From: Paracoccus aurantiacus
GTDB lineage: Bacteria > Pseudomonadota > Alphaproteobacteria > Rhodobacterales > Rhodobacteraceae
Direction: 5' to 3'
NCBI RefSeq assembly: GCF_007993065.1
Contig: NZ_VOPL01000005.1
Coordinates: forward strand, 124,001 to 188,000
DNA length: 64,000 nt
Of this stretch, positions 1 through 64,000 are shown piece after piece. Both the position numbers and the translations under genes were made by a program. Positions within the stretch are counted from its first letter, which is position 1. Every line of letters begins with the position of its first letter. Below the pieces are notes generated by a model that saw only the letters and a list, made by a program, of their open reading frames with translations, was not told where the DNA came from and searched no databases.

Positions 1-402
1 GTCCACGATTTCGTCGGAAAGCGACAAATCAATGGTGATGTTCGGGTATTCGTTCCAGAAATCCGGCAGCAGCGGCTGTATCGCCACCATGCCGAACCCG
101 ACCGAAGCGCTGACCCGCACCGTGCCGCCCATGCCTGCGGAACCGCGCGACAGCTCTGCCTCGATCTCTTCCAGCTCGGCAAGCAGCGCCTGACTGCGCT
201 CGTAATAGGCCTGCCCTTCGTCGGTCAGCGACAATCGCCGTGTAGATCGTTCCAGAAGGCGAACGCCAAGCCGCGCCTCGATCCGTCCGATCAGTTTGCT
301 GACGGTAGATGGCGTCATGCGCATCTGCCGAGCCGCGGCCGAAAAACTGCCGCTGTCCACAACGCTTAGAAAGACCTGCATCTCGCCCGCGCGGTTGTCC
401 AT
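1..402 (-). CDS. LysR-family transcriptional regulator (partial, C-terminus beyond window)
   Basis: The 134 visible codons encode the N-terminal winged helix-turn-helix of a LysR regulator (starts MDNRAGEMQVFLSVVDSG; the recognition region reads SAAARQMRMTPSTVSKLIGRIE), the linker helix, and the first part of the effector-binding domain. The start is the ATG at 400-402 (minus), where the conserved LysR N-terminus begins. The gene continues past position 1, so the ligand pocket cannot be judged. It is divergent from the aldo/keto reductase and MFS genes at 532-2576, and a clean inverted repeat lies between them at 415-435. This is the usual LysR arrangement, so it probably controls that pair. 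The inducer is unknown. Confidence 0.9.
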   Translation of the reverse strand, partial: MDNRAGEMQVFLSVVDSGSFSAAARQMRMTPSTVSKLIGRIEARLGVRLLERSTRRLSLTDEGQAYYERSQALLAELEEIEAELSRGSAGMGGTVRVSASVGFGMVAIQPLLPDFWNEYPNITIDLSLSDEIVD

Positions 403-414
403 TCATATGCCCTG

Positions 415-435
415 TCTGTGAAATCACTTCACAGA
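415..435. promoter_or_regulatory. Inverted repeat, candidate LysR operator in a divergent promoter
   Basis: Perfect 8-bp arms TCTGTGAA and TTCACAGA are separated by the 5-nt spacer ATCAC. The element lies 12 bp in front of the LysR start and about 96 bp upstream of the aldo/keto reductase start. Size and symmetry fit a LysR recognition site (T-N11-A type). A GATAAT hexamer at 434-439 overlaps its right edge and could be a -10 box for the rightward genes. Binding by the adjacent regulator is inferred. Confidence 0.55.
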
Positions 436-531
436 TAATGTGGCGATCCGCGCGGTTATCAAGCGCAGATTGACGCGCTAACTAAGGGACACGCAACGAC
501 GGCCACGTCGGCATCAGGAAAGGTCAAGATT

Positions 532-1356
532 ATGGAATATGTCACGGCTCACGGTGCAAGGATTCCGGCGCTCGGCTTCGGTGTTTTCCGCATGTCGGAC
601 GCAGAGGTGGAAGCAGTCGTTCCCGCCGCGCTGGAGGCTGGCTTCCGGCATTTCGATACGGCGCAAATCTATAAGAACGAGGCGGCGCTTGGGCGCGCGC
701 TTGATGCGGCAGGCGCAAAACGCGACGAGCTGTTCCTGACCACCAAGGTCTGGGTGGACAAGTATGCCAAGGGCCAGTTCGCGGCCTCGGTCGATGAAAG
801 CCTGGACAAGCTGGGTGTCGATAAGGTCGATCTGCTTCTGCTGCACTGGCCGGGCGACAGCGTTCCGGTCCCCGAACAGGTCGCGCTTATCAATGAGGTG
901 CAGGCCGCCGGCAAGACGCGCTTTATCGGGGTCAGCAACCAGAATGTTTCGCAATTGCGAGAAAGCGCTCGGGTCAGTCCTGCGCCGATCGTCACCAATC
1001 AGGTCGAACTTCATCCCTATATCGACCAGTCGCGCCTGGCGCAGGCCGCGCAGGAGCTGGGGATAGCGATCACTGCCTATTACGGCATGGCCGATGGTGC
1101 AGTGCCGAAGGATGAGGCTTTGCAGAAGATCGGGGCGCAATACGGCAAGACCGCCGCGCAGGTCGCGCTGCGCTGGCTGGTTCAGCAGGGCTATATCGCC
1201 CTGTCCAAAACCGCCAGACCCGCGCGCGTTGCAGAGAATTTCGACATTTTCGATTTCACGCTCAGCCCCGCTGACATGCAGATCATCGCGGGCCTGTCCC
1301 GCCCCGATGGACGCATCGTCGATCCGAAAGGGCTTGCGCCGGACTGGGCGGCTTAA
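532..1356 (+). CDS. Aldo/keto reductase, 2,5-diketo-D-gluconate reductase-like
   Basis: A 274-residue cytosolic NADPH-dependent carbonyl reductase of the aldo/keto reductase superfamily. The catalytic tetrad is recognisable: Asp42 and Tyr47 in FDTAQIYKNE, Lys72 in FLTTKVW, and His105 in LLLLHWPG. The GVSNQN segment of the barrel and a C-terminal nucleotide-binding segment ending near RPARVAENFDIFDF are also present. Length matches bacterial DKG reductases, which reduce small aldehydes and diketones, but the substrate cannot be read from the sequence. It is followed after 29 bp by an MFS transporter on the same strand, with a ribosome-binding AGGAGAA before that gene, so the two are probably co-transcribed under the divergent LysR regulator. 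Confidence 0.88.
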   Translation: MEYVTAHGARIPALGFGVFRMSDAEVEAVVPAALEAGFRHFDTAQIYKNEAALGRALDAAGAKRDELFLTTKVWVDKYAKGQFAASVDESLDKLGVDKVDLLLLHWPGDSVPVPEQVALINEVQAAGKTRFIGVSNQNVSQLRESARVSPAPIVTNQVELHPYIDQSRLAQAAQELGIAITAYYGMADGAVPKDEALQKIGAQYGKTAAQVALRWLVQQGYIALSKTARPARVAENFDIFDFTLSPADMQIIAGLSRPDGRIVDPKGLAPDWAA

Positions 1357-1385
1357 GCCGCCCGGCACCTTCAGGAGAATAAAAG

Positions 1386-2576
1386 ATGACACAAGTTGAC
1401 ACCACGTCCCGCGGGACGTGGCCTCTGCTGGCGCTTGCCATCGGGGCCTTCGGGATTGGAACGACCGAATTTTCGCCCATGGGCTTGCTGCCGGTGATCG
1501 CCGACGGGGTCGATGTGTCGATCCCGACGGCCGGGATGCTGGTCAGCGCATATGCGATCGGTGTGATGATCGGCGCACCGGTCATGACATTGCTGCTTAG
1601 CCGTTTCGGAAAACGCCAGGCATTGATGATGCTGATGACCATCTTCACGATCGGCAATCTGATGTCCGCCATGTCGCCCGGCTACTGGACGCTGCTGCTG
1701 TCCCGCGTCGTGACCAGCATGAACCACGGAGCGTTTTTCGGGCTTGGCGCCGTCGTTGCCGCAAGTGTTGTCCCTCGTGAGCGTCAGGCAAGCGCGGTTG
1801 CGACAATGTTCATGGGCCTGACAATCGCGAATATCGGCGGCGTCCCCGCCGCGACCTGGCTTGGCCAGCAGATCGGCTGGCGCATGGCATTTGCAGGGAC
1901 CGCACTGCTTGGCGTTGTTGCGATCATCTCGCTGGCACTCGCGCTGCCGAAGGGAATGACCGGCAAGCGTCCCGATCTGAAATTCGAGTTGGGGGTTCTG
2001 ACCCGGCCCGCGGTGCTGGCAGCGCTGCTGACGACAGTGCTTGGTTCCAGCGCGATGTTCACGCTCTATACCTATGTGGCGCCGATGCTGGAACGGATCA
2101 CCGGCGCGTCCGAGGGGTTTGTCACGCTGTCGCTGGTGCTGGTCGGCGTTGGCTTCACGCTCGGCAACATTCTGGGTGGCCGCCTGGCCGACTGGTCGCT
2201 GGACGGTGCCGCGTCGATTTTCCTGTCTGCGCTCACGGTTATCATGATCGCCATGCCGCTTTTCCTTGGAACCCATCTCGGCGCTGCCGCGATTCTGCTG
2301 GTTTGGGGTGCTGCCGCCTTTGCCATCGTCCCGCCGATCCAGACCCGTGTCATGAAAGAGGCCGCCGACGCACCCGGTCTGGCGTCGTCCGTCAATATCG
2401 GCGCGTTCAATCTTGGCAATGCGATTGGCGCGGCGGCAGGCGGTGCGGTGATCTCTGCCGGGGCAGGATATGCGGCGGTTCCGGTCATCGGCGGGCTGCT
2501 TGCCGCCAGCGGGTTGGCACTTATCGCGCTGAAAAGCTTCCGCAACGTCAATGGAACCCAAGCCTGCGAGATGTGA
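1386..2576 (+). CDS. MFS transporter, AraJ/arabinose-efflux-like (DHA1 type)
   Basis: A 396-residue inner-membrane protein with about 12 hydrophobic segments. It opens with the IGAFGIGTTEF first helix typical of AraJ/YdhP-type drug and sugar efflux permeases, and has the loop 2-3 motif as SRFGKRQALM (residues about 71-80). A GRLADW segment in the second half is the pseudo-repeat of that motif. Such proteins export small molecules using the proton gradient. It is the last gene of the aldo/keto reductase pair and is followed by a strong intrinsic terminator. Export of the reductase's substrate or product is an inference from the pairing. Confidence 0.85.
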   Translation: MTQVDTTSRGTWPLLALAIGAFGIGTTEFSPMGLLPVIADGVDVSIPTAGMLVSAYAIGVMIGAPVMTLLLSRFGKRQALMMLMTIFTIGNLMSAMSPGYWTLLLSRVVTSMNHGAFFGLGAVVAASVVPRERQASAVATMFMGLTIANIGGVPAATWLGQQIGWRMAFAGTALLGVVAIISLALALPKGMTGKRPDLKFELGVLTRPAVLAALLTTVLGSSAMFTLYTYVAPMLERITGASEGFVTLSLVLVGVGFTLGNILGGRLADWSLDGAASIFLSALTVIMIAMPLFLGTHLGAAAILLVWGAAAFAIVPPIQTRVMKEAADAPGLASSVNIGAFNLGNAIGAAAGGAVISAGAGYAAVPVIGGLLAASGLALIALKSFRNVNGTQACEM

Positions 2577-2610
2577 TTTCTATGTGCGAACGCGCGTATG
2601 TTTACGAGTC

Positions 2611-2641
2611 AAAAGCCGCCGGAAACCCCGGCGGCTTTTTT
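2611..2641 (+). terminator. Intrinsic terminator after the MFS gene
   Basis: A 12-bp stem (left arm AAAAGCCGCCGG at 2611-2622, right arm 2628-2639) closes a 5-nt loop and runs into a T-rich tract. It sits 35 bp after the MFS stop codon. The A-tract on the left means it could also act in the opposite direction. Confidence 0.9.
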
Positions 2642-2742
2642 AACGCGGCCTGTATCCTCGGCTCGATTGCTGCGGCGATTAGGGCTTGTATCAAACGCGC
2701 TGCCACGCAGACTTCGACACAACCGGAAATGGGAGATCGGAC

Positions 2743-3279
2743 ATGCCCAAGATCCTTGGCCTATCGGGAAGCCTTCGCAAGGCGTCTTACAATGCAGGAC
2801 TGCTTCGCGCCGCGCGCGATCTCGCGCCGGACGGCACCAGTATTGATATTGGCAGCATTCACGACGTCCCGCTGTATAACGCCGATGAGGAAACCGTATC
2901 GGGCCTGCCGCCTTCGGTAAAGACCCTGCAGGCGCAGCTTGACGCAGCTGACGGGCTGCTTTTGGTCACGCCGGAATACAACAACGGTGTGCCTGGCGTT
3001 TTCAAGAACGTGATTGACTGGATGTCACGCGGGCCGGGGCTGAAGATGTTCGTCGGCAAGCCCGTCATGCTGATTGGCGCGTCGCCGGGCGGTTTCGGGA
3101 CGATCCTGGCGCAGAACGGTTGGCTGCCCGTGCTGCGCACCCTCAAGACAGAGCTGTGGGAGGGACGGATGATGGTATCGCGCGCCGGGCAGCTTTTCGA
3201 TGACGACGGCAATCTGACCGACGACAAGACGCGCGATATGCTGCGAGGTCTGGTCAGCGGTTTCGCCGACAGCCTTTAG
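2743..3279 (+). CDS. NADPH-dependent FMN reductase / flavodoxin-like quinone or azo reductase
   Basis: A 178-residue flavodoxin-fold oxidoreductase. The FMN phosphate-binding loop is at the N-terminus (LSGSLRKASYN, about residues 7-17), followed by the family motif TPEYNNGVPGVFKNVIDW (about 75-92) and an ASPGGFGT loop. The start at 2743 was chosen because a GGGAG ribosome site lies about 9 nt upstream and the fold begins directly at MPKILGLSGS; an in-frame upstream extension lacks family similarity. Relatives (YieF/ChrR/MdaB type) reduce quinones, chromate or azo dyes with FMN and NAD(P)H. It is convergent with the dioxygenase/esterase fusion at 3331, and the pairing suggests a role in electrophile defence. 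Confidence 0.87.
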   Translation: MPKILGLSGSLRKASYNAGLLRAARDLAPDGTSIDIGSIHDVPLYNADEETVSGLPPSVKTLQAQLDAADGLLLVTPEYNNGVPGVFKNVIDWMSRGPGLKMFVGKPVMLIGASPGGFGTILAQNGWLPVLRTLKTELWEGRMMVSRAGQLFDDDGNLTDDKTRDMLRGLVSGFADSL

Positions 3280-3286
3280 ACGGCTT

Positions 3287-3324
3287 GCCCTAGCGCGGCG
3301 CGTTAATCCGCGCCGCGCTAGGGC
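3287..3324. terminator. Perfect 16-bp hairpin between convergent genes
   Basis: Perfect 16-bp arms (3287-3302 starting GCCCTAGCG; 3309-3324) flank a 6-nt TTAATC loop. The hairpin fits entirely between the stop codon of the FMN reductase (3279) and that of the convergent fusion gene (3331). There is no T-tract on either side, but the stem is very stable, so it is best read as a bidirectional terminator or an mRNA 3'-end stabiliser. Confidence 0.75.
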
Positions 3325-3330
3325 ATGCGA

Positions 3331-4857
3331 TCAGGCTTTGGCCAGCCAATCCGATGCGGCGGTCAGATCGGCAGCCGACAGTTCGTGTCCGGCGTCGACT
3401 ATCCGCGAATCGAGATCGGCCCCACCCTTGCGCAACGCCTCTTCAAGCACGGGCGCCATACGGCTGAACGGATCGTGGTTTCCGGTCAACATCAACACCT
3501 CGGTGCCGCCAAGATCTGCTTCTGGTGGCGCCTCCAGCACCTGCACGGGGCGCAGCAGTATGGCGCGACGGACAGTGCCGGGATGCAATTGCATGACCGC
3601 CCCCAGCAGGTTCGCGCCGTTGGAATAGCCCAGAAAGCTGAGCTTGTCGGGGTCAAGCCCATATCCACGGACCGCGCCTTCGACGAAGCCGACCAAGGCT
3701 TCGGATTCGGCGATGATGTCTGGCTGGTCGTAAGTCACCGCGTCGAAGCGGCGGAACCAGCGATTTATGCCCTCCTCGGTCGAGCGTCCGCGCAGACCCA
3801 GCAGCGTGGCACGCGGGTTCAGCTTTGCGGCCAAAGGCATCAGGTCTGTCTCGTTTCCGCCCGTGCCGTGCAGCAGGACGATCACGCTGCCGTCAGGGTC
3901 TTCGGGCGTGTGGAAGCGGTGAATGAAGGGCAGGTCGCGCATCGGCATCCTTTCCTCGCCCGGCAGGGCGAATTGCGGCAGCATCAGTTTCAGATCGGCG
4001 GCCCTGCCAGCATCGGCGGGTGGGATCATCAGCCTCTCGCCCAGATGTTCAAGCGGCTCGTCCACCGTGAAGCCGGGCGCATCGGTCGCATATTCATAAA
4101 GCGTGCCGGCAGGCTCGCGCACGTAAAGCGACAGGAAGTATTTGCGGTCATGAACATTTGTCGCGCTTTCGACATCCTTCAGCGACAGCCGCATCTTTCG
4201 GACGGCATCCGCATCGGGCGCGCGAAAGGCGACGTGATCGAAGATGGAAGCGCCCGGAATGCCGGGAAAATAGCCGCGCGCATCGCGGATATCGACCGCG
4301 TCACCGCTGTCAGAGATCATACGACGGCTGTTCCCCTCGGTCGCGTCGGTGCGATAGCCGAAGCGGGCGGTGAACTCTGCTGTCGCATCAGGATCGTCAG
4401 TCAGAACGGTGACACCCCTGACGCGTGTCGGCGCAATCGGGTCCGGCAGCGGCGCGGCCGCGGCCATATCGACGCCAACCAGCTTGACGATGATGCCGTC
4501 CTTATCCTTCAGGCGCAGCACCGTTTCGCCGAATTCGCGGCTTGGTCCCTCGATCGGTATGCGCGCGGCCATCGCGCGCTGCAGCCAGTCACCGATGCTG
4601 TCTGCCGGGACCGCGAGCGCGATTTCGCTGACCTGTCCAAGTCCCGTCCGGCCCGGAGAGCCGTCCTCCCAGACAAGGAAGGTGACGATGCTGCCCGGGC
4701 TGCCCGCCGCGTCACCGTAAAACAGGTGAAGCTGTTCGGCATCTTCATAGCCGCCTGTCTGCTTGACCAGCCGAAGGCCCAGAAAGCCGACGTAAAAATC
4801 AATGTTGTCCTGCACCCGCCTGGTGATGGCGGTGACGTGATGGATACCTGTTGTCAT
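3331..4857 (-). CDS. Fused ring-cleaving dioxygenase (MhqO-like) and alpha/beta-hydrolase esterase (MhqD-like)
   Basis: A 508-residue two-enzyme fusion. Residues 1-130 and about 145-280 are two vicinal-oxygen-chelate (glyoxalase-fold) modules with likely metal ligands His7 (GIHHVTAI), His208 (FDHVAFR) and Glu255 (GTLYEYATD). Residues about 305-508 form a carboxylesterase of the phospholipase/carboxylesterase family with oxyanion motif LLHGTGGNE, nucleophile Ser412 in GYSNG, Asp462 in GNHDPF and His491 in DAGHE. In Bacillus the separate proteins MhqO and MhqD belong to the quinone-resistance mhq regulon. Here both activities are one polypeptide, with the FMN reductase convergent on one side and a glutathione S-transferase 2 bp upstream in the same operon. 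Cytosolic detoxification of quinones or catechols is inferred. Confidence 0.85.
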   Translation of the reverse strand: MTTGIHHVTAITRRVQDNIDFYVGFLGLRLVKQTGGYEDAEQLHLFYGDAAGSPGSIVTFLVWEDGSPGRTGLGQVSEIALAVPADSIGDWLQRAMAARIPIEGPSREFGETVLRLKDKDGIIVKLVGVDMAAAAPLPDPIAPTRVRGVTVLTDDPDATAEFTARFGYRTDATEGNSRRMISDSGDAVDIRDARGYFPGIPGASIFDHVAFRAPDADAVRKMRLSLKDVESATNVHDRKYFLSLYVREPAGTLYEYATDAPGFTVDEPLEHLGERLMIPPADAGRAADLKLMLPQFALPGEERMPMRDLPFIHRFHTPEDPDGSVIVLLHGTGGNETDLMPLAAKLNPRATLLGLRGRSTEEGINRWFRRFDAVTYDQPDIIAESEALVGFVEGAVRGYGLDPDKLSFLGYSNGANLLGAVMQLHPGTVRRAILLRPVQVLEAPPEADLGGTEVLMLTGNHDPFSRMAPVLEEALRKGGADLDSRIVDAGHELSAADLTAASDWLAKA

Positions 4858-4859
4858 CT

Positions 4860-5489
4860 TCAGCCCGCCTTTTCGTCTGCCAGAACTTTCTGAACCGCCG
4901 GGTCCGCCGCCAACGCGTCATGAAGGCGCTGAATATTTGGAAATGCGTCGATCCCGCCCGGCAGCATCCTGATCGCCCAACGGATCATCGGAAAAGCATA
5001 GGCGTCGATGACAGAGCGTGTGCCTCGCCCTTCACCCAAGATCCAGTCTCGTTCGCCGAGATGATCGTTCAACGTCCCAAGCTGCTTCTGCACAAGCTTC
5101 ACACCTGACTCGACGACGGCTTTTTTCGCATCATCGCTGTGATCGGTGGTATATCGCTGCGGTGTGAAAATCGGCCAGAACGCCGCGTGAAGATCACTCG
5201 TGAAGAATGCCGACCAGCGATGTGCCTCGGCGCGCTCGCGCAGGCTGTCGCCGCCGGACAGGCCGGCATCGGGATGACTTGCGGCCAGATATTCAAGGAT
5301 CGCGCCGGCCTGCGTCAGCAGCCAGCCATCATCCTCGCGCAGCGTCGGCACGGCCCCCGCAGGGTTCACCGCCAGCAATTCCTTCGATCCGAACTGCACC
5401 TTCACAGCCTCGTAAGGTTCGCCGATCCATTCAAGGACGATATGCGGGGCCAGCGAACATGCGCCGGTGGCGTAAAAAAGCGTTGGCAT
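4860..5489 (-). CDS. Glutathione S-transferase, beta class
   Basis: A 209-residue protein with an N-terminal thioredoxin-like GST domain and a helical C-terminal domain. The motif GACSLAPH (about residues 8-15) carries the cysteine typical of bacterial beta-class enzymes, and the segment VPTLREDDGWLLTQAGAI is the glutathione-binding region. The start at 5489 was chosen over an in-frame ATG 111 bp upstream because GGAG lies 6 nt before it and the family N-terminus begins there. It is probably the first gene of an operon with the dioxygenase/esterase fusion, whose start follows after 2 bp. It would conjugate glutathione to electrophiles or quinones in the cytosol. Confidence 0.88.
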   Translation of the reverse strand: MPTLFYATGACSLAPHIVLEWIGEPYEAVKVQFGSKELLAVNPAGAVPTLREDDGWLLTQAGAILEYLAASHPDAGLSGGDSLRERAEAHRWSAFFTSDLHAAFWPIFTPQRYTTDHSDDAKKAVVESGVKLVQKQLGTLNDHLGERDWILGEGRGTRSVIDAYAFPMIRWAIRMLPGGIDAFPNIQRLHDALAADPAVQKVLADEKAG

Positions 5490-5611
5490 GAAAAGCTCCA
5501 TTGGCATGTGTGCCTGCCCACAAAGCAAGTTCTTTCGGTTCGCGAAGTCAATGTTCCGCCATGCGAACACCGTGTTGCACGATACAGCACGCCCCAGCAC
5601 ATGCGTCGCGC

Positions 5612-6529
5612 TCAGCTGAGCCCGAGCCGCTCAACAGCATCGGCGGCGGCGCGTGCCAGCAGGCGCATCTCAGCGGTTTCGCGATCTGCGGCGCGGCGCA
5701 TCAATCCGACGGGCCCTTCGGTTCCGGCGGTCGAAAACGGCAGGCGCACCAGACGTCCATCCGCAATTTCATTCGCGACGACGCCAGAGGAAATCACCCA
5801 GACGGCATCGCTTTGCGCCGTATGAATACGCCCGAATGCGCCCGATACGGTTTCAATTCGGCGCGACGGAATGGTCACGCCCTCGGCAATCAGCAAGCGC
5901 TCTACAAAGGGGCGTATCGCGGCCCAGGGCGGCGGGAAAATCACGGTGAATTCGTCGGTGAGCCGCTGCAGGTCGGGGTTCGACAGGATCGGGTGGCCGG
6001 GCCTCGTAACGAAGATCACGTCCTCAAGATAAAGCTGCGTAAAGCTGAGGCCGCGCATCGTATCAGGTGCGCCAAGCCGTCCCAGCACCAGATCGACGCT
6101 ACCGGCACGCAATTGGTCGGTCAGATGTTCGTGGGAGCCGTCCGCGATCGTCAAAAGCAGGTTGGGCGCAGTTGCGCCTAGCAGCGTGACGAGTTCCGGC
6201 AGCAGCCGCGCCGCAACCGAGGGCAGCGCACCGAGGCGCAGACGTGGCGCACTTTCGCGCATCTGGTCGGACGCGCCGTCAAGTCCCCGCTGTATCGAGC
6301 CTAGCCCGGCCTGCGCAAAATCGAACAGCACCTCGCCCTGCGCCGTCAGTTCCACCCCGCCACGCCCCCGCGTCAGCAGCCGCGCCCCAAGGATCGCTTC
6401 AAGTTCGGCCAGCGTGCGCGAAATGGCGGGCTGGGTCAGGTTCAGCCGCTCTGCCGCGCGTTTCAGGCTGCGCGCGCGGATGATTTCGACGAATGCCTCG
6501 ATATGGCGCAGCTTGATCCGGCGATCCAT
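5612..6529 (-). CDS. pcaQ: PcaQ, LysR-type activator of protocatechuate catabolism
   Basis: A 305-residue LysR regulator: winged helix-turn-helix at residues 1-65 (LKRAAERLNLTQPAISRTLAELE), then a periplasmic-binding-like effector domain. The start MDRRIKLRHIEAFVEIIRA matches PcaQ proteins. It is divergent from pobA-pcaDCHGB with only 89 bp between the starts, the standard position for PcaQ, which in Rhizobiales activates pca genes in response to beta-carboxy-cis,cis-muconate or its lactone. The symbol rests on family resemblance plus position. Confidence 0.88.
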   Translation of the reverse strand: MDRRIKLRHIEAFVEIIRARSLKRAAERLNLTQPAISRTLAELEAILGARLLTRGRGGVELTAQGEVLFDFAQAGLGSIQRGLDGASDQMRESAPRLRLGALPSVAARLLPELVTLLGATAPNLLLTIADGSHEHLTDQLRAGSVDLVLGRLGAPDTMRGLSFTQLYLEDVIFVTRPGHPILSNPDLQRLTDEFTVIFPPPWAAIRPFVERLLIAEGVTIPSRRIETVSGAFGRIHTAQSDAVWVISSGVVANEIADGRLVRLPFSTAGTEGPVGLMRRAADRETAEMRLLARAAADAVERLGLS

Positions 6530-6618
6530 TACTTGCCTTATTTGATAACTATTTCGCGCATAATGTCATTTTTCATGACGATTTCCATATGCAATCCTCG
6601 CGTTGAGGGGGATCTCGA
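6530..6618. promoter_or_regulatory. Divergent pcaQ/pobA promoter region with an inverted repeat
   Basis: This AT-rich 89-bp spacer separates the pcaQ and pobA starts. It contains the inverted repeat GTCAT (6565-6569) and ATGAC (6575-6579) with a 5-nt spacer, compatible with a T-N11-A LysR site. It also holds an ATAAC half (near 6544) resembling the half-site reported for PcaQ in Sinorhizobium. A GAGGGGG ribosome site for pobA lies near 6604-6610. Which element PcaQ binds is not decided by sequence alone. Confidence 0.5.
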
Positions 6619-7788
6619 ATGCGCACACAAGTCGTCATTATCGGCGGAGGGCCGTCGGGGCTGCTGCTTGGCCAATTATTGCACAAGCAGGGCATCGAGG
6701 CCGTCGTGCTGGAGCGGAAGACCCGCGAATATGTTCTGGGTCGAATACGCGCGGGGGTGCTTGAAACCGGCCTTGTTCACCTGATGGAAGAGGCCGGCGT
6801 CGCTAATCGGCTGCACAAGGAAGGCTATGTCCATGACGGGACGCAGATTGCCTTCGGCGGCGAGATGTTTCACCTCGATTTCATGGCGCTGACCGGAACG
6901 CCCGTCATCGTCTATGGCCAGACCGAGGTGACGCGCGATCTTTATGACGCACGCGAGGCGGCGGGTGCCCGGACCGAGTTCGAGGTCGATCATGTCGTCA
7001 TCCACGACGCCGACAGCGACAAGCCCCATGTCACTTATGAGCAGAACGGACAGACGAAGCGGATAGATTGCGATTTCATCGCCGGCTGCGACGGTTTTCA
7101 CGGCGTCAGCCGCAATACGATCCCGCTGAATGTGCGGCGTGAATACGAAAAGACCTATCCGTTCGGCTGGCTGGGTGTTCTGTCTGAAACCCCGCCGGTG
7201 CATGACGAACTGATCTATGCCAACTCGGAACGCGGCTTCGCGCTGTGTTCAATGCGCAACGAGAACCTCTCTCGGTATTATATCCAATGCGCGTTGTCCG
7301 ATCATGCCGAGGACTGGACCGACAAGGCCTTCTGGAGCGAGCTGAAGCATCGCATTCCAGACGAGATTGCCGACAAGCTTGTGACTGGTGCAAGCATCGA
7401 AAAATCCATCGCTCCGCTGCGGTCTTTCGTGACCGAACCTATGCGGTGGGGGCGGCTGTTTTTGTGCGGCGACGCAGCCCATATCGTGCCGCCGACCGGC
7501 GCGAAGGGGCTGAATACTGCGGCCAGTGATGTGCATTACCTGTATCACGGGCTCGTCCAGCACTATCATGACAAGGACAGCGACGGGATTGACCGCTACT
7601 CGGAAAAGGCGTTGCTTCGTGTCTGGAAGGCCGAACGCTTCAGTTGGTGGTTCAGCGGACTTCTGCACCGCTACCCGGATATGAGCGAGTTCGACCTGAA
7701 GATGCAGGCAGCGGACATCGCTTTCCTGCGCGACAACGAGGCGCAGCAGCGCGCATTCGCGGAAAATTATGTGGGGTTGCCATACTGA
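6619..7788 (+). CDS. pobA: 4-Hydroxybenzoate 3-monooxygenase PobA
   Basis: A 389-residue FAD-dependent monooxygenase that hydroxylates 4-hydroxybenzoate to protocatechuate using NADPH and oxygen. Visible features are the Rossmann FAD motif IIGGGPSGLLLG (residues about 7-18), the family-specific RIRAGVLE segment, the GCDGFHGVSR motif in the middle, and the second FAD motif LFLCGDAAHIVPPTGAKGLN. Length equals the well-studied Pseudomonas enzyme. It is the first gene of the operon, and its stop codon overlaps the start of pcaD (TGATG). Regulation is probably by the divergent PcaQ. Confidence 0.96.
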   Translation: MRTQVVIIGGGPSGLLLGQLLHKQGIEAVVLERKTREYVLGRIRAGVLETGLVHLMEEAGVANRLHKEGYVHDGTQIAFGGEMFHLDFMALTGTPVIVYGQTEVTRDLYDAREAAGARTEFEVDHVVIHDADSDKPHVTYEQNGQTKRIDCDFIAGCDGFHGVSRNTIPLNVRREYEKTYPFGWLGVLSETPPVHDELIYANSERGFALCSMRNENLSRYYIQCALSDHAEDWTDKAFWSELKHRIPDEIADKLVTGASIEKSIAPLRSFVTEPMRWGRLFLCGDAAHIVPPTGAKGLNTAASDVHYLYHGLVQHYHDKDSDGIDRYSEKALLRVWKAERFSWWFSGLLHRYPDMSEFDLKMQAADIAFLRDNEAQQRAFAENYVGLPY

Positions 7789-8576
7789 TGCTGACGATCA
7801 ACACGAACGGGATCGGCACGCATTATGCCGATCAGGGACCGAAGGACGGCAAGGCAGTCGTCTTTGCGAATTCTCTGGGCACGGATCTGCGGCTTTGGGA
7901 CGCGCTTTTGCCCCTGCTGCCGGACAGCCTGCGCCTGGTGCGCTATGATAAACGCGGTCATGGGCTGAGCGAGGAGACACCTTCCCCCTACAGCATTGAC
8001 CAGCTTGCCGATGACGCGGCGGGTCTGATCGAGGGCCTCGGGCTGAAGGACGTGGTCTTCGTCGGGCTGTCTATCGGAGGGCTTATCGGGCAGGCGATTG
8101 CGTTGCGGCGGCCGGATCTGCTGAAGGCTCTGGTGATCTCGAACAGCGCTGCCAAGATCGGGACCGACCAGATGTGGAATGACCGCGTTGCCGCCATCCG
8201 CGAGGGCGGGGTTAAGATCATCGCAGCCCCCACGATGGAGCGCTGGTTCTCGCCCGCGTTCCGGTCAACTCCGCAAGTCGGGCTGTGGGAACGCATGTTG
8301 GCGCGACAGCCGCAGGACGGGTATATCGGTTGCTGCCAAGCCATTGCGGGTGCTGATCTGCGCCGCGAGGTCGAAAAGCTGACGCTGCCGGTGCAGATGA
8401 TCGCGGGCAGCCTTGACGGGTCGACCCCGCCGGAACTGGTGCGGGCATCGGGCAAGCTGATCCCAGGCGCGCGCTATGCCGAAATCGACGGCGCAGGCCA
8501 TCTGCCCTGCGTCGAGGCGCCGCAGAAATACGCAGAAATCCTGAACGCATTTTTGAAAGAGGTTGGTCATGTCTGA
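7788..8576 (+). CDS. pcaD: 3-Oxoadipate enol-lactonase PcaD
   Basis: A 262-residue alpha/beta hydrolase. The nucleophile elbow GLSIGG puts the catalytic serine at about residue 95, VRYDKRGHG is the family-typical loop, and GAGHLPCVEAP near the C-terminus carries the catalytic histidine. It hydrolyses 3-oxoadipate enol-lactone to 3-oxoadipate. The start overlaps the pobA stop, and its own last 8 bases overlap pcaC, so translation is probably coupled. It is not fused to the decarboxylase; the two functions are separate adjacent genes here. Confidence 0.94.
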   Translation: MLTINTNGIGTHYADQGPKDGKAVVFANSLGTDLRLWDALLPLLPDSLRLVRYDKRGHGLSEETPSPYSIDQLADDAAGLIEGLGLKDVVFVGLSIGGLIGQAIALRRPDLLKALVISNSAAKIGTDQMWNDRVAAIREGGVKIIAAPTMERWFSPAFRSTPQVGLWERMLARQPQDGYIGCCQAIAGADLRREVEKLTLPVQMIAGSLDGSTPPELVRASGKLIPGARYAEIDGAGHLPCVEAPQKYAEILNAFLKEVGHV

Positions 8577-8949
8577 TCGTTTCGACACTGGCATGAAGGT
8601 CCGTCGAGAGGTTTTGGGCGACGCCCACGTCGACCGCGCCGAGGGGGCAAAGACGGATTTCGACGAGGCGTTCCAGACGCTGATTACCGAAGGCGCATGG
8701 GGGAATGTCTGGGCCTCCGACGGCATCAGTCGCCGCGAAAGGTCCATGCTGACGCTGGCCCTGCTGGCCGCGACCGGCAATTTCGAAGAAATCCCCATGC
8801 ATATCCGCGCCACCGCCCGCACGGGCGCAAGCAAGCGCGATGTGCTGGAGGCGTTTCAGCATGTCGCCATTTACGCGGGCGTCCCCCGCGCGAACCACGC
8901 ATTGAAACTGGCCAAGCAAACCTATGCCGAAATGGAGGGGAGCCAATGA
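8569..8949 (+). CDS. pcaC: 4-Carboxymuconolactone decarboxylase PcaC
   Basis: A 126-residue AhpD/CMD-fold protein that decarboxylates gamma-carboxymuconolactone to 3-oxoadipate enol-lactone. The family motifs [26 protein letters not shown] (about residues 62-87) and [19 protein letters not shown] are both present, including the HIRAT and YAGVPRA blocks of this decarboxylase. The ATG at 8569 was preferred over an in-frame one 6 bp upstream because family members start MSDRFD. Its stop codon overlaps the pcaH start as ATGA. Confidence 0.94.
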
Positions 8950-9668
8950 AGCCTGCCGAATATTATCAACGCGACCGCCGCCGCCAGCCGCCGGCGCTGA
9001 CCCCGGATTACAAGACATCGGTGGCGCGCTCGCCCCGCTACAGCATGATTTCGCTGCAGCAGTCCGTATCCGAAATCACCGGGCCGGTTTTTGGCCATAG
9101 CGACATCGACCCGATAGATAACGATCTTATCAAGAACTACGCCAAGGATCAGGACCCGGTGGGCGAGCGTATCATCGTTCATGGCCGCGTGCTGGACGAA
9201 AATGCCCGCCCCGTGCCGAACACGCTGGTCGAGATATGGCAGGCAAATGCCAGCGGGCGCTATCGCCACAAGAAGGATACCTATCTTGGCGCGCTCGACC
9301 CGAATTTCGGGGGTTGCGGGCGGACGATCACGGATGAGAACGGCTATTATTATTTCCGCACCATCAAGCCCGGTGCCTATCCCTGGCGCAACTGGGTCAA
9401 CAACTGGCGACCCGCGCATATCCATGTGTCGGTTTTCGGATCGGGCTTCTGCCAGCGGCTGATTACGCAGCTTTACTTCGAAGGCGACCCGTTGATCCCA
9501 CTGTGCCCTATCGTGGCCACGATCCCCGATCCTGATGCCATTGGGCAGTTGATCGCGCGGCTGGACATGAACGCCTCGGTGCCGCTGGATTGTATCGCCT
9601 ACAAGTTCGACATCGTGCTGCGCGGGCGGCGGTCCACCCTGTTCGAAAACCGGCTGGCGGGGAACTGA
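8946..9668 (+). CDS. pcaH: Protocatechuate 3,4-dioxygenase beta subunit PcaH
   Basis: A 240-residue subunit carrying the non-haem Fe(III) site of the intradiol enzyme that opens protocatechuate to 3-carboxy-cis,cis-muconate. The ligand cluster is visible as a tyrosine in SGRYRHKKD, then a tyrosine in PGAYPWRN and the HIH pair in [11 protein letters not shown]. The N-terminal PcaH-specific arm ([22 protein letters not shown]) is intact. The gene overlaps pcaC by 4 bp and is followed after one base by pcaG, as expected for the obligate alpha/beta complex. Confidence 0.96.
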
Positions 9669-9669
9669 G

Positions 9670-10362
9670 ATGACACAGAAGCTTGATTACCTGAAGGAAT
9701 CCTCGTCCCAGACCGCGGGACCTTACGTCCATATCGGCCTTGCACCGGGCGCTGCGGGCTTCGACATCTACCGCGAGGAACTGGGCCGCGATATTGCCGG
9801 GCCAAACGCCAGGGGCGAACGCATCCGCGTCGAAGGGCTGGTCATCGACGGCATGGGCAGCCCTGTGAAGGACGTGCTGCTGGAAGCTTGGCAGGCCAAT
9901 TCCGAAGGCATCTACGCCCATCCAGAAGGTGGTGGAGAGGTCGAGGACGGCTTTCGCGGCTGGGGGCGCGTCATCACCGATTTCGCCACCGGCGAATGGG
10001 GTTTCGACACCGTAAAGCCGGGCGCGGTCAAGGCGCGGGTCAAGCTGGGATCAGGCGTGTCCGACAAGGTCGCGGCCAACAGCCCGGACTGGCAGGGCCG
10101 CATGGAAAGCCATGCGCCAATGGCCCCGCATATCAACCTGTGGATCGTCGCGCGCGGCATCAATATCGGCCTGAACACCCGTATGTATTTCGAGGATGAG
10201 AAGGAGGCCAACGCCACCGATCCCGTACTGAACCTGATCGAATGGGAAAACCGCCGCGCGACTTTGCTTGCCAAACGCGACGGGGAACGCGACGGTGTCC
10301 CGGTCTATCGCTTCGAAATCCGCCTGCAAGGCGACAATGAGACGGTGTTCTTCGATGTCTGA
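9670..10362 (+). CDS. pcaG: Protocatechuate 3,4-dioxygenase alpha subunit PcaG
   Basis: A 230-residue structural partner of PcaH. It keeps the intradiol dioxygenase fold (QTAGPYVHIGLAPGAAG at the N-terminus, GWGRVITD and APMAPHINLWIVARGINIGL in the core) but, as usual for alpha subunits, lacks the full set of iron ligands. Its last 8 bases overlap the start of the BKACE gene. It lies between pcaH and the downstream cleavage-enzyme gene. Confidence 0.95.
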   Translation: MTQKLDYLKESSSQTAGPYVHIGLAPGAAGFDIYREELGRDIAGPNARGERIRVEGLVIDGMGSPVKDVLLEAWQANSEGIYAHPEGGGEVEDGFRGWGRVITDFATGEWGFDTVKPGAVKARVKLGSGVSDKVAANSPDWQGRMESHAPMAPHINLWIVARGINIGLNTRMYFEDEKEANATDPVLNLIEWENRRATLLAKRDGERDGVPVYRFEIRLQGDNETVFFDV

Positions 10363-11194
10363 CAACAAACCCTGCATCATCTGCGTCGCCATCACCGGGT
10401 CGCTTCCAACCAAGGAAAACAATCCTGCAGTCCCGATCACCATCGCGGAACAGATCGAGTCCACTCAGGAAGCGTTCGAAGCGGGCGCGAGCATCGCGCA
10501 TTGCCATGTGCGCGACGACGAAGGCAAACCCACCAGCGACCCGGACCGGTTCGCTGCGCTGAAAGAGGGGCTGGAAAAGCACTGTCCCGGCATGATCGTC
10601 CAGCTCTCGACGGGCGGGCGGTCCGGCGCAGGCAATGCACGAGGGGGCATGCTGTCCCTTGCGCCGGATATGGCCAGCCTGTCGGTCGGGTCAAACAACT
10701 TCCCGACCCGCGTTTACGAGAACCCGCCTGATCTGGTCGAATGGCTGGCATCCGAGATGCTGAAATACGATGTGAAGCCGGAAATCGAGGCGTTTGACCT
10801 TAGCCACATCCTGCAGGCGGGGGCGATGCATAAGGCGGGCAAGATCAAGGATACGCCCTATGTGCAATTCGTCATGGGCGTGAAGAACGCCATGCCGGTC
10901 GATCGCGATGTGTTCGATTACTATATCCACACGGTCAAGCGGCTGTTCGGTGATGATGCCGAATGGTGCGCCGCCGGGATCGGTTCGAACCAGCTTGTGA
11001 TCAATGAATGGGCGATTTCCTCGGGTGGCCATGCGCGCACCGGGCTGGAAGACAACGTGCGTCTGAACAAGGACAGTCTTGCACCCTCGAACGCGGCGTT
11101 GGTGAAACGGGCGGTCGATCTGTGCGGGAAATACGAACGCCCCGTCGCCACCTTCCAGCAGGCACGTCAGATGCTGGGACTTCGGGCGGCCTGA
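10355..11194 (+). CDS. Beta-keto acid cleavage enzyme (BKACE, DUF849 family), candidate 3-oxoadipate cleavage
   Basis: A 279-residue TIM-barrel Zn enzyme of the 3-keto-5-aminohexanoate cleavage family. Zn ligands are visible as His49 and His51 in IAHCHVRDDEG, and the signature HARTGLEDNVRLNK lies near residues 225-240. Family members react a beta-keto acid with acetyl-CoA to give acetoacetate plus a new acyl-CoA. It is translationally coupled to pcaG on one side and pcaB on the other (TGATG), well inside the pca operon. No pcaIJ or pcaF is visible in the window. The natural substrate is therefore probably 3-oxoadipate, giving succinyl-CoA and acetoacetate. Family assignment is firm; the substrate is inferred from context. 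Confidence 0.9.
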   Translation: MSDNKPCIICVAITGSLPTKENNPAVPITIAEQIESTQEAFEAGASIAHCHVRDDEGKPTSDPDRFAALKEGLEKHCPGMIVQLSTGGRSGAGNARGGMLSLAPDMASLSVGSNNFPTRVYENPPDLVEWLASEMLKYDVKPEIEAFDLSHILQAGAMHKAGKIKDTPYVQFVMGVKNAMPVDRDVFDYYIHTVKRLFGDDAEWCAAGIGSNQLVINEWAISSGGHARTGLEDNVRLNKDSLAPSNAALVKRAVDLCGKYERPVATFQQARQMLGLRAA

Positions 11195-12489
11195 TGGTGT
11201 CGACCCTGTTCGCGCATTTGCTTGGCGATGCCGAAATGGCGGCGCTGATGGGTGATGAGGCAGCGATTTCGGCCATGCTTCGTGCCGAGGCGGCGCTGTC
11301 TCGTGCGCAGGGCAGATTGGGGATCATCCCGGAAGACGCGGCGACTGCGATCGCGAGTGCCGCCGAAAGCCTGCGCCCCGATCCGTTGGGTCTGGCAGCG
11401 GGCGTCGCCCGTGCTGGCATCACCGCGCAGCCTGTCATCACCGCGCTGAAACAGGCGGCGGGCGATCATGCGGGATGGGTGCATTACGGCGCGACTTCGC
11501 AGGACATCGTCGATACGGGGCTGATGATCCAGTTGTCGCAGGCGCTGGCGCTTCTGCGGTCGCGGTTGTCGGGTCTGAGCGATCTGCTTGGCACGAAGGC
11601 CCGTGAATATGCCGATCTGGCAATCCCTGCGCATACCCGCTTTCAGATCGCTGCACCGACGACGCTTGGCGCGAAGATCGCCGTCTGGCGCGCTCCGCTG
11701 ACGCGTCAGTTGCAGCGCTTGGACGAGCTGCTGCCGCGCCTGCTGAACCTGTCCCTTTACGGCGCGGCGGGGACGTCTGCCGCGCTCGGTCCAAGGGTTT
11801 CCGAGGTCCGGCAGATCATGGCCGACGATCTGGATCTGGCCGCGCCTGACATTCCCTGGCACAGCACCCGTGACCTGATCGCCGAACTCGGTGGCTGGCT
11901 GTCGCTGACGACCGGCGCGCTTGGCAAGATGGGTGCTGATCTGGTTCTGCTTGGTCAGTCGGAACTGGCGCAGGTCACGGCGGGCACCGGCGGTGCATCA
12001 TCGACCATGCCGCAGAAGTCGAACCCGGTCGCGGCCGAAACGCTGGTGACGCTGGCTCGGCTGAATGCAGGCGATCTGGGGGAACTGCATCAGGCTATGA
12101 TCCATGCCTATGAACGCGATGGCGCAACACTGGAGATGGAATGGGCAGTGCTGCCCGCGATGCTGGAACGGACTGCCGCAAGCTTGCGCATCGGGCTTGA
12201 CCTTGCACAGACAGTTCGGGCGAACCCGGATCGGATTGCGGAGGCCTTCAGCGCAGATCGCGGCATGATGATGGCCGAAGCTGCAGGCTTTCTGCTGGCA
12301 CAGGACATGCCCCGGTCAGAGGCGCTGAAGATTGTTGCGCGCGCGCTTTCCGAGATGCAGAAGGATCAGAGCCTGACGCTTGACGCGGCGTTGGAGAGGA
12401 TTGCGCCGGGCCGGGATTGGCAGGCGGAACTGGCGCCGGAAAGCAATCTGGGGGCGGCGCCGGCCATCGCGCGCGCAGCCGGGGACTGA
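11194..12489 (+). CDS. pcaB: 3-Carboxy-cis,cis-muconate cycloisomerase PcaB
   Basis: A 431-residue member of the fumarase/aspartase superfamily that converts 3-carboxy-cis,cis-muconate to 4-carboxymuconolactone. The superfamily signature GTGGASSTMPQKSNPV is at residues 264-279, HYGATSQDIVDTG at about 97-109, and the C-terminal CMLE helix region is present. The ATG at 11194 overlaps the preceding stop codon. It is the last aromatic-pathway enzyme of the operon and is separated by 2 bp from the TauE/SafE transporter. Confidence 0.94.
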   Translation: MVSTLFAHLLGDAEMAALMGDEAAISAMLRAEAALSRAQGRLGIIPEDAATAIASAAESLRPDPLGLAAGVARAGITAQPVITALKQAAGDHAGWVHYGATSQDIVDTGLMIQLSQALALLRSRLSGLSDLLGTKAREYADLAIPAHTRFQIAAPTTLGAKIAVWRAPLTRQLQRLDELLPRLLNLSLYGAAGTSAALGPRVSEVRQIMADDLDLAAPDIPWHSTRDLIAELGGWLSLTTGALGKMGADLVLLGQSELAQVTAGTGGASSTMPQKSNPVAAETLVTLARLNAGDLGELHQAMIHAYERDGATLEMEWAVLPAMLERTAASLRIGLDLAQTVRANPDRIAEAFSADRGMMMAEAAGFLLAQDMPRSEALKIVARALSEMQKDQSLTLDAALERIAPGRDWQAELAPESNLGAAPAIARAAGD

Positions 12490-12491
12490 AC

Positions 12492-13226
12492 ATGATCACA
12501 ATATTTCTGGTCGCGATGCTGGCCTTTCTGCTGGGCGGCATCCTGAAGGGTGCGATCGGTGCAGGAACGCCAGTCGTCGTCATACCAATTCTGTCGATCT
12601 ACTATGACGTGCCCTATGCTGTTGCGGTATTTGCTGTCCCCGCACTCGCCTCGAACATCTGGCAGGGATGGAGCTATCGGCACAATCTGCGTGACCGAGG
12701 CTTCGTATGGCGGCTTGTAATCGCAGCCGCGATTGGCGCGCTGATCGGCACGCTCCTTCTGGCGGCGCTTCCGTCGAAATGGCTGTCGATCATCGTCGCC
12801 CTGCTCGCGCTGTTCTACGTGGCCTTCCGCCTGATGAAGCCGGACTGGCAACTGAACTATGGCGTGGCGCGGGTGCTGGCGGCACCTGCCGGGTTTCTGG
12901 GCGGCGTGTTGCAGGGGGCTGCCGGGATCTCTGCGCCGGTGTCGCTGACCTATCTACATGCGATCCACCTGCCGCGTGATCGCTTTATACCCACCATCTC
13001 GTCGATGTTTGCGGCGATGTCGATCGTTCAGCTTCCTTCGCTTGTCGCGGTCGGGATCATGACCTGGCAGATATTTCTTGTCAGCATTTTTGCATGCATC
13101 CCGCTTTTCGTGGGCATGCCGATCGGCGCGGCGATGGTCCGGCGCGTGGGCGCAAAGGCATTCGACCGGATGATAATGGCCCTGCTGGTCGTCATCGCGG
13201 GAATGTTGCTGCTGGAATCGCTCTGA
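12492..13226 (+). CDS. TauE/SafE-family membrane transporter
   Basis: A 244-residue integral membrane protein with about 7-8 hydrophobic segments. It begins with the TauE/SafE helix FLLGGILKGAIGAGTPVVVIP and has the matching second-half repeat FLGGVLQGAAGISAPVSL. The family exports or imports organic anions such as sulfite and sulfoacetate. Tight linkage to pcaB (2 bp) suggests it moves an aromatic acid or pathway intermediate, an inference only. It ends 3 bp before the convergent FadJ-like gene. Confidence 0.85.
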   Translation: MITIFLVAMLAFLLGGILKGAIGAGTPVVVIPILSIYYDVPYAVAVFAVPALASNIWQGWSYRHNLRDRGFVWRLVIAAAIGALIGTLLLAALPSKWLSIIVALLALFYVAFRLMKPDWQLNYGVARVLAAPAGFLGGVLQGAAGISAPVSLTYLHAIHLPRDRFIPTISSMFAAMSIVQLPSLVAVGIMTWQIFLVSIFACIPLFVGMPIGAAMVRRVGAKAFDRMIMALLVVIAGMLLLESL

Positions 13227-13229
13227 ACG

Positions 13230-15308
13230 TCAGCCGTTCAGGTCGCTGAAGCTGCGCCCTTCGCGTGCCAGACGTTCGACAAGCGGCGGCACGGACCAGC
13301 TTTTCGCATCTTCTGCCACAAGTGCTTTGTATTCCCTGACCAGTTCGGGAAGGCCCCATTCATCCGCCAGGCGCATCGGCCCGCCACGCCAACGCGGAAA
13401 TCCGTATCCGTGGACCAGCACGAGGTCCACATCTGCAGGTCGGTTGGCGATGCCTTCGTCGACGATCTCCGCGCCTTCAGCGATCATCGAAAGCGCAAGC
13501 CGGCGCGCGATCTCGTCATCGGTAAATTCACGGCGGGTGACTTTGTCTTCTTCCGATGCGCGGCGCACCTCGTTATCGACCAGTTCTGAGGGGACGGGCC
13601 TGCCATCGGGGTAATCATACCAGCCGGCCTTGGTCTTGCGGCCAAGGCGTGCGTGGTCTTCGACCAACCTGTCGGCCACGGGAACATAGCGCCCGGTGAA
13701 TTCGATCCCCGCATCGCGTTTGCGCTTGCGGTTGGCATAAGCGATATCGAGGCCAGACAGGTCCTGCACCGCATATGGACCCATCGCCATGCCGAACGCC
13801 ATCATCGCGCGGTCCACCTGCGCCGGCAGCGCGCCCTCGAGCAGCAGGACATCCGCGGTCTGGCGATAGCGGGTCAGGATACGATTGCCGATAAAGCCGT
13901 CGCAGACACCTGCCTCGACCGCGATCTTGTTCAGTCGGCCGGTCAGCGCGAAAGCGGTGGCGAGCGTCTGCGCCGAAGTGCCTTCGGCCCGGATCACCTC
14001 GACCAGTTTCATCAAATGGGCGGGCGCAAAGAAATGCAGGCCGAGGAAGCGAGTGGGATCAGGCACCACCTCGGCAATCCGGTTCACATCAAGATATGAG
14101 GTATTGGTGGCAAGGATCGTGTCGCCCGGCAGCGCCCCAGCCAAGCGTGTGAACAGGGCGCGCTTGACGTCAAGATCTTCGAAAACGGCCTCGATCACCA
14201 TATCTGCTGCGGGCAGTTCGGCGTCGTGGCCACTGATGAATTGGAACGTATCGGACTGGCGGCGGTCGGATTCGGCCTGTTCCAGCTTGCCACGACTGAC
14301 GGCATCGGCAAACAGCTTGGCCACATTGGCACGGGCGCGCGCCTCTGCCTCGGCATCGTTTTCCAGCAGCGTGATCTCGATGCCGGCGGTGTTGAGCGCA
14401 TAGGCAATCGCCGCGCCCATCGTGCCGCCGCCTGCCACAAGCACATGATCGACCGGCTTAGGGTCCAGTTTCCGCAAATCGCGTGACGCACCCGCCCCGC
14501 GCTCGGCAAAGAAGATATGGCGCAGCGCGCGGGCCTGTTCACCGGCGCGCAGGTCCAGAAATGCGGCACGTTCAGCCGCCATACCTTCGGCGAGCGGAAG
14601 CGTGGCAGCCTGCTCCATCAGCTCGATCGCCTTCAGCGGGGCGGTCTGGCCGCGCATCCGCTTCTGCGCCGTCTCGCGCGCGGCTTGCGCCGCCACAGGT
14701 GCGGGCGCGGGGGCAGGCATATCGGAAATGGCGGGGCGAAGCCGGCTCAGGTCGAGCGCGAGCGCTTCTGCCAGCGGATCATCGGCGAGCGCATCGACCA
14801 TGCCTTCCGACAGCGCCGCCTTGCCTTTCAGCGTCTTTCCGGTCGAGATCAACGGCAATGCCTTTTCCAGCCCGATCAGACGTGGCAGCCGCTGCGTCCC
14901 GCCCGACCCCGGAACCACGCCAAGCGTGACCTCTGGCAGTCCCAGAACCGCCGATGGCGCAGCGATGCGGTATCGGCAGGACAGCGCGATTTCATAGCCC
15001 CCGCCAAGTGCAGCACCGTTTATCGCGGCGATGGCGGGAAGTTCGGCAAGCGCGTTCAGCACATCGGGCAGCTGCGGATCAAGTGCTGGCCCGTCAAACT
15101 CCTTCGCATCGGCTCCGGCCACGAAAGCCCGCCCCGCGCCTGTGATGACGACCCGGTCGATCCGCCCCGTCTGCAGGGCAGCCTTTGCGTCCTGACAAGC
15201 CGCCAGCAACGCCGCGCGCACGGATTGCGAGATCACGTTAACCGGCGGGTTATCGACCGTAAGAACAAGGGCGTTACCGCGAAATTCCTGGCGGATGGGG
15301 TTGGACAT
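13230..15308 (-). CDS. Multifunctional beta-oxidation protein: enoyl-CoA hydratase / 3-hydroxyacyl-CoA dehydrogenase (FadJ-like)
   Basis: A 692-residue fusion. Residues 1 to about 190 are a crotonase domain, with oxyanion-hole segments AGADAKEF and GAALGGGYEIALSCRYR and the loop GVVPGSGGTQRLPRL. Residues about 285-465 are the NAD-binding domain of 3-hydroxyacyl-CoA dehydrogenase (VAGGGTMGAAIAYALNTAG; GLHFFAPAHLMKLVEV). Two C-terminal dehydrogenase domains follow (NRILTRYRQ; VHGYGFPRWRGGPM). It catalyses hydration and oxidation of 2-enoyl-CoA. No thiolase gene is adjacent. It has its own promoter and is convergent with the pca operon, so it is probably not part of it, although it could process CoA esters from aromatic or dicarboxylic acids. 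Confidence 0.92.
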   Translation of the reverse strand: MSNPIRQEFRGNALVLTVDNPPVNVISQSVRAALLAACQDAKAALQTGRIDRVVITGAGRAFVAGADAKEFDGPALDPQLPDVLNALAELPAIAAINGAALGGGYEIALSCRYRIAAPSAVLGLPEVTLGVVPGSGGTQRLPRLIGLEKALPLISTGKTLKGKAALSEGMVDALADDPLAEALALDLSRLRPAISDMPAPAPAPVAAQAARETAQKRMRGQTAPLKAIELMEQAATLPLAEGMAAERAAFLDLRAGEQARALRHIFFAERGAGASRDLRKLDPKPVDHVLVAGGGTMGAAIAYALNTAGIEITLLENDAEAEARARANVAKLFADAVSRGKLEQAESDRRQSDTFQFISGHDAELPAADMVIEAVFEDLDVKRALFTRLAGALPGDTILATNTSYLDVNRIAEVVPDPTRFLGLHFFAPAHLMKLVEVIRAEGTSAQTLATAFALTGRLNKIAVEAGVCDGFIGNRILTRYRQTADVLLLEGALPAQVDRAMMAFGMAMGPYAVQDLSGLDIAYANRKRKRDAGIEFTGRYVPVADRLVEDHARLGRKTKAGWYDYPDGRPVPSELVDNEVRRASEEDKVTRREFTDDEIARRLALSMIAEGAEIVDEGIANRPADVDLVLVHGYGFPRWRGGPMRLADEWGLPELVREYKALVAEDAKSWSVPPLVERLAREGRSFSDLNG

Positions 15309-15479
15309 GAACGGGCCTTTCAGCAGAGCCGGGACGGAACCCTGATGGGGAAATGGTCCCTCAGGCAGCTATAGCACAGTTTAGCCGCGCGGCTACCGCA
15401 CTGCCCGATTTCAAGGCGTCGCGCCCGGTTGCGAGGCGTCTTGAGGGGCCAGCGAGGGTCGCCGTCCGAGGCATGTAAT

Positions 15480-15495
15480 TTTACCAATTGATAAA
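15480..15495. promoter_or_regulatory. RutR-like operator upstream of preT
   Basis: The sequence TTTACCAATTGATAAA matches 11 of the 14 defined positions of the reported RutR consensus (TTGACCA, 2 nt, TGGTCAA). It lies 57-72 bp upstream of the preT start in an unusually AT-rich stretch. A RutR-like TetR gene is encoded 2.7 kb away in the same pyrimidine locus. RutR is released by uracil or thymine in E. coli. Assignment of this exact site is an inference. Confidence 0.55.
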
Positions 15496-15551
15496 AAAAT
15501 CATCCGTGGCATCCTGTTGACAGCCACCCAGACAAGAAAAGGGAGCCACAC

Positions 15552-16892
15552 GTGACGAACTCGCCCCTTACGCCCGGTCTTGCAGCCGCGCGCCTTCCGG
15601 CCGACGCGATTGCAGCCGGTTTTTCGGACCATGAACCACCGCTTGATCCGCACGAGGCCGCCGTCGCCGCAGATCGCTGCTACTTCTGCTATGACGCGCC
15701 CTGCGTGGATGCCTGTCCGACGGGCATCGACATCCCCCTGTTCATTCGCCAGATCGCGACCGACACGCCGGAGGCGGCGGCGGCAACGATCCTGTCATCG
15801 AACATTCTTGGCGGCATGTGCGCGCGGGTCTGCCCGACAGAAACGCTGTGCGAGGGGGCTTGCGTGCGCGAAACCGCCGAGGGCAAGCCGGTCGAGATCG
15901 GGCGCTTGCAGCGTTATGCTACCGATGTCGCGATGACGGCTCCACAGCCATTTGCGCGGGCGGCTGCGACCGGCAAGCACGTCGCCGTGGTCGGTGCGGG
16001 GCCTGCGGGGCTGGCCTGCGCGCACCGGCTGGCGATGCATGGCCACGATGTGACGGTTTACGAAGCACGCCCCAAGCCCGGCGGTTTAAACGAATTCGGC
16101 ATCGCCGCATATAAGGCGACCGACGCCTTCGCGCAGCGAGAGGTCGACTGGCTGCTGCCGATCGGCGGCATAACGATGGAATGCGGCAAGGCACTGGGTC
16201 GCGATGTGACGCTGACGCAGTTGCAGGACGATTTCGATGCGGTTTTTCTTGGCGTGGGCCTTGGCGGTGTCAACGATCCGGGCCTTGGTGCGGCGAATGG
16301 CGTGCTGCGCGATGCGGTCGATTTCATCGCCGAGCTGCGCCAGACCGAAGACCTGACCTCGCTTCCCGTCGGGCGCGACGTTGTGGTGATCGGCGGCGGC
16401 ATGACAGCCGTGGACGCAGCCGTGCAGTCCCGGCTTCTGGGCGCAGAGAATGTCACCATCGTCTATCGTCGCGGGCAAGAGGCGATGTCGGCATCCGACC
16501 ACGAACAGGATCACGCGACAGGCGCGGGCGTGCGCATCCGCACCAATGCGACGCCGGTTGCGATCCACACGGGCGATCAGGGTGCCGAGATTGAGTTCGC
16601 CTATACCGAGGATGGACCCGGCGGGCTGCAGAAGCTTGACGAAACCTTTCGCCTTCGCGCCGATCAGGTGCTTTCGGCCATAGGCCAGCGGCTGCACGCG
16701 ATGCCTGACGGGCTGGTCGTAGAAGGCGGCAAGATCGCCGTTACCGGACCCGGCCGCAGCACGGTTGCGGGTATCTGGGCGGGCGGCGACTGCACCGCGG
16801 AAGGCGAGGATCTGACCGTCAGCGCCGTCGCTCAGGGTCGCGACGCCGCCGAAGATATGCACACCTACCTGATGGGAGGGAAAAATGGCTGA
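15552..16892 (+). CDS. preT: NAD-dependent dihydropyrimidine dehydrogenase subunit PreT
   Basis: A 446-residue flavoprotein subunit, the first partner of the reductive pyrimidine pathway (uracil or thymine to the dihydro form). The N-terminal region holds cysteine clusters for Fe-S centres (CYFCYDAPCVDACPTGIDIP; GMCARVCPTETLCEGAC). Next come an FAD Rossmann motif VAVVGAGPAGLACAHRL at about residue 140, an NAD(P)H-binding motif VVIGGGMTAVDAA at about 280, and a terminal WAGGDC segment. It overlaps preA by 8 bp, as expected for a heteromeric complex, and is preceded by the RutR-like operator. Confidence 0.95.
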   Translation: MTNSPLTPGLAAARLPADAIAAGFSDHEPPLDPHEAAVAADRCYFCYDAPCVDACPTGIDIPLFIRQIATDTPEAAAATILSSNILGGMCARVCPTETLCEGACVRETAEGKPVEIGRLQRYATDVAMTAPQPFARAAATGKHVAVVGAGPAGLACAHRLAMHGHDVTVYEARPKPGGLNEFGIAAYKATDAFAQREVDWLLPIGGITMECGKALGRDVTLTQLQDDFDAVFLGVGLGGVNDPGLGAANGVLRDAVDFIAELRQTEDLTSLPVGRDVVVIGGGMTAVDAAVQSRLLGAENVTIVYRRGQEAMSASDHEQDHATGAGVRIRTNATPVAIHTGDQGAEIEFAYTEDGPGGLQKLDETFRLRADQVLSAIGQRLHAMPDGLVVEGGKIAVTGPGRSTVAGIWAGGDCTAEGEDLTVSAVAQGRDAAEDMHTYLMGGKNG

Positions 16893-18183
16893 TCTGCGTT
16901 CGAACTTCGTGGGGATCAAATCCCCTAACCCGTTCTGGCTGGCCTCTGCCCCGCCCACCGACAAGGAATATAATGTCCGCCGCGCTTACGAGGCTGGCTG
17001 GGGCGGCGTGGTGTGGAAGACGCTCGGTGCGGAAGGGCCGCCGGTCGTGAACGTCAACGGCCCGCGATACGGCGTCATCCACGGCGCCGATCGCCGGGTG
17101 CTGGGGCTGAACAATATCGAGCTGATTACCGACCGGCCGCTGGAGGTGAACCTGCGCGAGATCAAGCAGGTCAAGCGCGACTATCCCGACCGCGCGCTTG
17201 TCATCAGCCTGATGGTCCCTTGTGACGAAGACAGCTGGAAAGCCATCCTTTCCGCCATTGAAGACACCGGCGCCGACGGGGTGGAGCTGAACTTCGGCTG
17301 CCCCCACGGGATGAGCGAGCGCGGTATGGGCTCTGCCGTCGGCCAGGTGCCGGAATATATCGAGATGGTGACCCGGTGGGTCAAGCAATACTCGCGCATG
17401 CCCTGCATCGTGAAGCTGACGCCCAACATCGCCGACATCCGCAAACCGGCCGAGGCCGCGAAGCGCGGCGGGGCCGACGCGGTCAGTCTCATCAACACGA
17501 TCAACAGTATCACTTCGGTCGATCTGGACCTGTTCGCGCCGGAACCGACCATTGACGGCAAGGGCGCGCATGGCGGCTATTGCGGGCCGGCGGTGAAGCC
17601 GATTGCGCTGAATATGGTGGCCGAAATCGCGCGGTCAGCGGAAACGCGGGGCCTGCCGATCAGCGGAATCGGCGGCGTGACGACTTGGCGCGATGCGGCT
17701 GAATTCATGGCGCTTGGCGCGGGCAATGTGCAGGTCTGCACGGCGGCGATGACCTATGGCTTCAAGGTCGTGCAGGAAATGATCTCTGGCCTCGGCCAGT
17801 ATCTGGACGACAAGGACATCACCCTGAACGACCTGATCGGACGTGCGGTCCCGAACGTCACCGACTGGCAATATCTGAACCTGAACTATGTCACCAAGGC
17901 ACAGATCGACCAGGATTTGTGCATCAAATGCGGGCGCTGCTATGCCGCGTGCGAGGATACAAGCCATCAGGCCATCGCCATGCTTCCGGGCCGCGTGTTC
18001 GAGGTGAAGGACGACGAATGCGTCGCCTGCAACCTGTGCGTCGATGTCTGCCCGGTCGAGGATTGCATCACCATGCGAGAGCTGCCCTTGGGCGACACGG
18101 ACCCGCGTACCGGGCAGAAGGTGGTCGAGTTCGGAAACTGGACGACCCACCCCAACAACCCGATGGCCAAGGCCGCCGAATGA
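16885..18183 (+). CDS. preA: NAD-dependent dihydropyrimidine dehydrogenase subunit PreA
   Basis: A 432-residue FMN-binding TIM-barrel subunit that carries the pyrimidine-reducing site. Features include SPNPFWLASAPPTDKEYNV at the N-terminus, the substrate-site segment GVELNFGCPHGMSERGMG, and FMN-phosphate motif GIGGVTTWRDAAEF. Two C-terminal 4Fe-4S clusters (CIKCGRCYAAC and CVACNLCVDVCP) accept electrons from PreT. The ribosome site GGAGGG is 6-8 nt upstream of the start. The gene converges on the TetR regulator with 14 bp between the stops. Confidence 0.96.
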   Translation: MADLRSNFVGIKSPNPFWLASAPPTDKEYNVRRAYEAGWGGVVWKTLGAEGPPVVNVNGPRYGVIHGADRRVLGLNNIELITDRPLEVNLREIKQVKRDYPDRALVISLMVPCDEDSWKAILSAIEDTGADGVELNFGCPHGMSERGMGSAVGQVPEYIEMVTRWVKQYSRMPCIVKLTPNIADIRKPAEAAKRGGADAVSLINTINSITSVDLDLFAPEPTIDGKGAHGGYCGPAVKPIALNMVAEIARSAETRGLPISGIGGVTTWRDAAEFMALGAGNVQVCTAAMTYGFKVVQEMISGLGQYLDDKDITLNDLIGRAVPNVTDWQYLNLNYVTKAQIDQDLCIKCGRCYAACEDTSHQAIAMLPGRVFEVKDDECVACNLCVDVCPVEDCITMRELPLGDTDPRTGQKVVEFGNWTTHPNNPMAKAAE

Positions 18184-18197
18184 AGCGACTGGCGCGA

Positions 18198-18821
18198 TCA
18201 GGGGGTCAGCATTCGCCGATACAGCGTCTCGGCGAACTCCTGACCTTCCCTGATCGGATCGCGCCTTTTGCCCAGAACCGCGCGTACCTGCGGTGCAAAA
18301 TCGGCGTAATGCTGCGTCAACGCCCAGATCGAGAAGATCAGGTGATGCGGGTCGGACGGGGCCAGCCGCCCTTCGTCCATCCATCCGCCAATCAGCGCCG
18401 CCTTTTCATCTACCAGTTCACGCAACGAACCGCCCAGAACCGTGCCAATATGCGTGGCACCGCTCAGCACCTCGCCGGCGAACAGGCGGCTTTCGCGGGC
18501 GTGGCTTTTGCTCATCCGCAGCTTGGCGCGGATATAGGCAAGCATCTCCTCGACCGGCTCGCCGTCCGGGTCGATGGCGCGCAGGGGCTTCAACCAATCC
18601 TCCAGCGCGTGTTCCAGAAGCGCCAGATAAACCGCCTGTTTCGAGGGGAAGTAATACAGCAGGTTGGGCTTCGACAGCGCCGCCGCCTCGGCAATCTGAT
18701 CCAGCGTCGCGCCGCGATACCCATGGGCCGAAAACACATCCAGCGCGGCGGCAAGGATTGCCTGCGTATTGCGCTTTCGGATGCGGGTTTGCGGGGCGGG
18801 CTTGGTCATCGGGCCGGGCAT
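18198..18821 (-). CDS. rutR: RutR-like TetR-family repressor of pyrimidine catabolism
   Basis: A 207-residue regulator. The N-terminal TetR helix-turn-helix (AALDVFSAHGYRGATLDQIAEAAALSKPNLLYYFPSKQAVY, about residues 25-65) is followed by a helical ligand domain with SRLFAGEVLSGA and HLIFSIWALTQHYADF, both typical of RutR. An in-frame ATG four codons in (18809) is an alternative start. It sits between preTA and the divergent beta-ureidopropionase gene, and a RutR-like operator lies before preT. Control of this locus in response to uracil or thymine is inferred from family and position. Confidence 0.85.
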   Translation of the reverse strand: MPGPMTKPAPQTRIRKRNTQAILAAALDVFSAHGYRGATLDQIAEAAALSKPNLLYYFPSKQAVYLALLEHALEDWLKPLRAIDPDGEPVEEMLAYIRAKLRMSKSHARESRLFAGEVLSGATHIGTVLGGSLRELVDEKAALIGGWMDEGRLAPSDPHHLIFSIWALTQHYADFAPQVRAVLGKRRDPIREGQEFAETLYRRMLTP

Positions 18822-18905
18822 GTTGACAACTATTCAGGCGCAGTTAGCGTGAATGTGCGGGCAAGGTCAAAGCCTTGGCTGCCTGACGAAAGACAGGGGT
18901 AAGCG

Positions 18906-20150
18906 ATGGAAGGCGACAATATCCGGATCGACGGCGCGCGGCTGTGGGACAGCCTGATGCAAATGGCGAAAATCGGCCCCGGCGTCGCGGGTGGCAATAA
19001 CCGCCAGACCCTGACCGACGCCGATGCCGAAGGTCGCCGCCTGTTCCAAGGCTGGTGCGAGGATGCGGGCATGACCATGTCCGTCGATCGCATGGGCAAT
19101 ATGTTCATGCGTCATGAGGGCACGGACACGGACGCCGACCCGGTCTATATCGGCAGCCATCTGGATACCCAGCCTACGGGCGGCAAATATGACGGCGTGC
19201 TGGGCGTGCTTTCGGGGCTGGAGGTGATCCGGGCGATCCGCGACATGGGCCTGAAAACCCGCCGCCCCATCGTCGTCACCAACTGGACGAATGAGGAAGG
19301 CACGCGATTTGCGCCCGCAATGCTGGCAAGCGGCGTCTATGCGGGCATCCATGACGAGGATTTCGCCAATAGCCGCGAGGATGCGGACGGCAAGAAGTTC
19401 GGCGATGAGCTGGACCGCATCGGCTGGCGCGGCGACGATCCGGTTGGCGGGCGTCCCATGCATGCGATGTTCGAATATCACATCGAACAGGGGCCAATTC
19501 TGGAAGCCGAGAACAAGCAGATCGGTGTCGTGACCCACGGGCAGGGCCTGTGGTGGTTGCAGGTCACGCTGACCGGAAAGGATGCGCATACCGGCAGCAC
19601 GCCGATGAACATGCGGGTGAATGCGGGCCTTGGCATGGCGCGGATCATCGAAATGGTGCATCGGGTGGCGATGGCTCACCAGCCTGACGCGGTGGGCGCG
19701 GTTGGGCAGGCCAATGTCTATCCGAACAGCCGCAACGTGATCCCCGGCAAGGCTGTGTTTACCATCGACATCCGGTCCCCGGAGCTGGAAAAGCTGAACG
19801 CCATGCGCGCCGAGATCGAGGCGGAAGCCCCGAAGATCGCCGAGGAACTCGGTCTCGGGATCGAGATCGAGCCGGTCGGCCATTTCGACCCGGTGACCTT
19901 CGATCCGGGGCTGGTCGAGGTCGTGCGGAGCGCCGCCGAGCATCTGGGCTATTCCCACATGAACATCGTCTCTGGCGCGGGCCACGACGCCTGCTGGATC
20001 AACCGCGTCGCGCCGACCGTGATGATCATGTGCCCCTGCGTTGACGGGCTTTCGCATAACGAAGCCGAGGAGATCAGCCCGGAATGGGCGAGTGCGGGGG
20101 CGGATGTGCTGCTTCACGCGGTGCTCGAAGCGGCGGAGGTGGTACGGTGA
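18906..20150 (+). CDS. Zn-dependent N-carbamoyl-beta-alanine amidohydrolase (beta-ureidopropionase)
   Basis: A 414-residue M20-fold hydantoinase/carbamoylase-family amidase. Metal ligands are visible as His85 in GSHLDTQP, Asp96 in GGKYDG and Glu130/Glu131 in TNEEGTRF, with the dimerisation-domain segment DAHTGSTPMNMR and the C-terminal SGAGHDACWI. It releases beta-alanine (or beta-aminoisobutyrate), CO2 and ammonia in the last step of the reductive pyrimidine pathway. The same family includes allantoate amidohydrolase, which is otherwise missing from the purine genes here, so dual use is possible. Its stop overlaps the next small gene. Confidence 0.9.
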   Translation: MEGDNIRIDGARLWDSLMQMAKIGPGVAGGNNRQTLTDADAEGRRLFQGWCEDAGMTMSVDRMGNMFMRHEGTDTDADPVYIGSHLDTQPTGGKYDGVLGVLSGLEVIRAIRDMGLKTRRPIVVTNWTNEEGTRFAPAMLASGVYAGIHDEDFANSREDADGKKFGDELDRIGWRGDDPVGGRPMHAMFEYHIEQGPILEAENKQIGVVTHGQGLWWLQVTLTGKDAHTGSTPMNMRVNAGLGMARIIEMVHRVAMAHQPDAVGAVGQANVYPNSRNVIPGKAVFTIDIRSPELEKLNAMRAEIEAEAPKIAEELGLGIEIEPVGHFDPVTFDPGLVEVVRSAAEHLGYSHMNIVSGAGHDACWINRVAPTVMIMCPCVDGLSHNEAEEISPEWASAGADVLLHAVLEAAEVVR

Positions 20151-20518
20151 CCGTGAAGGTGATGCACAAGATGACCGCAATTTGCGCCGCAATAGCGGCG
20201 TTCGCGGGCCCATGCAACGCGCAGGAATCAGCAAAGGGCATAGGCGCCCTTGATTGCGCCACCTTTTGGGAAGGCCGCCATGATCCACTAGTCCAGAAGG
20301 AGATTGCCAGCTGGGCCTATGGCTACTTTACCGCGATGAACATGGTCCGCGCTCAAGCAACCAAACAGCCGATGCGCGACCTGGCCGGCTTGGCGACGCA
20401 ACCCTCTGCCCTATTCGCCGATACGGTGGCGGCCTGCCAGGCCGAACCGTCCGAGCTGGTCCTGGGGCATGTGCTGGCTTTCTATAACAAGCTGCCGCTG
20501 ATTGAAGCGCCGAACTGA
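20147..20518 (+). CDS. Small secreted protein of unknown function (Rap1a-like appearance)
   Basis: A 123-residue protein if the GTG at 20147 is used (overlap with the previous stop, GGAGG about 10 nt upstream); an ATG at 20162 is an alternative. The N-terminus is a Sec signal peptide (MTAICAAIAAFAGPCNA, cleavage after NAQ or NA). The mature part has two cysteines (LDCATFW and AACQAEP), the pattern WAYGYFTAMN, and a C-terminal helix ending FYNKLP. This resembles small periplasmic Rap1a/HdeA-type proteins, but the match is by eye only. It is embedded between two pyrimidine-pathway enzymes and is probably co-translated with them. No function can be assigned. Confidence 0.65.
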   Translation: MTVKVMHKMTAICAAIAAFAGPCNAQESAKGIGALDCATFWEGRHDPLVQKEIASWAYGYFTAMNMVRAQATKQPMRDLAGLATQPSALFADTVAACQAEPSELVLGHVLAFYNKLPLIEAPN

Positions 20519-20540
20519 GCGAAGGATGCAGGGGAATTCC

Positions 20541-21992
20541 ATGACCACAGTCATCAAAAACGGAACCATCGTCACCGCCGATCTGACCTATAGGGCCGAT
20601 GTGCTGATCGAGGGCGGCAAGATCGCGGCGATTGGCGAGAACCTCTCCGGCGATAAAGAACTCGACGCCACCGGCTGCTACATCATGCCGGGCGGGATCG
20701 ACCCGCATACGCATCTGGAAATGCCCTTCATGGGCACCTACTCCGCCGATGATTTCGAAAGCGGCACCCGTGCGGCGCTGGCGGGCGGGACCACGATGGT
20801 AGTGGATTTCGCGCTGCCCTCGCCCGGTCAGGGGCTGCTGGATGCGCTGCAGATGTGGGACAACAAGTCGGGCCGCGCGCATTGCGATTACAGCTATCAC
20901 ATGGCGATCACCTGGTGGGGCGAGCAGGTTTTCAATGAGATGGAAGAGGTGGTGAAGCGCGGCATCACCAGCTTCAAGCATTTCATGGCCTATAAGGGCG
21001 CGCTGATGGTGAATGATGACGAGTTGTTCGCCAGCTTCCGCAGGGTCGGCGATCTGGGCGGGATTGCGCTTGTACATGCCGAGAATGGTGATGTGGTCGC
21101 GGAACTCTCTGCCCGGCTGCTGGCCGAGGGCAATACCGGGCCCGAGGCTCATGCTTATTCGCGCCCCCCGCAGGTCGAAGGCGAGGCGACCAACCGCGCC
21201 ATCATGGTGGCCGATATGGCGGGGGTGCCGCTTTATGTCGTCCATACCAGTTGCGAGGACAGTCATGAAGCGATCCGCCGCGCGCGCCAGCAGGGCAAGC
21301 GCGTCTGGGGAGAGCCGCTGATTCAGCATCTGACGCTGGACGAAAGCGAATATTTCAACCCGGATTGGGACCATGCCGCGCGGCGCGTCATGTCGCCCCC
21401 GTTCCGGAACAAGCTGCATCAGGACAGCCTTTGGGCGGGGCTGCAATCGGGCAGTCTGTCGGTTGTGGCGACGGATCACTGCGCCTTCACGACCGAGCAG
21501 AAGCGCACCGGAGTCGGCGATTTTACCAAGATCCCGAACGGCACCGGGGGGCTAGAGGACCGGATGCCGATGCTGTGGACGCATGGGGTGAATACCGGGC
21601 GGCTGACGCCGAATGAATTCGTCGCTGTGACCTCGACCAATATCGCCAAGATCCTGAACATGTATCCGAAGAAGGGCGCGATTCTGGTCGGCAGCGACGC
21701 CGATCTGGTCGTCTGGGACCCCGAGGCGGAAAAGACCATCGGCGCAGACACCCAGCAATCCGCGATTGATTACAATGTGTTCGAGGGGCAGAAAGTGAAG
21801 GGTCTGCCGCGCTATACCTTGACGCGCGGCGTGGTGGCTGTGACCGAAGGCAAGGTGGACAGCCGCGAGGGCCACGGCGAATTCGTCGCCCGCGAACCAC
21901 GTGGCACCGTGAACCGCGCCTTGTCGCAATGGAAGGAACTCAGCGCGCCAAGACCGGTCGAACGGTCGGGGATACCGGCGACGGGGGTGTAA
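20541..21992 (+). CDS. Dihydropyrimidinase
   Basis: A 483-residue binuclear-Zn amidohydrolase that opens dihydrouracil or dihydrothymine to the N-carbamoyl beta-amino acid. The start ATG at 20541 has AGGGG 8 nt upstream and the family N-terminus MTTVIKNGTIVTAD. Metal ligands are His56 and His58 in DPHTHLEMPF, the probable carboxylated lysine Lys152 in FMAYKG, and later histidines in HAENGD and VHTSCED; ATDHCAF carries the catalytic aspartate. It acts between PreTA and the carbamoyl amidohydrolase, both encoded just upstream. The stop overlaps the next start (TAATG). Confidence 0.95.
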   Translation: MTTVIKNGTIVTADLTYRADVLIEGGKIAAIGENLSGDKELDATGCYIMPGGIDPHTHLEMPFMGTYSADDFESGTRAALAGGTTMVVDFALPSPGQGLLDALQMWDNKSGRAHCDYSYHMAITWWGEQVFNEMEEVVKRGITSFKHFMAYKGALMVNDDELFASFRRVGDLGGIALVHAENGDVVAELSARLLAEGNTGPEAHAYSRPPQVEGEATNRAIMVADMAGVPLYVVHTSCEDSHEAIRRARQQGKRVWGEPLIQHLTLDESEYFNPDWDHAARRVMSPPFRNKLHQDSLWAGLQSGSLSVVATDHCAFTTEQKRTGVGDFTKIPNGTGGLEDRMPMLWTHGVNTGRLTPNEFVAVTSTNIAKILNMYPKKGAILVGSDADLVVWDPEAEKTIGADTQQSAIDYNVFEGQKVKGLPRYTLTRGVVAVTEGKVDSREGHGEFVAREPRGTVNRALSQWKELSAPRPVERSGIPATGV

Positions 21993-22414
21993 TGATGCCG
22001 CCTCTGCTTGGCGTTCTGGAAGCCGCGCTTTATGCGGATGATCTTGAGGCTGCGCGTCGTTTTTACGCCGATGTTGTCGGGCTTGAGGTCATGACAGCCA
22101 GAGAGGGGCGGCATGTCTTCTTCCGCTGTGAAAAGACCGTGGTTCTCGTGTTCCGCGCCGAGGCCACGCGCGAGCCACCGCCGCCAGATACGGCGCTGCC
22201 GGTGCCGCCGCATGGGGCTGAAGGTGCGGGGCATCTGTGCTTTTCGGTACCAATGGCTGCGCTAGATGATTGGGTGGAGCGCCTGCAGGGGTCAGGCGTC
22301 GCGATTGAAAGCGACTTTATCTGGCCGAACGGAGCGCGTTCGGTCTATGTCCGTGATCCTGCTGGAAATTCCGTGGAGTTTGCCTCGCCCAAACTGTGGG
22401 AGATGCCTGAATGA
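21992..22414 (+). CDS. VOC/glyoxalase-family protein
   Basis: A 140-residue single-domain vicinal-oxygen-chelate protein: VLEAALYADDLEAARRFYADVVGL at the N-terminus, GAGHLCFSVP in the middle (a possible metal-ligand histidine), and the C-terminal VYVRDPAGNSVEFASPKLW with the usual glutamate ligand. It is coupled at both ends (TAATG from dihydropyrimidinase, ATGA into the ABC ATPase). The family includes dioxygenases, lyases and resistance proteins. No substrate can be assigned, although the coupling suggests a minor role in pyrimidine breakdown or removal of reactive by-products. Confidence 0.85.
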   Translation: MMPPLLGVLEAALYADDLEAARRFYADVVGLEVMTAREGRHVFFRCEKTVVLVFRAEATREPPPPDTALPVPPHGAEGAGHLCFSVPMAALDDWVERLQGSGVAIESDFIWPNGARSVYVRDPAGNSVEFASPKLWEMPE

Positions 22415-23199
22415 CAGACCCCGCCGGACCCGTCGTCGAAGCGCGCGGAGTTGACCTGACCTTCCAGACCGCCGATGGCCCGGTCCATGCGCTGAAGGGC
22501 GTTGATTTGACCATAAATCAAGGCGATTTCGTCAGTTTTATCGGGCCCTCGGGCTGCGGGAAGACCACGCTTTTGCGGACGATTGCGGCGTTGGAGACGC
22601 CGACCGGGGGGGGGCTGACGGTTAATGGGATGACCCCGGATGAGGCGCGGAAGGCGCGGGCTTATGGGTATGTCTTTCAGGCGCCGGGGCTTTATCCGTG
22701 GCGGACGATTGCGCAGAATATCGCGCTTCCCCTTGAAATCATGGGGTTTTCTAAGGCTGATCGGGCCGAGAGGGTGCAGCGGGTGCTGGAGCTTGTCGAT
22801 CTGGGCGGCTTTGGCGGGAAATATCCGTGGCAACTGTCGGGGGGGATGCAGCAAAGGGCCAGTATTGCGCGGGCCTTGTCGTTTGATGCCGACATTCTGC
22901 TGATGGATGAACCCTTTGGGGCGCTGGATGAAATCGTGCGCGACCGGCTGAACGAGGCGCTGCTGGATCTGTGGGCGCGGACCGGGAAAACCATTGGATT
23001 CGTTACACATTCCATCCCCGAAGCCGTCTATCTTTCGACCAAGATCGTGGTCATGTCGCCGCGTCCGGGGCGGATTACCAAGGTGATCGACAGCCCGCTT
23101 CCGCGTGTCCGACCGCTGGAAATCCGCGACTCGCAGGAGTTCATCGCTATCGCCCATGAGGTCCGCGAAGGGCTGCGAGAGGGGCACAGCTATGACTAA
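22411..23199 (+). CDS. ABC transporter ATP-binding protein (NitT/TauT type, likely pyrimidine uptake)
   Basis: A 262-residue ATPase with Walker A GPSGCGKTT (about residues 43-51), Q-loop in YVFQAPGLYPW, signature LSGGMQQR and Walker B ILLMDEPFGALDE, then a switch histidine in VTHSIPEAVYL. The sequence is closest by pattern to the nitrate/taurine/thiamine-precursor subgroup. It energises the two permeases encoded at 23748-25444. Linkage to preTA and the dihydropyrimidinase implies uptake of uracil, thymine or a related ring compound. The operon is interrupted by the repeat element at 23219-23262 and a GNAT gene. Confidence 0.92.
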   Translation: MTDPAGPVVEARGVDLTFQTADGPVHALKGVDLTINQGDFVSFIGPSGCGKTTLLRTIAALETPTGGGLTVNGMTPDEARKARAYGYVFQAPGLYPWRTIAQNIALPLEIMGFSKADRAERVQRVLELVDLGGFGGKYPWQLSGGMQQRASIARALSFDADILLMDEPFGALDEIVRDRLNEALLDLWARTGKTIGFVTHSIPEAVYLSTKIVVMSPRPGRITKVIDSPLPRVRPLEIRDSQEFIAIAHEVREGLREGHSYD

Positions 23200-23218
23200 G
23201 CGGGCCCACTGCGCAAGG

Positions 23219-23262
23219 CGTATAGAACGCGTATATAACCCGTATATAATCCGTAGATACAC
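23219..23262. repeat. Four tandem 11-bp repeats with an embedded TATAAT
   Basis: Four consecutive 11-mers, all starting CGTA (CGTATAGAACG, CGTATATAACC, CGTATATAATC, CGTAGATACAC), fill most of the 87-bp gap between the ABC ATPase and the GNAT gene. The middle two differ at one position of the core. The period is close to one DNA helical turn. The block is strongly AT-rich against its surroundings and contains TATAAT at 23245-23250, so it may be a regulated internal promoter or a protein-binding array. Confidence 0.6.
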
Positions 23263-23286
23263 GGCCTTGCGGCCGAAGGGGGCGAT

Positions 23287-23751
23287 ATGACGCGCGCGAC
23301 CGCCCCGCTGATCCGTCCGGCCCGGTTGGAGGATATGGACGCTTGTGCCGCCATTCACAGCGATTGGATCGACACGACCGAGTGGATGCCGCCGCGAACA
23401 CGCTCGACCGGGGAGATGGCGCGGGACTATCGCGAGGGGGCTTTCGTCAAACGCCGCATTCTGGTCGCGGAATTGGGTGGAGAGGTCGCGGGCTATCTGT
23501 CGGTGGACGAGCCGACCGAGGAGATCACCGCGCTGTTCGTCGGGCCGCGCGGGCGCGGCATAGGCACCGCGCTGATGCTTGATGCGCAGGACCGCCATGC
23601 GCGGCTTTGGCTGTGGACCTTTCAGCGGAACGAGGGCGCGCGGCGCTTCTATACCCGGCGGGGTTTCGCCGAGTTGGAACGGACGACGGGCGACAATGAA
23701 GAAACCCTGCCCGATGTCAGGCTGGGCTGGCGTAGGGGAGAGGCCGCATGA
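23287..23751 (+). CDS. GNAT-family N-acetyltransferase
   Basis: A 154-residue acetyltransferase fold: an N-terminal IRPARLEDMDACAAIHSDWI, the acetyl-CoA-binding motif A region LFVGPRGRGIGTALM (about residues 81-95), and the C-terminal NEGARRFYTRRGFAELERT typical of GNAT proteins. It is placed between the ABC ATPase and the first permease gene and overlaps that permease by 4 bp, so it is translated with the transporter. The acceptor substrate is unknown. GAAGGGGGCG before the start serves as ribosome site. Confidence 0.88.
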   Translation: MTRATAPLIRPARLEDMDACAAIHSDWIDTTEWMPPRTRSTGEMARDYREGAFVKRRILVAELGGEVAGYLSVDEPTEEITALFVGPRGRGIGTALMLDAQDRHARLWLWTFQRNEGARRFYTRRGFAELERTTGDNEETLPDVRLGWRRGEAA

Positions 23752-24611
23752 AGCGCGTTCTGCCCGTGCTGACGGTTCTGCTGGCGATCATCGCTGTCTG
23801 GTATGTCGCGGCCTATTTCCTGAACCTGAACTGGGCGACGCAGCAGCTTGCGCGGGAAGGGATCGAGCCGACATTTTCCGCGCTGTTCAACAACACCATG
23901 GCGCAAGAACGCCCCGTCCTGCCCGCGCCGCATCAGGTTGCGGTCGGGCTGTGGGACGGGCTTGCGGGGCAGAAGATCACCTCGAAACGCAGTCTGGTCT
24001 GGCATGGCTGGGTGACGCTTTCGGCGACGCTGGCGGGGTTTGCCATCGGGACGCTGGCGGGCATCCTGCTGGCGGTCGGGATCGTGCATAGCCGGGCGAT
24101 GGACCAGTCGGTCATGCCTTGGGCGGTGGCCAGCCAGACGGTGCCGATCCTTGCGATTGCGCCGATGGTGATCGTGGTCATGGCCAGCGTCGGGGTGACG
24201 GGGCTGCTGCCGAAGGCGATCATTTCCGCGTGGCTGTCCTTCTTTCCGGTGCTGGTCGGCACGGTGAAGGGGCTGCGCACGCCCGATGCGATGCAGCTTG
24301 ACCTGATGCGGTCGTGGAATGCGTCCGCGAGTCAGGTCTTCTGGCGGCTGCGGCTGCCATCGGCCATGCCCTATCTGTTCGCGAGCCTGAAGGTCGCGAT
24401 TGCGGCCAGCCTTGTGGGCGCAATCGTGGGTGAATTGCCGGCGGGTGCCACGGCGGGGCTGGGCGCAAGGCTGCTGTCGGGCAGCTATTACGGGCAGACA
24501 GTGCAGATCTGGTCGGCGCTGTTCACCGCCGCAGCACTTGCGGGCCTTCTGGTGCTGATGATCGGCTGGATCGAGCGGTTGACGCTGAAACGCATGGGGC
24601 TGGCGCGATGA
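23748..24611 (+). CDS. ABC transporter permease (BPD_transp_1), first
   Basis: A 287-residue inner-membrane permease with about 6 hydrophobic segments after an N-terminal anchor (VLPVLTVLLAIIAVWYVAAYF). The EAA loop region LDLMRSWNASASQVFWRLRLPSAMPYLF (near residues 185-212) contacts the ATPase. It has an unusually long segment between helix 1 and the core (about residues 25-85). It overlaps the second permease by 4 bp, so the transporter is probably a heterodimer of two different permeases. Confidence 0.9.
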   Translation: MKRVLPVLTVLLAIIAVWYVAAYFLNLNWATQQLAREGIEPTFSALFNNTMAQERPVLPAPHQVAVGLWDGLAGQKITSKRSLVWHGWVTLSATLAGFAIGTLAGILLAVGIVHSRAMDQSVMPWAVASQTVPILAIAPMVIVVMASVGVTGLLPKAIISAWLSFFPVLVGTVKGLRTPDAMQLDLMRSWNASASQVFWRLRLPSAMPYLFASLKVAIAASLVGAIVGELPAGATAGLGARLLSGSYYGQTVQIWSALFTAAALAGLLVLMIGWIERLTLKRMGLAR

Positions 24612-25444
24612 TGGCGGCGCTGCCTATCCTTGCGGTCTGGCTGGGAAGCTGGGGGCTGAATGCCTGGCTTTCGCGGTTCGATACGCGGCTGACGCGGGTG
24701 CTGGTGGCGCTGATCTTCGGTGCATCCATCCTGATCCTGTGGGAGATGATCGTGCGCGCTTACGATGTGCCCGCCGTCATCCTGCCCGCGCCCAGCCAGA
24801 TCGCGGAAAGCTTTGCCAGCAATACGCGTACGCTTTGGATCGACTTTGTTCAGACCATCCTGAAAGGCGCGCTGTCGGGCTGGCTGATCGGGGCTGCGGC
24901 GGCCATTGGCACCGCCATTGCCATCGACCGCAGCCCCTTCCTGCAAAGGGGCCTGCTGCCCATCGGGAATTTCGTCGCGGCCCTGCCCATTGTCGGCATC
25001 GCCCCCATTCTGGTCATGTGGTTCGGCTTTGACTGGCAGTCCAAGGCGGCGGTGGTCGTGGTCATGGTGTTCTTCCCGATCCTTGTGAACACCATCGCCG
25101 GGCTGGCCGCGACCGACGCCCTGCAACGCGATCTGATCGCCACTTGGAGCGCGGGTTACTGGCAGTCGCTGTGGAAGCTGCGCCTGCCCGCAGCACTGCC
25201 CTTCATTTTCAACGGGCTGAAAATTTCCACCACGCTGGCGCTGATCGGCGCTATCGTTGCCGAGTTTTTCGGCAGTCCCACGCGGGGCATGGGATTCCGC
25301 ATTTCGACCGCGGTGGGACAGTTGGACATGCCGCTGGTCTGGGCTGAAATAGTCGTGGCCGCACTGGCGGGATCGGCCTTTTACGGCATCGTCGCGCTGA
25401 TCGAGGCGCGGCTGACCTTCTGGCATCCAAGCCAGCGGACATAA
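24608..25444 (+). CDS. ABC transporter permease (BPD_transp_1), second
   Basis: A 278-residue permease with about 6 transmembrane helices and the EAA-type loop ATWSAGYWQSLWKLRLPAALPFIF (about residues 178-201). The NitT/TauT-family pattern PAPSQIAESFASN lies near residue 58. It is coupled to the first permease by a 4-bp overlap and followed 35 bp later by the substrate-binding protein gene, so the full importer order is ATPase, GNAT, permease, permease, binding protein. Confidence 0.92.
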   Translation: MMAALPILAVWLGSWGLNAWLSRFDTRLTRVLVALIFGASILILWEMIVRAYDVPAVILPAPSQIAESFASNTRTLWIDFVQTILKGALSGWLIGAAAAIGTAIAIDRSPFLQRGLLPIGNFVAALPIVGIAPILVMWFGFDWQSKAAVVVVMVFFPILVNTIAGLAATDALQRDLIATWSAGYWQSLWKLRLPAALPFIFNGLKISTTLALIGAIVAEFFGSPTRGMGFRISTAVGQLDMPLVWAEIVVAALAGSAFYGIVALIEARLTFWHPSQRT

Positions 25445-25479
25445 CCGGGGCAGCGACCCCACAAAACAGGGAGCTAGAA

Positions 25480-26463
25480 ATGAAATACCTTCTGACCGGC
25501 CTTGCGGCGGCCTTGCTGCCCGCCACGGCATTCGCGGCCGATGACGTGACGCTGCAACTGAAATGGGTCACGCAGGCGCAGTTCGCGGGCTATTACGTCG
25601 CGCTCGACAAGGGGTTTTACGAGGCGGAGGACCTGAATGTCACCATCAAGCCGGGCGGCCCGGATATTGCGCCGCCGCAGGTCATGGCAGGCGGCGGGGC
25701 CGATGTGATGGTTGACTGGATGCCCTCGGCGCTGGCGGCGCGGGAAAAGGGGCTGGCGCTGGTGAATATCGCGCAGCCGTTCAAAAGTTCCGGGATGATG
25801 CTGACCTGCCGCAAGGATAGCGGCGTGGCGACGCCTGCGGATTTCAAGGGCAAGACGCTGGGTGTCTGGTTCGGCGGGAACGAATATCCCTTCCTCAGCT
25901 GGATGGGGACGCTGGGTCTGCCAACCGAAGGCGGCGCGGACGGGGTCGAGGTGCTGAAGCAGGGCTTCAACGTCGATCCGCTGTTGCAGCAGCAGGCCGC
26001 ATGCATCAGCACCATGACCTATAACGAATACTGGCAGCTGATTGATGCCGGCATGACGCCCGAGGAATTGCTGACCTTCAAATATGAAGATGAAGGCGTG
26101 GCGACGCTGGAAGACGGGCTTTACGTCATGGAGGACAAACTGTCCGACCCGGCCTTTGTCGACAAGATGGCGCGCTTCGTGAAGGCCAGCATGGAAGGCT
26201 GGAAATACGCCGAGGAACACCCCGACGAGGCCGCCGAAATCGTTCTGGAAAACGACGAAACGGGCGCCCAGACCGAAGAACATCAGAAGCGCATGATGGC
26301 CGAGGTCGCGAAGCTGACGGCCGGTTCCAACGGCGCGCTTGATCCGGCGGATGCCGAACGCACGGTCAAGATCCTGATGGCGGGCGGGTCCGATCCGGTG
26401 ATTTCGAAGGAACCGGAAGGGGCGTGGAGTTCGGTCGTGACCGACAAGGCGCTTGCCCAGTAA
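25480..26463 (+). CDS. NMT1/THI5-like ABC substrate-binding protein
   Basis: A 327-residue periplasmic protein with a signal peptide (MKYLLTGLAAALLPATAFA, cleavage before ADDVT). The mature protein begins VTLQLKWVTQAQFAGYYVALDKGFYEAEDLNV, the hallmark of the NMT1/THI5-like family whose members bind thiamine-pyrimidine precursors, riboflavin or pyrimidines. Together with the permeases and ATPase it forms the importer of the pyrimidine locus. Uracil, thymine or a ureide are the most reasonable ligands from context, but a thiamine precursor cannot be excluded. A stable hairpin follows the stop. Confidence 0.92.
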   Translation: MKYLLTGLAAALLPATAFAADDVTLQLKWVTQAQFAGYYVALDKGFYEAEDLNVTIKPGGPDIAPPQVMAGGGADVMVDWMPSALAAREKGLALVNIAQPFKSSGMMLTCRKDSGVATPADFKGKTLGVWFGGNEYPFLSWMGTLGLPTEGGADGVEVLKQGFNVDPLLQQQAACISTMTYNEYWQLIDAGMTPEELLTFKYEDEGVATLEDGLYVMEDKLSDPAFVDKMARFVKASMEGWKYAEEHPDEAAEIVLENDETGAQTEEHQKRMMAEVAKLTAGSNGALDPADAERTVKILMAGGSDPVISKEPEGAWSSVVTDKALAQ

Positions 26464-26470
26464 AGCCTTC

Positions 26471-26498
26471 GCGCCGGGCCCGACGGTCCGGCGCCTTT
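26471..26498 (+). terminator. Hairpin after the substrate-binding protein gene
   Basis: Arms GCGCCGG (26471-26477) and CCGGCGC (26488-26494) can be extended inward by two further pairs around a short loop and are followed by CTTT. The hairpin lies between the transporter operon and the DUF1330 gene. The T-tract is weak, so partial read-through to the small downstream gene is likely. Confidence 0.55.
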
Positions 26499-26512
26499 CC
26501 CGGAGGAGTGTC

Positions 26513-26800
26513 ATGCCGAAAGCCTATTGGATCGCCCATGTAACCGTCACCGATCCCGAGCCTTACAAGCTGTATGCCGAAGGCGCGTCCGAAGCCTTTC
26601 GCGAATTCGGCGCGCGGGTGCTGGCGCGTGGCGGCCCTGCCCAGCAGATGGAGGGCGAGGGCCATCCCCGCAACGTGGTGATTGAATTCGACAGCATGGA
26701 AGACGCGCTCGCCTGCTATCACTCGGACACCTATCAGAACGCCCGCAAGCATCGCGAAGGCCGCAGCGTGGCGCAGATCACCTTCGTCGAAGGCGTCTAG
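26513..26800 (+). CDS. DUF1330-family small protein
   Basis: A 95-residue ferredoxin-like (dimeric alpha/beta barrel) protein: AYWIAHVTVTDPEPYKLYAEGA at the N-terminus and VVIEFDSMEDALACYHSDTYQNARKHRE near the centre, the defining DUF1330 pattern. The start has GGAGGAG 7 nt upstream. The biochemical function of DUF1330 is not established. It lies directly after the pyrimidine transporter and may be transcribed with it if the preceding hairpin is leaky. A short GC hairpin (26805-26823) without a T-tract follows the stop. Confidence 0.85.
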   Translation: MPKAYWIAHVTVTDPEPYKLYAEGASEAFREFGARVLARGGPAQQMEGEGHPRNVVIEFDSMEDALACYHSDTYQNARKHREGRSVAQITFVEGV

Positions 26801-26893
26801 GGCGCGCCGCCGTCCGCGCGGCGTGAACCATTCGGCGTGTTGCGGGTTGGGTTTCGGAAGCATCAACACCGATAGCCCAAGCCGGAGACCGCC

Positions 26894-27616
26894 ATGCGTC
26901 CGCCAGCCCTGCCTGACCGAGCCGCGCTTTTCCTTGATTTCGACGGGGTTCTGGTCGAGATCGCCGCCAGCCCGGACGCGATACAGGTGCCCCCCGCGCT
27001 GCAGGATCGGCTGGACCGGCTTCACGACCGGCTTGATGGGGCGCTGGCATTGGTATCGGGCCGCCATGTCGCCGATCTGCGGCGGTATCTGCCGCGCTTT
27101 GCGGGGGTGATCGCGGGCAGCCACGGGGCCGAAATGGCGCATGGCGACCGCGTCGATCTGGCATCGGGCGCGGCACTGGACATCGCGGCCATTCACGCGG
27201 CGGCGCATCATCTGGCCGCCGCGCATGGCACTATTCTGGTCGAGGAAAAGCCGCTGGGCGTCGCCATGCACTACCGCGCCGAGCCGGCGCTTGCCGCGTT
27301 TGTCGATGCCGCCATGCGCGAGCTTGAGGCGCAGTTTCCCGGCACCCGGTTGCAGCCCGCGAAAATGGCGGTCGAGCTTCAGCCCGAGGATGCCGGAAAG
27401 GATGGCGCGCTTGGGCGTCTGATGAGTGCGGCCCCGTTTCAGGGGCGTGTGCCGGTTTATGTGGGCGACGATCTGACGGACGAGCCGGCGATGACGGCGG
27501 CGCAGGATCGCGGCGGCTTCGCGATCAAGATCGGCGAGGGAGACAGCGTTGCGCGCTATCGTCTGGCTGATCCGCCGGCGCTGGCGCGCTGGCTGGACAG
27601 GGCGCTGCAGCAATGA
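26894..27616 (+). CDS. otsB: Trehalose-6-phosphate phosphatase OtsB
   Basis: A 240-residue HAD-superfamily phosphatase that releases trehalose from trehalose 6-phosphate. The catalytic motif LFLDFDGVLVEI (nucleophile and acid aspartates, about residues 13-24), the SGRHVADL segment and the C-terminal VYVGDDLTDEPAM metal-binding motif are all present. It is followed after 12 bp by otsA, so the two steps of osmoprotectant trehalose synthesis form one operon in the order B-A. No regulator is adjacent. Confidence 0.94.
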   Translation: MRPPALPDRAALFLDFDGVLVEIAASPDAIQVPPALQDRLDRLHDRLDGALALVSGRHVADLRRYLPRFAGVIAGSHGAEMAHGDRVDLASGAALDIAAIHAAAHHLAAAHGTILVEEKPLGVAMHYRAEPALAAFVDAAMRELEAQFPGTRLQPAKMAVELQPEDAGKDGALGRLMSAAPFQGRVPVYVGDDLTDEPAMTAAQDRGGFAIKIGEGDSVARYRLADPPALARWLDRALQQ

Positions 27617-27628
27617 CAGGGTAGCGCC

Positions 27629-28972
27629 ATGCATCGACTCGTCGCCGTTTCGAACCGGTTGCCGCTGGGGGACAATCCCTCGGGCGGCTTGGTCGTGGCG
27701 TTGCAGGACGCGCTTGGCGATTCCGGCGGGCTGTGGGTCGGCTTTTCCGGCGAGCCGTCGGATGCGCCGCAGGACAGCCTGGAATTCCATGACGGCGCGC
27801 GCTTCGACCGCGCGGCCTTCGATCTGACGGCCGAGGATTACGAAAGCTATTATCTTGGCTTTTCGAACTCTGTCCTGTGGCCGGCCTTTCATGGGCGCGC
27901 CGACCTGATCGAGATCAAGCCCGAATATCTTCAGGGCTATCGCCGCGTCAATGATCGCATCGCGGACCTGCTGCTGCCGCACCTGAAGCCCGATGACCGG
28001 ATCTGGATTCAGGATTACCAGCTTATTCCGTTGGCGGCAGCGTTGCGCGAACGCGGCGTGACGAACCGCATCGGCTTCTTTCTGCATATCCCGTTCCCGG
28101 ACCCGGCGATCTGTGCGGCGCTGCCCAATCCCGGCGAGATGTTTGGCTGGTTTTCGAATTACGACCTGATCGGGTTTCAGGCGCGCCGCGATCTGCGCAA
28201 TTTCATCGAAGGCGCGCGGCAGCTTTCGCAGGCCGAGCCGCTGGACGATCAGCGCCTGCGCCTGTGCGGGCGCGAAACCCGCGCCGGGGCCTTTCCCATC
28301 GGAATCGACGCCGCCGGTTTCATCGACGAGGCACGGGGCGCGCGCGAAGAAGACCGGATGCGCAGCCTGACCGATTCCAAGATGATGATCGGCGTGGACC
28401 GGCTGGATTATTCCAAGGGCATCCCGCAGCGGTTCCGGGCCTTCCAGTTGCTGCTGGAAAACAATCCTGACCTGATCGAGAAGGTCATGCTGTTGCAGAT
28501 CGCGCCGCCGACGCGCGAATCGGTCGAGGCCTATCAGAACATCCGCGAGGAGACAGAGCATCTGGCCGGACGCATCAATGGCCAGTTCGCCACCGTCAAC
28601 TGGACGCCCATCCGCTTCATTCACCGCCCGATTCCGCGCCACGAGCTGGCCGGGCTTTACCGGCAGGCCAATGTCGGGCTGGTCACGCCGCTGGCTGACG
28701 GTATGAATCTGGTCGCAAAGGAATATGTCGCGGCACAGGATGTCGCCGATCCGGGCGTGCTGATCCTGTCGCGGTTCGCCGGTGCCGCCGAGGACATGAC
28801 CGAGGCAGTCATCGTGAACCCGCATGATCCCTGGGATATGGCCGCCGCGATGAAGCGCGCGATCGAGATGACGCCGAACGAACGCCGCCGCCGTCACGCG
28901 GCATTGCTGCAGGATGTCGTCGAACACGATGTCAGCTGGTGGGTTGACCGCTATCTTCAGACGCTCGGCTGA
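27629..28972 (+). CDS. otsA: Trehalose-6-phosphate synthase OtsA
   Basis: A 447-residue glycosyltransferase of family GT20 that joins UDP-glucose and glucose 6-phosphate. Visible signatures are the N-terminal VAVSNRLP and GGLVVALQ loop, WIQDYQLIPLAAALRERG, FFLHIPFPDP, the MIGVDRLDYSKGIPQRFRAF sugar-nucleotide region and the C-terminal TPLADGMNLVAKEYVA and LSRFAGAAE blocks. All key regions appear intact and the length is normal for bacterial enzymes. It is coupled to otsB upstream and ends about 50 bp before a LysR gene. Confidence 0.96.
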   Translation: MHRLVAVSNRLPLGDNPSGGLVVALQDALGDSGGLWVGFSGEPSDAPQDSLEFHDGARFDRAAFDLTAEDYESYYLGFSNSVLWPAFHGRADLIEIKPEYLQGYRRVNDRIADLLLPHLKPDDRIWIQDYQLIPLAAALRERGVTNRIGFFLHIPFPDPAICAALPNPGEMFGWFSNYDLIGFQARRDLRNFIEGARQLSQAEPLDDQRLRLCGRETRAGAFPIGIDAAGFIDEARGAREEDRMRSLTDSKMMIGVDRLDYSKGIPQRFRAFQLLLENNPDLIEKVMLLQIAPPTRESVEAYQNIREETEHLAGRINGQFATVNWTPIRFIHRPIPRHELAGLYRQANVGLVTPLADGMNLVAKEYVAAQDVADPGVLILSRFAGAAEDMTEAVIVNPHDPWDMAAAMKRAIEMTPNERRRRHAALLQDVVEHDVSWWVDRYLQTLG

Positions 28973-29023
28973 TCGCGCAATCATGCCTTGACGGCGTCGG
29001 CCCGGCATCCGCAACCTGTCCCC

Positions 29024-29905
29024 ATGTTCGGCTTTCGCGACATCGAGGTTATTCGCGCCATCGTGCGGCAGGGCGGCTTTCGCGCCGCCTCGGATGCGCT
29101 TGGGATCGCGCAATCGGCGATCTCGCGCCGGGTCCGGCATCTGGAAGATCGCATGGGCGTGGCGATTTTCGAACGCGACGGCAGGGGCGTGCGGCTGACG
29201 GCGATCGGACGGCGGCTGCTGGAGGAAGCCGAGGTGCTTGTCGCCCAACGCGACCGCATTCTGGGCGAACTGACGCAGAACGTGGTTGCGGGCGTCGTCA
29301 GGCTGGGCGTGGCCGAGACGATCACCCATACGCTGCTGCCCCCGATGCTGACCGATCTTCGCGCCCTTCATCCCCGCCTGCGGTTCGAAATTTCGGTCGA
29401 TACCTCTGACCAGCTTGCGCGGATGCTGTGCAATGACGAACTGGATGTTGCGATCCTGATGCGCGATCAGGTGCCGCGCGGCGTCGATTTCACGCCGCTG
29501 CCCTCGGTCGGGCTGGGCTGGTATGTCGCGCCCGCGCATTTCACTTTGCCGCGCCCGGCGCGGCTGGACGATCTGGCGGCGCTGCCAATCATCTCTTTCC
29601 CCAAGAACACGCTGCCGCATCGTCGCGTGCTTGACCTGCTGTCGCCCGGTCGTCGGCAGGCAGTCGCGATCCACGGTTCGGCATCTTTGGCGACGATGCT
29701 GCATCTGGTCGGGCAGGGCTTCGGAATCGGGACGATTCCGCATGATATTGTCAGCGCATGGCCCGATACCGGACTGAGGCAGATAGAGGTTCATCGCGAA
29801 GCGCGCCTGCAGGATCTGGATTTCGCGATCTGCTATATGCCTGAAAGAAATGAGGAAATAGGCCGAGAGGTCGCCGCCGCAGCGGTTCGTGCCAGCCGTG
29901 ACTGA
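29024..29905 (+). CDS. LysR-family transcriptional regulator
   Basis: A 293-residue LysR protein: helix-turn-helix GFRAASDALGIAQSAISRRVRHLEDRMG near the N-terminus, followed by a substrate-binding domain (LRFEISVDTSDQLARMLC; GQGFGIGTIPHDI). The ATG at 29024 begins the family-typical MFGFRDIEVIRAIV; an upstream in-frame TTG at 28988 is possible but adds nothing recognisable. It is on the same strand as, and 91 bp ahead of, the DUF1445-TRAP-DUF2848 genes. A perfect inverted repeat lies between, which makes it the likely regulator of that module. The inducer is unknown. Confidence 0.9.
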   Translation: MFGFRDIEVIRAIVRQGGFRAASDALGIAQSAISRRVRHLEDRMGVAIFERDGRGVRLTAIGRRLLEEAEVLVAQRDRILGELTQNVVAGVVRLGVAETITHTLLPPMLTDLRALHPRLRFEISVDTSDQLARMLCNDELDVAILMRDQVPRGVDFTPLPSVGLGWYVAPAHFTLPRPARLDDLAALPIISFPKNTLPHRRVLDLLSPGRRQAVAIHGSASLATMLHLVGQGFGIGTIPHDIVSAWPDTGLRQIEVHREARLQDLDFAICYMPERNEEIGREVAAAAVRASRD

Positions 29906-29915
29906 TGCCCTGAGA

Positions 29916-29949
29916 AGATCAATACTGAGTAACACTGGCCTATTGATCT
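29916..29949. promoter_or_regulatory. Inverted repeat upstream of the DUF1445/TRAP operon
   Basis: Perfect 9-bp arms AGATCAATA (29916-29924) and TATTGATCT (29941-29949) are separated by 16 nt, in an AT-rich gap between the LysR stop and the DUF1445 start. The arm spacing of about 2.4 helical turns suits a dimeric regulator, and the loop is too long and T-poor for a good terminator. It is probably the operator of the operon. Confidence 0.55.
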
Positions 29950-29996
29950 AATCGGTCGTCCTGCGGAATCCTTATCCCGACAAGGGAGAAGCATTG

Positions 29997-30821
29997 ATGG
30001 CAATGGCCGAAGCGGACCTTTCCGACCCTCGCCGGTTGCGCGCAGAAATTCGCGCCGGGCGCTTCGATGCGCCGACAGCGGGCGTCGGGGGCGATGCGCT
30101 TCAGGCCAATCTGGTGATCCTTGGCGCGGCCGATGCCGCCGATTTCCTGCGCTATTGTCAGGCCAATCCCCGCCCATGCCCGTTGCTGGCCGTCGGTGCG
30201 CCGGGCGATCCGTCGCTGCCGGCACTGGGCGAGGGGATCGACCTGCGCCATGATCTGCCGCGCTATCACGTCTGGAAAACCGGCGAACTCGCCGAAAGGC
30301 GCACGGATATCGCCGATCTGTGGCGGGATGATATGGTGTCGTTCGCGCTTGGTTGTTCGTTCAGTTTCGAGGCCGCGCTGAGTGATGCGGGCATTCCCGT
30401 GCGCCATCAGGACGCGGGGCGCAATGTTGCGATGTATCGCACGAATATCCCAACGCGCCCGGCGGGCCGCTTTTCCGGACCGCTTGTGGTGTCGATGCGC
30501 GCCATGCCCGCCGCCGACGCGATCGAGGCCGTGCAGATCTGCGCGCGCTATCCGCTTGCCCACGGCGCGCCGGTTCACCTTGGCGATCCGGCCCTGATCG
30601 GCATCGCCGATCTGGCAGCGCCCGATTACGGCGACCCGCCCGATATTCGCGACGGCGACATTCCGGTTTTCTGGGCCTGCGGTGTCACCCCGCAGGCCGC
30701 CATCGTCGAGGCGCGGCCCGACATCGCGATCACCCATGCGCCCGGACATATGCTTGTCACCGACATTCCCGCCGACCGGGCAGAGGCCATTCTGACCGGC
30801 ATCCGCCCGACAATCACATAA
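29997..30821 (+). CDS. DUF1445 protein (D-glutamate cyclase / putative hydro-lyase family)
   Basis: A 274-residue cytosolic protein of the DUF1445 (YcsI) family: DLSDPRRLRAEIRAGRFDAPTAG at the N-terminus, DMVSFALGCSFSFEAALSDAGIPVRH in the middle, and PVFWACGVTPQAAI with APGHMLVTDIP near the C-terminus. The family is annotated as putative hydro-lyase and contains the domain of mammalian D-glutamate cyclase. AAGGGAGAA lies about 7 nt before the ATG. It is directly followed by a TRAP transporter (19 bp), so it probably acts on the imported acid. The substrate is unknown. Confidence 0.88.
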   Translation: MAMAEADLSDPRRLRAEIRAGRFDAPTAGVGGDALQANLVILGAADAADFLRYCQANPRPCPLLAVGAPGDPSLPALGEGIDLRHDLPRYHVWKTGELAERRTDIADLWRDDMVSFALGCSFSFEAALSDAGIPVRHQDAGRNVAMYRTNIPTRPAGRFSGPLVVSMRAMPAADAIEAVQICARYPLAHGAPVHLGDPALIGIADLAAPDYGDPPDIRDGDIPVFWACGVTPQAAIVEARPDIAITHAPGHMLVTDIPADRAEAILTGIRPTIT

Positions 30822-30839
30822 CCAACAGGAGAGAAAACA

Positions 30840-31874
30840 ATGAAGACGCTCGCAATCGTTCTTGCCACAGGCACCGCGCTGACCGGCATGCCCGCGTTTT
30901 CCGAGGACCTCGCGGTCGTCGGAAGCTGGTCCAACCTGCCGCTTTATCAGGATTACGAGACGCCGTTCTGGACCGAGAAGCTGCCCGAGATGACGGGCGG
31001 AGAGTTCACCGCGCAACTGACCAGCTTCGACCAGATGGGCATTGCCGGTGCGGATGTGTTCCGCATGCTTGGCGACGGGGTGTTCGATATCGGCGCGACC
31101 GTGGCCGATTACACCGTCGGCGATGCGCCCGAACTGGAGGGGCTTGATGTGCCGCTGCTGGCCACCAGCGCCGCCGATGCCCGCAAGATCGTCGAGGCAG
31201 CGCGCCCGATGGTCAGCGACATCATGCGCGAGCGTTTCGGCGCGCAGGTGCTGGGCATCGCGCCTTATCCGCCCCAAGTCGTGTTCTGCCGGGGCGAGGT
31301 CGGATCGCTGGCGGATCTGGCAGGCAAGAAGGTCCGCGGCTCTGGCCGGATGACCACGAAATTCCTTGAGGCGCTTGGCGCCGAGGGCATCAATATCGCG
31401 TTCTCCGAAGTCCCCGGTTCGCTGGAACGCGGGGTGATCGACTGCGCGGTGACGGGGGCCGGGTCGGGCTATTCCGCCGGCTGGTGGGAAGTCTCGGACA
31501 CGCTGATGACGATCCCGCTGGGTGGCTGGGACCCGGTTGTGATCGCGATGAACGGCGATCGCTATGACGGGCTGAGCGCCGAGCAGCAGCAGACGCTGAC
31601 AAACGCCGTTGTCGAGGGGCTGGAAGTCCCGGCCTGGGATGCGGCCGAGGGCGGGCTTGCGACCGATATTGCCTGCCTGACCGGCAATGGCGAATGCCCC
31701 GCAGGCGAGGCCGCGTCGATGACGCTGGTCGAGCCGTCAGCCGAGGATAACGACGCCGCGCGCAAGATCCTGACCGAAGAAGTGTTGCCCGACTGGGCGG
31801 GCCGCGCCGGTGCGGACTGGGTGACGCGCTGGAATGACAGCGTCGGCAAGGCCGCTGGCGTCACCATCGAATAA
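30840..31874 (+). CDS. TRAP transporter substrate-binding protein (DctP family)
   Basis: A 344-residue periplasmic binding protein with signal peptide MKTLAIVLATGTALTGMPAFS and a DctP-fold mature part (GVFDIGATVADYTVGDAPELEGLDVP; GKKVRGSGRMTTKFLEALGAEGI; EVPGSLERGVIDCAVTGAGSGYSAGWWEV). The arginine in the VRGSGR strand is the usual carboxylate-binding residue, so an organic acid is the expected ligand. GGAGAG is 8 nt upstream. Small (31901) and large (32443) membrane subunits follow. Confidence 0.93.
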   Translation: MKTLAIVLATGTALTGMPAFSEDLAVVGSWSNLPLYQDYETPFWTEKLPEMTGGEFTAQLTSFDQMGIAGADVFRMLGDGVFDIGATVADYTVGDAPELEGLDVPLLATSAADARKIVEAARPMVSDIMRERFGAQVLGIAPYPPQVVFCRGEVGSLADLAGKKVRGSGRMTTKFLEALGAEGINIAFSEVPGSLERGVIDCAVTGAGSGYSAGWWEVSDTLMTIPLGGWDPVVIAMNGDRYDGLSAEQQQTLTNAVVEGLEVPAWDAAEGGLATDIACLTGNGECPAGEAASMTLVEPSAEDNDAARKILTEEVLPDWAGRAGADWVTRWNDSVGKAAGVTIE

Positions 31875-31900
31875 GCTGAACCAGAAACGGGGCTGCTGCC

Positions 31901-32446
31901 ATGACAGAACGGATTCAGGACTGGCTGGGACGGATCAACCGCGTCGTTGCGCTGCTGCTTGGCATCGCGCTTCTGCTGACGGTGGCCTTTATCCTTGGCG
32001 ATGTCGTGATGCGGAAATTCGGCTGGGGCTCGCTTGGCGGCTCTGACGAGATTTCGGGCTATGTCATGGCGGCGGTCGCAAGCTGGGGGCTGGCATGCGC
32101 GCTGATCGAGCGCGCGCATGTCCGCATCGACGTGATCCGGCAGATGCTGGCCGGGCCGGGCCGTGCGGCGATGGATCTGTTCGCGATGATCGTCACGAAT
32201 GGCGTCGTGGTGCTGATCGCGTGGTATTGCTGGCCGGTGTTGCAAAAGACGCTGGAACGCGGATCGCGTGCGAATACGCCGCTGGAAACCCCGCTTTGGA
32301 TCCCGCAGGGCATCTGGTTCGCCGGCTGGCTGTGGTTCGCGCTGACCGCAACGGCGTTGAGCCTGATCGGTGTGGCCTATCTGCTGCGCGGGAAACATGC
32401 GGATTTCGAAGCGACGCTTGGCATCGGATCGGAGGTCGGGGAATGA
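31901..32446 (+). CDS. TRAP transporter small permease (DctQ)
   Basis: A 181-residue membrane protein with four transmembrane helices, the usual topology of DctQ subunits: VALLLGIALLLTVAFILGDVVMRKFGWGSLGGSDEISGYVMAAVASWGLACALIERAHVRIDVI covers helices 1-2 and the conserved E-I-S-G segment. It overlaps the large subunit by 4 bp. Sodium-coupled import with DctP and DctM is inferred from family. Confidence 0.92.
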   Translation: MTERIQDWLGRINRVVALLLGIALLLTVAFILGDVVMRKFGWGSLGGSDEISGYVMAAVASWGLACALIERAHVRIDVIRQMLAGPGRAAMDLFAMIVTNGVVVLIAWYCWPVLQKTLERGSRANTPLETPLWIPQGIWFAGWLWFALTATALSLIGVAYLLRGKHADFEATLGIGSEVGE

Positions 32447-33726
32447 TCTGGACCGTCGCCATATCGCTTCTGGGCCTGATGGCCCTGTCGATCCCGGTCG
32501 GGATCGTGCTGTTCATCCTTGGGATCGGCGTCGGAGAGTTCTATTCGGCCTTCCCGCTTCTGCGCGGGCTGGGGCAGGTGGTCTGGTCGTCGTCCAATTC
32601 CTCGACCCTGATCGCCATACCACTTTTCGTGCTGCTCGGCGAAATCCTCGTGCGCGGCGGCGTGGCCGAACGCACCTATGCGGCGCTCGACAAATGGCTG
32701 TCATGGATGCCGGGCGGGCTGGTTCACGCAAATATCGCGACCGCGACGATGTTTTCGGCGACGTCGGGGTCATCGGTCGCAACGGCGGCGACCGTCGCCA
32801 CTGTCGCCATGCCGCAGGCAGAGCGGCTGAATTACGATCCGCGCCTGTTTTCGGGCGCCATTGCGGCGGGTGGCACGCTTGGCATCCTGATCCCGCCCTC
32901 GATCAACCTGATCGTTTACGGCTTCCTGACCGAGACATCGATTCCGCGCCTTTTCTCGGCCGGGCTGGTGCCGGGGCTGCTGATGGCGCTTGCCTTTGTC
33001 GCCGTGACGGCGGTGATCTGCTGGCTGCGCCCCGCACTTGGCGGTCCCTCGCGCGGCTTCAGCTGGGCAGAGCGTGCGCGCAGTCTGACCCAGCTTCTGC
33101 CGATCGTGCTGCTGTTCATGGTCGTCATCGGCTCGATCTATGCGGGGTGGGCGACGCCGACGGAATCAGCGGCGATCGGCGTCGTCATGGCCGGGCTGAT
33201 CGCGGTCCTGCTGGGCGACGGGCTTGGCCCGAAGGCACTGTCCGAGGCCCTGCACGGCACGATCCGCATTTCGGCAATGATCATGCTGGTCGTCGCCGGG
33301 GCATCGTTTCTGAATTTCGCGATGACCTCGGCGGGCCTGGGCCGGCAGTTGACCGAGCTGATCGAGGGGTCGGGTCTGTCGCCTTTCGGCACGCTTCTGC
33401 TGGTTGTCGCGCTGTATCTGGTGCTGGGCTTCTTTATCGAAACGCTGTCGCTGATGGTCGCGACCATCCCCATTATCGTGCCGATCATGGCCGGGCTTGG
33501 CTATGACAAGATCTGGTTCGGCGTCCTGATGATCGTGCTGATCGAAATGGCGCTGATAACGCCGCCGGTCGGACTGAACCTGTTCGTGGTGCAGGGCGCG
33601 CGCAAATCCGGATCTATCAGCGAGGTCATCATGGGCGCGATTCCCTATGTTCTGGTCATGATCTGCATGATCGCGCTGCTGATCGCCGTGCCGGGGCTGG
33701 CGCTGTGGCTGCCCTCGAAGCTTTGA
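32443..33726 (+). CDS. TRAP transporter large permease (DctM)
   Basis: A 427-residue inner-membrane protein with about 12-13 hydrophobic helices. It has the DctM landmarks NSSTLIAIPLFVLLGEILVRGGVAERTYAALDKWL, SGSSVATAATVATVAMPQ, the AAGGTLGILIPPSINLIVYG loop, and LITPPVGLNLFVVQ near the end. It completes the TRAP importer begun at 30840. The downstream DUF2848 gene starts 15 bp later, so all five genes from 29997 to 34410 probably form one transcript. Confidence 0.94.
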   Translation: MIWTVAISLLGLMALSIPVGIVLFILGIGVGEFYSAFPLLRGLGQVVWSSSNSSTLIAIPLFVLLGEILVRGGVAERTYAALDKWLSWMPGGLVHANIATATMFSATSGSSVATAATVATVAMPQAERLNYDPRLFSGAIAAGGTLGILIPPSINLIVYGFLTETSIPRLFSAGLVPGLLMALAFVAVTAVICWLRPALGGPSRGFSWAERARSLTQLLPIVLLFMVVIGSIYAGWATPTESAAIGVVMAGLIAVLLGDGLGPKALSEALHGTIRISAMIMLVVAGASFLNFAMTSAGLGRQLTELIEGSGLSPFGTLLLVVALYLVLGFFIETLSLMVATIPIIVPIMAGLGYDKIWFGVLMIVLIEMALITPPVGLNLFVVQGARKSGSISEVIMGAIPYVLVMICMIALLIAVPGLALWLPSKL

Positions 33727-33741
33727 AGAAGGAATAGCAAG

Positions 33742-34410
33742 ATGCGTTTTACGGTCGATGACGCGCCCGTTGAACTGGTGCCGGAAAACCTTGTCATCGC
33801 GGGCTGGACGGGCCGGGATGAGGCCGCGATCCGCCACCATATAGACGAGCTGGCAGCGCTTGGCGTCACGCCGCCCTCGGCGACGCCGCTGTTTTACCGC
33901 GTGTCCGCAGCCTTGCTGACGACCGCATCAAGGATCGAGGTGGTGGGCACCGCGACCTCGGGCGAGGTCGAGCCGATGATCCTGCAGGCGAGCGGTCAGC
34001 GCTGGCTTGGTCTGGGTTCGGACCATACCGACCGGGAGCTGGAGGCGTATTCGGTCGCGGCGTCGAAACAGGTCTGCGCAAAACCCTGTGCGCCCGCGCT
34101 GTGGCAATGGGAGACGGTCGCCGACCGGCTTGACGACCTGCGCCTTGAAAGCTGGATCGAGGAAGGCGGCGTCTGGGTGCCTTATCAGGATGGCACGCTG
34201 GCGGCGATACGTCCGCTGGCCGATCTGATCGACGGCTCTGATCTGGGGCAGCTGTCGTCCGGGGCGCCTGCCGCGATGATGTGCGGCACGTTCGGCGCGA
34301 AGGGCGGGGTGCGGCCTGCGGCGCGTTTCCGCATGCGGCTGAGCGATTCTGTTCTGGGACGAGAGATCACCCACGAATACGAAACCGTCGCGCTGCCCGT
34401 CATCGCCTGA
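33742..34410 (+). CDS. DUF2848 protein, fumarylacetoacetase-fold candidate hydrolase
   Basis: A 222-residue protein of the DUF2848 family, distantly related to fumarylacetoacetate hydrolases: VIAGWTGRDEAAIRHHIDELAALGVTPP at the N-terminus, WLGLGSDHTDRELEAYSVAASKQVCAKPCAP in the middle (conserved acidic residues), and FGAKGGVRPAARFRMRL near the end. No member has a firm biochemical function known to me. It is the last gene of the DUF1445-TRAP set and probably acts with DUF1445 on the imported acid. GAAGGA is 9 nt upstream of the start, and a terminator follows the stop. Confidence 0.87.
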   Translation: MRFTVDDAPVELVPENLVIAGWTGRDEAAIRHHIDELAALGVTPPSATPLFYRVSAALLTTASRIEVVGTATSGEVEPMILQASGQRWLGLGSDHTDRELEAYSVAASKQVCAKPCAPALWQWETVADRLDDLRLESWIEEGGVWVPYQDGTLAAIRPLADLIDGSDLGQLSSGAPAAMMCGTFGAKGGVRPAARFRMRLSDSVLGREITHEYETVALPVIA

Positions 34411-34414
34411 TCGC

Positions 34415-34434
34415 CGCCGCATAACCGGCGTTTT
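34415..34434 (+). terminator. Putative intrinsic terminator after the TRAP/DUF2848 operon
   Basis: A 5-bp CGCCG/CGGCG stem (34415-34419 and 34426-34430) with a 6-nt loop is followed by TTTT. It sits 4 bp after the DUF2848 stop and separates this operon from the urease genes. Confidence 0.55.
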
Positions 34435-34500
34435 CAGAATGCCCATGATTTCGGCAGCCTGTCGTGTTTCGGTGCAGGACGGGCATTCCACCGGCCGGAA

Positions 34501-34515
34501 CTGCACAATATTTGC
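34501..34515 (+). promoter_or_regulatory. Candidate sigma-54-like promoter upstream of ureD
   Basis: CTGCAC, 5 nt, TTGC matches the -24/-12 layout (GCAC-N5-TTGC with the -12 GC intact), although the -24 GG doublet is TG here. It lies about 46 bp before the ureD start. A GC hairpin (arms 34514-34520 and 34535-34541) overlaps its right end in the leader. Nitrogen control of urease through sigma-54 is common in proteobacteria, but this single weak match is only suggestive. Confidence 0.3.
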
Positions 34516-34560
34516 CCGCCCCGCCTCACATTGCGGCGGGCGCAGTTCTAGGGTCGGGCC

Positions 34561-35364
34561 ATGCTTGACGCCGTGGACATGCAACGCAGCGCTGGCGCGG
34601 CGTGCGTCGCCGTGGATCGCGCAAGACTGACCGGATTGTCGCAATCCGGCAGCGCCAAGGCCATGCTGCCCCGGACCCACGGGGCAGTGCCGGAAATCGT
34701 GTTCCTGAATACCTCTGGCGGGCTGACCGCAGGCGACCGGCTGGATTACGAGATTGATCTGGCTCCCGGCACCCGCGCCACCGCCACAACCCAGACAGCA
34801 GAGCGCGCTTATCGCGCCGAAGGCGGCACGGCGCGGGCCGGGGTCAGGCTGCGGGTCGGCGCGGGCGGCGCGCTTGATTGGTTGCCGCAGGAAACGATCC
34901 TGTTCGACGGCTCTGCTTTGTCGCGCGAAACCGAGGTGGATCTGGAAGGTGACGCAGCTTTCCTTGGGGTCGAGACGGTCGTTCTCGGGCGCGCCGCGAT
35001 GGGCGAGACGGTCGCGCGGGCCTGCTTTCGTGACACGCGCCGCATCCGCCGGGACGGGCGTCTGGAACTGCTCGACCCCTTCCGGCTGGACAGCGCCGCA
35101 CTAAGCCGTGCCGCCGGCCCGGCGCTTCTGAACGGCGCGCGCGCCTTTGCGGTGTTGATCCTGTCCGCGCCCGCTGCGGAGGACAGGCTGGGTGATATGC
35201 GCGCCGCCGAGGTCGAGCCGGGCGTCGAAATTGCGGCCTCGGCCATGCCGGGGCGGCTGATCCTGCGCGCGCTTGCCGCGGATGCCTGGCCGCTGCGCCA
35301 GCAGATGGCGCGGCTGATACAGATCTTGCGACCGGGCGGGCTGCCGCGCGTCTGGCAGTCTTAG
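34561..35364 (+). CDS. ureD: Urease accessory protein UreD
   Basis: A 267-residue chaperone that binds apo-urease and recruits UreF and UreG for nickel insertion. Family blocks are HGAVPEIVFLNTSGGLTAGDRLDYEIDLAPGTRATATTQTAERAYRA near residues 40-86, LDWLPQETILFDGSALSRETEVDL, and VLGRAAMGE. It is the first gene of the urease operon. The preceding 150 bp hold the terminator of the previous operon and a candidate promoter. The ATG has only a weak ribosome site (GGGTCGGG). Confidence 0.94.
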   Translation: MLDAVDMQRSAGAACVAVDRARLTGLSQSGSAKAMLPRTHGAVPEIVFLNTSGGLTAGDRLDYEIDLAPGTRATATTQTAERAYRAEGGTARAGVRLRVGAGGALDWLPQETILFDGSALSRETEVDLEGDAAFLGVETVVLGRAAMGETVARACFRDTRRIRRDGRLELLDPFRLDSAALSRAAGPALLNGARAFAVLILSAPAAEDRLGDMRAAEVEPGVEIAASAMPGRLILRALAADAWPLRQQMARLIQILRPGGLPRVWQS

Positions 35365-35373
35365 GAGTTACGA

Positions 35374-35676
35374 ATGAACCTGACCCCCCGCGAGAAGGAC
35401 AAGCTGCTGGTCAGCCTTGCTGCGATGGTCGCGCGCGGACGGCTGGAACGCGGCGTCAAGCTGAACCACCCCGAGGCAATCGCGCTGATTACCGATTACG
35501 TCGTCGAAGGCGCGCGCGACGGGCGCAGCGTGTCCGACCTGATGTCGGCGGGTGCCAGCGTCATCTCCGCCGATCAGTGCATGGATGGCGTGCCGTCCAT
35601 GATCGAGACCGTGCAGGTCGAAGCCACATTTCCCGACGGCACGAAGCTCGTCACCGTCCACCACCCGATCCGTTAG
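35374..35676 (+). CDS. ureA: Urease gamma subunit UreA
   Basis: The standard 100-residue structural gamma subunit: [39 protein letters not shown] at the N-terminus, [37 protein letters not shown] at the C-terminus. GGAG is 8 nt upstream of the start. It assembles with UreB and UreC into the cytosolic enzyme that splits urea into ammonia and carbamate. Unusually, it is separated from ureB by a membrane-protein gene. Confidence 0.97.
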
Positions 35677-35684
35677 GAAGACCG

Positions 35685-36236
35685 ATGAAAAAGACCTTTT
35701 GCCTTCTTGCCCTGATGCCCACTGCCGCACTTGCCCATGCCGGGCACGAGGTCGGCAGCTTCCACAGCGGCTTTGGCCACCCGTTCAGTGGTGCGGATCA
35801 CATGCTGGCCATGGTCGCCCTTGGCCTGCTGGCCATGCAGGTCGGGGGTCGCGGCGTCTGGGCGCTGCCTTTGACCTTCGTGGCCGCGATGCTGGTTGGT
35901 GGTGCGCTGGGTGCTGGCGGAATGCCTTTCCCGGCGGTCGAGCCGACGATCCTTGCATCCTGCATCATCCTCGGCGCGCTTGTGGCGATGGCGGTGAAAT
36001 TGCCGATGTGGCTGACGCTGGCTGGCACGGCGTTCTTCGGTGCGGCGCATGGCTGGGCGCATGGCGCGGAAGGCCCTGCCAGTGGTCTGGCGGTTTATGC
36101 GACGGGCTTCGCGGTGGCGACGGCACTGCTGCACGGGCTGGGCATTGTGGCGGGAAAAGCAATTCCGGCGGTGGCGATCCGTCTGGCGGGTTTCGCAGCG
36201 GCGCTCGCGGGCGTGACCCTTGCCGTGGCGGGCTGA
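35685..36236 (+). CDS. ureJ: HupE/UreJ-family membrane protein
   Basis: A 183-residue protein with a signal-like first helix ([19 protein letters not shown]), then the family motif [21 protein letters not shown], in which a histidine-aspartate-histidine cluster is thought to bind metal, and about five further hydrophobic helices. HupE/UreJ proteins are nickel or cobalt permeases linked to hydrogenase or urease. Lying between ureA and ureB with 8-bp and 1-bp gaps, it very probably supplies nickel for this urease. The start ATG has GGAAG nearby. Confidence 0.9.
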
Positions 36237-36237
36237 C

Positions 36238-36543
36238 ATGATCCCCGGTGAGATCATCCCCGCAGAGGGCAGCATCACCCTGAACGAGGGGCGGCAGGCG
36301 ACCACCCTGATGGTCGCCAACACAGGCGACCGCCCGGTGCAGGTGGGCAGCCACTATCACTTCGCCGAAACCAATCCGGGCCTCGATTTCGACCGCGATG
36401 CCGCGCGGGGCATGCGTCTGGACATCGCCGCAGGCACCGCGATCCGGTTCGAGCCGGGTCAGCGGCGCGAGGTGCGGCTGATTCCCTTCGCGGGCGACCG
36501 GCAGGTCTGGGGGTTCAACCAACACGTCATGGGGGCGCTGTAA
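36238..36543 (+). CDS. ureB: Urease beta subunit UreB
   Basis: The 101-residue structural beta subunit: [49 protein letters not shown] is the conserved jelly-roll N-terminus, and the [12 protein letters not shown] and [17 protein letters not shown] blocks follow. The stop codon overlaps the ureC start (TAATG). Normal length, no oddities. Confidence 0.97.
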
Positions 36544-38246
36544 TGCCTGCTTCAATCTCTCGCGCCGCCTATGCCGATATGTTCGGTCCCACGACCGGCG
36601 ACCGCGTCCGCCTTGGCGATACCGACCTGATTATCGAGGTCGAGCGTGACCTGACCGTCTATGGCGAGGAGGTCAAATTCGGCGGTGGTAAGGTCATTCG
36701 CGACGGGATGGGGCAAAGCCAGATCACGCGCGAAGGCGGGGCGATGGATACGGTGCTGACCAATGCGCTGATCCTCGACCATTCGGGCATTTACAAGGCG
36801 GATATCGGGCTTCGCGACGGTCGCATCGCCGCCATCGGCAAGGCCGGCAATCCCGACACGCAGCCGGGCGTTGACATCATCATCGGGCCGGGGACGGAAA
36901 TCATCGCGGCCGAGGGCCGGATCATCACCGCTGGCGGCATCGACTGCCATATCCATTTCATCTGCCCCCAGCAGGTGGACGACGCGCTGCATTCCGGCAT
37001 CACCACGATGATCGGCGGCGGCACGGGGCCTGCGCATGGCACGCTCGCCACCACCTGCACGCCGGGGCCGTGGCATATCCGGCGGATGCTGGAAGCCGCC
37101 GACGGATTGCCGATGAATATCGGCCTCGCCGGGAAGGGCAATGCGTCCCGCCCCGAGGCGCTTCTGGAACAGATCCGCGCCGGCGCCTGCGCGCTGAAAC
37201 TGCACGAGGATTGGGGCGCCACGCCCGCCGCCATCGACTGCTGCCTGACCGTGGCCGAGGAGCATGACATTCAGGTCATGATCCACACCGATACGCTGAA
37301 CGAATCCGGCTTTGTCGAAAACACGCTGAAAGCCATCGCCGGGCGCACCATCCATGCCTATCACACCGAAGGCGCGGGTGGCGGCCATGCGCCGGACATC
37401 ATCCGTGTGGTGGGGACGCAGAATGTCATCCCGTCATCCACCAACCCGACGCGGCCCTATACGGTGAATACCATCGAAGAGCATCTGGATATGCTGATGG
37501 TGTGCCATCACCTTGACCGGGCGATCCCGGAAGATGTTGCATTCGCCGAATCCCGCATCAGGCGAGAGACGATTGCCGCCGAAGACATTCTGCACGATCT
37601 GGGCGCGTTCAGCATCATCAGCTCGGACAGTCAGGCCATGGGACGGGTGGGCGAGGTTATTACGCGGACATGGCAGACCGCCCACAAGATGAAGATGCAG
37701 CGCGGGCGGCTGGACGGTGAGGCGGGGGAAAACGACAACCTGCGCGCCCGCCGCTATGTCGCGAAATACACCATCAACCCCGCTGTGGCGCATGGGATCA
37801 GCGCCCATGTCGGCAGCGTCGAGGTTGGCAAGCGCGCCGATCTGGTCATGTGGTCGCCTGCCTTCTTCGGTGCCAAACCCGAGATGAGCCTGATCGGCGG
37901 GCAGATCGTCATGGCGCAGATGGGCGATCCCAATGCCTCCATCCCGACGCCGCAGCCGATGTATTCGCGCCCGATGTTCGGCGCGCTGGGCCGCGCGGTC
38001 GGGCAGGCGGCGGTGCATTTCGTGTCAAAGGCAGGGGTCGAGGCTGGTGCGGCCGACGGGCTGATGAAGCAGGCGGTCGCCGTCGAAGGCACACGCGGCA
38101 TCGGCAAGCGCGACATGCGCCTGAACGACGCCACGCCCGAAATCGAGGTTGATCCCGAAACCTATGAGGTCCGCGCAGACGGGCAGATCCTGACTTGCGA
38201 GCCGGCAACGGAATTGCCGCTCGCGCAACGCTATTTCCTGTATTGA
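36543..38246 (+). CDS. ureC: Urease alpha (catalytic) subunit UreC
   Basis: A 567-residue nickel amidohydrolase. The metal ligands His136 and His138 are in [14 protein letters not shown], the bridging carbamylated lysine is Lys219 in [10 protein letters not shown], and later histidines lie in [11 protein letters not shown] and [19 protein letters not shown]. The mobile-flap segment MVCHHLD contains the conserved cysteine. Full length and intact. It is coupled to ureB and followed after 12 bp by ureE. Urea comes from the Urt transporter downstream and internally from ureidoglycolate lyase (59719). Confidence 0.98.
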
Positions 38247-38258
38247 AAGGGGGCTGCG

Positions 38259-38726
38259 ATGCATTTTCTGGCTAACGGAGACGAATTAGGGGTCGCGGTG
38301 GCGATCCTTCCGGCGGATCACGGTCGCAAGGTCGTGGGCCGGGTGGTTCTCGATTACGAAGCGCGCTGCCTGCGCCGAAAGCGCCTGTCGACCGAAGGCG
38401 GCGCGGCCTTCATGGTGGACTTGCCACAGACCGTCAGCCTCGACCCCGGCGCGGCCTTTGCGCTGGCGGACGGCAATGCGATCGAGGTGGTCGAGGCGCA
38501 TGAACCCGTGCTGCGGATCGAGGGCGATCTGGCGCGACTTGCCTGGCATATCGGCAACCGGCATTGCCCCTGCGAAATGGCGGATGACCATTTGATTATC
38601 CGCGCAGATCCGGTGCTGGAAGACATGCTTCGCAAGCTTGGTGCGAATATTGCGAAGGGTTATGCGCCCTTCCGTCCCGAAGGCGGTGCTTACGGTCATG
38701 GACGGACCTTCGGCCATTCCCACTGA
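38259..38726 (+). CDS. ureE: Urease accessory protein UreE (nickel metallochaperone)
   Basis: A 155-residue nickel carrier: the N-terminal peptide-binding-like domain (KVVGRVVLDYEARCLRRKRL; FMVDLPQTVSL) is followed by the metal-binding domain LARLAWHIGNRHCPCEMADDHLIIRADPVLEDML. The C-terminal tail [11 protein letters not shown] has only a few histidines, much shorter than the Klebsiella His-rich tail. It overlaps ureF by 29 bp, which couples their translation. GGGGG lies upstream of the start. Confidence 0.94.
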   Translation: MHFLANGDELGVAVAILPADHGRKVVGRVVLDYEARCLRRKRLSTEGGAAFMVDLPQTVSLDPGAAFALADGNAIEVVEAHEPVLRIEGDLARLAWHIGNRHCPCEMADDHLIIRADPVLEDMLRKLGANIAKGYAPFRPEGGAYGHGRTFGHSH

Positions 38727-39369
38727 GGCCAACCAGCAGGGGGCGCGCCTGCTGGCCGTGCAGCTTTTGTCCCCGGCCTTCCCGACCGGGGCCTTCGCCT
38801 ATGCGCAGGGGCTGGAATGGGCGATGGATCAGGGCAGCGTCAATAATGCGGCGACGCTGGCCGCGTGGATCGCTGATGTGCTGGAATATGGCGCGGGCTG
38901 GTCCGATGCGGTGATCCTGTCGCTGGCCCTGCGACCGGGCGCGGATCATGCGGCGCTGGACGAGTTGGCCCGCGCGATGTGCCTGACATCCGAGCGGTTG
39001 ACCGAGACGCTGGAACAGGGCGCGGCCTTCGCCTCGACTGCCGCGCCGATTACCGGGGCGGATAGCATGCCGGTTGCGCTGCCCGTCTCGGTCGGTCGGG
39101 CGCTTGCGGGTTTCGGCTTGCCGCGGGCCGAAGTCATCGGGCTTTACCTGCATGGGCTGGCACTGAATCTTATTCAGGCGGCGGTTCGGTTCATGCCATT
39201 GGGACAGGCCGAAGGTCAGCGCATCCTTGCCAGCCTGTCGCCCGTGATCCTGCGCCTTTCGGCATTGGCTGCGGACGCGACCGAAGACGATCTGGGCGGC
39301 TGTGCCATTGGCGCGGAAATTGCCCAGATGCGACACGAAACAATGACAGTCAGGATATTCCGCACATGA
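38698..39369 (+). CDS. ureF: Urease accessory protein UreF
   Basis: A 223-residue helical GTPase-activating partner of UreG. Family signatures are [29 protein letters not shown] near the N-terminus and [19 protein letters not shown] near the C-terminus. The start at 38698 was chosen because the conserved region begins soon after, although earlier in-frame starts inside ureE exist and would add 20 residues without family similarity. Its end overlaps ureG by 4 bp. Confidence 0.92.
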
Positions 39370-39983
39370 AGAACGGCCCCCTTCGCGTTGGCATCGGCGG
39401 TCCCGTCGGTGCCGGCAAGACCACGCTGACCATCGAACTTTCCCGCCTGCTGGCCCCGCGCCTGTCGATGGCGGTGGTGACGAACGACATCTATACCCGC
39501 GAGGATGCCGAGGCGCTGATGCGCGCGCAGGTTCTGCCGCAGGACCGCGTTCGCGGCGTCGAAACCGGCGGCTGCCCCCATACCGCGATTCGCGAGGATG
39601 CCAGCATCAATCTGGCCGCGATTGCCGACCTGAACGAAAAGCTGCCGGATCTGGATCTGGTGCTGATCGAATCAGGCGGCGACAATCTGGCCGCGACCTT
39701 CAGCCCGGAACTGGCCGATCTGACGATCTATGTGATCGACACGGCGGCCGGGCAGGACATTCCGCGCAAGAAAGGGCCGGGGCTGGCACGGTCCGATCTG
39801 CTGGTCGTGAACAAGACCGATCTTGCGCCCTATGTCGGCGTCGATGCGGAACTGCTTGAAAGCGATGCGAAAACCGCGCGCGGGACGCGCCCGGTCGTCA
39901 TGGCTGCGCTGCGGCAGGCCAAAGGCGCGGCAGATGTCGCGGAATTCATCATCCGAGAGGGCGGGCTGACCCCTCGGGCCTGA
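39366..39983 (+). CDS. ureG: Urease accessory GTPase UreG
   Basis: A 205-residue SIMIBI GTPase with P-loop [11 protein letters not shown] (residues 11-21), the nickel-binding CPH region as [15 protein letters not shown], the Walker B-like [10 protein letters not shown], and base-recognition motif [10 protein letters not shown]. It couples GTP hydrolysis to delivery of nickel into UreC with UreD, UreF and UreE, all encoded here. It is the last gene of the urease operon. No obvious terminator follows; a 285-bp gap precedes urtA. Confidence 0.97.
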
Positions 39984-40268
39984 CTTCGCGCGGCGAATGC
40001 CGATATTTCAGGCAAAGTCGCGCCAGTCTGGCCAATTTGACGCCAATTGAAAGGACGGCAGGGTCGAACCCGCCTCGCATGATTGCCTGAAAGCGCGGCA
40101 GCCGTTTTTCTGCAGATGCGAACGGCCCGAAGTGGCTGGAAGTGTGCGACGGCCAAACGCCTTGGAAACGATGCCGCCGCACGGGTGCAACAATGTTGCC
40201 GTCACCATTTACCACCGCTGCGGCCCGGCCGGAAGCGGGCAGATCGGTGCGGCCCGAAAGGGAAGAAG
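39984..40268. promoter_or_regulatory. Intergenic leader between ureG and urtA
   Basis: 285 bp without a credible gene. It contains a small inverted repeat GCAAC-AAT-GTTGC (40187-40199) and AAGAAG just before the urtA start, and probably the urt promoter. No convincing nitrogen-control site (NtrC pair or clear sigma-54 box) was seen; a TGGC-type sequence near 40030 is too poor to call. Confidence 0.4.
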
Positions 40269-41552
40269 ATGACGGGTTTGAAATCAATAATGGCAGGCTC
40301 GGCGCTGGGTCTGCTGCTGGCCGGCAGCGCATGGGCGCAGGACGACACGATCAAGATCGGCGTGCTGCATTCACTGTCTGGCACAATGGCGATTTCGGAA
40401 ACCACGCTGAAGGACACTGTCCTGATGATGGTCGAACAGCAGAACGCCAAGGGCGGCGTTCTGGGCAAGCAGATCGAGGCGGTGGTCGTCGATCCGGCCT
40501 CGGACTGGCCCTTGTTCGCCGAAAAGGCGCGCGAGCTGATTTCCGATCAGGGTGTCGATGCGATCTTCGGTTGCTGGACCAGCGTCAGCCGCAAATCGGT
40601 GCTGCCGGTGATCGAGGAGTTGAACGGGCTGCTGTTCTATCCGGTTCAGTACGAGGGCGAAGAATCGTCGAAGAACGTCATCTATACCGGTGCCGCCCCG
40701 AACCAGCAGGCGATCCCGGCGGTGGATTACATGCGTGACGAACTGGGCGTCGAGAAATGGGCGCTTCTGGGCACGGATTATGTCTATCCGCGCACCACGA
40801 ACACAATTCTGGAAGCCTATCTGAAGGATAACGGCACCACGCAGGACGACATTTTCGTGAACTACACGCCGTTCGGTCATTCCGACTGGTCGAAGATCGT
40901 GGCCGACGTCGTGGCGCTTGGCAAGGACGGCAAGAAGGTCGGCGTGGTATCCACCATCAATGGCGATGCGAATGTGGGCTTCTACAAGGAGCTCGCAGCG
41001 GCGGGCGTGTCCGCCGATGACATTCCGGTCATGGCCTTTTCCGTGGGCGAGGAAGAGCTTTCGGGTCTGGATACCGCGAACCTTGTCGGGCATCTGGCCG
41101 CCTGGAATTACTTCGAAAGCGCCGATACGCCTGAAAACGCCGCCTTCATCGAGGAATGGCACAAGTTCACCGGCGACGACAAGCGCGTGACCAACGACCC
41201 GATGGAAGCCACGATGATCGGCTTCAACGCATGGGTTGCGGCGGTTGAAAAGGCGGGCAGCACCGACACCGACGCCGTGCTGGATGCGATCGTGGGTGTC
41301 GAGGTGCCGAACCTGACCGGCACCATGGCGACGGTCCTGCCGAACCACCACCTGACCAAGCCGGTCCTGATCGGTGAAATCCGCGATGACGGCCAGTTTG
41401 ACATCGTCAGCGAGACCGATCCGGTTCCGGGCGATGCATGGACCGACTTCCTGCCGGAATCGGCCGTGCTGGATGCCGACTGGCCGGGCAAGGAATGCGG
41501 CATGTTCAACACCGACACGAACAGCTGCGTGCAGCTGCAGTCGAACTACTGA
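40269..41552 (+). CDS. urtA: Urea ABC transporter substrate-binding protein UrtA
   Basis: A 427-residue periplasmic binding protein of the branched-chain amino acid type. The signal peptide ends at SAWA (about residue 24). The mature protein begins DDTIKIGVLHSLSGTMAISETTLKDTVLM, the UrtA signature, and continues with IFGCWTSVSRKSVLPVIEELNGLLFYPVQYEGEE and NYFESADTPEN. Together these distinguish it from LivK. It heads the five-gene urtABCDE operon directly downstream of urease, which provides high-affinity capture of external urea. Confidence 0.96.
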   Translation: MTGLKSIMAGSALGLLLAGSAWAQDDTIKIGVLHSLSGTMAISETTLKDTVLMMVEQQNAKGGVLGKQIEAVVVDPASDWPLFAEKARELISDQGVDAIFGCWTSVSRKSVLPVIEELNGLLFYPVQYEGEESSKNVIYTGAAPNQQAIPAVDYMRDELGVEKWALLGTDYVYPRTTNTILEAYLKDNGTTQDDIFVNYTPFGHSDWSKIVADVVALGKDGKKVGVVSTINGDANVGFYKELAAAGVSADDIPVMAFSVGEEELSGLDTANLVGHLAAWNYFESADTPENAAFIEEWHKFTGDDKRVTNDPMEATMIGFNAWVAAVEKAGSTDTDAVLDAIVGVEVPNLTGTMATVLPNHHLTKPVLIGEIRDDGQFDIVSETDPVPGDAWTDFLPESAVLDADWPGKECGMFNTDTNSCVQLQSNY

Positions 41553-41606
41553 CCGGCGCGGGGCGGCCTCGTGCTGCCCCGACCGACCTGAACCGAAAGG
41601 GCCGCC

Positions 41607-43508
41607 ATGCGCCGACTGCTTTTCTGCCTTCTTCTGCTGATCGCCGCGCCTGCATGGGCGCAGGATCTGCAATCGGTGCTTGATGCCAATCGCGACCAGA
41701 TCGAAAAGCCCTCGCGCCAGACCATCGGGCCGGTCATTGCCGAAATCGCGGCCAGCGGCGAAGGTGCGGTCGCGTTTCTGGAGGCATGGGGCGACCGGCG
41801 CGTCGGCGTGACGGATGACGGGCGCTTTGCGATCATCGACGGCGATGCGGCGGCGGATGCGGTGACAGGTGCCGCGGTCGCAGGCGATGTGAAGGCGCTG
41901 AAGCCCAATTCCGGCGTGCGCGGGCTGATTGCGGCGGCGCTGGTGCCAGCGCAGCTTGCCGATCCCGATACCGCGCGCCGTCGCGCAGCACTTGATGCGC
42001 TTGGCCGCGATGCCACGGCGGAACATCTGCCGGCGCTGCGGGCTTCGCTGGACGATCCCGACCCCGGCCTAGCCGCCCGCAAGACGCGGCTGGAACGTCT
42101 GCTGACCGTCCGCTTCGACCCCGATCCCGCCGCGCGGGTCGCGGCAATCGAAAGCTTCGCCGGCGATACCGGGGCGGATGTGCAGGCGGCGCTGAACCCG
42201 CTGCTGTCCACCACCCGCATCGCGGCGACCGAACTGCCCGCAGATGCCAATATCGCCCGCAATCTTGGCGTCGGCAGCGATCTGACCCGAGAGGAGGCTT
42301 ACCGGCTGCTGGTCGATGCCGAACTCGCCCGGCCCCGGCTGAGCGATGCCGAACAGAAATCGGCGCTTTCTGCGAATATCTCGGACGGGCAGGTCGGTAA
42401 TATCCCCGTCGCAAATCTGGACAGCCCGGATGCCCGCGACCGCGCTTATCGCGCGCTGGCCGCCGCTGGCACCGTCCGCCCCGCTGCAAGTGCTGACGAT
42501 GTCGATGCGGCGCTGGAAAGCCACGTTTTCGCCGATATTTACGACGAACCTTCGGCCGAGGTCACGGATGCCGCGCGCGGCACGCTGAACGGCCTTGTCT
42601 TTCGCGAGCGTGCGCAGCAAAGCGTCGATATTACGCTGGACGCGCTGTCGCTGGCATCCATCTATTTCCTTGCGGCAATCGGGCTTGCGATCACCTTCGG
42701 GGTGATGGGCGTCATCAATATGGCGCATGGCGAATTCATCATGATGGGGGCCTATACCGGCTATGTCGTGCAGGGCTTTATCGCCAACAAGACCGTGTCG
42801 CTGATCGTGGCGCTGCCTGCGGCCTTCATCGTCACCGCGCTGGCGGGGATCGTGCTGTATCGTCTGGTCATCCGGCATCTTGCCAAACGTCCGCTGGAAA
42901 CGCTGCTGGCAACCTTCGGCGTGTCCATCGCGCTGCAGCAGCTTGCAAAGAACATTTTCGGCACGCAGGCGCGACCGCTGACCGCGCCCGACTGGCTGGG
43001 CGGGTCCGTAGGCTTTGGCGAGATTATCTCGATTTCCACGATCCGCGTCGCGATTTTCGTGTTGGCGCTGCTGTTTCTGTGCCTGTTCCTGTATATCACC
43101 AAGCGCACCCGGATGGGCCTGAACATGCGCGCCGTGACGCAGAACCCCGGCATGGCGGCCAGCATGGGCATCAACCCCGACCGGGTGGCGATGCTGACCT
43201 TCGGGCTTGGTTCGGGCATTGCGGGGATCGCGGGTGTCGCCATCGGGCTGTTCGCCAAGGTCACGTCCGAGCTTGGCAGCGACTATATCGTGCAAAGCTT
43301 CATGACCGTGGTTGTCGGCGGCGTCGGCAATATCTGGGGGACGCTGGCGGGTGCTGCGATGATCGGCGGACTGCAAAAGGGGATCGAGGTTCTGAACCCC
43401 GCGAATACGCTGGCCGCGCAGACATGGATGATCCTGTTCATCATCATTTTCATCCAGTTCCGTCCGCGCGGCATCTTCCCGACCCGTGGCCGCTTTGTGG
43501 AGGGCTGA
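41607..43508 (+). CDS. urtB: Urea ABC transporter permease UrtB
   Basis: A 633-residue LivH-type permease with a signal peptide (MRRLLFCLLLLIAAPAWA) and a long periplasmic N-terminal extension of about 300 residues before the membrane domain, which starts near LDALSLASIYFLAAIGLAITFGVMGVINMAHGEFIMMGAY. The extension contains HEAT-like alanine/leucine-rich segments (GVRGLIAAALVPAQL; ALDALGRDATAEHLPALR). Extended UrtB proteins are usual in proteobacteria, although this one is at the long end. It pairs with UrtC, which starts 3 bp downstream. Confidence 0.94.
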   Translation: MRRLLFCLLLLIAAPAWAQDLQSVLDANRDQIEKPSRQTIGPVIAEIAASGEGAVAFLEAWGDRRVGVTDDGRFAIIDGDAAADAVTGAAVAGDVKALKPNSGVRGLIAAALVPAQLADPDTARRRAALDALGRDATAEHLPALRASLDDPDPGLAARKTRLERLLTVRFDPDPAARVAAIESFAGDTGADVQAALNPLLSTTRIAATELPADANIARNLGVGSDLTREEAYRLLVDAELARPRLSDAEQKSALSANISDGQVGNIPVANLDSPDARDRAYRALAAAGTVRPAASADDVDAALESHVFADIYDEPSAEVTDAARGTLNGLVFRERAQQSVDITLDALSLASIYFLAAIGLAITFGVMGVINMAHGEFIMMGAYTGYVVQGFIANKTVSLIVALPAAFIVTALAGIVLYRLVIRHLAKRPLETLLATFGVSIALQQLAKNIFGTQARPLTAPDWLGGSVGFGEIISISTIRVAIFVLALLFLCLFLYITKRTRMGLNMRAVTQNPGMAASMGINPDRVAMLTFGLGSGIAGIAGVAIGLFAKVTSELGSDYIVQSFMTVVVGGVGNIWGTLAGAAMIGGLQKGIEVLNPANTLAAQTWMILFIIIFIQFRPRGIFPTRGRFVEG

Positions 43509-43511
43509 TCC

Positions 43512-44735
43512 ATGCTGATCCGCAAATATCCGTCCGTGCTGATCTTCCTTGCCGTGCTGGCGATCTTCACGCTGGTCGTCACCATCATGTCGCAGGCTTA
43601 TGGCACCGGCGCCATCCCGACCTCGACCGTCAAGCTGTTCGGCAAGACCCTGTGTCTGGCGCTGGCGGCCTTGGCGATGGATCTGGTCTGGGGCTATGCG
43701 GGGATCCTCAGCCTCGGCCACATGGCCTTCTTTGCCCTTGGTGGCTATATGATCGGCATGTGGCTGATGTATGCCCGGACCGAGGAGATCGTGACGGCGA
43801 CGCTGGCCAATGCGCCCATCCCCGCGACCCCGGACGAGGTTCAGCAGGGCATTGCAGGCCAGATCTTCGGTGTCGTGGGCTCAACCGATCTGCCGCTGAC
43901 CTGGACCTTCGCGGGCGACCTGAAGATCCAGCTTCTGCTGGTGCTGCTGGTGCCGGGCCTCTTCGCCTTTCTGTTCGGCTGGCTGGCTTTCCGGTCGCGC
44001 GTGAACGGCGTCTATCTGTCGATCCTGACGCAGGCAATGACGCTGGCACTGGCCTTGTGGCTGTTCCAGAATGACAGCGGCTTTCGGGGCAATAACGGCC
44101 TGTCGGGGTTGCAGAACATCCCCGGCCTGACCGACGTGCCGCAATCCACCATCTCGATCTGGTTCCTGTGGGCTTCGGCGCTGGCGCTTGGGCTTGCCTA
44201 TATTCTGGCAAGCTGGCTGGTCAGCGGCAAATTCGGCAGCGTCATCCGCGCCATCCGCGATGACGAGGCGCGGGTCCGTTTCCTCGGCTATTCGGTCGAG
44301 GGCTACAAGCTGTTCATCTTCACCCTGACCGCGATGATCTGCGCCATTGCAGGCGCGCTGTATTACCCGCAGGCCGGCATCATCAACCCGGCGGAACTGG
44401 CCCCAATCGCGTCGATTTATCTGGCCGTCTGGGTTGCCATCGGCGGGCGGGGCCGCCTGTATGGCGCAGTCATCGGGGCGATCTTCGTGTCGCTTCTGTC
44501 AAGCTGGTTCACCGGCGGCAAGGCGCCCGATGGGAACCTTGGTTTCTACACGATCAACTGGGTGGACTGGTGGCAGGTTCTGCTGGGCGTGGCCTTCGTG
44601 CTGGTCACGCTGTTCGCGCCGCGCGGGCTATCATCCATCATCGACGCCGTGGCCGGGTTGCGCCACCCGATGCGGCGCGGCAAGGACCTCGGCCCCGATC
44701 TGGGTGCCCTGCGCGAGAAGGAGGCAGAGGCATGA
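43512..44735 (+). CDS. urtC: Urea ABC transporter permease UrtC
   Basis: A 407-residue LivM-type permease with about 10 hydrophobic helices: AALAMDLVWGYAGILSLGHMAFFALGGYMIGMWLMYARTEE is the conserved early core, and VRFLGYSVEGYKLFIFTLTAMICAIAGALYYPQAGIINPAE the late one. The YARTEE and QNDSGFRGNNGLSG segments are typical of UrtC rather than LivM. It overlaps urtD by 4 bp. Confidence 0.95.
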   Translation: MLIRKYPSVLIFLAVLAIFTLVVTIMSQAYGTGAIPTSTVKLFGKTLCLALAALAMDLVWGYAGILSLGHMAFFALGGYMIGMWLMYARTEEIVTATLANAPIPATPDEVQQGIAGQIFGVVGSTDLPLTWTFAGDLKIQLLLVLLVPGLFAFLFGWLAFRSRVNGVYLSILTQAMTLALALWLFQNDSGFRGNNGLSGLQNIPGLTDVPQSTISIWFLWASALALGLAYILASWLVSGKFGSVIRAIRDDEARVRFLGYSVEGYKLFIFTLTAMICAIAGALYYPQAGIINPAELAPIASIYLAVWVAIGGRGRLYGAVIGAIFVSLLSSWFTGGKAPDGNLGFYTINWVDWWQVLLGVAFVLVTLFAPRGLSSIIDAVAGLRHPMRRGKDLGPDLGALREKEAEA

Positions 44736-45472
44736 GCGATCTTCTGGAAGTCTCGGGCATTTCCAAGTCCTTCGACGGGTTCAAAGCGATCAACAACCTG
44801 TCCTTTTCCATCGCCGAGGCGGAACTGCGCGCCATCATCGGCCCGAACGGTGCTGGCAAGACGACCTTCATGGACATCGTCACCGGCAAGACCCGGCCCG
44901 ACGAGGGGCAGGTTCGCTGGGGCGAAACCTCGCGTTCGCTGCTGAAAATGTCCGAGGCCCAGATTGCCCGCGAAGGCATCGGCCGCAAATTCCAGCGCCC
45001 GACCGTGTTCGAGGATCAGAGCGTGGCCGACAACTTGACCATGGCGCTGAAGGCCCCGCGCGGTGCGTTTTCGGTGCTGGTCTGGAAGGCGGGGAAGGCG
45101 TCGCGTGCCCGTGTCGAGGAACTGGCGGCAGAAGTTGGCCTTGCTGAACAGCTTCACCGCAAGGCCGGAGAGCTTTCGCACGGTCAGAAGCAATGGCTGG
45201 AAATCGGCATGCTGCTGGCGCAGGAGCCACGCCTTCTGCTGGTCGATGAACCGGCGGCGGGCATGACGCTGGCGGAACGTGAACAGACGACGACGCTGCT
45301 GAAACGGCTGGCCGAGACGCGGGCGGTGGTTGTCGTGGAACATGACATGGAATTCGTGCGCCGCCTGAACTGCAAGGTGACGGTGCTGCATCAGGGGGCG
45401 GTGCTGGCTGAAGGCTCGCTTGACCATGTGTCGGCCAATTCCGACGTGATCGAAGTTTATCTGGGGCGCTGA
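44732..45472 (+). CDS. urtD: Urea ABC transporter ATP-binding protein UrtD
   Basis: A 246-residue LivG-type ATPase: Walker A GPNGAGKTTF, Q-loop KFQRPTVFEDQSV, signature ELSHGQKQWLEIGMLL (the LSHGQ variant common in UrtD), Walker B LLLVDEPAAGMT, and switch His in VVEHDMEFV. It works with UrtE as an ATPase pair on UrtBC. The ATG overlaps the urtC stop. Confidence 0.95.
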   Translation: MSDLLEVSGISKSFDGFKAINNLSFSIAEAELRAIIGPNGAGKTTFMDIVTGKTRPDEGQVRWGETSRSLLKMSEAQIAREGIGRKFQRPTVFEDQSVADNLTMALKAPRGAFSVLVWKAGKASRARVEELAAEVGLAEQLHRKAGELSHGQKQWLEIGMLLAQEPRLLLVDEPAAGMTLAEREQTTTLLKRLAETRAVVVVEHDMEFVRRLNCKVTVLHQGAVLAEGSLDHVSANSDVIEVYLGR

Positions 45473-45473
45473 G

Positions 45474-46181
45474 ATGATCGAAGCTGACAACGTCACCCTG
45501 CATTACGGCGGCAGCCAGATCCTGCATGGCGTGTCCCTGCTGGCCGAACCGGGCCGCGTCACCTGCGTCATGGGCAATAATGGCGTTGGCAAGACCAGCC
45601 TGATGAACCTGCTGGCCGGACGGCATCCGCGATCCGGCGGGGAATTGCGGCTGATGGGCGAAAGCCTTGGCCGCGTCACCGCGCAGGAAATGGCGCGGCG
45701 CGGGGTGGGCTATGTTCCGCAGGGTCGCGCAATCTTTCCGCTGCTGACAGTGCGCGAAAACCTTGAAACCGGCTTCGGCTGCCTGCCTGCGGGCGATCGC
45801 AAGGTGCCGGGTGATATCTATGACAGCTTCCCGGTGCTGGCCGAAATGGCCGGGCGGCGCGGCGGCGATCTGTCGGGCGGGCAGCAACAACAGTTGGCCA
45901 TTGCACGGGCCTTGGTCATCAAGCCCAAGGTTCTGCTGATGGACGAACCGACCGAGGGCATCCAGCCCAATATCATTGCCCAGATCGGCCGCGTCATCGC
46001 GGCCCTGCGCGACCGGGGCGATATGGCGATCGTGCTGGTCGAACAGTATTTCGACTTTGCTTGGGATCTGGGCGACAGTTTCAGCGTGCTGGAACGCGGG
46101 CAGGTGGTGATGGCCGGTCCCAAGGCCGATCTGCAGCGTGATGCGCTGCATAACCGGCTGGCAAACCTTGCCGCGGCGTAA
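45474..46181 (+). CDS. urtE: Urea ABC transporter ATP-binding protein UrtE
   Basis: A 235-residue LivF-type ATPase with Walker A GNNGVGKTSL, PQGRAIFPLLTVRENLETGF, signature DLSGGQQQQLAIARAL and Walker B VLLMDEPTEGIQPNII. It completes the urtABCDE importer. One base separates it from urtD. The following 71 bp before xdhA hold no obvious terminator, so read-through into the purine genes is possible. Confidence 0.96.
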   Translation: MIEADNVTLHYGGSQILHGVSLLAEPGRVTCVMGNNGVGKTSLMNLLAGRHPRSGGELRLMGESLGRVTAQEMARRGVGYVPQGRAIFPLLTVRENLETGFGCLPAGDRKVPGDIYDSFPVLAEMAGRRGGDLSGGQQQQLAIARALVIKPKVLLMDEPTEGIQPNIIAQIGRVIAALRDRGDMAIVLVEQYFDFAWDLGDSFSVLERGQVVMAGPKADLQRDALHNRLANLAAA

Positions 46182-46252
46182 GGTTAGCTGACGCGGGGCT
46201 TTATCTTGGCCGCAACGCGTTTATGCTGGCAAGGTTGAGCCAGAGTGAACCC

Positions 46253-47689
46253 ATGTCCAGCCCGATCCGCTTTCTTTTGAACCATACCGAAGTGACCCTG
46301 CCCGAGGTCGCGCCCGACGACACGCTGCTGGATTTCCTGCGCCTGAACCGCCACCTGACCGGCACCAAGGAAGGCTGCGCGGAAGGCGATTGCGGGGCCT
46401 GCACGGTGCTGGTCGGGCGTCTGCATGACGGCGCGTTGCGCTATGAACCGATCAACGCCTGTATCCGCTTTCTGGCCGCCTGTCATGGTTGCCATATCGT
46501 GACGGTCGAACATCTTGCGCGGGGCGATGATCTGCATCCGGTCCAGCAGGCCATGGTCGATCATCACGGCAGCCAATGCGGCTTCTGCACGCCCGGTTTC
46601 GTCATGGCGCTGTATGCGTTGTGGATGGGCAATCCCGATCCCTCGGTGATCGAGATTGAAACGGCGCTGCAAGGCAATCTGTGCCGCTGCACCGGCTATG
46701 CGCCCATCGTGCGGGCGGCGCGCGCGGCTGCGCAGGCGGGCGGGCAGGCGATGGATGCGCTGGCGGCAGAAAGGGACCGCGTCGCGGCGACGCTGGCTGC
46801 GATCCCGCCCGGCGCGGACGTGGTGAAAGACGGCAAGCGCGCGATCCTGCCCGCCGATACCGACGCCTTTGCGCAGGCGCTGACGGACAACCCCGATGCC
46901 ACCATCGTCGCGGGTGCAACCGATGTTGGCCTTTGGGTGACGAAATTCCTGCGCCCCATCGCGCCCGCCATTTTCATCGGGCATCTGATGAAGGGGATCG
47001 GGGTTTCGGACAGCGAGATCCGCATTGGCGCGGGCGTGACCTATTCTGAATTCCTGCCCGTGGTCGCGGACGCCTTTCCGTCGCTGGTCGACTATATCGA
47101 ACGGATCGGCGGCTGGCAGGTGAGGAATGCGGGCACCGTCGGCGGCAATATCGCCAATGGCTCGCCCATCGGGGAAATGCCGCCGGTGCTGATCGCGCTT
47201 GGCGCACGGATCGTGCTGCGCCGTGGCGATACGCGGCGGGAAATCCCGCTGGAAAGCTTCTTCATCGAATATGGCAAGCAGGACCGCCAGCGCGGCGAGT
47301 TTCTGGAGAGCATCATCATCCCTCGGCCGCAGGGACGGATCGCGGGCTACAAGGTCTCGAAACGCGCGCATTCCGATATTACCGCCGTCGCCTGTGCTAT
47401 CATGCTGCATGAGGAGCATGGCATGATCGTTGAAGCCCGCATCGCCTATGGCGGCATGGCCGGCACCCCGAAACGCGCCACGAAGGCTGAAGCCGCCCTG
47501 CGCGGCCGCCCCTTTGCCCGCGACAGTTTCGAGGCGGCTGCGACGGCCGTGGCCGAGGATTTCACGCCGCTATCCGACTGGCGCGCCAGCGAAGGTTATC
47601 GCAGCGCGGTGGCGGGCAACCTGATCCGCCGCTTCTGGCTGGAACAGGACGGCGAGGACGTGCGCCTGACCCGCGCCGCAGGAGAGTAA
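46253..47689 (+). CDS. xdhA: Xanthine dehydrogenase small subunit XdhA (2Fe-2S and FAD)
   Basis: A 478-residue electron-transfer subunit. The N-terminal ferredoxin-like domain has the plant-type cluster CAEGDCGACTV (about residues 43-53), and the second 2Fe-2S domain has SQCGFCTPGF and CRCTGYAPIV (about 105-145). The FAD domain includes VAGATDVGLWVTK and the AGTVGGNIANGSPIGEMPPVLIAL loop near 290. It passes electrons from the molybdenum subunit XdhB to NAD. The next gene, xdhB, starts 1 bp later. Confidence 0.95.
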   Translation: MSSPIRFLLNHTEVTLPEVAPDDTLLDFLRLNRHLTGTKEGCAEGDCGACTVLVGRLHDGALRYEPINACIRFLAACHGCHIVTVEHLARGDDLHPVQQAMVDHHGSQCGFCTPGFVMALYALWMGNPDPSVIEIETALQGNLCRCTGYAPIVRAARAAAQAGGQAMDALAAERDRVAATLAAIPPGADVVKDGKRAILPADTDAFAQALTDNPDATIVAGATDVGLWVTKFLRPIAPAIFIGHLMKGIGVSDSEIRIGAGVTYSEFLPVVADAFPSLVDYIERIGGWQVRNAGTVGGNIANGSPIGEMPPVLIALGARIVLRRGDTRREIPLESFFIEYGKQDRQRGEFLESIIIPRPQGRIAGYKVSKRAHSDITAVACAIMLHEEHGMIVEARIAYGGMAGTPKRATKAEAALRGRPFARDSFEAAATAVAEDFTPLSDWRASEGYRSAVAGNLIRRFWLEQDGEDVRLTRAAGE

Positions 47690-47690
47690 G

Positions 47691-50006
47691 ATGAAGGATC
47701 GCAGCGACAGCGCCGTTACCGGCCTTGCCCACCAGCCCATCGCGCATGAATCCGCAAAGCTGCATGTTACGGGGCGCGCTGATTACACCGACGATCTGCG
47801 TGAACCCAAAGGCACGCTGCACGCGGCGCTTGGCCTGTCGAAATGTGCGCATGGGCGGATCGCGTCGCTGGACCTCGACCCTGTGCGCAATGCGCCGGGC
47901 GTGGTGGCGGTGCTGACGGCCGAGGACATTCCCGGCCATAACGACATCAGCCCCAATGGCCTGAACGACGACCCGATCTTTGCTGCAGACACGGTGATGT
48001 TCTGGGGGCAACCCTTGTTTGCCGTAATCGCGGAAACCCGTGATCTGGCGCGCCGCGCTGCGGCAAAGGCCAAGGTGGAATATGAGGCGCTGCCCCATGC
48101 GCTCGACCCCATTGCCGCGCGGGATGCGGGGATGGGCTATGTCACTGAGCCGCTGACCTTGAAGCGTGGCGATGCGCTGGCGGGGCTGGCAAATGCGCCG
48201 CGCCATGCTGCTGGACGGATGAAGGTCGGCGGGCAGGATCACTTCTATCTGGAAGGCCAGATCGCGATGGCCGTGCCGGATGCCGAGGAAATGCAGATCT
48301 ATGTGTCCACCCAGCATCCCAGCGAGGTGCAGCATATGGTGGCGCATGCGCTGGATGTGCCCGCCAATGCCGTCGTGGTGAATGTGCGGCGCATGGGCGG
48401 CGGCTTCGGCGGCAAGGAAACGCAGATGAACCTGTTCGCCTGCGTGGCCGCGATTGCCGCGAAGAAGCTGGGCCGCCCGGTCAAGCTGCGCCCCGACCGC
48501 GACGAGGATATGAGCGCCACAGGCAAGCGCCATGATTTCGTCATCGACTATAAGGCGGGCTATGACGATCAGGGCCGCATTCTGTCGGTCGAGGGGGACT
48601 TCTACGCTCGCTGCGGCTTTTCGGCGGATCTGTCTGGCCCGGTGACCGATCGGGCGCTGTTTCATGCCGATAACGCCTATTACTATCCCGATGTGGTCCT
48701 GCGCAGTCACCCGATGCGCACGAATACCGTCAGCAACACGGCCTTCCGGGGCTTCGGCGGGCCGCAAGGCGTCATCATGGCGGAACGTCTTATGGAAGAC
48801 ATCGCCTATGATCTGGGTCTGGACACGCTGGAGGTGCGCAAGCGCAATCTGTATCAGAACGGCCAGCTGACGCCCTATCATCAGGAAATCGAAGATCAGA
48901 TCCTGCCTCGGATATTTGAGGAGCTGGAGGCGTCCTGCGATTATGCCGCGCGGCGTCAGGCGGTGCTGGATCATAACGCGAAGGGCGGCGTCATCCGGCG
49001 CGGGATCGCGCTGACGCCGGTCAAGTTCGGGATCAGCTTCACCGCGACATGGTTCAATCAGGCGGGCGCGCTGGTTCATATCTATAATGACGGCTCGATC
49101 ATGGTGAACCACGGCGGGACAGAAATGGGGCAGGGCCTGCACACCAAGGTCGCGCAGGTCGTTGCAGATGCCTTTCAGGTCGATGTGAACCGCATCCGCA
49201 TGACGCGGACGACGACGGAAAAGGTGCCGAATACCTCGGCCACGGCGGCGTCGAGCGGCACGGACCTGAACGGGATGGCGGCACTGGATGCCTGCGAACA
49301 GATCAAGGCGCGGCTGGTCGCATTCCTGTGCGATGCGCGCGAGGCGACGCCCGATCAGGTCGAATTCGTGGCCGACCATATCCGCGTGAAAGGCGAGGAT
49401 ATTCCCTTCGCCGAGGTGATCGAAAAGGCCTATCTGGCCCGCGTGCAGCTGTGGTCGGATGGCTTCTATGCGACGCCGAAAATCCATTGGGACCGCAAGA
49501 CCGGCACCGGACGGCCCTTCTTCTATTTCGCCTATGGCGCCGCCTGTTCCGAGGTCAGCGTGGATACCCTGACCGGCGAATATGTGATCGAACGCGTGGA
49601 CGTGCTGCACGATGTCGGCCGTTCGCTGAACCCGGCGATTGATCTGGGCCAGGTCGAAGGCGGGTTCGTGCAGGGCACGGGCTGGCTGACGACCGAGGAA
49701 TTGTGGTGGGACGACAAGGGCCAGCTTCGGACGCATGCGCCGTCCACCTATAAAATCCCGCTGGCTTCGGACCGACCCAAGATTTTCAACGTAAAGCTGG
49801 CGGAATGGTCGGTGAACCCTGAACGCACGATCAAGCGGTCCAAGGCCGTGGGCGAGCCGCCTTTCATGCTGGGCATTTCCGTGTGGGAGGCGCTGGGCCA
49901 TGCGGTCGCGTCCATCGCGGATTACAAGGTCGCGCCGCATCTGGATGCGCCCGCCACGCCCGAAGAGGTGCTGAAGGCTGTTGAACGCATCCGGGGCCGC
50001 GCATGA
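47691..50006 (+). CDS. xdhB: Xanthine dehydrogenase molybdopterin-binding subunit XdhB
   Basis: A 771-residue molybdenum hydroxylase converting hypoxanthine and xanthine to urate. Visible motifs are QDHFYLEGQ (substrate-channel glutamine/glutamate), MGGGFGGKETQ binding the cofactor, NTAFRGFGGPQG with the substrate arginine, HGGTEMGQGLHTKV, and AVGEPPFML carrying the catalytic glutamate. It overlaps guaD by 4 bp. The maturation gene xdhC, which normally follows, is absent from this operon and from the window. Confidence 0.96.
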   Translation: MKDRSDSAVTGLAHQPIAHESAKLHVTGRADYTDDLREPKGTLHAALGLSKCAHGRIASLDLDPVRNAPGVVAVLTAEDIPGHNDISPNGLNDDPIFAADTVMFWGQPLFAVIAETRDLARRAAAKAKVEYEALPHALDPIAARDAGMGYVTEPLTLKRGDALAGLANAPRHAAGRMKVGGQDHFYLEGQIAMAVPDAEEMQIYVSTQHPSEVQHMVAHALDVPANAVVVNVRRMGGGFGGKETQMNLFACVAAIAAKKLGRPVKLRPDRDEDMSATGKRHDFVIDYKAGYDDQGRILSVEGDFYARCGFSADLSGPVTDRALFHADNAYYYPDVVLRSHPMRTNTVSNTAFRGFGGPQGVIMAERLMEDIAYDLGLDTLEVRKRNLYQNGQLTPYHQEIEDQILPRIFEELEASCDYAARRQAVLDHNAKGGVIRRGIALTPVKFGISFTATWFNQAGALVHIYNDGSIMVNHGGTEMGQGLHTKVAQVVADAFQVDVNRIRMTRTTTEKVPNTSATAASSGTDLNGMAALDACEQIKARLVAFLCDAREATPDQVEFVADHIRVKGEDIPFAEVIEKAYLARVQLWSDGFYATPKIHWDRKTGTGRPFFYFAYGAACSEVSVDTLTGEYVIERVDVLHDVGRSLNPAIDLGQVEGGFVQGTGWLTTEELWWDDKGQLRTHAPSTYKIPLASDRPKIFNVKLAEWSVNPERTIKRSKAVGEPPFMLGISVWEALGHAVASIADYKVAPHLDAPATPEEVLKAVERIRGRA

Positions 50007-51286
50007 CCGTGCTGATCCGTGGGCGTGTGCTGACCTTCCACGCCGATCCGGCAGAGGTCGCGGACGCCTTCACCTATTTGAACGATGGCGCAGTGCTGGT
50101 GCAGGACGCCAAGGTCGTGGCGGTTGGCGACTATGCCGAACTGCGGCGCGACGATGCGCAGGAAATCGACCATCGCCCGCATCTGATCCTGCCCGGTTTC
50201 ATCGACCCGCATATCCATTTCCCGCAGGTGCAGGTCATCGCGAGCTGGGGCGCGCAGCTGCTGGACTGGCTGCAGAATTACACCTTCCCCGAGGAAGCGC
50301 GCTTTGCCGATGAAGGCCATGCGACCCGCATGGCGGGCGCGTTCTGCGATCAGCTTCTGACGCATGGCACGACCACGGCCTGCGCCTTCGCCTCTGTCCA
50401 TCCGGGCAGCGTCGATGCGCTGTTCACGGCGGCGGAAGCGCGCGGCATGGCGATGCTGGGCGGCAAGGTGATGATGGACCGTAACGCCATCCTGGCGGTG
50501 CAGGACACGGCCCAGCAAAGCTATGACGACACGAAAGCGCTGATCGAACGGTGGCACGGCCGGGGGCGGATCACCTATGCGATCACGCCGCGTTTCGCGA
50601 TCACCTCGACCCCCGATCAGCTGGCAGCGGCGGGCGTGCTGGCGGAAGAACATCCCGACCTGCCGATCCAGACGCACCTGTCAGAGAACCTTGCCGAGAT
50701 TGATTTTACCCTCAGCCTGTACCCGCAGGCGCGGGACTATCTGGATATCTATGACCGTTTCGGGCTGCTGGGGCCGCGCAGCCTGATGGGGCATTCTATC
50801 CACCTGTCTGAGCGCGAAATCGCGCGGATGGCGGAAACCGGAACACGGGCGATCCACTGCCCGACCTCGAACCTGTTTCTCGGGTCCGGCCTGTTTGACG
50901 AGGCCGGGCTGCGCAAGGCGGGCGTCGTCACCGGGGTTGCGACAGATGTGGGCGGCGGCACCAGCTATTCCATGCTGCAGACATTGAACGAGGCCTATAA
51001 GGTTCTGCAGATGCGCGGGCAGAACCTGCCCGCGTTGCAAGCCTTCCACTGGGCCACGCGCGGAAATGCGATTGCGTTGGGCATGGATGACCGGATAGGG
51101 CGCATCGCGCCGGGCTTCGACGCCGATCTGGTGGTGCTGGACAGTCGGGCCACGCCTGCCATGGCGCTGCGCGCCGAGCGCATGGAAACGCTGGCAGAAG
51201 AGCTGTTCCTGCTTCAGATCATGGGCGATGACCGTGCGGTTGTGGAAACCTTCGTCGCCGGCAAGCCGATGAAGGCTCGGGCCTGA
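50003..51286 (+). CDS. guaD: Guanine deaminase GuaD
   Basis: A 427-residue Zn amidohydrolase converting guanine to xanthine, which XdhAB then oxidises. The metal motif is PGFIDPHIHFPQVQVI (about residues 63-78), with the family blocks LTHGTTTACAFASVHP, TPRFAITSTPDQL, QTHLSEN (metal histidine) and ATDVGGGTSYSML (metal aspartate). Its first codons overlap xdhB, making guanine entry and xanthine oxidation co-translated. Confidence 0.94.
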   Translation: MTVLIRGRVLTFHADPAEVADAFTYLNDGAVLVQDAKVVAVGDYAELRRDDAQEIDHRPHLILPGFIDPHIHFPQVQVIASWGAQLLDWLQNYTFPEEARFADEGHATRMAGAFCDQLLTHGTTTACAFASVHPGSVDALFTAAEARGMAMLGGKVMMDRNAILAVQDTAQQSYDDTKALIERWHGRGRITYAITPRFAITSTPDQLAAAGVLAEEHPDLPIQTHLSENLAEIDFTLSLYPQARDYLDIYDRFGLLGPRSLMGHSIHLSEREIARMAETGTRAIHCPTSNLFLGSGLFDEAGLRKAGVVTGVATDVGGGTSYSMLQTLNEAYKVLQMRGQNLPALQAFHWATRGNAIALGMDDRIGRIAPGFDADLVVLDSRATPAMALRAERMETLAEELFLLQIMGDDRAVVETFVAGKPMKARA

Positions 51287-51395
51287 TTTTCAACAAAAGA
51301 CGATAAATCTTTCCTGCCCTGCCGCATCGGAATCGGATAGCAATCGCCTGTTGCGGCTGCTCTTATGGGCGACATGCCCGCGAAGGAGTTTGAGC

Positions 51396-52214
51396 ATGTC
51401 GGATCGCAGCTATTACGCACCCAAGGGCGGCTTGCCGCCGCAGACGCAGCTTCTGACCGACAGGGCCATGTTCACGGAAGCCTATGCCGTGATCCCGAAG
51501 GGCACGTTCAGCGATATCGTCACCTCGTTCCTGCCGTTCTGGGATAAATCGCGCTTCTGGGTAATCGCGCGCCCGCTGTCGGGCTTTGCCGAGACGTTCT
51601 CGCAATATATCGCCGAGGTTCAGCCCGGCGGTGGAAGCGACCGGCCCGAGACGGATGAGGGCGTCGAAGCGGTGCTGTTCGTGGTCGAAGGTCAGATCAC
51701 CCTGACCGTCGCCGGAAAGACTGACCGGCTGGAACCGGGCGGCTATGCATATATCCCGCCGGGCGTGGATTGGTCGCTTAAAAACGAAAGCGATGCGCCG
51801 GCGCGATTCCACTGGATCAGAAAGGCATATCAATATGTAGAGGGGCTGGACGCGCCCGATCCGATCGTCACCAATGAAACCCTGATCGAGCCGACCGCGA
51901 TGCCCGATACCAATGGCGCATGGGCCACGACCCGTTTCGTGGACCCGGCCGATCTGCGCCACGACATGCATGTGACCATCGTGACGTTCCAGCCGGGCGG
52001 TGTGATTCCGTTTGCGGAAACGCATGTGATGGAGCACGGGCTTTATGTGCTGGAAGGCAAGGCCGTCTATCGCCTGAACCAAGACTGGGTCGAGGTCGAG
52101 GCCGGCGATTTCATGTGGCTGCGCGCCTTTTGCCCGCAGGCGTGCTATGCCGGTGGGCCGGGGCCGTTCCGCTATCTGCTGTATAAGGACGTGAACAGGC
52201 ACATGCCGCTGTAG
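51396..52214 (+). CDS. (S)-Ureidoglycine aminohydrolase (bicupin, AllE/UGlyAH type)
   Basis: A 272-residue two-cupin Mn enzyme that releases ammonia from (S)-ureidoglycine to form (S)-ureidoglycolate. The start MSDRSYYAPKGGLPPQTQLLTDRAMFTEAYAVIPKG is the family N-terminus. The first cupin carries VLFVVEGQITLTVAGKTDRLEPGGYAYIPPG; the second, HDMHVTIVTFQPGGVIPFAETHVMEHGLYVLEGKAVYRLN, has the metal-binding E-x-H-x3-E-H arrangement. The product is the substrate of AllA (59719), and it follows guaD by 109 bp. AAGGAG lies 11 nt upstream. Confidence 0.93.
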   Translation: MSDRSYYAPKGGLPPQTQLLTDRAMFTEAYAVIPKGTFSDIVTSFLPFWDKSRFWVIARPLSGFAETFSQYIAEVQPGGGSDRPETDEGVEAVLFVVEGQITLTVAGKTDRLEPGGYAYIPPGVDWSLKNESDAPARFHWIRKAYQYVEGLDAPDPIVTNETLIEPTAMPDTNGAWATTRFVDPADLRHDMHVTIVTFQPGGVIPFAETHVMEHGLYVLEGKAVYRLNQDWVEVEAGDFMWLRAFCPQACYAGGPGPFRYLLYKDVNRHMPL

Positions 52215-52614
52215 CTGGCAAAGCCTGCGCCTTCTGCCTTCCTTTCATGCCAGTCAGGACATTCTTGAAATTGCCGAAGCAGCATCAAATGCTATGCGAT
52301 AATCATTCGTAAAATTTACACTACGATAGTGTGAAGCCGCGTTCGTGCCGTGGCAGCAGGCAAGTTGCTTCAAGGGGTCCGGTCCCGGCCCGACCGGGTA
52401 TTATCGGCGCAACGAAGCGCCTTATTTTTCAGCACGAACGTATCGGCTGCCGTCAATTGCTGATCGTTGGGGTTGCCGGGCCACGAGTTCATCCGTGTCG
52501 TCTGGCAAATCGCCCGGCACCTTGGCACAGATGACAGAAATGAACTGACCGGCTGCCGTCTGGCAGCCCAAAAACAAGAAAAACACATCAACAATCGCAA
52601 CAGGAGGGGACATT
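52215..52614. promoter_or_regulatory. Regulatory region upstream of the nucleobase permease, with two inverted repeats
   Basis: 400 bp without a credible gene. The AT-rich part holds two inverted repeats: AGCAT-CAA-ATGCT (52281-52293) and ACACTA-CGA-TAGTGT (52318-52332), 24 bp apart. They look like operator sites for a dimeric regulator of purine transport. A strong AGGAGGGG ribosome site lies 6 nt before the permease ATG. The roughly 280-nt stretch between the second repeat and the start could be a long leader; no known riboswitch was recognised in it. Confidence 0.5.
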
Positions 52615-54099
52615 ATGGCCTCGGATATTACGGCAAATACCGTCGATGAGGTTCTTCCGCCCGCCAGGCTGTTCACGCTTGGCCTTCAACATGTGCTGGT
52701 GATGTATGCCGGCGCCATCGCCGTGCCGCTGATCATTGGTCGCGCCCTTGCGCTGGAGCCGGAGCAGGTGGCCTTTCTGATCTCTGCCGACTTGTTCGTT
52801 TGCGGTCTGGTCACGATCATCCAGTCCTACGGAATGACCCCGTATTTCGGGGTCAAGCTGCCGGTTATGATGGGCGTGACCTTCGCCTCTGTCGGGCCGA
52901 TGGTGTCAATCGCGCTTGCCAATCCCGGCACCGAGGGCGCGCGGATGCTTTTCGGGGCAATCATGGCGGCGGGCGTCATCTCGATGCTGATTGCGCCGCT
53001 GATGTCGCGCCTGATCCGCTTTTTCCCGCCAATCGTGACGGGCTCGATCATCCTCGTGATCGGGGTCAGCCTGATGCGGATCGGGATCAACTGGATCTTC
53101 GGGCTGCCGGTCGGGCCGACCGCGCCAAAGACCGTGAACCCTGACGCGCAGGCATGGGTCGATACCGTCACCAGCCTGAACGGCGCGCCGCCGGTCCCGG
53201 CGGGTTTTGCCCTGGCGCCGACCGTCGACAACCCGGCATATGCCGCGCCCCAGAACTTTCTGATCGCGGCCATCGTGCTGGGAACGATCATTCTGGTGAT
53301 GAAATATGCGCGCGGTTTTCTGGGCAATATCGCGGTGCTGGCCGGCATCGTCGTGGGCGCGCTTGTCGCCGCCGCACTGGGGCTGATGCATTTCGACCGC
53401 GTCGATACGGCAGGCTGGTTCGCGCTGATCACACCCTTCCATTTCGGTATGCCGATCTTCGATCCGATCATGATCCTGACGATGACGCTGGTGATGATCG
53501 TCGTAATGATCGAATCGCTGGGCATGTTCCTGGCACTGGGAGAGATGTGCGGCCGCCATCCGACCCAGCAGGCGCTTGCCGCCGGTCTTCGGACCGACGG
53601 GCTTGGCACGCTGATCGGCGGCCTGTTCAACACCTTCCCCTACACGTCGTTCAGCCAGAATGTCGGGCTGGTCGGTGTCACCGGCGTGCGGTCCCGCTTT
53701 GTCTGTGTGGCCGGCGGCGCGATCATGATCGTGCTGGGTCTTGTGCCGAAGATGGGCGCATTGGTCGAGGCGCTGCCGACCGTTGTTCTGGGTGGGGCCG
53801 GGCTGGTCATGTTCGGAATGGTCGCCGCGACGGGCATCCGCATCCTGACCGGGGTGGACTTCAAGACCAACCGCAGCAACGCGTTTATCGTCGCGGTGTC
53901 GCTTGGGATGGGGATGATCCCGCTGATCGCCCCCGACTTCAAGATGCACATCCCCCATGCCATCCACCCGCTGATCGATTCCGGTATCCTTCTGGCATCA
54001 ATCACCGCGCTGGTTCTGAACATGGTCTTCAACGGCGCGGCGCCGCTGTCGGATGATGAACTGCGCGAGGCGGCGATGCAGGCAGATAGCGGTCACTGA
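52615..54099 (+). CDS. NCS2-family xanthine/urate permease
   Basis: A 494-residue nucleobase:cation symporter with about 12-14 hydrophobic segments: LFTLGLQHVLVMYAGAIAVPLIIGRALAL at the N-terminus and the NCS2 signature FSQNVGLVGVTGVRSRFVC (about residues 346-365). That signature, with Gln-Asn and the downstream Thr-Gly, fits the xanthine/urate branch (UapA, UacT, XanQ) more than the uracil branch. It is between ureidoglycine aminohydrolase and malate synthase in the purine locus. Import of urate or xanthine is the expected role. Confidence 0.92.
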   Translation: MASDITANTVDEVLPPARLFTLGLQHVLVMYAGAIAVPLIIGRALALEPEQVAFLISADLFVCGLVTIIQSYGMTPYFGVKLPVMMGVTFASVGPMVSIALANPGTEGARMLFGAIMAAGVISMLIAPLMSRLIRFFPPIVTGSIILVIGVSLMRIGINWIFGLPVGPTAPKTVNPDAQAWVDTVTSLNGAPPVPAGFALAPTVDNPAYAAPQNFLIAAIVLGTIILVMKYARGFLGNIAVLAGIVVGALVAAALGLMHFDRVDTAGWFALITPFHFGMPIFDPIMILTMTLVMIVVMIESLGMFLALGEMCGRHPTQQALAAGLRTDGLGTLIGGLFNTFPYTSFSQNVGLVGVTGVRSRFVCVAGGAIMIVLGLVPKMGALVEALPTVVLGGAGLVMFGMVAATGIRILTGVDFKTNRSNAFIVAVSLGMGMIPLIAPDFKMHIPHAIHPLIDSGILLASITALVLNMVFNGAAPLSDDELREAAMQADSGH

Positions 54100-54128
54100 C
54101 GGTGCGGCACAGGTCCTGTTTGGGCTAA

Positions 54129-54188
54129 CAGGGCTTGCCCTGCCCGCGACGAGCCACCACAAGGGTGCGGCAGGTTTCTGCCGCGCCC
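54129..54188 (+). terminator. Two successive hairpins before malate synthase G
   Basis: The first is a 14-bp palindrome CAGGGC-TT-GCCCTG (54129-54142). The second has 11-bp arms (54163-54173, 54178-54188, one T-G wobble) with a GTTT loop and is followed by ATTT. They sit between the permease stop and the malate synthase start. The second looks like a terminator or attenuator for the permease transcript; together they may form alternative leader structures of glcB. Confidence 0.5.
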
Positions 54189-54213
54189 ATTTAACGATAA
54201 GGGAGACGCCGAT

Positions 54214-56370
54214 ATGGCATATGTTGACAAGGCTGGCCTTCAGGTCGCCACAGAACTGGCCGATTTTGCCGAGAACAAGCTTTTGGCAGGTATCGACGTA
54301 TCTGCGGACGATTTCTGGGCCGGTCTCGCCGATCTGGTGGCGCGGTTCGCCCCCAAAAATGCCGAGGCGCTGGAAAAGCGGGAGGAACTGCAGGCAGCCA
54401 TCGACAAATGGCATGTCGCGCATCGCAATGCCGATTTCGATGCCGAAGCCTATCGCGCCTTTCTCGAACAGATCGGCTATCTGAAGCCCGAAGGCCCCGA
54501 TTTCACCATCGATACTGCCAATGTCGATCCCGAGGTCGCGACCATCAGCGGTCCGCAACTGGTCGTGCCGGTGATGAATGCCCGTTTCGCGCTGAACGCC
54601 GCCAATGCCCGCTGGGGCAGCCTTTATGATGCGCTTTACGGCTCGGACGCGATGGGTTCTCTGCCTGAGGGCAAGGGGTATGACGCGGCGCGGGGTGCGC
54701 AGGTGATCGCCTGGGCGAAGGATTTTCTGGATCAGGCCGTGCCGCTGAAAGATGCCAGCCACGCCGATGTGACCGGCTATACCGTCAAGGACGGCAAACT
54801 GGTCGCCACGACCGACAATGGCGAGGCAGCGCTTGCCGATCCGTCGAATTTCGCGGGCCATATCGGCGATGCGTCAAAGCCTGACGGCATCGTTCTTGTC
54901 CATAACGGCCTGCATATCATCATCGACATCGACCCCGATCATGCGATCGGCAAGACCGACAAGGCCGGCGTCAGCGATGTGCGGCTGGAATCTGCGATCT
55001 CTGCGATCATGGATTGCGAGGATTCCGTTGCCGCCGTCGATGCCACCGACAAGGTGCTGGCCTATGGGAACTGGCTGGGTCTGATGGACGGCTCGCTTGA
55101 GGAATCGTTCGAAAAGGGCGGCAAGCAAATGACGCGCAGTCTGAACCCCGACATTGCCTATACCGCGCAGGACGGCACCGCAGCCAAGCTGAAAGGCCGT
55201 GCGCTGATGTTCGTGCGCAATGTCGGCCACCTGATGACCAACCCCGCGGTGCTGACCGCCGAAGGGCAGGAGATTCCGGAAGGGATCATGGATGCGCTGT
55301 TCACGGTCGCGGCCACGATGCACGACCTGAATAGCGCGCAGGCCAATTCCGAAGCCTCGGTCTATATCGTGAAGCCGAAGATGCACGGCCCGGACGAGGT
55401 TGCGCTGGCGGACGAGATTTTCGGCGCCGTCGAAGACATTCTCGGCCTGCCGCGCCACACGATCAAGATCGGCATCATGGACGAGGAGCGCCGGACGTCG
55501 GCCAATCTCAAGGAATGCATCCGCGCCGCGCGCCATCGCGCCGCCTTCGTCAATACCGGCTTCCTTGACCGTACGGGGGACGAGATCCACACCTCGATGG
55601 AAGCGGGCCTGATGAAGCGCAAGGCGCAGATGAAGGATGAGCCGTGGCTGTCCAGCTATGAGGACCGCAATGTCGATATCGCGCTTGCGTGCGGCTTTCA
55701 GGGCAAGGGCCAGATCGGCAAGGGCATGTGGGCCATGCCCGACCGGATGCAAGCGATGCTGGAAGCCAAGATCGGCCACCCGAAATCAGGCGCAAACTGC
55801 GCATGGGTGCCGTCGCCGACCGCCGCCACCCTGCACGCGACGCATTACCACCAGGTCAATGTGAAGGACCGGCAGGACGAGATCATGAAGGCGGCCCCGC
55901 GCCGCAAGCTGTCAGAACTGCTGACGATCCCGCTTGCGCCGTCAAACGGCTATCCCGAGGACGAGATCGACGCCGAAATCCTGAACAACGCGCAGGGCAT
56001 TCTTGGCTATGTCGTCCGTTGGGTCGATCAGGGCGTCGGCTGTTCAAAGGTGCCGGACATCAACGATGTCGGCCAGATGGAGGACCGCGCGACCTGCCGG
56101 ATTTCGTCGCAGATGCTTGCGAACTGGCTGCATCACGGCATCGTCACCGAGGATCGCGTGATGGAGGCGATGAAGAAAGCCGCCGCTATCGTGGACCGCC
56201 AGAACGAGGGCGATCCGGATTATCTTCCGATGGGCGACGGCTCGGACTCGCTGGCCTTCCAGGCCGCCTGCGATCTGGTCTTCAAGGGCCGCGAACAGCC
56301 CTCAGGCTATACCGAGCCGCTGCTGCATGCGTATCGCCGCAAGTTCAAGGAACAGCACGGCGTCGCGTAG
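54214..56370 (+). CDS. glcB: Malate synthase G
   Basis: A 718-residue cytosolic enzyme condensing glyoxylate with acetyl-CoA to malate. It has the MSG-specific length and motifs: [23 protein letters not shown] at the N-terminus, [88 protein letters not shown] with the acidic magnesium ligands, and the late [24 protein letters not shown] with the catalytic aspartate. Here it probably consumes glyoxylate made by AllA from purines. A hairpin follows the stop. Confidence 0.97.
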
Positions 56371-56387
56371 GTGGCTGCAGTAAAGGT

Positions 56388-56409
56388 ATCGGCGCCTGAT
56401 CGCGCCGAT
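56388..56409 (+). terminator. Hairpin after malate synthase G
   Basis: Perfect 8-bp arms ATCGGCGC and GCGCCGAT enclose a 6-nt loop, 17 bp after the malate synthase stop. The T-run after it is poor (CCTTG). It is the left boundary of the foreign-looking HEPN-like gene region. Confidence 0.6.
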
Positions 56410-56556
56410 CCTTGCTGCGTAAAATTCAAGCGCGCTCGTCAGTCGTCTTCGAGTCGGGACTATCGTCTTGTATGAAGGTTTATGCGGACAGAGTTGTCGT
56501 TGCCAAGCTGGGCACGAATGTCCGATCTGTAATATCCGCGCCCTATTCCGACGAAT

Positions 56557-57630
56557 TCACGCTGCCCCTCTCCGCTTCGCCCTGTCTGCAGCCCAGATGT
56601 CGTCGATGGATTCAACCGCCAAAGTTTCTTGTATCCGCTTGATGGCCGTGGGCGAGTATCGTGCGTGTGTGACGCCGCTGATCTGAAATTCCTTAAAACA
56701 GTCGGGGTCTTCACGGAGGGCGAGATAATCTACCACGGCGCGAGATTTCGGCGGAGTGAGCCCCACCTTTTCTGCCAAATCTTTCGCTCCCAGGCTGTAG
56801 TAGCCCAACTCATTCACACGTCGTATTGCTACGACCGCACCAGCCCCTTCGCCCTCCTTTAGGAGTTGGACTGGCGTTCCCTCGTTCTTCGTGAGGCGAA
56901 GGCAAAGGGTTGGGCCATCTCCTTCTGCCGTGATGTTGATCGACGCCACGCCGGGGAAGACGGTGGACCATGCCTCGCCATCGGCGATGCGCCTACAGAC
57001 CTTCTGCAGTTCTCGGTCGCTAGGCTGTTCGTAATCGCCGTTCACCGCGCTCTCTAGCACAGCCAAGCTCCGTGCCTTTGCTACGGCATCCATTCTCCTT
57101 CGGGTGCCGGGAGCCAAGAGCCCCTTTATTTCCTCGATCTCCTTGTCAAATAGGGCCGCCAAGTCCTTTGGCGCCGTCGTGGAAATTGGAAGGACGCGCT
57201 CCGGCAGTTCGAGCAAAAGCTTCTCCTCAAAGATGTCGTCGTGAATATCGCGAAAGAGCGTAACGCCCGCCTGAGCATAGAAATACAACTGATGCTCTGA
57301 CATATCGACGAGGTAGTGCTGGGCTGCATCCCGCTGCCCGTTAATCGTTTGAAGTGTAAGCGCCTGCTCGTCGGTCAGGAATTTCATGCCAGCGTCGGTC
57401 AACCCCCTGCGGACGCAGGCGTCAAAACCGATCGTCTGTTTCTCGCGCGCCTTCCTAATCTGCCCACCCTTCTGCCGAATTGCCGATTTGAGGAGCATCT
57501 CGAAGGAGTGGTCCAGCAAGATGAGAACGGCCTCCGCCCTGCCGCGATCCCAAGGGCGGTTGAAGTGGTCGATAGAAAGCACCAGCGCGTTTATCGCCTT
57601 TTCGCGAAGCTGACGAACTTCCTTCTTCAT
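56557..57630 (-). CDS. DUF3644-family protein with a HEPN-type R-x4-H motif
   Basis: A 357-residue protein if the ATG at 57630 is used (GGGA 5-8 nt upstream; the conserved region starts there). The frame stays open upstream to 57816, so a longer form is possible. The first 50 residues fit the DUF3644 pattern (EKAINALVLSIDHFNRP then AVLILLDHSFEMLLKSAIRQK). Arg100 and His105 in GQRDAAQH have the R-x4-H spacing of HEPN ribonucleases. A winged-helix-like region (LGYYSLGAKDLAEKVGLTPPKSRAVVDYL) lies at about 275-303. The first half is all alpha-helical by appearance. Codon use is less GC-biased than its neighbours, suggesting transfer. It interrupts purine catabolism genes. A role in defence or RNA cleavage is a hypothesis only. 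Confidence 0.8.
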   Translation of the reverse strand: MKKEVRQLREKAINALVLSIDHFNRPWDRGRAEAVLILLDHSFEMLLKSAIRQKGGQIRKAREKQTIGFDACVRRGLTDAGMKFLTDEQALTLQTINGQRDAAQHYLVDMSEHQLYFYAQAGVTLFRDIHDDIFEEKLLLELPERVLPISTTAPKDLAALFDKEIEEIKGLLAPGTRRRMDAVAKARSLAVLESAVNGDYEQPSDRELQKVCRRIADGEAWSTVFPGVASINITAEGDGPTLCLRLTKNEGTPVQLLKEGEGAGAVVAIRRVNELGYYSLGAKDLAEKVGLTPPKSRAVVDYLALREDPDCFKEFQISGVTHARYSPTAIKRIQETLAVESIDDIWAADRAKRRGAA

Positions 57631-57812
57631 ACGATTCCCAATGACCTCATAAATCCACGGCAACTCGCTTCTTCCGACATGCGCCAGGTCGTTCGACGAA
57701 CTGAATGACCCAACATCGCTGGAAGCAGCCATTCGCGCAAGAAGCAGCATTGGTCTACCAAGGCTCAAATCGGACATTCGGCAGACGAACAAAGTCGGGT
57801 GGAAAACCGCCC

Positions 57813-58145
57813 TCAACTCCCCCGATAGGTCGAATACCCGTAAGGCGACAGCAGCAGCGGTACGTGGTAATGGCTCGCCTCTGACATGGTAAAGCGCAGC
57901 GGGATCACGTCCAGAAAATCGCGGCTGCCGATATAGTCGCCGGCGTGAAAGACCAGTTCGTAAGTTCCGGTGGCGAACTCGGTTTCCGGCAGGATCTGTT
58001 CGTCAGTGCGGCCGTCGGCGTTGGTGGTTACGGTCTTCAGATGCTCTCGCATCTCGCCGTCCAGCCTGAAAAGTTCGATCTTCAGACCCGCGGCAGGAAT
58101 ACCCTTCGCGGTGTCGAGAACATGCGTTGTCAGATATCCGGCCAT
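57813..58145 (-). CDS. hiuH: 5-Hydroxyisourate hydrolase (transthyretin-like)
   Basis: A 110-residue transthyretin-related enzyme. N-terminal [25 protein letters not shown] carries the active-site histidine, DGRTDEQIL the arginine, [19 protein letters not shown] the C-terminal histidine and diagnostic YRGS end. It hydrolyses 5-hydroxyisourate, made from urate, to OHCU, the substrate of the UraD half of the fused protein encoded divergently at 58307. It has no signal peptide, so it acts in the cytosol. Urate oxidase is not encoded nearby. Confidence 0.96.
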
Positions 58146-58270
58146 GGTTGCCCCTGTTGCTGGTAAGCGCCGTCACCCGGCGCCGGTCAAGTCTGGACGA
58201 GTTCAGCCGCCCATCCCATATTGAACACACAAGAAGGTCATTCTGCAAAAAGGCGAAAGTCAATGCGATA

Positions 58271-58290
58271 GACCTGCGCTAGAACAGGTC
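58271..58290. promoter_or_regulatory. Inverted repeat in the hiuH/puuE divergent promoter
   Basis: Arms GACCTG (58271-58276) and CAGGTC (58285-58290) flank an 8-nt spacer and end 6 bp before the ribosome site of the allantoinase fusion gene. The 161-bp gap between the divergent starts also holds an AT-rich stretch near 58220-58265. A dimeric regulator of ureide catabolism could bind here; none is encoded close by. Confidence 0.45.
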
Positions 58291-58306
58291 ACAAATGGAG
58301 GCTTTC

Positions 58307-59722
58307 ATGAATCGTTACCCTCGCGATATGCGTGGCCACGGCCCGACCCCGCCCGATGCGAAATGGCCCGGCGGCGCGAAGGTCGCAGTTCAGTTCGTGC
58401 TGAACTATGAGGAGGGCGGAGAGAATTCCATTCTGCATGGCGATGCCGCGTCCGAGGCATTTCTGTCCGACATTGCCGGGGCGGCGATGTGGCCGGGGCA
58501 ACGGCACTGGAACATGGAATCCATCTATGAATACGGCGCGCGGGCCGGCTTCTGGCGTCTGCACCGGCTGTTCACCGGCGCAGGCGTTCCGGTCACGATC
58601 TACGGCGTTGCCACGGCACTTGCGCGCAGTCCGGAACAGGTCGCGGCGATGAAGGATGCCGGCTGGGAAATCGCCAGCCACGGCCTGAAATGGGTCGAGC
58701 ACAAGGACATGTCCGAAGCTGACGAGCGCGAAAGCATCGCCGAGGCGATCCGGCTTCACACAGAGGTCGTGGGCCAACCGCCCGAGGGCTGGTATACCGG
58801 GCGATGCAGTTGCAATACGGTCGAACTGACCGCCCAGACCGGGCAGTTCGCCTATATCTCGGATACCTATGATGACGATCTGCCTTACTGGAAGCGGATC
58901 AGGGGGCGCGACCAACTGGTCATCCCCTATACGCTGGAAGCCAATGACATGCGCTTCGCCACCGCGCCGGGCTATATCACCGGCGAGCAGTTCTTCCAGT
59001 ATCTCAAGGATGCTTTTGACGTGCTTTACGCGGAAGGCGAGGCGGGCGCGCCCAAGATGATGAGCGTCGGCCTGCATTGCCGCCTGATCGGGCGACCGGG
59101 CAAGCTTGCGGGACTGAAGCGCTTTATCGAATATATTCAGGGCTTTGATGGCGTCTGGACGCCGCGCCGCATCGACATTGCCCGGCACTGGGCGGCGACC
59201 CATCCGCCCCAGCAATACGAACGCCCATCAGAAATGGAACGCGCCCGCTTTGTCGAGCTGTATGGCGGCATTTTCGAACACTCGCCTTGGATCGCGGACC
59301 GGGCCTTCGATCTGGAACTCGGGCCTGCGCACGATAGCGCGGTCGGTCTGCATAATGCGCTCTGCCGCGTCTTTCGCTCCGCCTCCGAGGAAGAACGGCT
59401 GGGCGTGCTGACCGCGCACCCGGATCTGGCGGGCAAGCTTGCGCAAGCCAAAAGGCTGACCGCGGAATCGACCGAGGAGCAGGCGAGCGCCGGGCTGGAT
59501 GCACTGACCGATGCGGAACGCGCCGAGTTCACCCGGCTGAATGACGATTACGTCGCCAAGCACGGCTTTCCCTTCATCATCGCGGTGCGCGATCACGACA
59601 AGGACGGCATCCTGTCCGCATTCCGACGCCGCATCGACAATGACCGCGCGACCGAATTTGCCGAGGCGTGCCGACAGGTCGAACGCATTGCCGGGCTGCG
59701 GCTGGCGGCGGTTCTGCCATGA
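58307..59722 (+). CDS. Bifunctional allantoinase PuuE / OHCU decarboxylase UraD fusion
   Basis: A 471-residue fusion. Residues 1 to about 300 are the metal-independent PuuE allantoinase of the polysaccharide deacetylase fold (MNRYPRDMRGHGP; FVLNYEEGGENSILHGD; EIASHGLKWVEH; RCSCNTVEL). Residues about 308-471 are OHCU decarboxylase: catalytic His325 in GGIFEHSPWIA, HPDLAGKLA at 371-379, and NDDYVAKHGFPFIIAVR. Two successive steps, OHCU to (S)-allantoin to allantoate, sit in one chain, with the earlier enzyme at the C-terminus. The ATG at 58307 was chosen over one 12 bp upstream because GGAGG lies 5 nt before it and PuuE proteins start M-x-x-YPRDM. It is coupled to allA (ATGA). Confidence 0.95.
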   Translation: MNRYPRDMRGHGPTPPDAKWPGGAKVAVQFVLNYEEGGENSILHGDAASEAFLSDIAGAAMWPGQRHWNMESIYEYGARAGFWRLHRLFTGAGVPVTIYGVATALARSPEQVAAMKDAGWEIASHGLKWVEHKDMSEADERESIAEAIRLHTEVVGQPPEGWYTGRCSCNTVELTAQTGQFAYISDTYDDDLPYWKRIRGRDQLVIPYTLEANDMRFATAPGYITGEQFFQYLKDAFDVLYAEGEAGAPKMMSVGLHCRLIGRPGKLAGLKRFIEYIQGFDGVWTPRRIDIARHWAATHPPQQYERPSEMERARFVELYGGIFEHSPWIADRAFDLELGPAHDSAVGLHNALCRVFRSASEEERLGVLTAHPDLAGKLAQAKRLTAESTEEQASAGLDALTDAERAEFTRLNDDYVAKHGFPFIIAVRDHDKDGILSAFRRRIDNDRATEFAEACRQVERIAGLRLAAVLP

Positions 59723-60213
59723 GCGGGATTACCGCCGAGGCGCTGACCGCAGAGGCATTCGCCCCATTCGGCGAGGTGCTGGAAATCAGTGGCAGCCCCG
59801 ACAAGATCATCAATCAGGGCAAATGCGGGCGGTATCACGACCTCGCCGCGATGGATTTCGCCGCAGAGAACGGCGGTGGCCGCGCAGGGATAAGCCTGTT
59901 TCACGCCGAACTGCGCGAAATGCCCTATACGCTGGACCTGCTGGAGCGTCATCCGCTTGGCTCGCAGGCGTTTATCCCGATGTCCCCATCGCGATTTCTG
60001 GTGACTGTCGCCGAGGATATGGGCGGCAGGCCGGGGACGCCGCGTGCCTTTATCGCGCGGGCAGGGCAGGGCGTTAACCTGCATCGCAATGTCTGGCATG
60101 GCGTTCTGTGTCCGCTGGACGGCAGCGGGCTTTACGGTGTCATCGACAGGATCGGAGAGGGCAGCAATCTGGAAGAATGCTGGCTTGACCCGCCTGTGCT
60201 GATCTCTGCGTAG
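59719..60213 (+). CDS. allA: Ureidoglycolate lyase AllA
   Basis: A 164-residue cupin-like enzyme that splits (S)-ureidoglycolate into glyoxylate and urea. Family blocks are TAEAFAPFGEVLEISG at the N-terminus, GISLFHAELREMPYTLDLLERHPLGSQAFIPM in the middle, FIARAGQGVNLHRNVWHGVLCPL with the active-site histidine, and VIDRIGEGSNLEECWLD at the end. Its two products feed urease and malate synthase G, both encoded in this window. It is coupled to the allantoinase fusion upstream and ends 9 bp before the convergent iron ABC ATPase gene. Confidence 0.95.
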   Translation: MSGITAEALTAEAFAPFGEVLEISGSPDKIINQGKCGRYHDLAAMDFAAENGGGRAGISLFHAELREMPYTLDLLERHPLGSQAFIPMSPSRFLVTVAEDMGGRPGTPRAFIARAGQGVNLHRNVWHGVLCPLDGSGLYGVIDRIGEGSNLEECWLDPPVLISA

Positions 60214-60222
60214 CGTCCGCCC

Positions 60223-60981
60223 TCAGAAATGGTGCAGCACCAGAGGCCGACCGTCATGCTGTGTCACCATAACCGGGGTATCGTAAAGCGCGCCAAGCCC
60301 GTTTTCGGTCAGCACGTCCTGCGGCGCGCCCTCGGCAAGAATGCGGCCATCCTTCAGCGCGACGATATGGTCGGCCCATGCGGCGGCGTAATTCACCTCG
60401 TGCAGCACGACGACGACACTTTTGCCCGACGCGCGGACAAGCTGCGACAGGCGCGCCATCAGGCTGCGGGCATGAGACATGTCGAGATTGTTCAGTGGTT
60501 CGTCCAGCAGCAGCCAGTCGGTATCCTGTGCGAAGGTCATCGCCAGATAGGCGCGCTGCGCCTGGCCGCCGGAAACCTCGTCCAGGAAGCGGTGGGCAAG
60601 CGGCGTCAGGCCGAACGCCTCTAACGCGTCGGCGGTGATCGCGCGGTCCTGCGGCCGGGGCCGACCCTGATGATGCGGCCAGCGACCGAAAGCGACCAGA
60701 TCGGACAATCGCAGCCTGCTTGCGATAACCGTCTGCTGTCCCAGCACGGCCATGCGGCGCGCGATCTCGGCGCTTGGCGTGCGGGCAAGATCGAGGTCGT
60801 CGATATGGATGCTGCCGGTCTGGAGCGGTTCCAGCCGGCCGATCAGGCGCAGGAGCGTGGACTTTCCCGCGCCATTCGGCCCGATCAATGCGGTCAGCCT
60901 GCCGCGCGGCAGATCGGCGGTGATGTCGTTAAGGATGGATGCGCCGCCAATCTGGTGGCTGACGCCTGAAAGCCGGATCAT
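60223..60981 (-). CDS. Siderophore ABC transporter ATP-binding protein (FecE-like)
   Basis: A 252-residue ATPase: Walker A GPNGAGKSTLLRLIG, Q-loop AVLGQQTVIASRLRLSDLVAFGRWPHHQG typical of iron-chelate systems, signature EVSGGQAQRAYLAM, Walker B WLLLDEPLNNLDMSH, and switch histidine in VVVLHEVNYAAAW. It is the last gene of a four-gene minus-strand operon and overlaps the permease upstream of it by 4 bp. It powers uptake through the two FecCD-type permeases. Confidence 0.94.
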   Translation of the reverse strand: MIRLSGVSHQIGGASILNDITADLPRGRLTALIGPNGAGKSTLLRLIGRLEPLQTGSIHIDDLDLARTPSAEIARRMAVLGQQTVIASRLRLSDLVAFGRWPHHQGRPRPQDRAITADALEAFGLTPLAHRFLDEVSGGQAQRAYLAMTFAQDTDWLLLDEPLNNLDMSHARSLMARLSQLVRASGKSVVVVLHEVNYAAAWADHIVALKDGRILAEGAPQDVLTENGLGALYDTPVMVTQHDGRPLVLHHF

Positions 60982-61985
60982 CGGACACGCCCTTTCAGAA
61001 GCAGGTAAAGGAAGAACAGCCCGCCGGCGAACTCTATCACCACAGATAGCGCGGTCTGCTGGTGAAGCACGCGTTCGAACAGCATCTGCCCGAACACGAG
61101 GATATTCGCGGCGATCAATGCGCTTGCCGGCAGCAGCAGGGCGTGGCGATGCGACCGGACCAGTCCATGTGTCATGCCGGTTACAATCAGGCCAAAGAAG
61201 GCCGCCGGACCGAACACCGCCAGCGGGCCGACAAGCGCCGTCGAGACAGAAATCAGCAGCGCCACCAGTCCCAGCGTTGCCGCCACCATCGGGGCGTGGC
61301 GCAGCCCCAGCGATACGGCGCTGTCACGACCAAGTGCGAGAACGTCGAGCCGCGGGGCAAGCCACAAGGCGGCAGCAACGCCGATCCCGCACAGCAGCGC
61401 ACCGACCGGCAGCAGCGCCTCGTTCGCGCGGGTGAAGCTGACAACGGTCGAGGCCTGAACGACGGCAAATTCGTTCGGGTCGATCAGCCGGATCATCAGC
61501 CCCGAGGCAGAGCGGAACATGACGCCCAGAATCACACCCGTCAGGATCGTGCGGCCAATATCTCGGGAACCACGCCCCAGCAGCGATCCGAACAGCAGGA
61601 TGGCAAGCGCACACATGACGGCGACCTCAGCCAGAAACTTTGCGACGACGGGTACGGCGGCAAAGCCGGCAATGCCGAAGCTGGCGATCAGGCTGGTCTG
61701 AAGCAGCACATACAGCGAATCGAAGCCCATGATCGACGGGGTCAGCACCCGGTTCGCCGCGACTGTCTGAAACAGCACCGTCGACACGCCGATTCCGCAT
61801 GCAACGACCAGCATCGTGCCCAGCTTGAGCGCGCGCAGATGCAGGATGAAACCGCGATTTCCGTCTGCCAGACCCTGAAAAAGCCACAGCGCCGATGCTA
61901 CGGCCAGCAGCGACGCAAGCCCGGTCAGAAGGCGCAGCCCGCCAAGGGGCGGGCGTGCGGCGATATGCAGCGCGGCGTCAGACAT
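60978..61985 (-). CDS. Siderophore ABC transporter permease (FecCD family), second
   Basis: A 335-residue membrane protein with about 9-10 helices. Family features are LGTMLVVACGIGVSTVLFQTVAANRVLTPSIMGFDSLYVLLQTS and FGPAAFFGLIVTGMTHGLVRSHRHALLLPASALIAANILVFGQMLFER, matching the FatC/CeuC-type permeases of catecholate or petrobactin-like systems. It overlaps both neighbours (8 bp with the first permease, 4 bp with the ATPase), indicating coupled translation. Confidence 0.92.
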   Translation of the reverse strand: MSDAALHIAARPPLGGLRLLTGLASLLAVASALWLFQGLADGNRGFILHLRALKLGTMLVVACGIGVSTVLFQTVAANRVLTPSIMGFDSLYVLLQTSLIASFGIAGFAAVPVVAKFLAEVAVMCALAILLFGSLLGRGSRDIGRTILTGVILGVMFRSASGLMIRLIDPNEFAVVQASTVVSFTRANEALLPVGALLCGIGVAAALWLAPRLDVLALGRDSAVSLGLRHAPMVAATLGLVALLISVSTALVGPLAVFGPAAFFGLIVTGMTHGLVRSHRHALLLPASALIAANILVFGQMLFERVLHQQTALSVVIEFAGGLFFLYLLLKGRVR

Positions 61986-62934
61986 GGGCCGGCTTGCGAT
62001 ATAACAGGAACAGGAAAATGCCCGCGCCCACGAATCCCATGACCGTGCCGACCGGGATCTCGAACGGATAGCGCACCAGCCGGCCGATCAGGTCGCAGAA
62101 CAGCAAAAGCGCCGCCCCGCCCGCCGCGGCCACGGGCAGCGACTGGCGCAGATTGTCGCCCATGATGCGGGACACGATATTCGGCACGACCAGACCGATG
62201 AACGGGATCATGCCGACCGTCGCCACAACCATCGCCGAAACCAGCGAGACGACGACCAGACCAAGCCGCATGACGCCGCGTGTGCCCAGCCCCAGACCGG
62301 TCGCGACCTCGTCACCCAGGCTGAGGATCGCGAAACGATCGGCCGCGAACCATGCCAGCGCGGCCGCCGCCCCGGCGATCCACAGCACCTCGTACCGCCC
62401 GGCAACCACGCCCGAGAATTCGCCGGTCATGAGCCATGTGGTGATAAGCTGGACGAGATCGGCCTGCCAGGCGATCCACGTGACGACCGCGCCGATCACG
62501 CCGGACAGCACGATGCCTGTGATCGGCACCAGCATGATCTCTCGCGGGGGAAGGCGGCGGATCAGTGCGACGAACAGCGCCGTGCCGGCAAGGCCGGTCG
62601 CGGCGGCAACGGCGATCTTTATCCAGATCGGCGCTGCCGGGGCCAGAAAGGTGATCGCCAGCAGGCCGAGCGCCGCGCTTTCGGATGTGCCGACCGTATC
62701 GGGTCCGACAAAACGGTTGCGCACCAGCGCCTGCAACAGCATCCCGGCAACGGAAAGAGCCGCGCCCGTCAGCAGCACCGCCAGTGTGCGCGGCAGCCGC
62801 GACTCCATCAGAACCAGCAGCGCCCAAGGATCGCTTGGCGCGGTGAATATGTCGATGCTTGCGGCCCCGGTCATGAGGCTCGCAAGCGACAGCGGCAGAA
62901 GCGCCGCAATCATCACGCCAAGCGCATACTTCAC
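61978..62934 (-). CDS. Siderophore ABC transporter permease (FecCD family), first
   Basis: A 318-residue permease with about 9-10 transmembrane helices. It contains MESRLPRTLAVLLTGAALSVAGMLLQALVRNRFVGPDTVGTSESAALG (FecCD core) and GMIPFIGLVVPNIVSRIMGDNLRQSLPVAAAGGAALLLFCDLIGR near the end. The sequence fits FatD/CeuB-type permeases. It overlaps the binding-protein gene by 4 bp and the second permease by 8 bp. Confidence 0.93.
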   Translation of the reverse strand: MKYALGVMIAALLPLSLASLMTGAASIDIFTAPSDPWALLVLMESRLPRTLAVLLTGAALSVAGMLLQALVRNRFVGPDTVGTSESAALGLLAITFLAPAAPIWIKIAVAAATGLAGTALFVALIRRLPPREIMLVPITGIVLSGVIGAVVTWIAWQADLVQLITTWLMTGEFSGVVAGRYEVLWIAGAAAALAWFAADRFAILSLGDEVATGLGLGTRGVMRLGLVVVSLVSAMVVATVGMIPFIGLVVPNIVSRIMGDNLRQSLPVAAAGGAALLLFCDLIGRLVRYPFEIPVGTVMGFVGAGIFLFLLYRKPAHV

Positions 62935-63830
62935 TTGGTCAGGGCTGCAAGCAGCGCATCCGTCACCGACATCAGCGAGCCATAGCCGCCGCCGCCGATA
63001 TACATCTCTGCCGCCGGCAGATAGACCACCTGACCTTTCTGCCAGGCCGTTGTGCCTTCGATCAGCGGGGTTTTCAGCGTCGCCTCGGCGCTCTGGCCTT
63101 CTTCGCCGACGGCGGCACCGCGATCCAGCACCAGCAGCCAGTCGGGATTCGCATCGGCAATAGCTTCGGGCGTCAGGGCATTGCCGTGGCGGTCCTCGTT
63201 TGACAGATCGGCGATTGCCGGGGCCATGCCGGTTGCGTCATGCAGCCAGCCGAAACGCGAGCCGGTGCCATAGGCCGCGATTTTCGGCCCGTTGGTCATC
63301 AGCACCAGCGCGGTGCCTTTTCCTTCGCCCGCGGCTTTCAGCTCTGCCAGGCGGGTGTCGATGGAATCGTTCAGCTTGGCTGCGTCCTCGGACTTGGCGA
63401 ACAGGCTGCCATAAGCGTCAATGCGCGCCTTGGCATCGCCGATCAGGTCCGGGCCGATCGTCATGTTGATCGCGGGCGCGACCTGTGCGACGGCGTCTTT
63501 CTGCGCGGCGGAACGGCCGCCGACGATGATAAGGTCCGGTGCCAGACCCGCCAGCTTTTCCAGATCAGGCTCGAAAAGGGTGCCGACGGTGTCAAGTTTC
63601 AGCGCCTCGTTCTCGACAAGCGCGGGGACATACAGTTGGTCAGGCACGGCTGCGGGCGTCACGCCAAGCGCGTTCAGGCTGTCGATTGCCGCCACGTCGA
63701 ATGCCACCACATTGGCAGGCGGCGCGGGCAGCGTCACGTCACCCTGCGCGGTCGCGATGGTGACATCCTCGGCCAGTGCGGGAAAGGCAAGCATGGCGCT
63801 GGTGAAAAGGGCGGCGGCGAATGGGCGCAT
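62931..63830 (-). CDS. Siderophore ABC transporter periplasmic binding protein (CeuE/FatB/YclQ-like)
   Basis: A 299-residue class III binding protein. The signal peptide MRPFAAALFTSAMLAFPALA has a normal AxA cleavage site and no lipobox, so the protein is soluble in the periplasm. The mature part starts EDVTIATAQGDVTLPAPPANVVAFDVAAIDSLNALGV; LEKLAGLAPDLIIVGGRSAAQ is the family core. It resembles binding proteins for catecholate or petrobactin-type ferric siderophores. A ribosome site GGAG is 8 nt upstream of the start. No siderophore biosynthesis or TonB receptor gene is seen, and no clear iron-regulator site was found. Confidence 0.92.
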   Translation of the reverse strand: MRPFAAALFTSAMLAFPALAEDVTIATAQGDVTLPAPPANVVAFDVAAIDSLNALGVTPAAVPDQLYVPALVENEALKLDTVGTLFEPDLEKLAGLAPDLIIVGGRSAAQKDAVAQVAPAINMTIGPDLIGDAKARIDAYGSLFAKSEDAAKLNDSIDTRLAELKAAGEGKGTALVLMTNGPKIAAYGTGSRFGWLHDATGMAPAIADLSNEDRHGNALTPEAIADANPDWLLVLDRGAAVGEEGQSAEATLKTPLIEGTTAWQKGQVVYLPAAEMYIGGGGYGSLMSVTDALLAALTK

Positions 63831-64000
63831 TATCGGCTCCTCATGGGGTCAATGATGGGCGTGTGGCTGAGGCTGGCTTCACGCGACGCCCCTGCTTCTA
63901 GTCGCGTGCTGCCCTTGGGTCCAGTGCCTGAGTAAATTTCTTTGATATAGGGCGGGCACCGGTTGCGCCGTCATCCCCTTTCAGGCCAGTTGACATGCCC
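63831..64000. other. Upstream region of the siderophore operon, no gene seen
   Basis: 170 bp at the window edge. An AT-rich patch near 63931-63950 may be the minus-strand promoter of the siderophore operon. No full Fur or RirA (TGA-N9-TCA) site could be identified, and no reading frame here resembles a known protein. Confidence 0.4.

Follow-up and report, generated by a model that had tools for sequence, protein, structure and literature searches.

A predicted 3-oxoadipate cleavage enzyme in the pca operon of Paracoccus aurantiacus and its distribution across Rhodobacteraceae

The beta-ketoadipate pathway is a textbook route and one of the main bacterial drains for lignin aromatics. An ending of this pathway in which a beta-keto acid cleavage enzyme (BKACE; gene kce, family DUF849 or COG3246) stands in for PcaIJ and PcaF is already published. 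According to the accessible parts of these papers, COG3246 was proposed in 2019 as a beta-ketoadipate cleavage enzyme of the catechol branch and was associated with protocatechuate dioxygenase genes (PMC6449761), and in 2022 a Methylobacterium DUF849 gene was described between pcaG and pcaB, without pcaI, pcaJ or pcaF, with Bastard 2014 cited for the predicted substrate (PMC8963497). The one-step route was drawn in 2025, and M. extorquens PA1 grows on protocatechuate with a cluster that has kce and no pcaIJF in the cluster (PMC12379598; available part). A carnitine-type BKACE is described from SAR11 in the portion of PMC12421898 at hand, and PMC12542667, the text of which contains neither ‘cleavage enzyme’ nor COG3246, assigns PcaIJ and PcaF. 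Among the literature matches listed, which mostly exclude subscription journals, none treats kce in Rhodobacteraceae aromatic catabolism and none links kce to succinyl-CoA:acetoacetate CoA-transferase (SCOT). New here are a family-wide tabulation, the replacement of kce in its slot at two loci (L140 and L141), the SCOT neighborhood, a caveat raised by genes on contig C6, and a testable re-reading of roseobacter data.

The window, i.e., the whole 64,000-nucleotide stretch analyzed, spans positions 124001–188000 of contig C38 in the P. aurantiacus genome (3.79 Mb, 42 contigs, 99.95% complete). The genes run pobA-pcaD-pcaC-pcaH-pcaG-kce-pcaB, followed by a permease-like ORF, with pcaQ divergently oriented (Table 1). 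NCBIfam cut-offs were passed by PcaQ, PobA, PcaD, PcaC, PcaH, and PcaG, and PcaB scored below them. The kce frame starts with ATG at 10355 and stops with TGA at 11192–11194. The pcaG stop codon (10360–10362) lies inside the first 8 nt of kce, resulting in an 8-nt overlap, and the last A of the kce stop is the first base of the pcaB ATG at 11194. Because kce overlaps both neighbors, translational coupling is plausible, and the preliminary description of a BKACE gene between pcaG and pcaB is borne out by the exact reading frame. Its statement that the operon and the window lack CoA-transferase and thiolase genes also holds (no PF01144 and no TIGR02430 matches in the window).

Table 1 Genes of the pca locus in the window (positions count from its first nucleotide)
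Feature	Position	Strand	Basis
pcaQ, LysR-type activator of pca operon	5612..6529	-	TIGR02424 356.2 bits, cut-off 303.8
pobA, 4-hydroxybenzoate 3-monooxygenase	6619..7788	+	TIGR02360 693.9 bits, cut-off 538.7
pcaD, 3-oxoadipate enol-lactonase	7779..8576	+	TIGR02427 305.7 bits, cut-off 255.85
pcaC, 4-carboxymuconolactone decarboxylase	8572..8949	+	TIGR02425 191.5 bits, cut-off 155.7
pcaH	8946..9668	+	TIGR02422 366.1 bits, cut-off 296.4 (scored from 8922)
pcaG, protocatechuate 3,4-dioxygenase alpha subunit	9670..10362	+	TIGR02423 229.4 bits, cut-off 126.25
kce (BKACE/DUF849), predicted 3-oxoadipate:acetyl-CoA acetyltransferase	10355..11194	+	NF053568 489.9 bits, cut-off 350; overlaps pcaG and pcaB
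pcaB	11194..12489	+	PcaB models best but below cut-off: 329.3/371, 324.8/355.75 (scored from 11197)
permease-like membrane ORF, possible last operon gene	12480..13226	+	ORF list; start chosen by us

We compared this arrangement with 80 related kce loci. The nearest matched gene before kce was pcaG in 51 of them, and kce lay between pcaG and pcaB in 27. Neighbors here are the closest genes to match a query at E 1e-15; genes without a match may stand between them, and several loci end at a contig edge. The closest named kce relatives belong to Paracoccus, including a Paracoccus MAG (93% identity) that was the only one of the 80 loci with a match to the permease-like ORF beside pcaB. This ORF gave no match in the NCBIfam scan; it may be a TauE/SafE-type protein. 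That kce is a chance neighbor without a pathway role is exceedingly improbable in view of the double gene overlap and the recurrence of the same slot, and no point in favor of that explanation was found.

The kce product belongs to PF05853 (E 3.1e-91; 306.1 bits, gathering cut-off 24.8) and matches positions 2–273 of the 274 in NF053568, the equivalog model for 3-oxoadipate:acetyl-CoA acetyltransferase, whereas it scored 252.1 against a cut-off of 382 with the lysine-fermentation Kce model NF052387. The nearest solved chains are the DUF849 proteins 3FA5 (E 7.8e-163), 3CHV (2.6e-140), and 3NO5 (3.6e-121). Alignment to Kce (2Y7D) showed that the HxH, STGG, and R-x-G-x-E-D motifs and E145 are kept, with H49, H51, S85, E145, R228, E232, and D233 facing the same residues in 2Y7D. 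Except for H51, the column of which was outside the tally, these residues were invariant in 80/80 relatives. Based on the Kce structure, H49, H51, and E232 are the presumed zinc ligands, and we take S85, R228, and D233 to be the catalytic serine, arginine, and aspartate, as in Kce. R89 is likewise invariant (80/80) and is replaced by alanine in 2Y7D, and this arginine could hold the far (second) carboxylate of 3-oxoadipate. Judging from these sequence features, the kce product is very probably a 3-oxoadipate-specific, Zn-dependent beta-keto acid cleavage enzyme. The one-step reaction on 3-oxoadipate put forward in the preliminary description thus appears well supported by the equivalog match, the position in the operon, the conserved catalytic residues, and the SCOT genes that adjoin kce in some related loci.

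In the proposed route, PcaHG, PcaB, PcaC, and PcaD would deliver 3-oxoadipate as the substrate of the kce enzyme, which would convert 3-oxoadipate and acetyl-CoA to succinyl-CoA and acetoacetate. SCOT (ScoAB, encoded on contig C12) would turn acetoacetate and succinyl-CoA into acetoacetyl-CoA and succinate, and a thiolase would split acetoacetyl-CoA with CoA into two acetyl-CoA. The sum, 3-oxoadipate + CoA -> succinate + acetyl-CoA, would equal that of PcaIJ plus PcaF, making kce a non-homologous substitute for the final two steps, in which CoA transfer is shifted from 3-oxoadipate to acetoacetate. With the CoA step moved to general ketone-body enzymes, the operon would need no dedicated pcaI, pcaJ, or pcaF. 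The preliminary description had envisaged an ending without CoA activation; this would be correct for 3-oxoadipate, but not overall, because acetoacetate must be activated, most likely by the C12 SCOT. We infer that the kce product itself carries out the cleavage and provides the main route in this strain, and we assign a probability of about 0.78 to the whole account, in which kce cleaves 3-oxoadipate and the C12 SCOT and a thiolase finish the pathway in place of PcaIJ and PcaF.

To place the locus in its family, we analyzed 100 Rhodobacteraceae genomes, drawn from 99 genera and each at least 95% complete. kce was above the cut-off in 69 genomes and pcaH in 62, with both present in 56. kce was commoner with pcaH (56/62) than without it (13/38), and in 42 of the 56 genomes the two genes were no more than 3 kb apart. 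Because kce was not near pcaH in the other 14, and 13 of the 69 kce-bearing genomes lack pcaH, kce may also have other work. The pcaH-free genomes, together with the substrate overlap between BKACE groups noted in the available part of PMC4922564, would fit an enzyme that serves another beta-keto acid of the same catabolon and hitch-hikes in the pca operon. We consider this very unlikely given the 3-oxoadipate equivalog match far above its cut-off, the association of kce with pcaH, and the scarcity of PcaI-type genes in genomes that carry both.

PcaI-type genes were defined as TIGR02429 matches >300 bits, a line drawn after a gap in the scores was seen (309.9 to 261.1 bits) and backed by the tree: 14 genomes had a match of 310–366 bits and every other match was ≤261. 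Adjacent PcaJ-type genes were found in 14/14 of these genomes and a PcaF-like thiolase in 7/14 (in the short loci fetched), and three of the 14, including P. aurantiacus, carry the diverged C6 type described below. Among the 56 genomes with both pcaH and kce, a PcaI-type gene was present in eight and absent in 48, which at the family level favors the preliminary suggestion that kce replaces PcaIJ and PcaF. Sixteen of the 56 showed no PcaI-type gene and also no TIGR02430 thiolase exceeding the cut-off, with thiolase candidates partly unscored in six of these 16 (at most 16 candidates were scored per genome, leaving 1–8 in G014, G019, G032, G040, G043, and G059). In those 16 genomes, kce is the sole known ending found.

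Conversely, all six genomes with pcaH and without kce encode a CoA-transferase for this step, comprising four PcaI-type genes and two more distant pairs. The distant pairs (PF01144), at L140 and L141, are followed by a pcaF-like gene and lie between pcaG and pcaB, i.e., in the kce slot. When distant transferases were sought across the 100 genomes with one subunit as the query, three genomes were found, namely those of L140 and L141 and G057, of which the last has weaker matches (37–41% identity) and no pcaH. In one of the four genomes with a PcaI-type gene (G039, L139), the next matched gene after pcaG is pcaB. The presence of a transferase in 6/6 genomes without kce versus 8/56 with it gives a Fisher value of 4.9e-5 (7.5e-6 with the three C6-type genomes scored as PcaI-negative), which is descriptive only because genomes of one family are not independent. 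These results suggest that the kce ending is common across Rhodobacteraceae.

A search of the whole P. aurantiacus genome for pcaI, pcaJ, and pcaF, proposed as a check in the preliminary description, was not empty, and a genome free of any PcaIJF candidate is rejected. PF01144 has five matches (a pair on C12, a pair on C6, and a single gene on C1), and TIGR02430 has eight, including one on the same contig as the window but outside it (C38:31050). The C6 pair scored 326 bits with TIGR02429 and 281 bits with TIGR02428, and a thiolase about 4 kb further on scored 621.1 bits against the cut-off of 622 for NF006001 (3-oxoadipyl-CoA thiolase). These genes form a candidate PcaIJF set in a transport context, i.e., among two TAXI-TRAP-type transporter sets (NMT1_3 and DctM matches). 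In a quick tree, which carried the program's long-branch warning, the C6 type forms its own clade (SH-aLRT 95), with canonical PcaI as its sister group (88) and SCOT in a separate clade (100). Given these scores, this placement, and the retention of a PcaI-type gene in 9/14 named Paracoccus genomes, kce might be a backup or parallel route that acts on 3-oxoadipate while most of the flux runs through the C6 pair and thiolase, or the two might cooperate. We regard this as unlikely, because the C6 set is tied to transporters and not to pca enzyme genes, both in this genome and in three related stretches (L132, L133, and L150), and its PcaI is only 52–61% identical to the canonical PcaI proteins in the comparison. 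C6-like genes are kept in these three stretches and the thiolase in L150 and L151; no pca enzyme gene was found at 1e-10 in any of the four, and a LysR gene 29–39% like PcaQ is present in three of them. Furthermore, P. thiocyanatus (L030), P. luteus (L046), and P. rhizosphaerae (L029) carry the kce operon without a PcaI-type match, with genome completeness not given for these three; P. salsus also lacked a PcaI-type match. The replacement of PcaIJ and PcaF by kce, favored at the family level, is less certain in this particular genome because of the diverged C6 pair and its thiolase.

Three other candidates in the genome were set aside. The C12 pair is rejected as PcaIJ, with its alpha subunit in the SCOT clade and scoring 236 bits versus 326 for C6 and 310–366 in the 14 PcaI-type genomes. 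The TIGR02430 thiolase on C1 (733 bits) is unlikely to be a dedicated PcaF, given that paaZ and paaE are about 5 kb away. A BKACE paralogue on C40 matches the 3,5-dioxohexanoate type (NF053538; 534.2, cut-off 430) and is rejected as the 3-oxoadipate enzyme.

Co-occurrence of the two endings was examined further in 38 named kce-bearing genomes, mostly isolates, hand-picked from the 80 loci; going by identical coordinates, at least five of these genomes belong to the set of 100 as well (G115/G032, G118/G006, G130/G074, G131/G078, and G138/G043). A PcaI-type gene was present in 17 of the 38, with four TIGR02429 matches at 263–272 bits counted as non-PcaI (Bosea, 271.5 and 264.8; Bradyrhizobium, 266.6; P. 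methylarcula, 263.3, partial). The stretches read contain PcaI-PcaJ-thiolase runs in P. halophilus, P. acridae, P. versutus, and P. solventivorans, adjoined in the first two by a PcaR-family regulator above the cut-off, and in two species (L051 and L067) kce and pcaIJF share one cluster. A strict either-or relation between kce and PcaIJ is therefore rejected (they coexist in 8/56 and 17/38 genomes), and the two are alternatives able to coexist. The available part of PMC9873259 places PcaIJF of Sulfitobacter D7 with the benzoate/catechol set, which suggests a division of labor between kce and PcaIJF.

Acetoacetate is a co-product of BKACE and not of PcaIJF, so a SCOT neighborhood speaks for the proposed reaction. 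SCOT genes lie downstream of kce on the same strand in 12 of the 80 loci, 3–33 nt away in nine and 1.35 kb away in three (two from Donghicola, one from a MAG). Both subunits are visible in eight of the 12; the contig ends inside scoA in L041, L073, and L094, and L101 has a partial scoA match and no scoB. The matched subunits are 79–94% identical to the C12 pair of P. aurantiacus, and on a quick kce tree the trait requires seven changes, at least four of them forced by starred branches. Among the 100 family genomes, kce and a SCOT-type gene were ≤2.2 kb apart in four (G032, G063, G083, and G095), although G032 is not an extra case because its coordinates equal those of the L033 genome. Against the SCOT part of the account, no SCOT gene was near kce in 68/80 loci, and three kce-bearing genomes (G086 and G087, both with pcaH, and G116) had no TIGR02429 match at 1e-55, so that another acetoacetate-activating enzyme would be needed there. 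A TIGR02429 match was present in 94/100 genomes (none at 1e-55 in six); SCOT-type genes are thus near-universal, and their presence alone proves nothing. According to the accessible portions of the sources, acetoacetate inhibits BKACE15 with an IC50 of 1.45 mM (PMC11961710), and in Paraburkholderia bryophila the deoxyribonate BKACE pathway depends on acetoacetate-activation and thiolysis genes, whereas in Pseudomonas simiae no acetoacetate-activating gene had a phenotype (PMC6365646). With at least one BKACE inhibited in this way, the kce route, if it is the usual ending, would predict a weakness to acetoacetate and offer a reason for SCOT beside kce in some species. The kce ending, these data suggest, leans on SCOT, a partner enzyme usually assigned another role.

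These considerations bear on Roseovarius nubinhibens, in which, according to the available text of a 2025 study, inactivation of a CoA-transferase named PcaIJ (ISM_RS03130/03135) abolished growth on 4-hydroxybenzoate, pcaF was dispensable, general thiolases took part, and ‘pathway crosstalk’ was reported (PMC12442348). None of the terms DUF, hypothetical, BKACE, keto acid cleavage, and acetoacet occurs in the main text of that paper, as far as available. We give even odds to the proposition that most protocatechuate-using Rhodobacteraceae end the pathway through kce, SCOT, and acetoacetyl-CoA thiolase and not through PcaIJ-PcaF, with the R. nubinhibens ‘PcaIJ’ being a SCOT acting on acetoacetate (kce is presumed there) and the ‘crosstalk’ being the normal fate of the kce product. 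Two related roseobacters have kce and TIGR02429 matches of SCOT strength only: Roseovarius gaetbuli (L082) with a kce operon and three matches (best 234.5 bits), and Roseobacter sp. MED193 (L066/G126) with kce-scoA-scoB and two matches (best 238.6 bits). This re-reading is weakened by the EC 2.3.1.9 gene ISM_RS07170, whose expression fell in wild-type cells on 4-hydroxybenzoate and rose only in edited strains, and by the three kce-bearing genomes without a SCOT-type gene; the lower density reached by the double thiolase mutant also counts against it (PMC12442348, in part). Should Rhodobacteraceae usually finish the pathway through kce, labeling SCOT and general thiolases as PcaIJ and PcaF would misannotate a large group of ecological importance, and there would be a simple answer to the ‘missing genes’ problem of marine roseobacters.

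Compared with known systems, the kce route would share its net conversion with PcaIJ plus PcaF, which are unrelated proteins that work in two steps and place CoA onto 3-oxoadipate. Within its own family, the kce product is a full-length member of NF053568, from which nothing different was found and the model name of which suggests a Cupriavidus necator reference. Its closest structures, 3FA5, 3CHV, and 3NO5, have molecule names without a function. Kce of lysine fermentation (2Y7D) belongs to the same family, with aligned catalytic residues and 3-keto-5-aminohexanoate as its substrate, as does the solved BKACE15 (PDB 8RIO), which acts on malonate semialdehyde (PMC11961710, available part). In Ralstonia eutropha H16, a COG3246 gene lies with catBCD under CatM/BenM and is proposed to perform the same step, in the catechol branch of a betaproteobacterium (PMC6449761, available part). 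The nearest precedent is Methylobacterium kce, which in the accessible parts of its descriptions (PMC8963497, PMC12379598) shares the slot, the proposed reaction, and an operon without pcaI, pcaJ, and pcaF; P. aurantiacus differs from it in belonging to Rhodobacteraceae, in having pcaD and pcaC as separate genes, and in carrying the additional PcaI/PcaJ-like pair on C6.

In the pca loci of two genomes with pcaH but without kce, the BKACE gene (L140 and L141), the distant CoA-transferase pair and pcaF-like gene constitute a third version of the last steps of the pathway; the pair had no NCBIfam match at 1e-45. The reverse combination, kce without pcaH, occurs in 13 of the 100 family genomes (e.g., G005, G008, and G030), in which kce is of the 3-oxoadipate type and protocatechuate dioxygenase is absent, and here 3-oxoadipate is perhaps derived from the catechol branch or other sources.

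Further gene sets in the window and in other loci
Location	Strand	Features
L140:1964-4823		Distant CoA-transferase pair (PF01144), pcaF-like gene; between pcaG and pcaB
L141:9297-12118		Same content and placement
L010:2455-8990 (contig C40, window's genome)		Second BKACE, periplasmic binding protein (PF13458), 3-hydroxyacyl-CoA-dehydrogenase-like protein; one cluster
L008:4286-14043 (contig C6, window's genome)		Two TAXI-TRAP-type transporter sets flanking PcaI/PcaJ-like CoA-transferase and 3-oxoadipyl-CoA-thiolase-like gene
Window 13230-15308	-	FadB-like enoyl-CoA hydratase/3-hydroxyacyl-CoA dehydrogenase; convergent with pca operon
Window 15552-21992	+	Gene set, ordinary in appearance

The second BKACE scored 534.2 with NF053538 (cut-off 430), and its cluster could belong to a carnitine-type or dioxohexanoate-type pathway. 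The C6 region, whose TRAP/CoA-transferase/thiolase arrangement is partially conserved in four loci from other genomes (L132, L133, L150, and L151), looks like a putative uptake and CoA-activation module for some (oxo)acid. Within the window, the FadB-like gene fell under all NCBIfam cut-offs among the best 25 of 90 families listed, and the forward-strand set, judging by its translations, is presumably akin to reductive pyrimidine/hydantoin catabolism.
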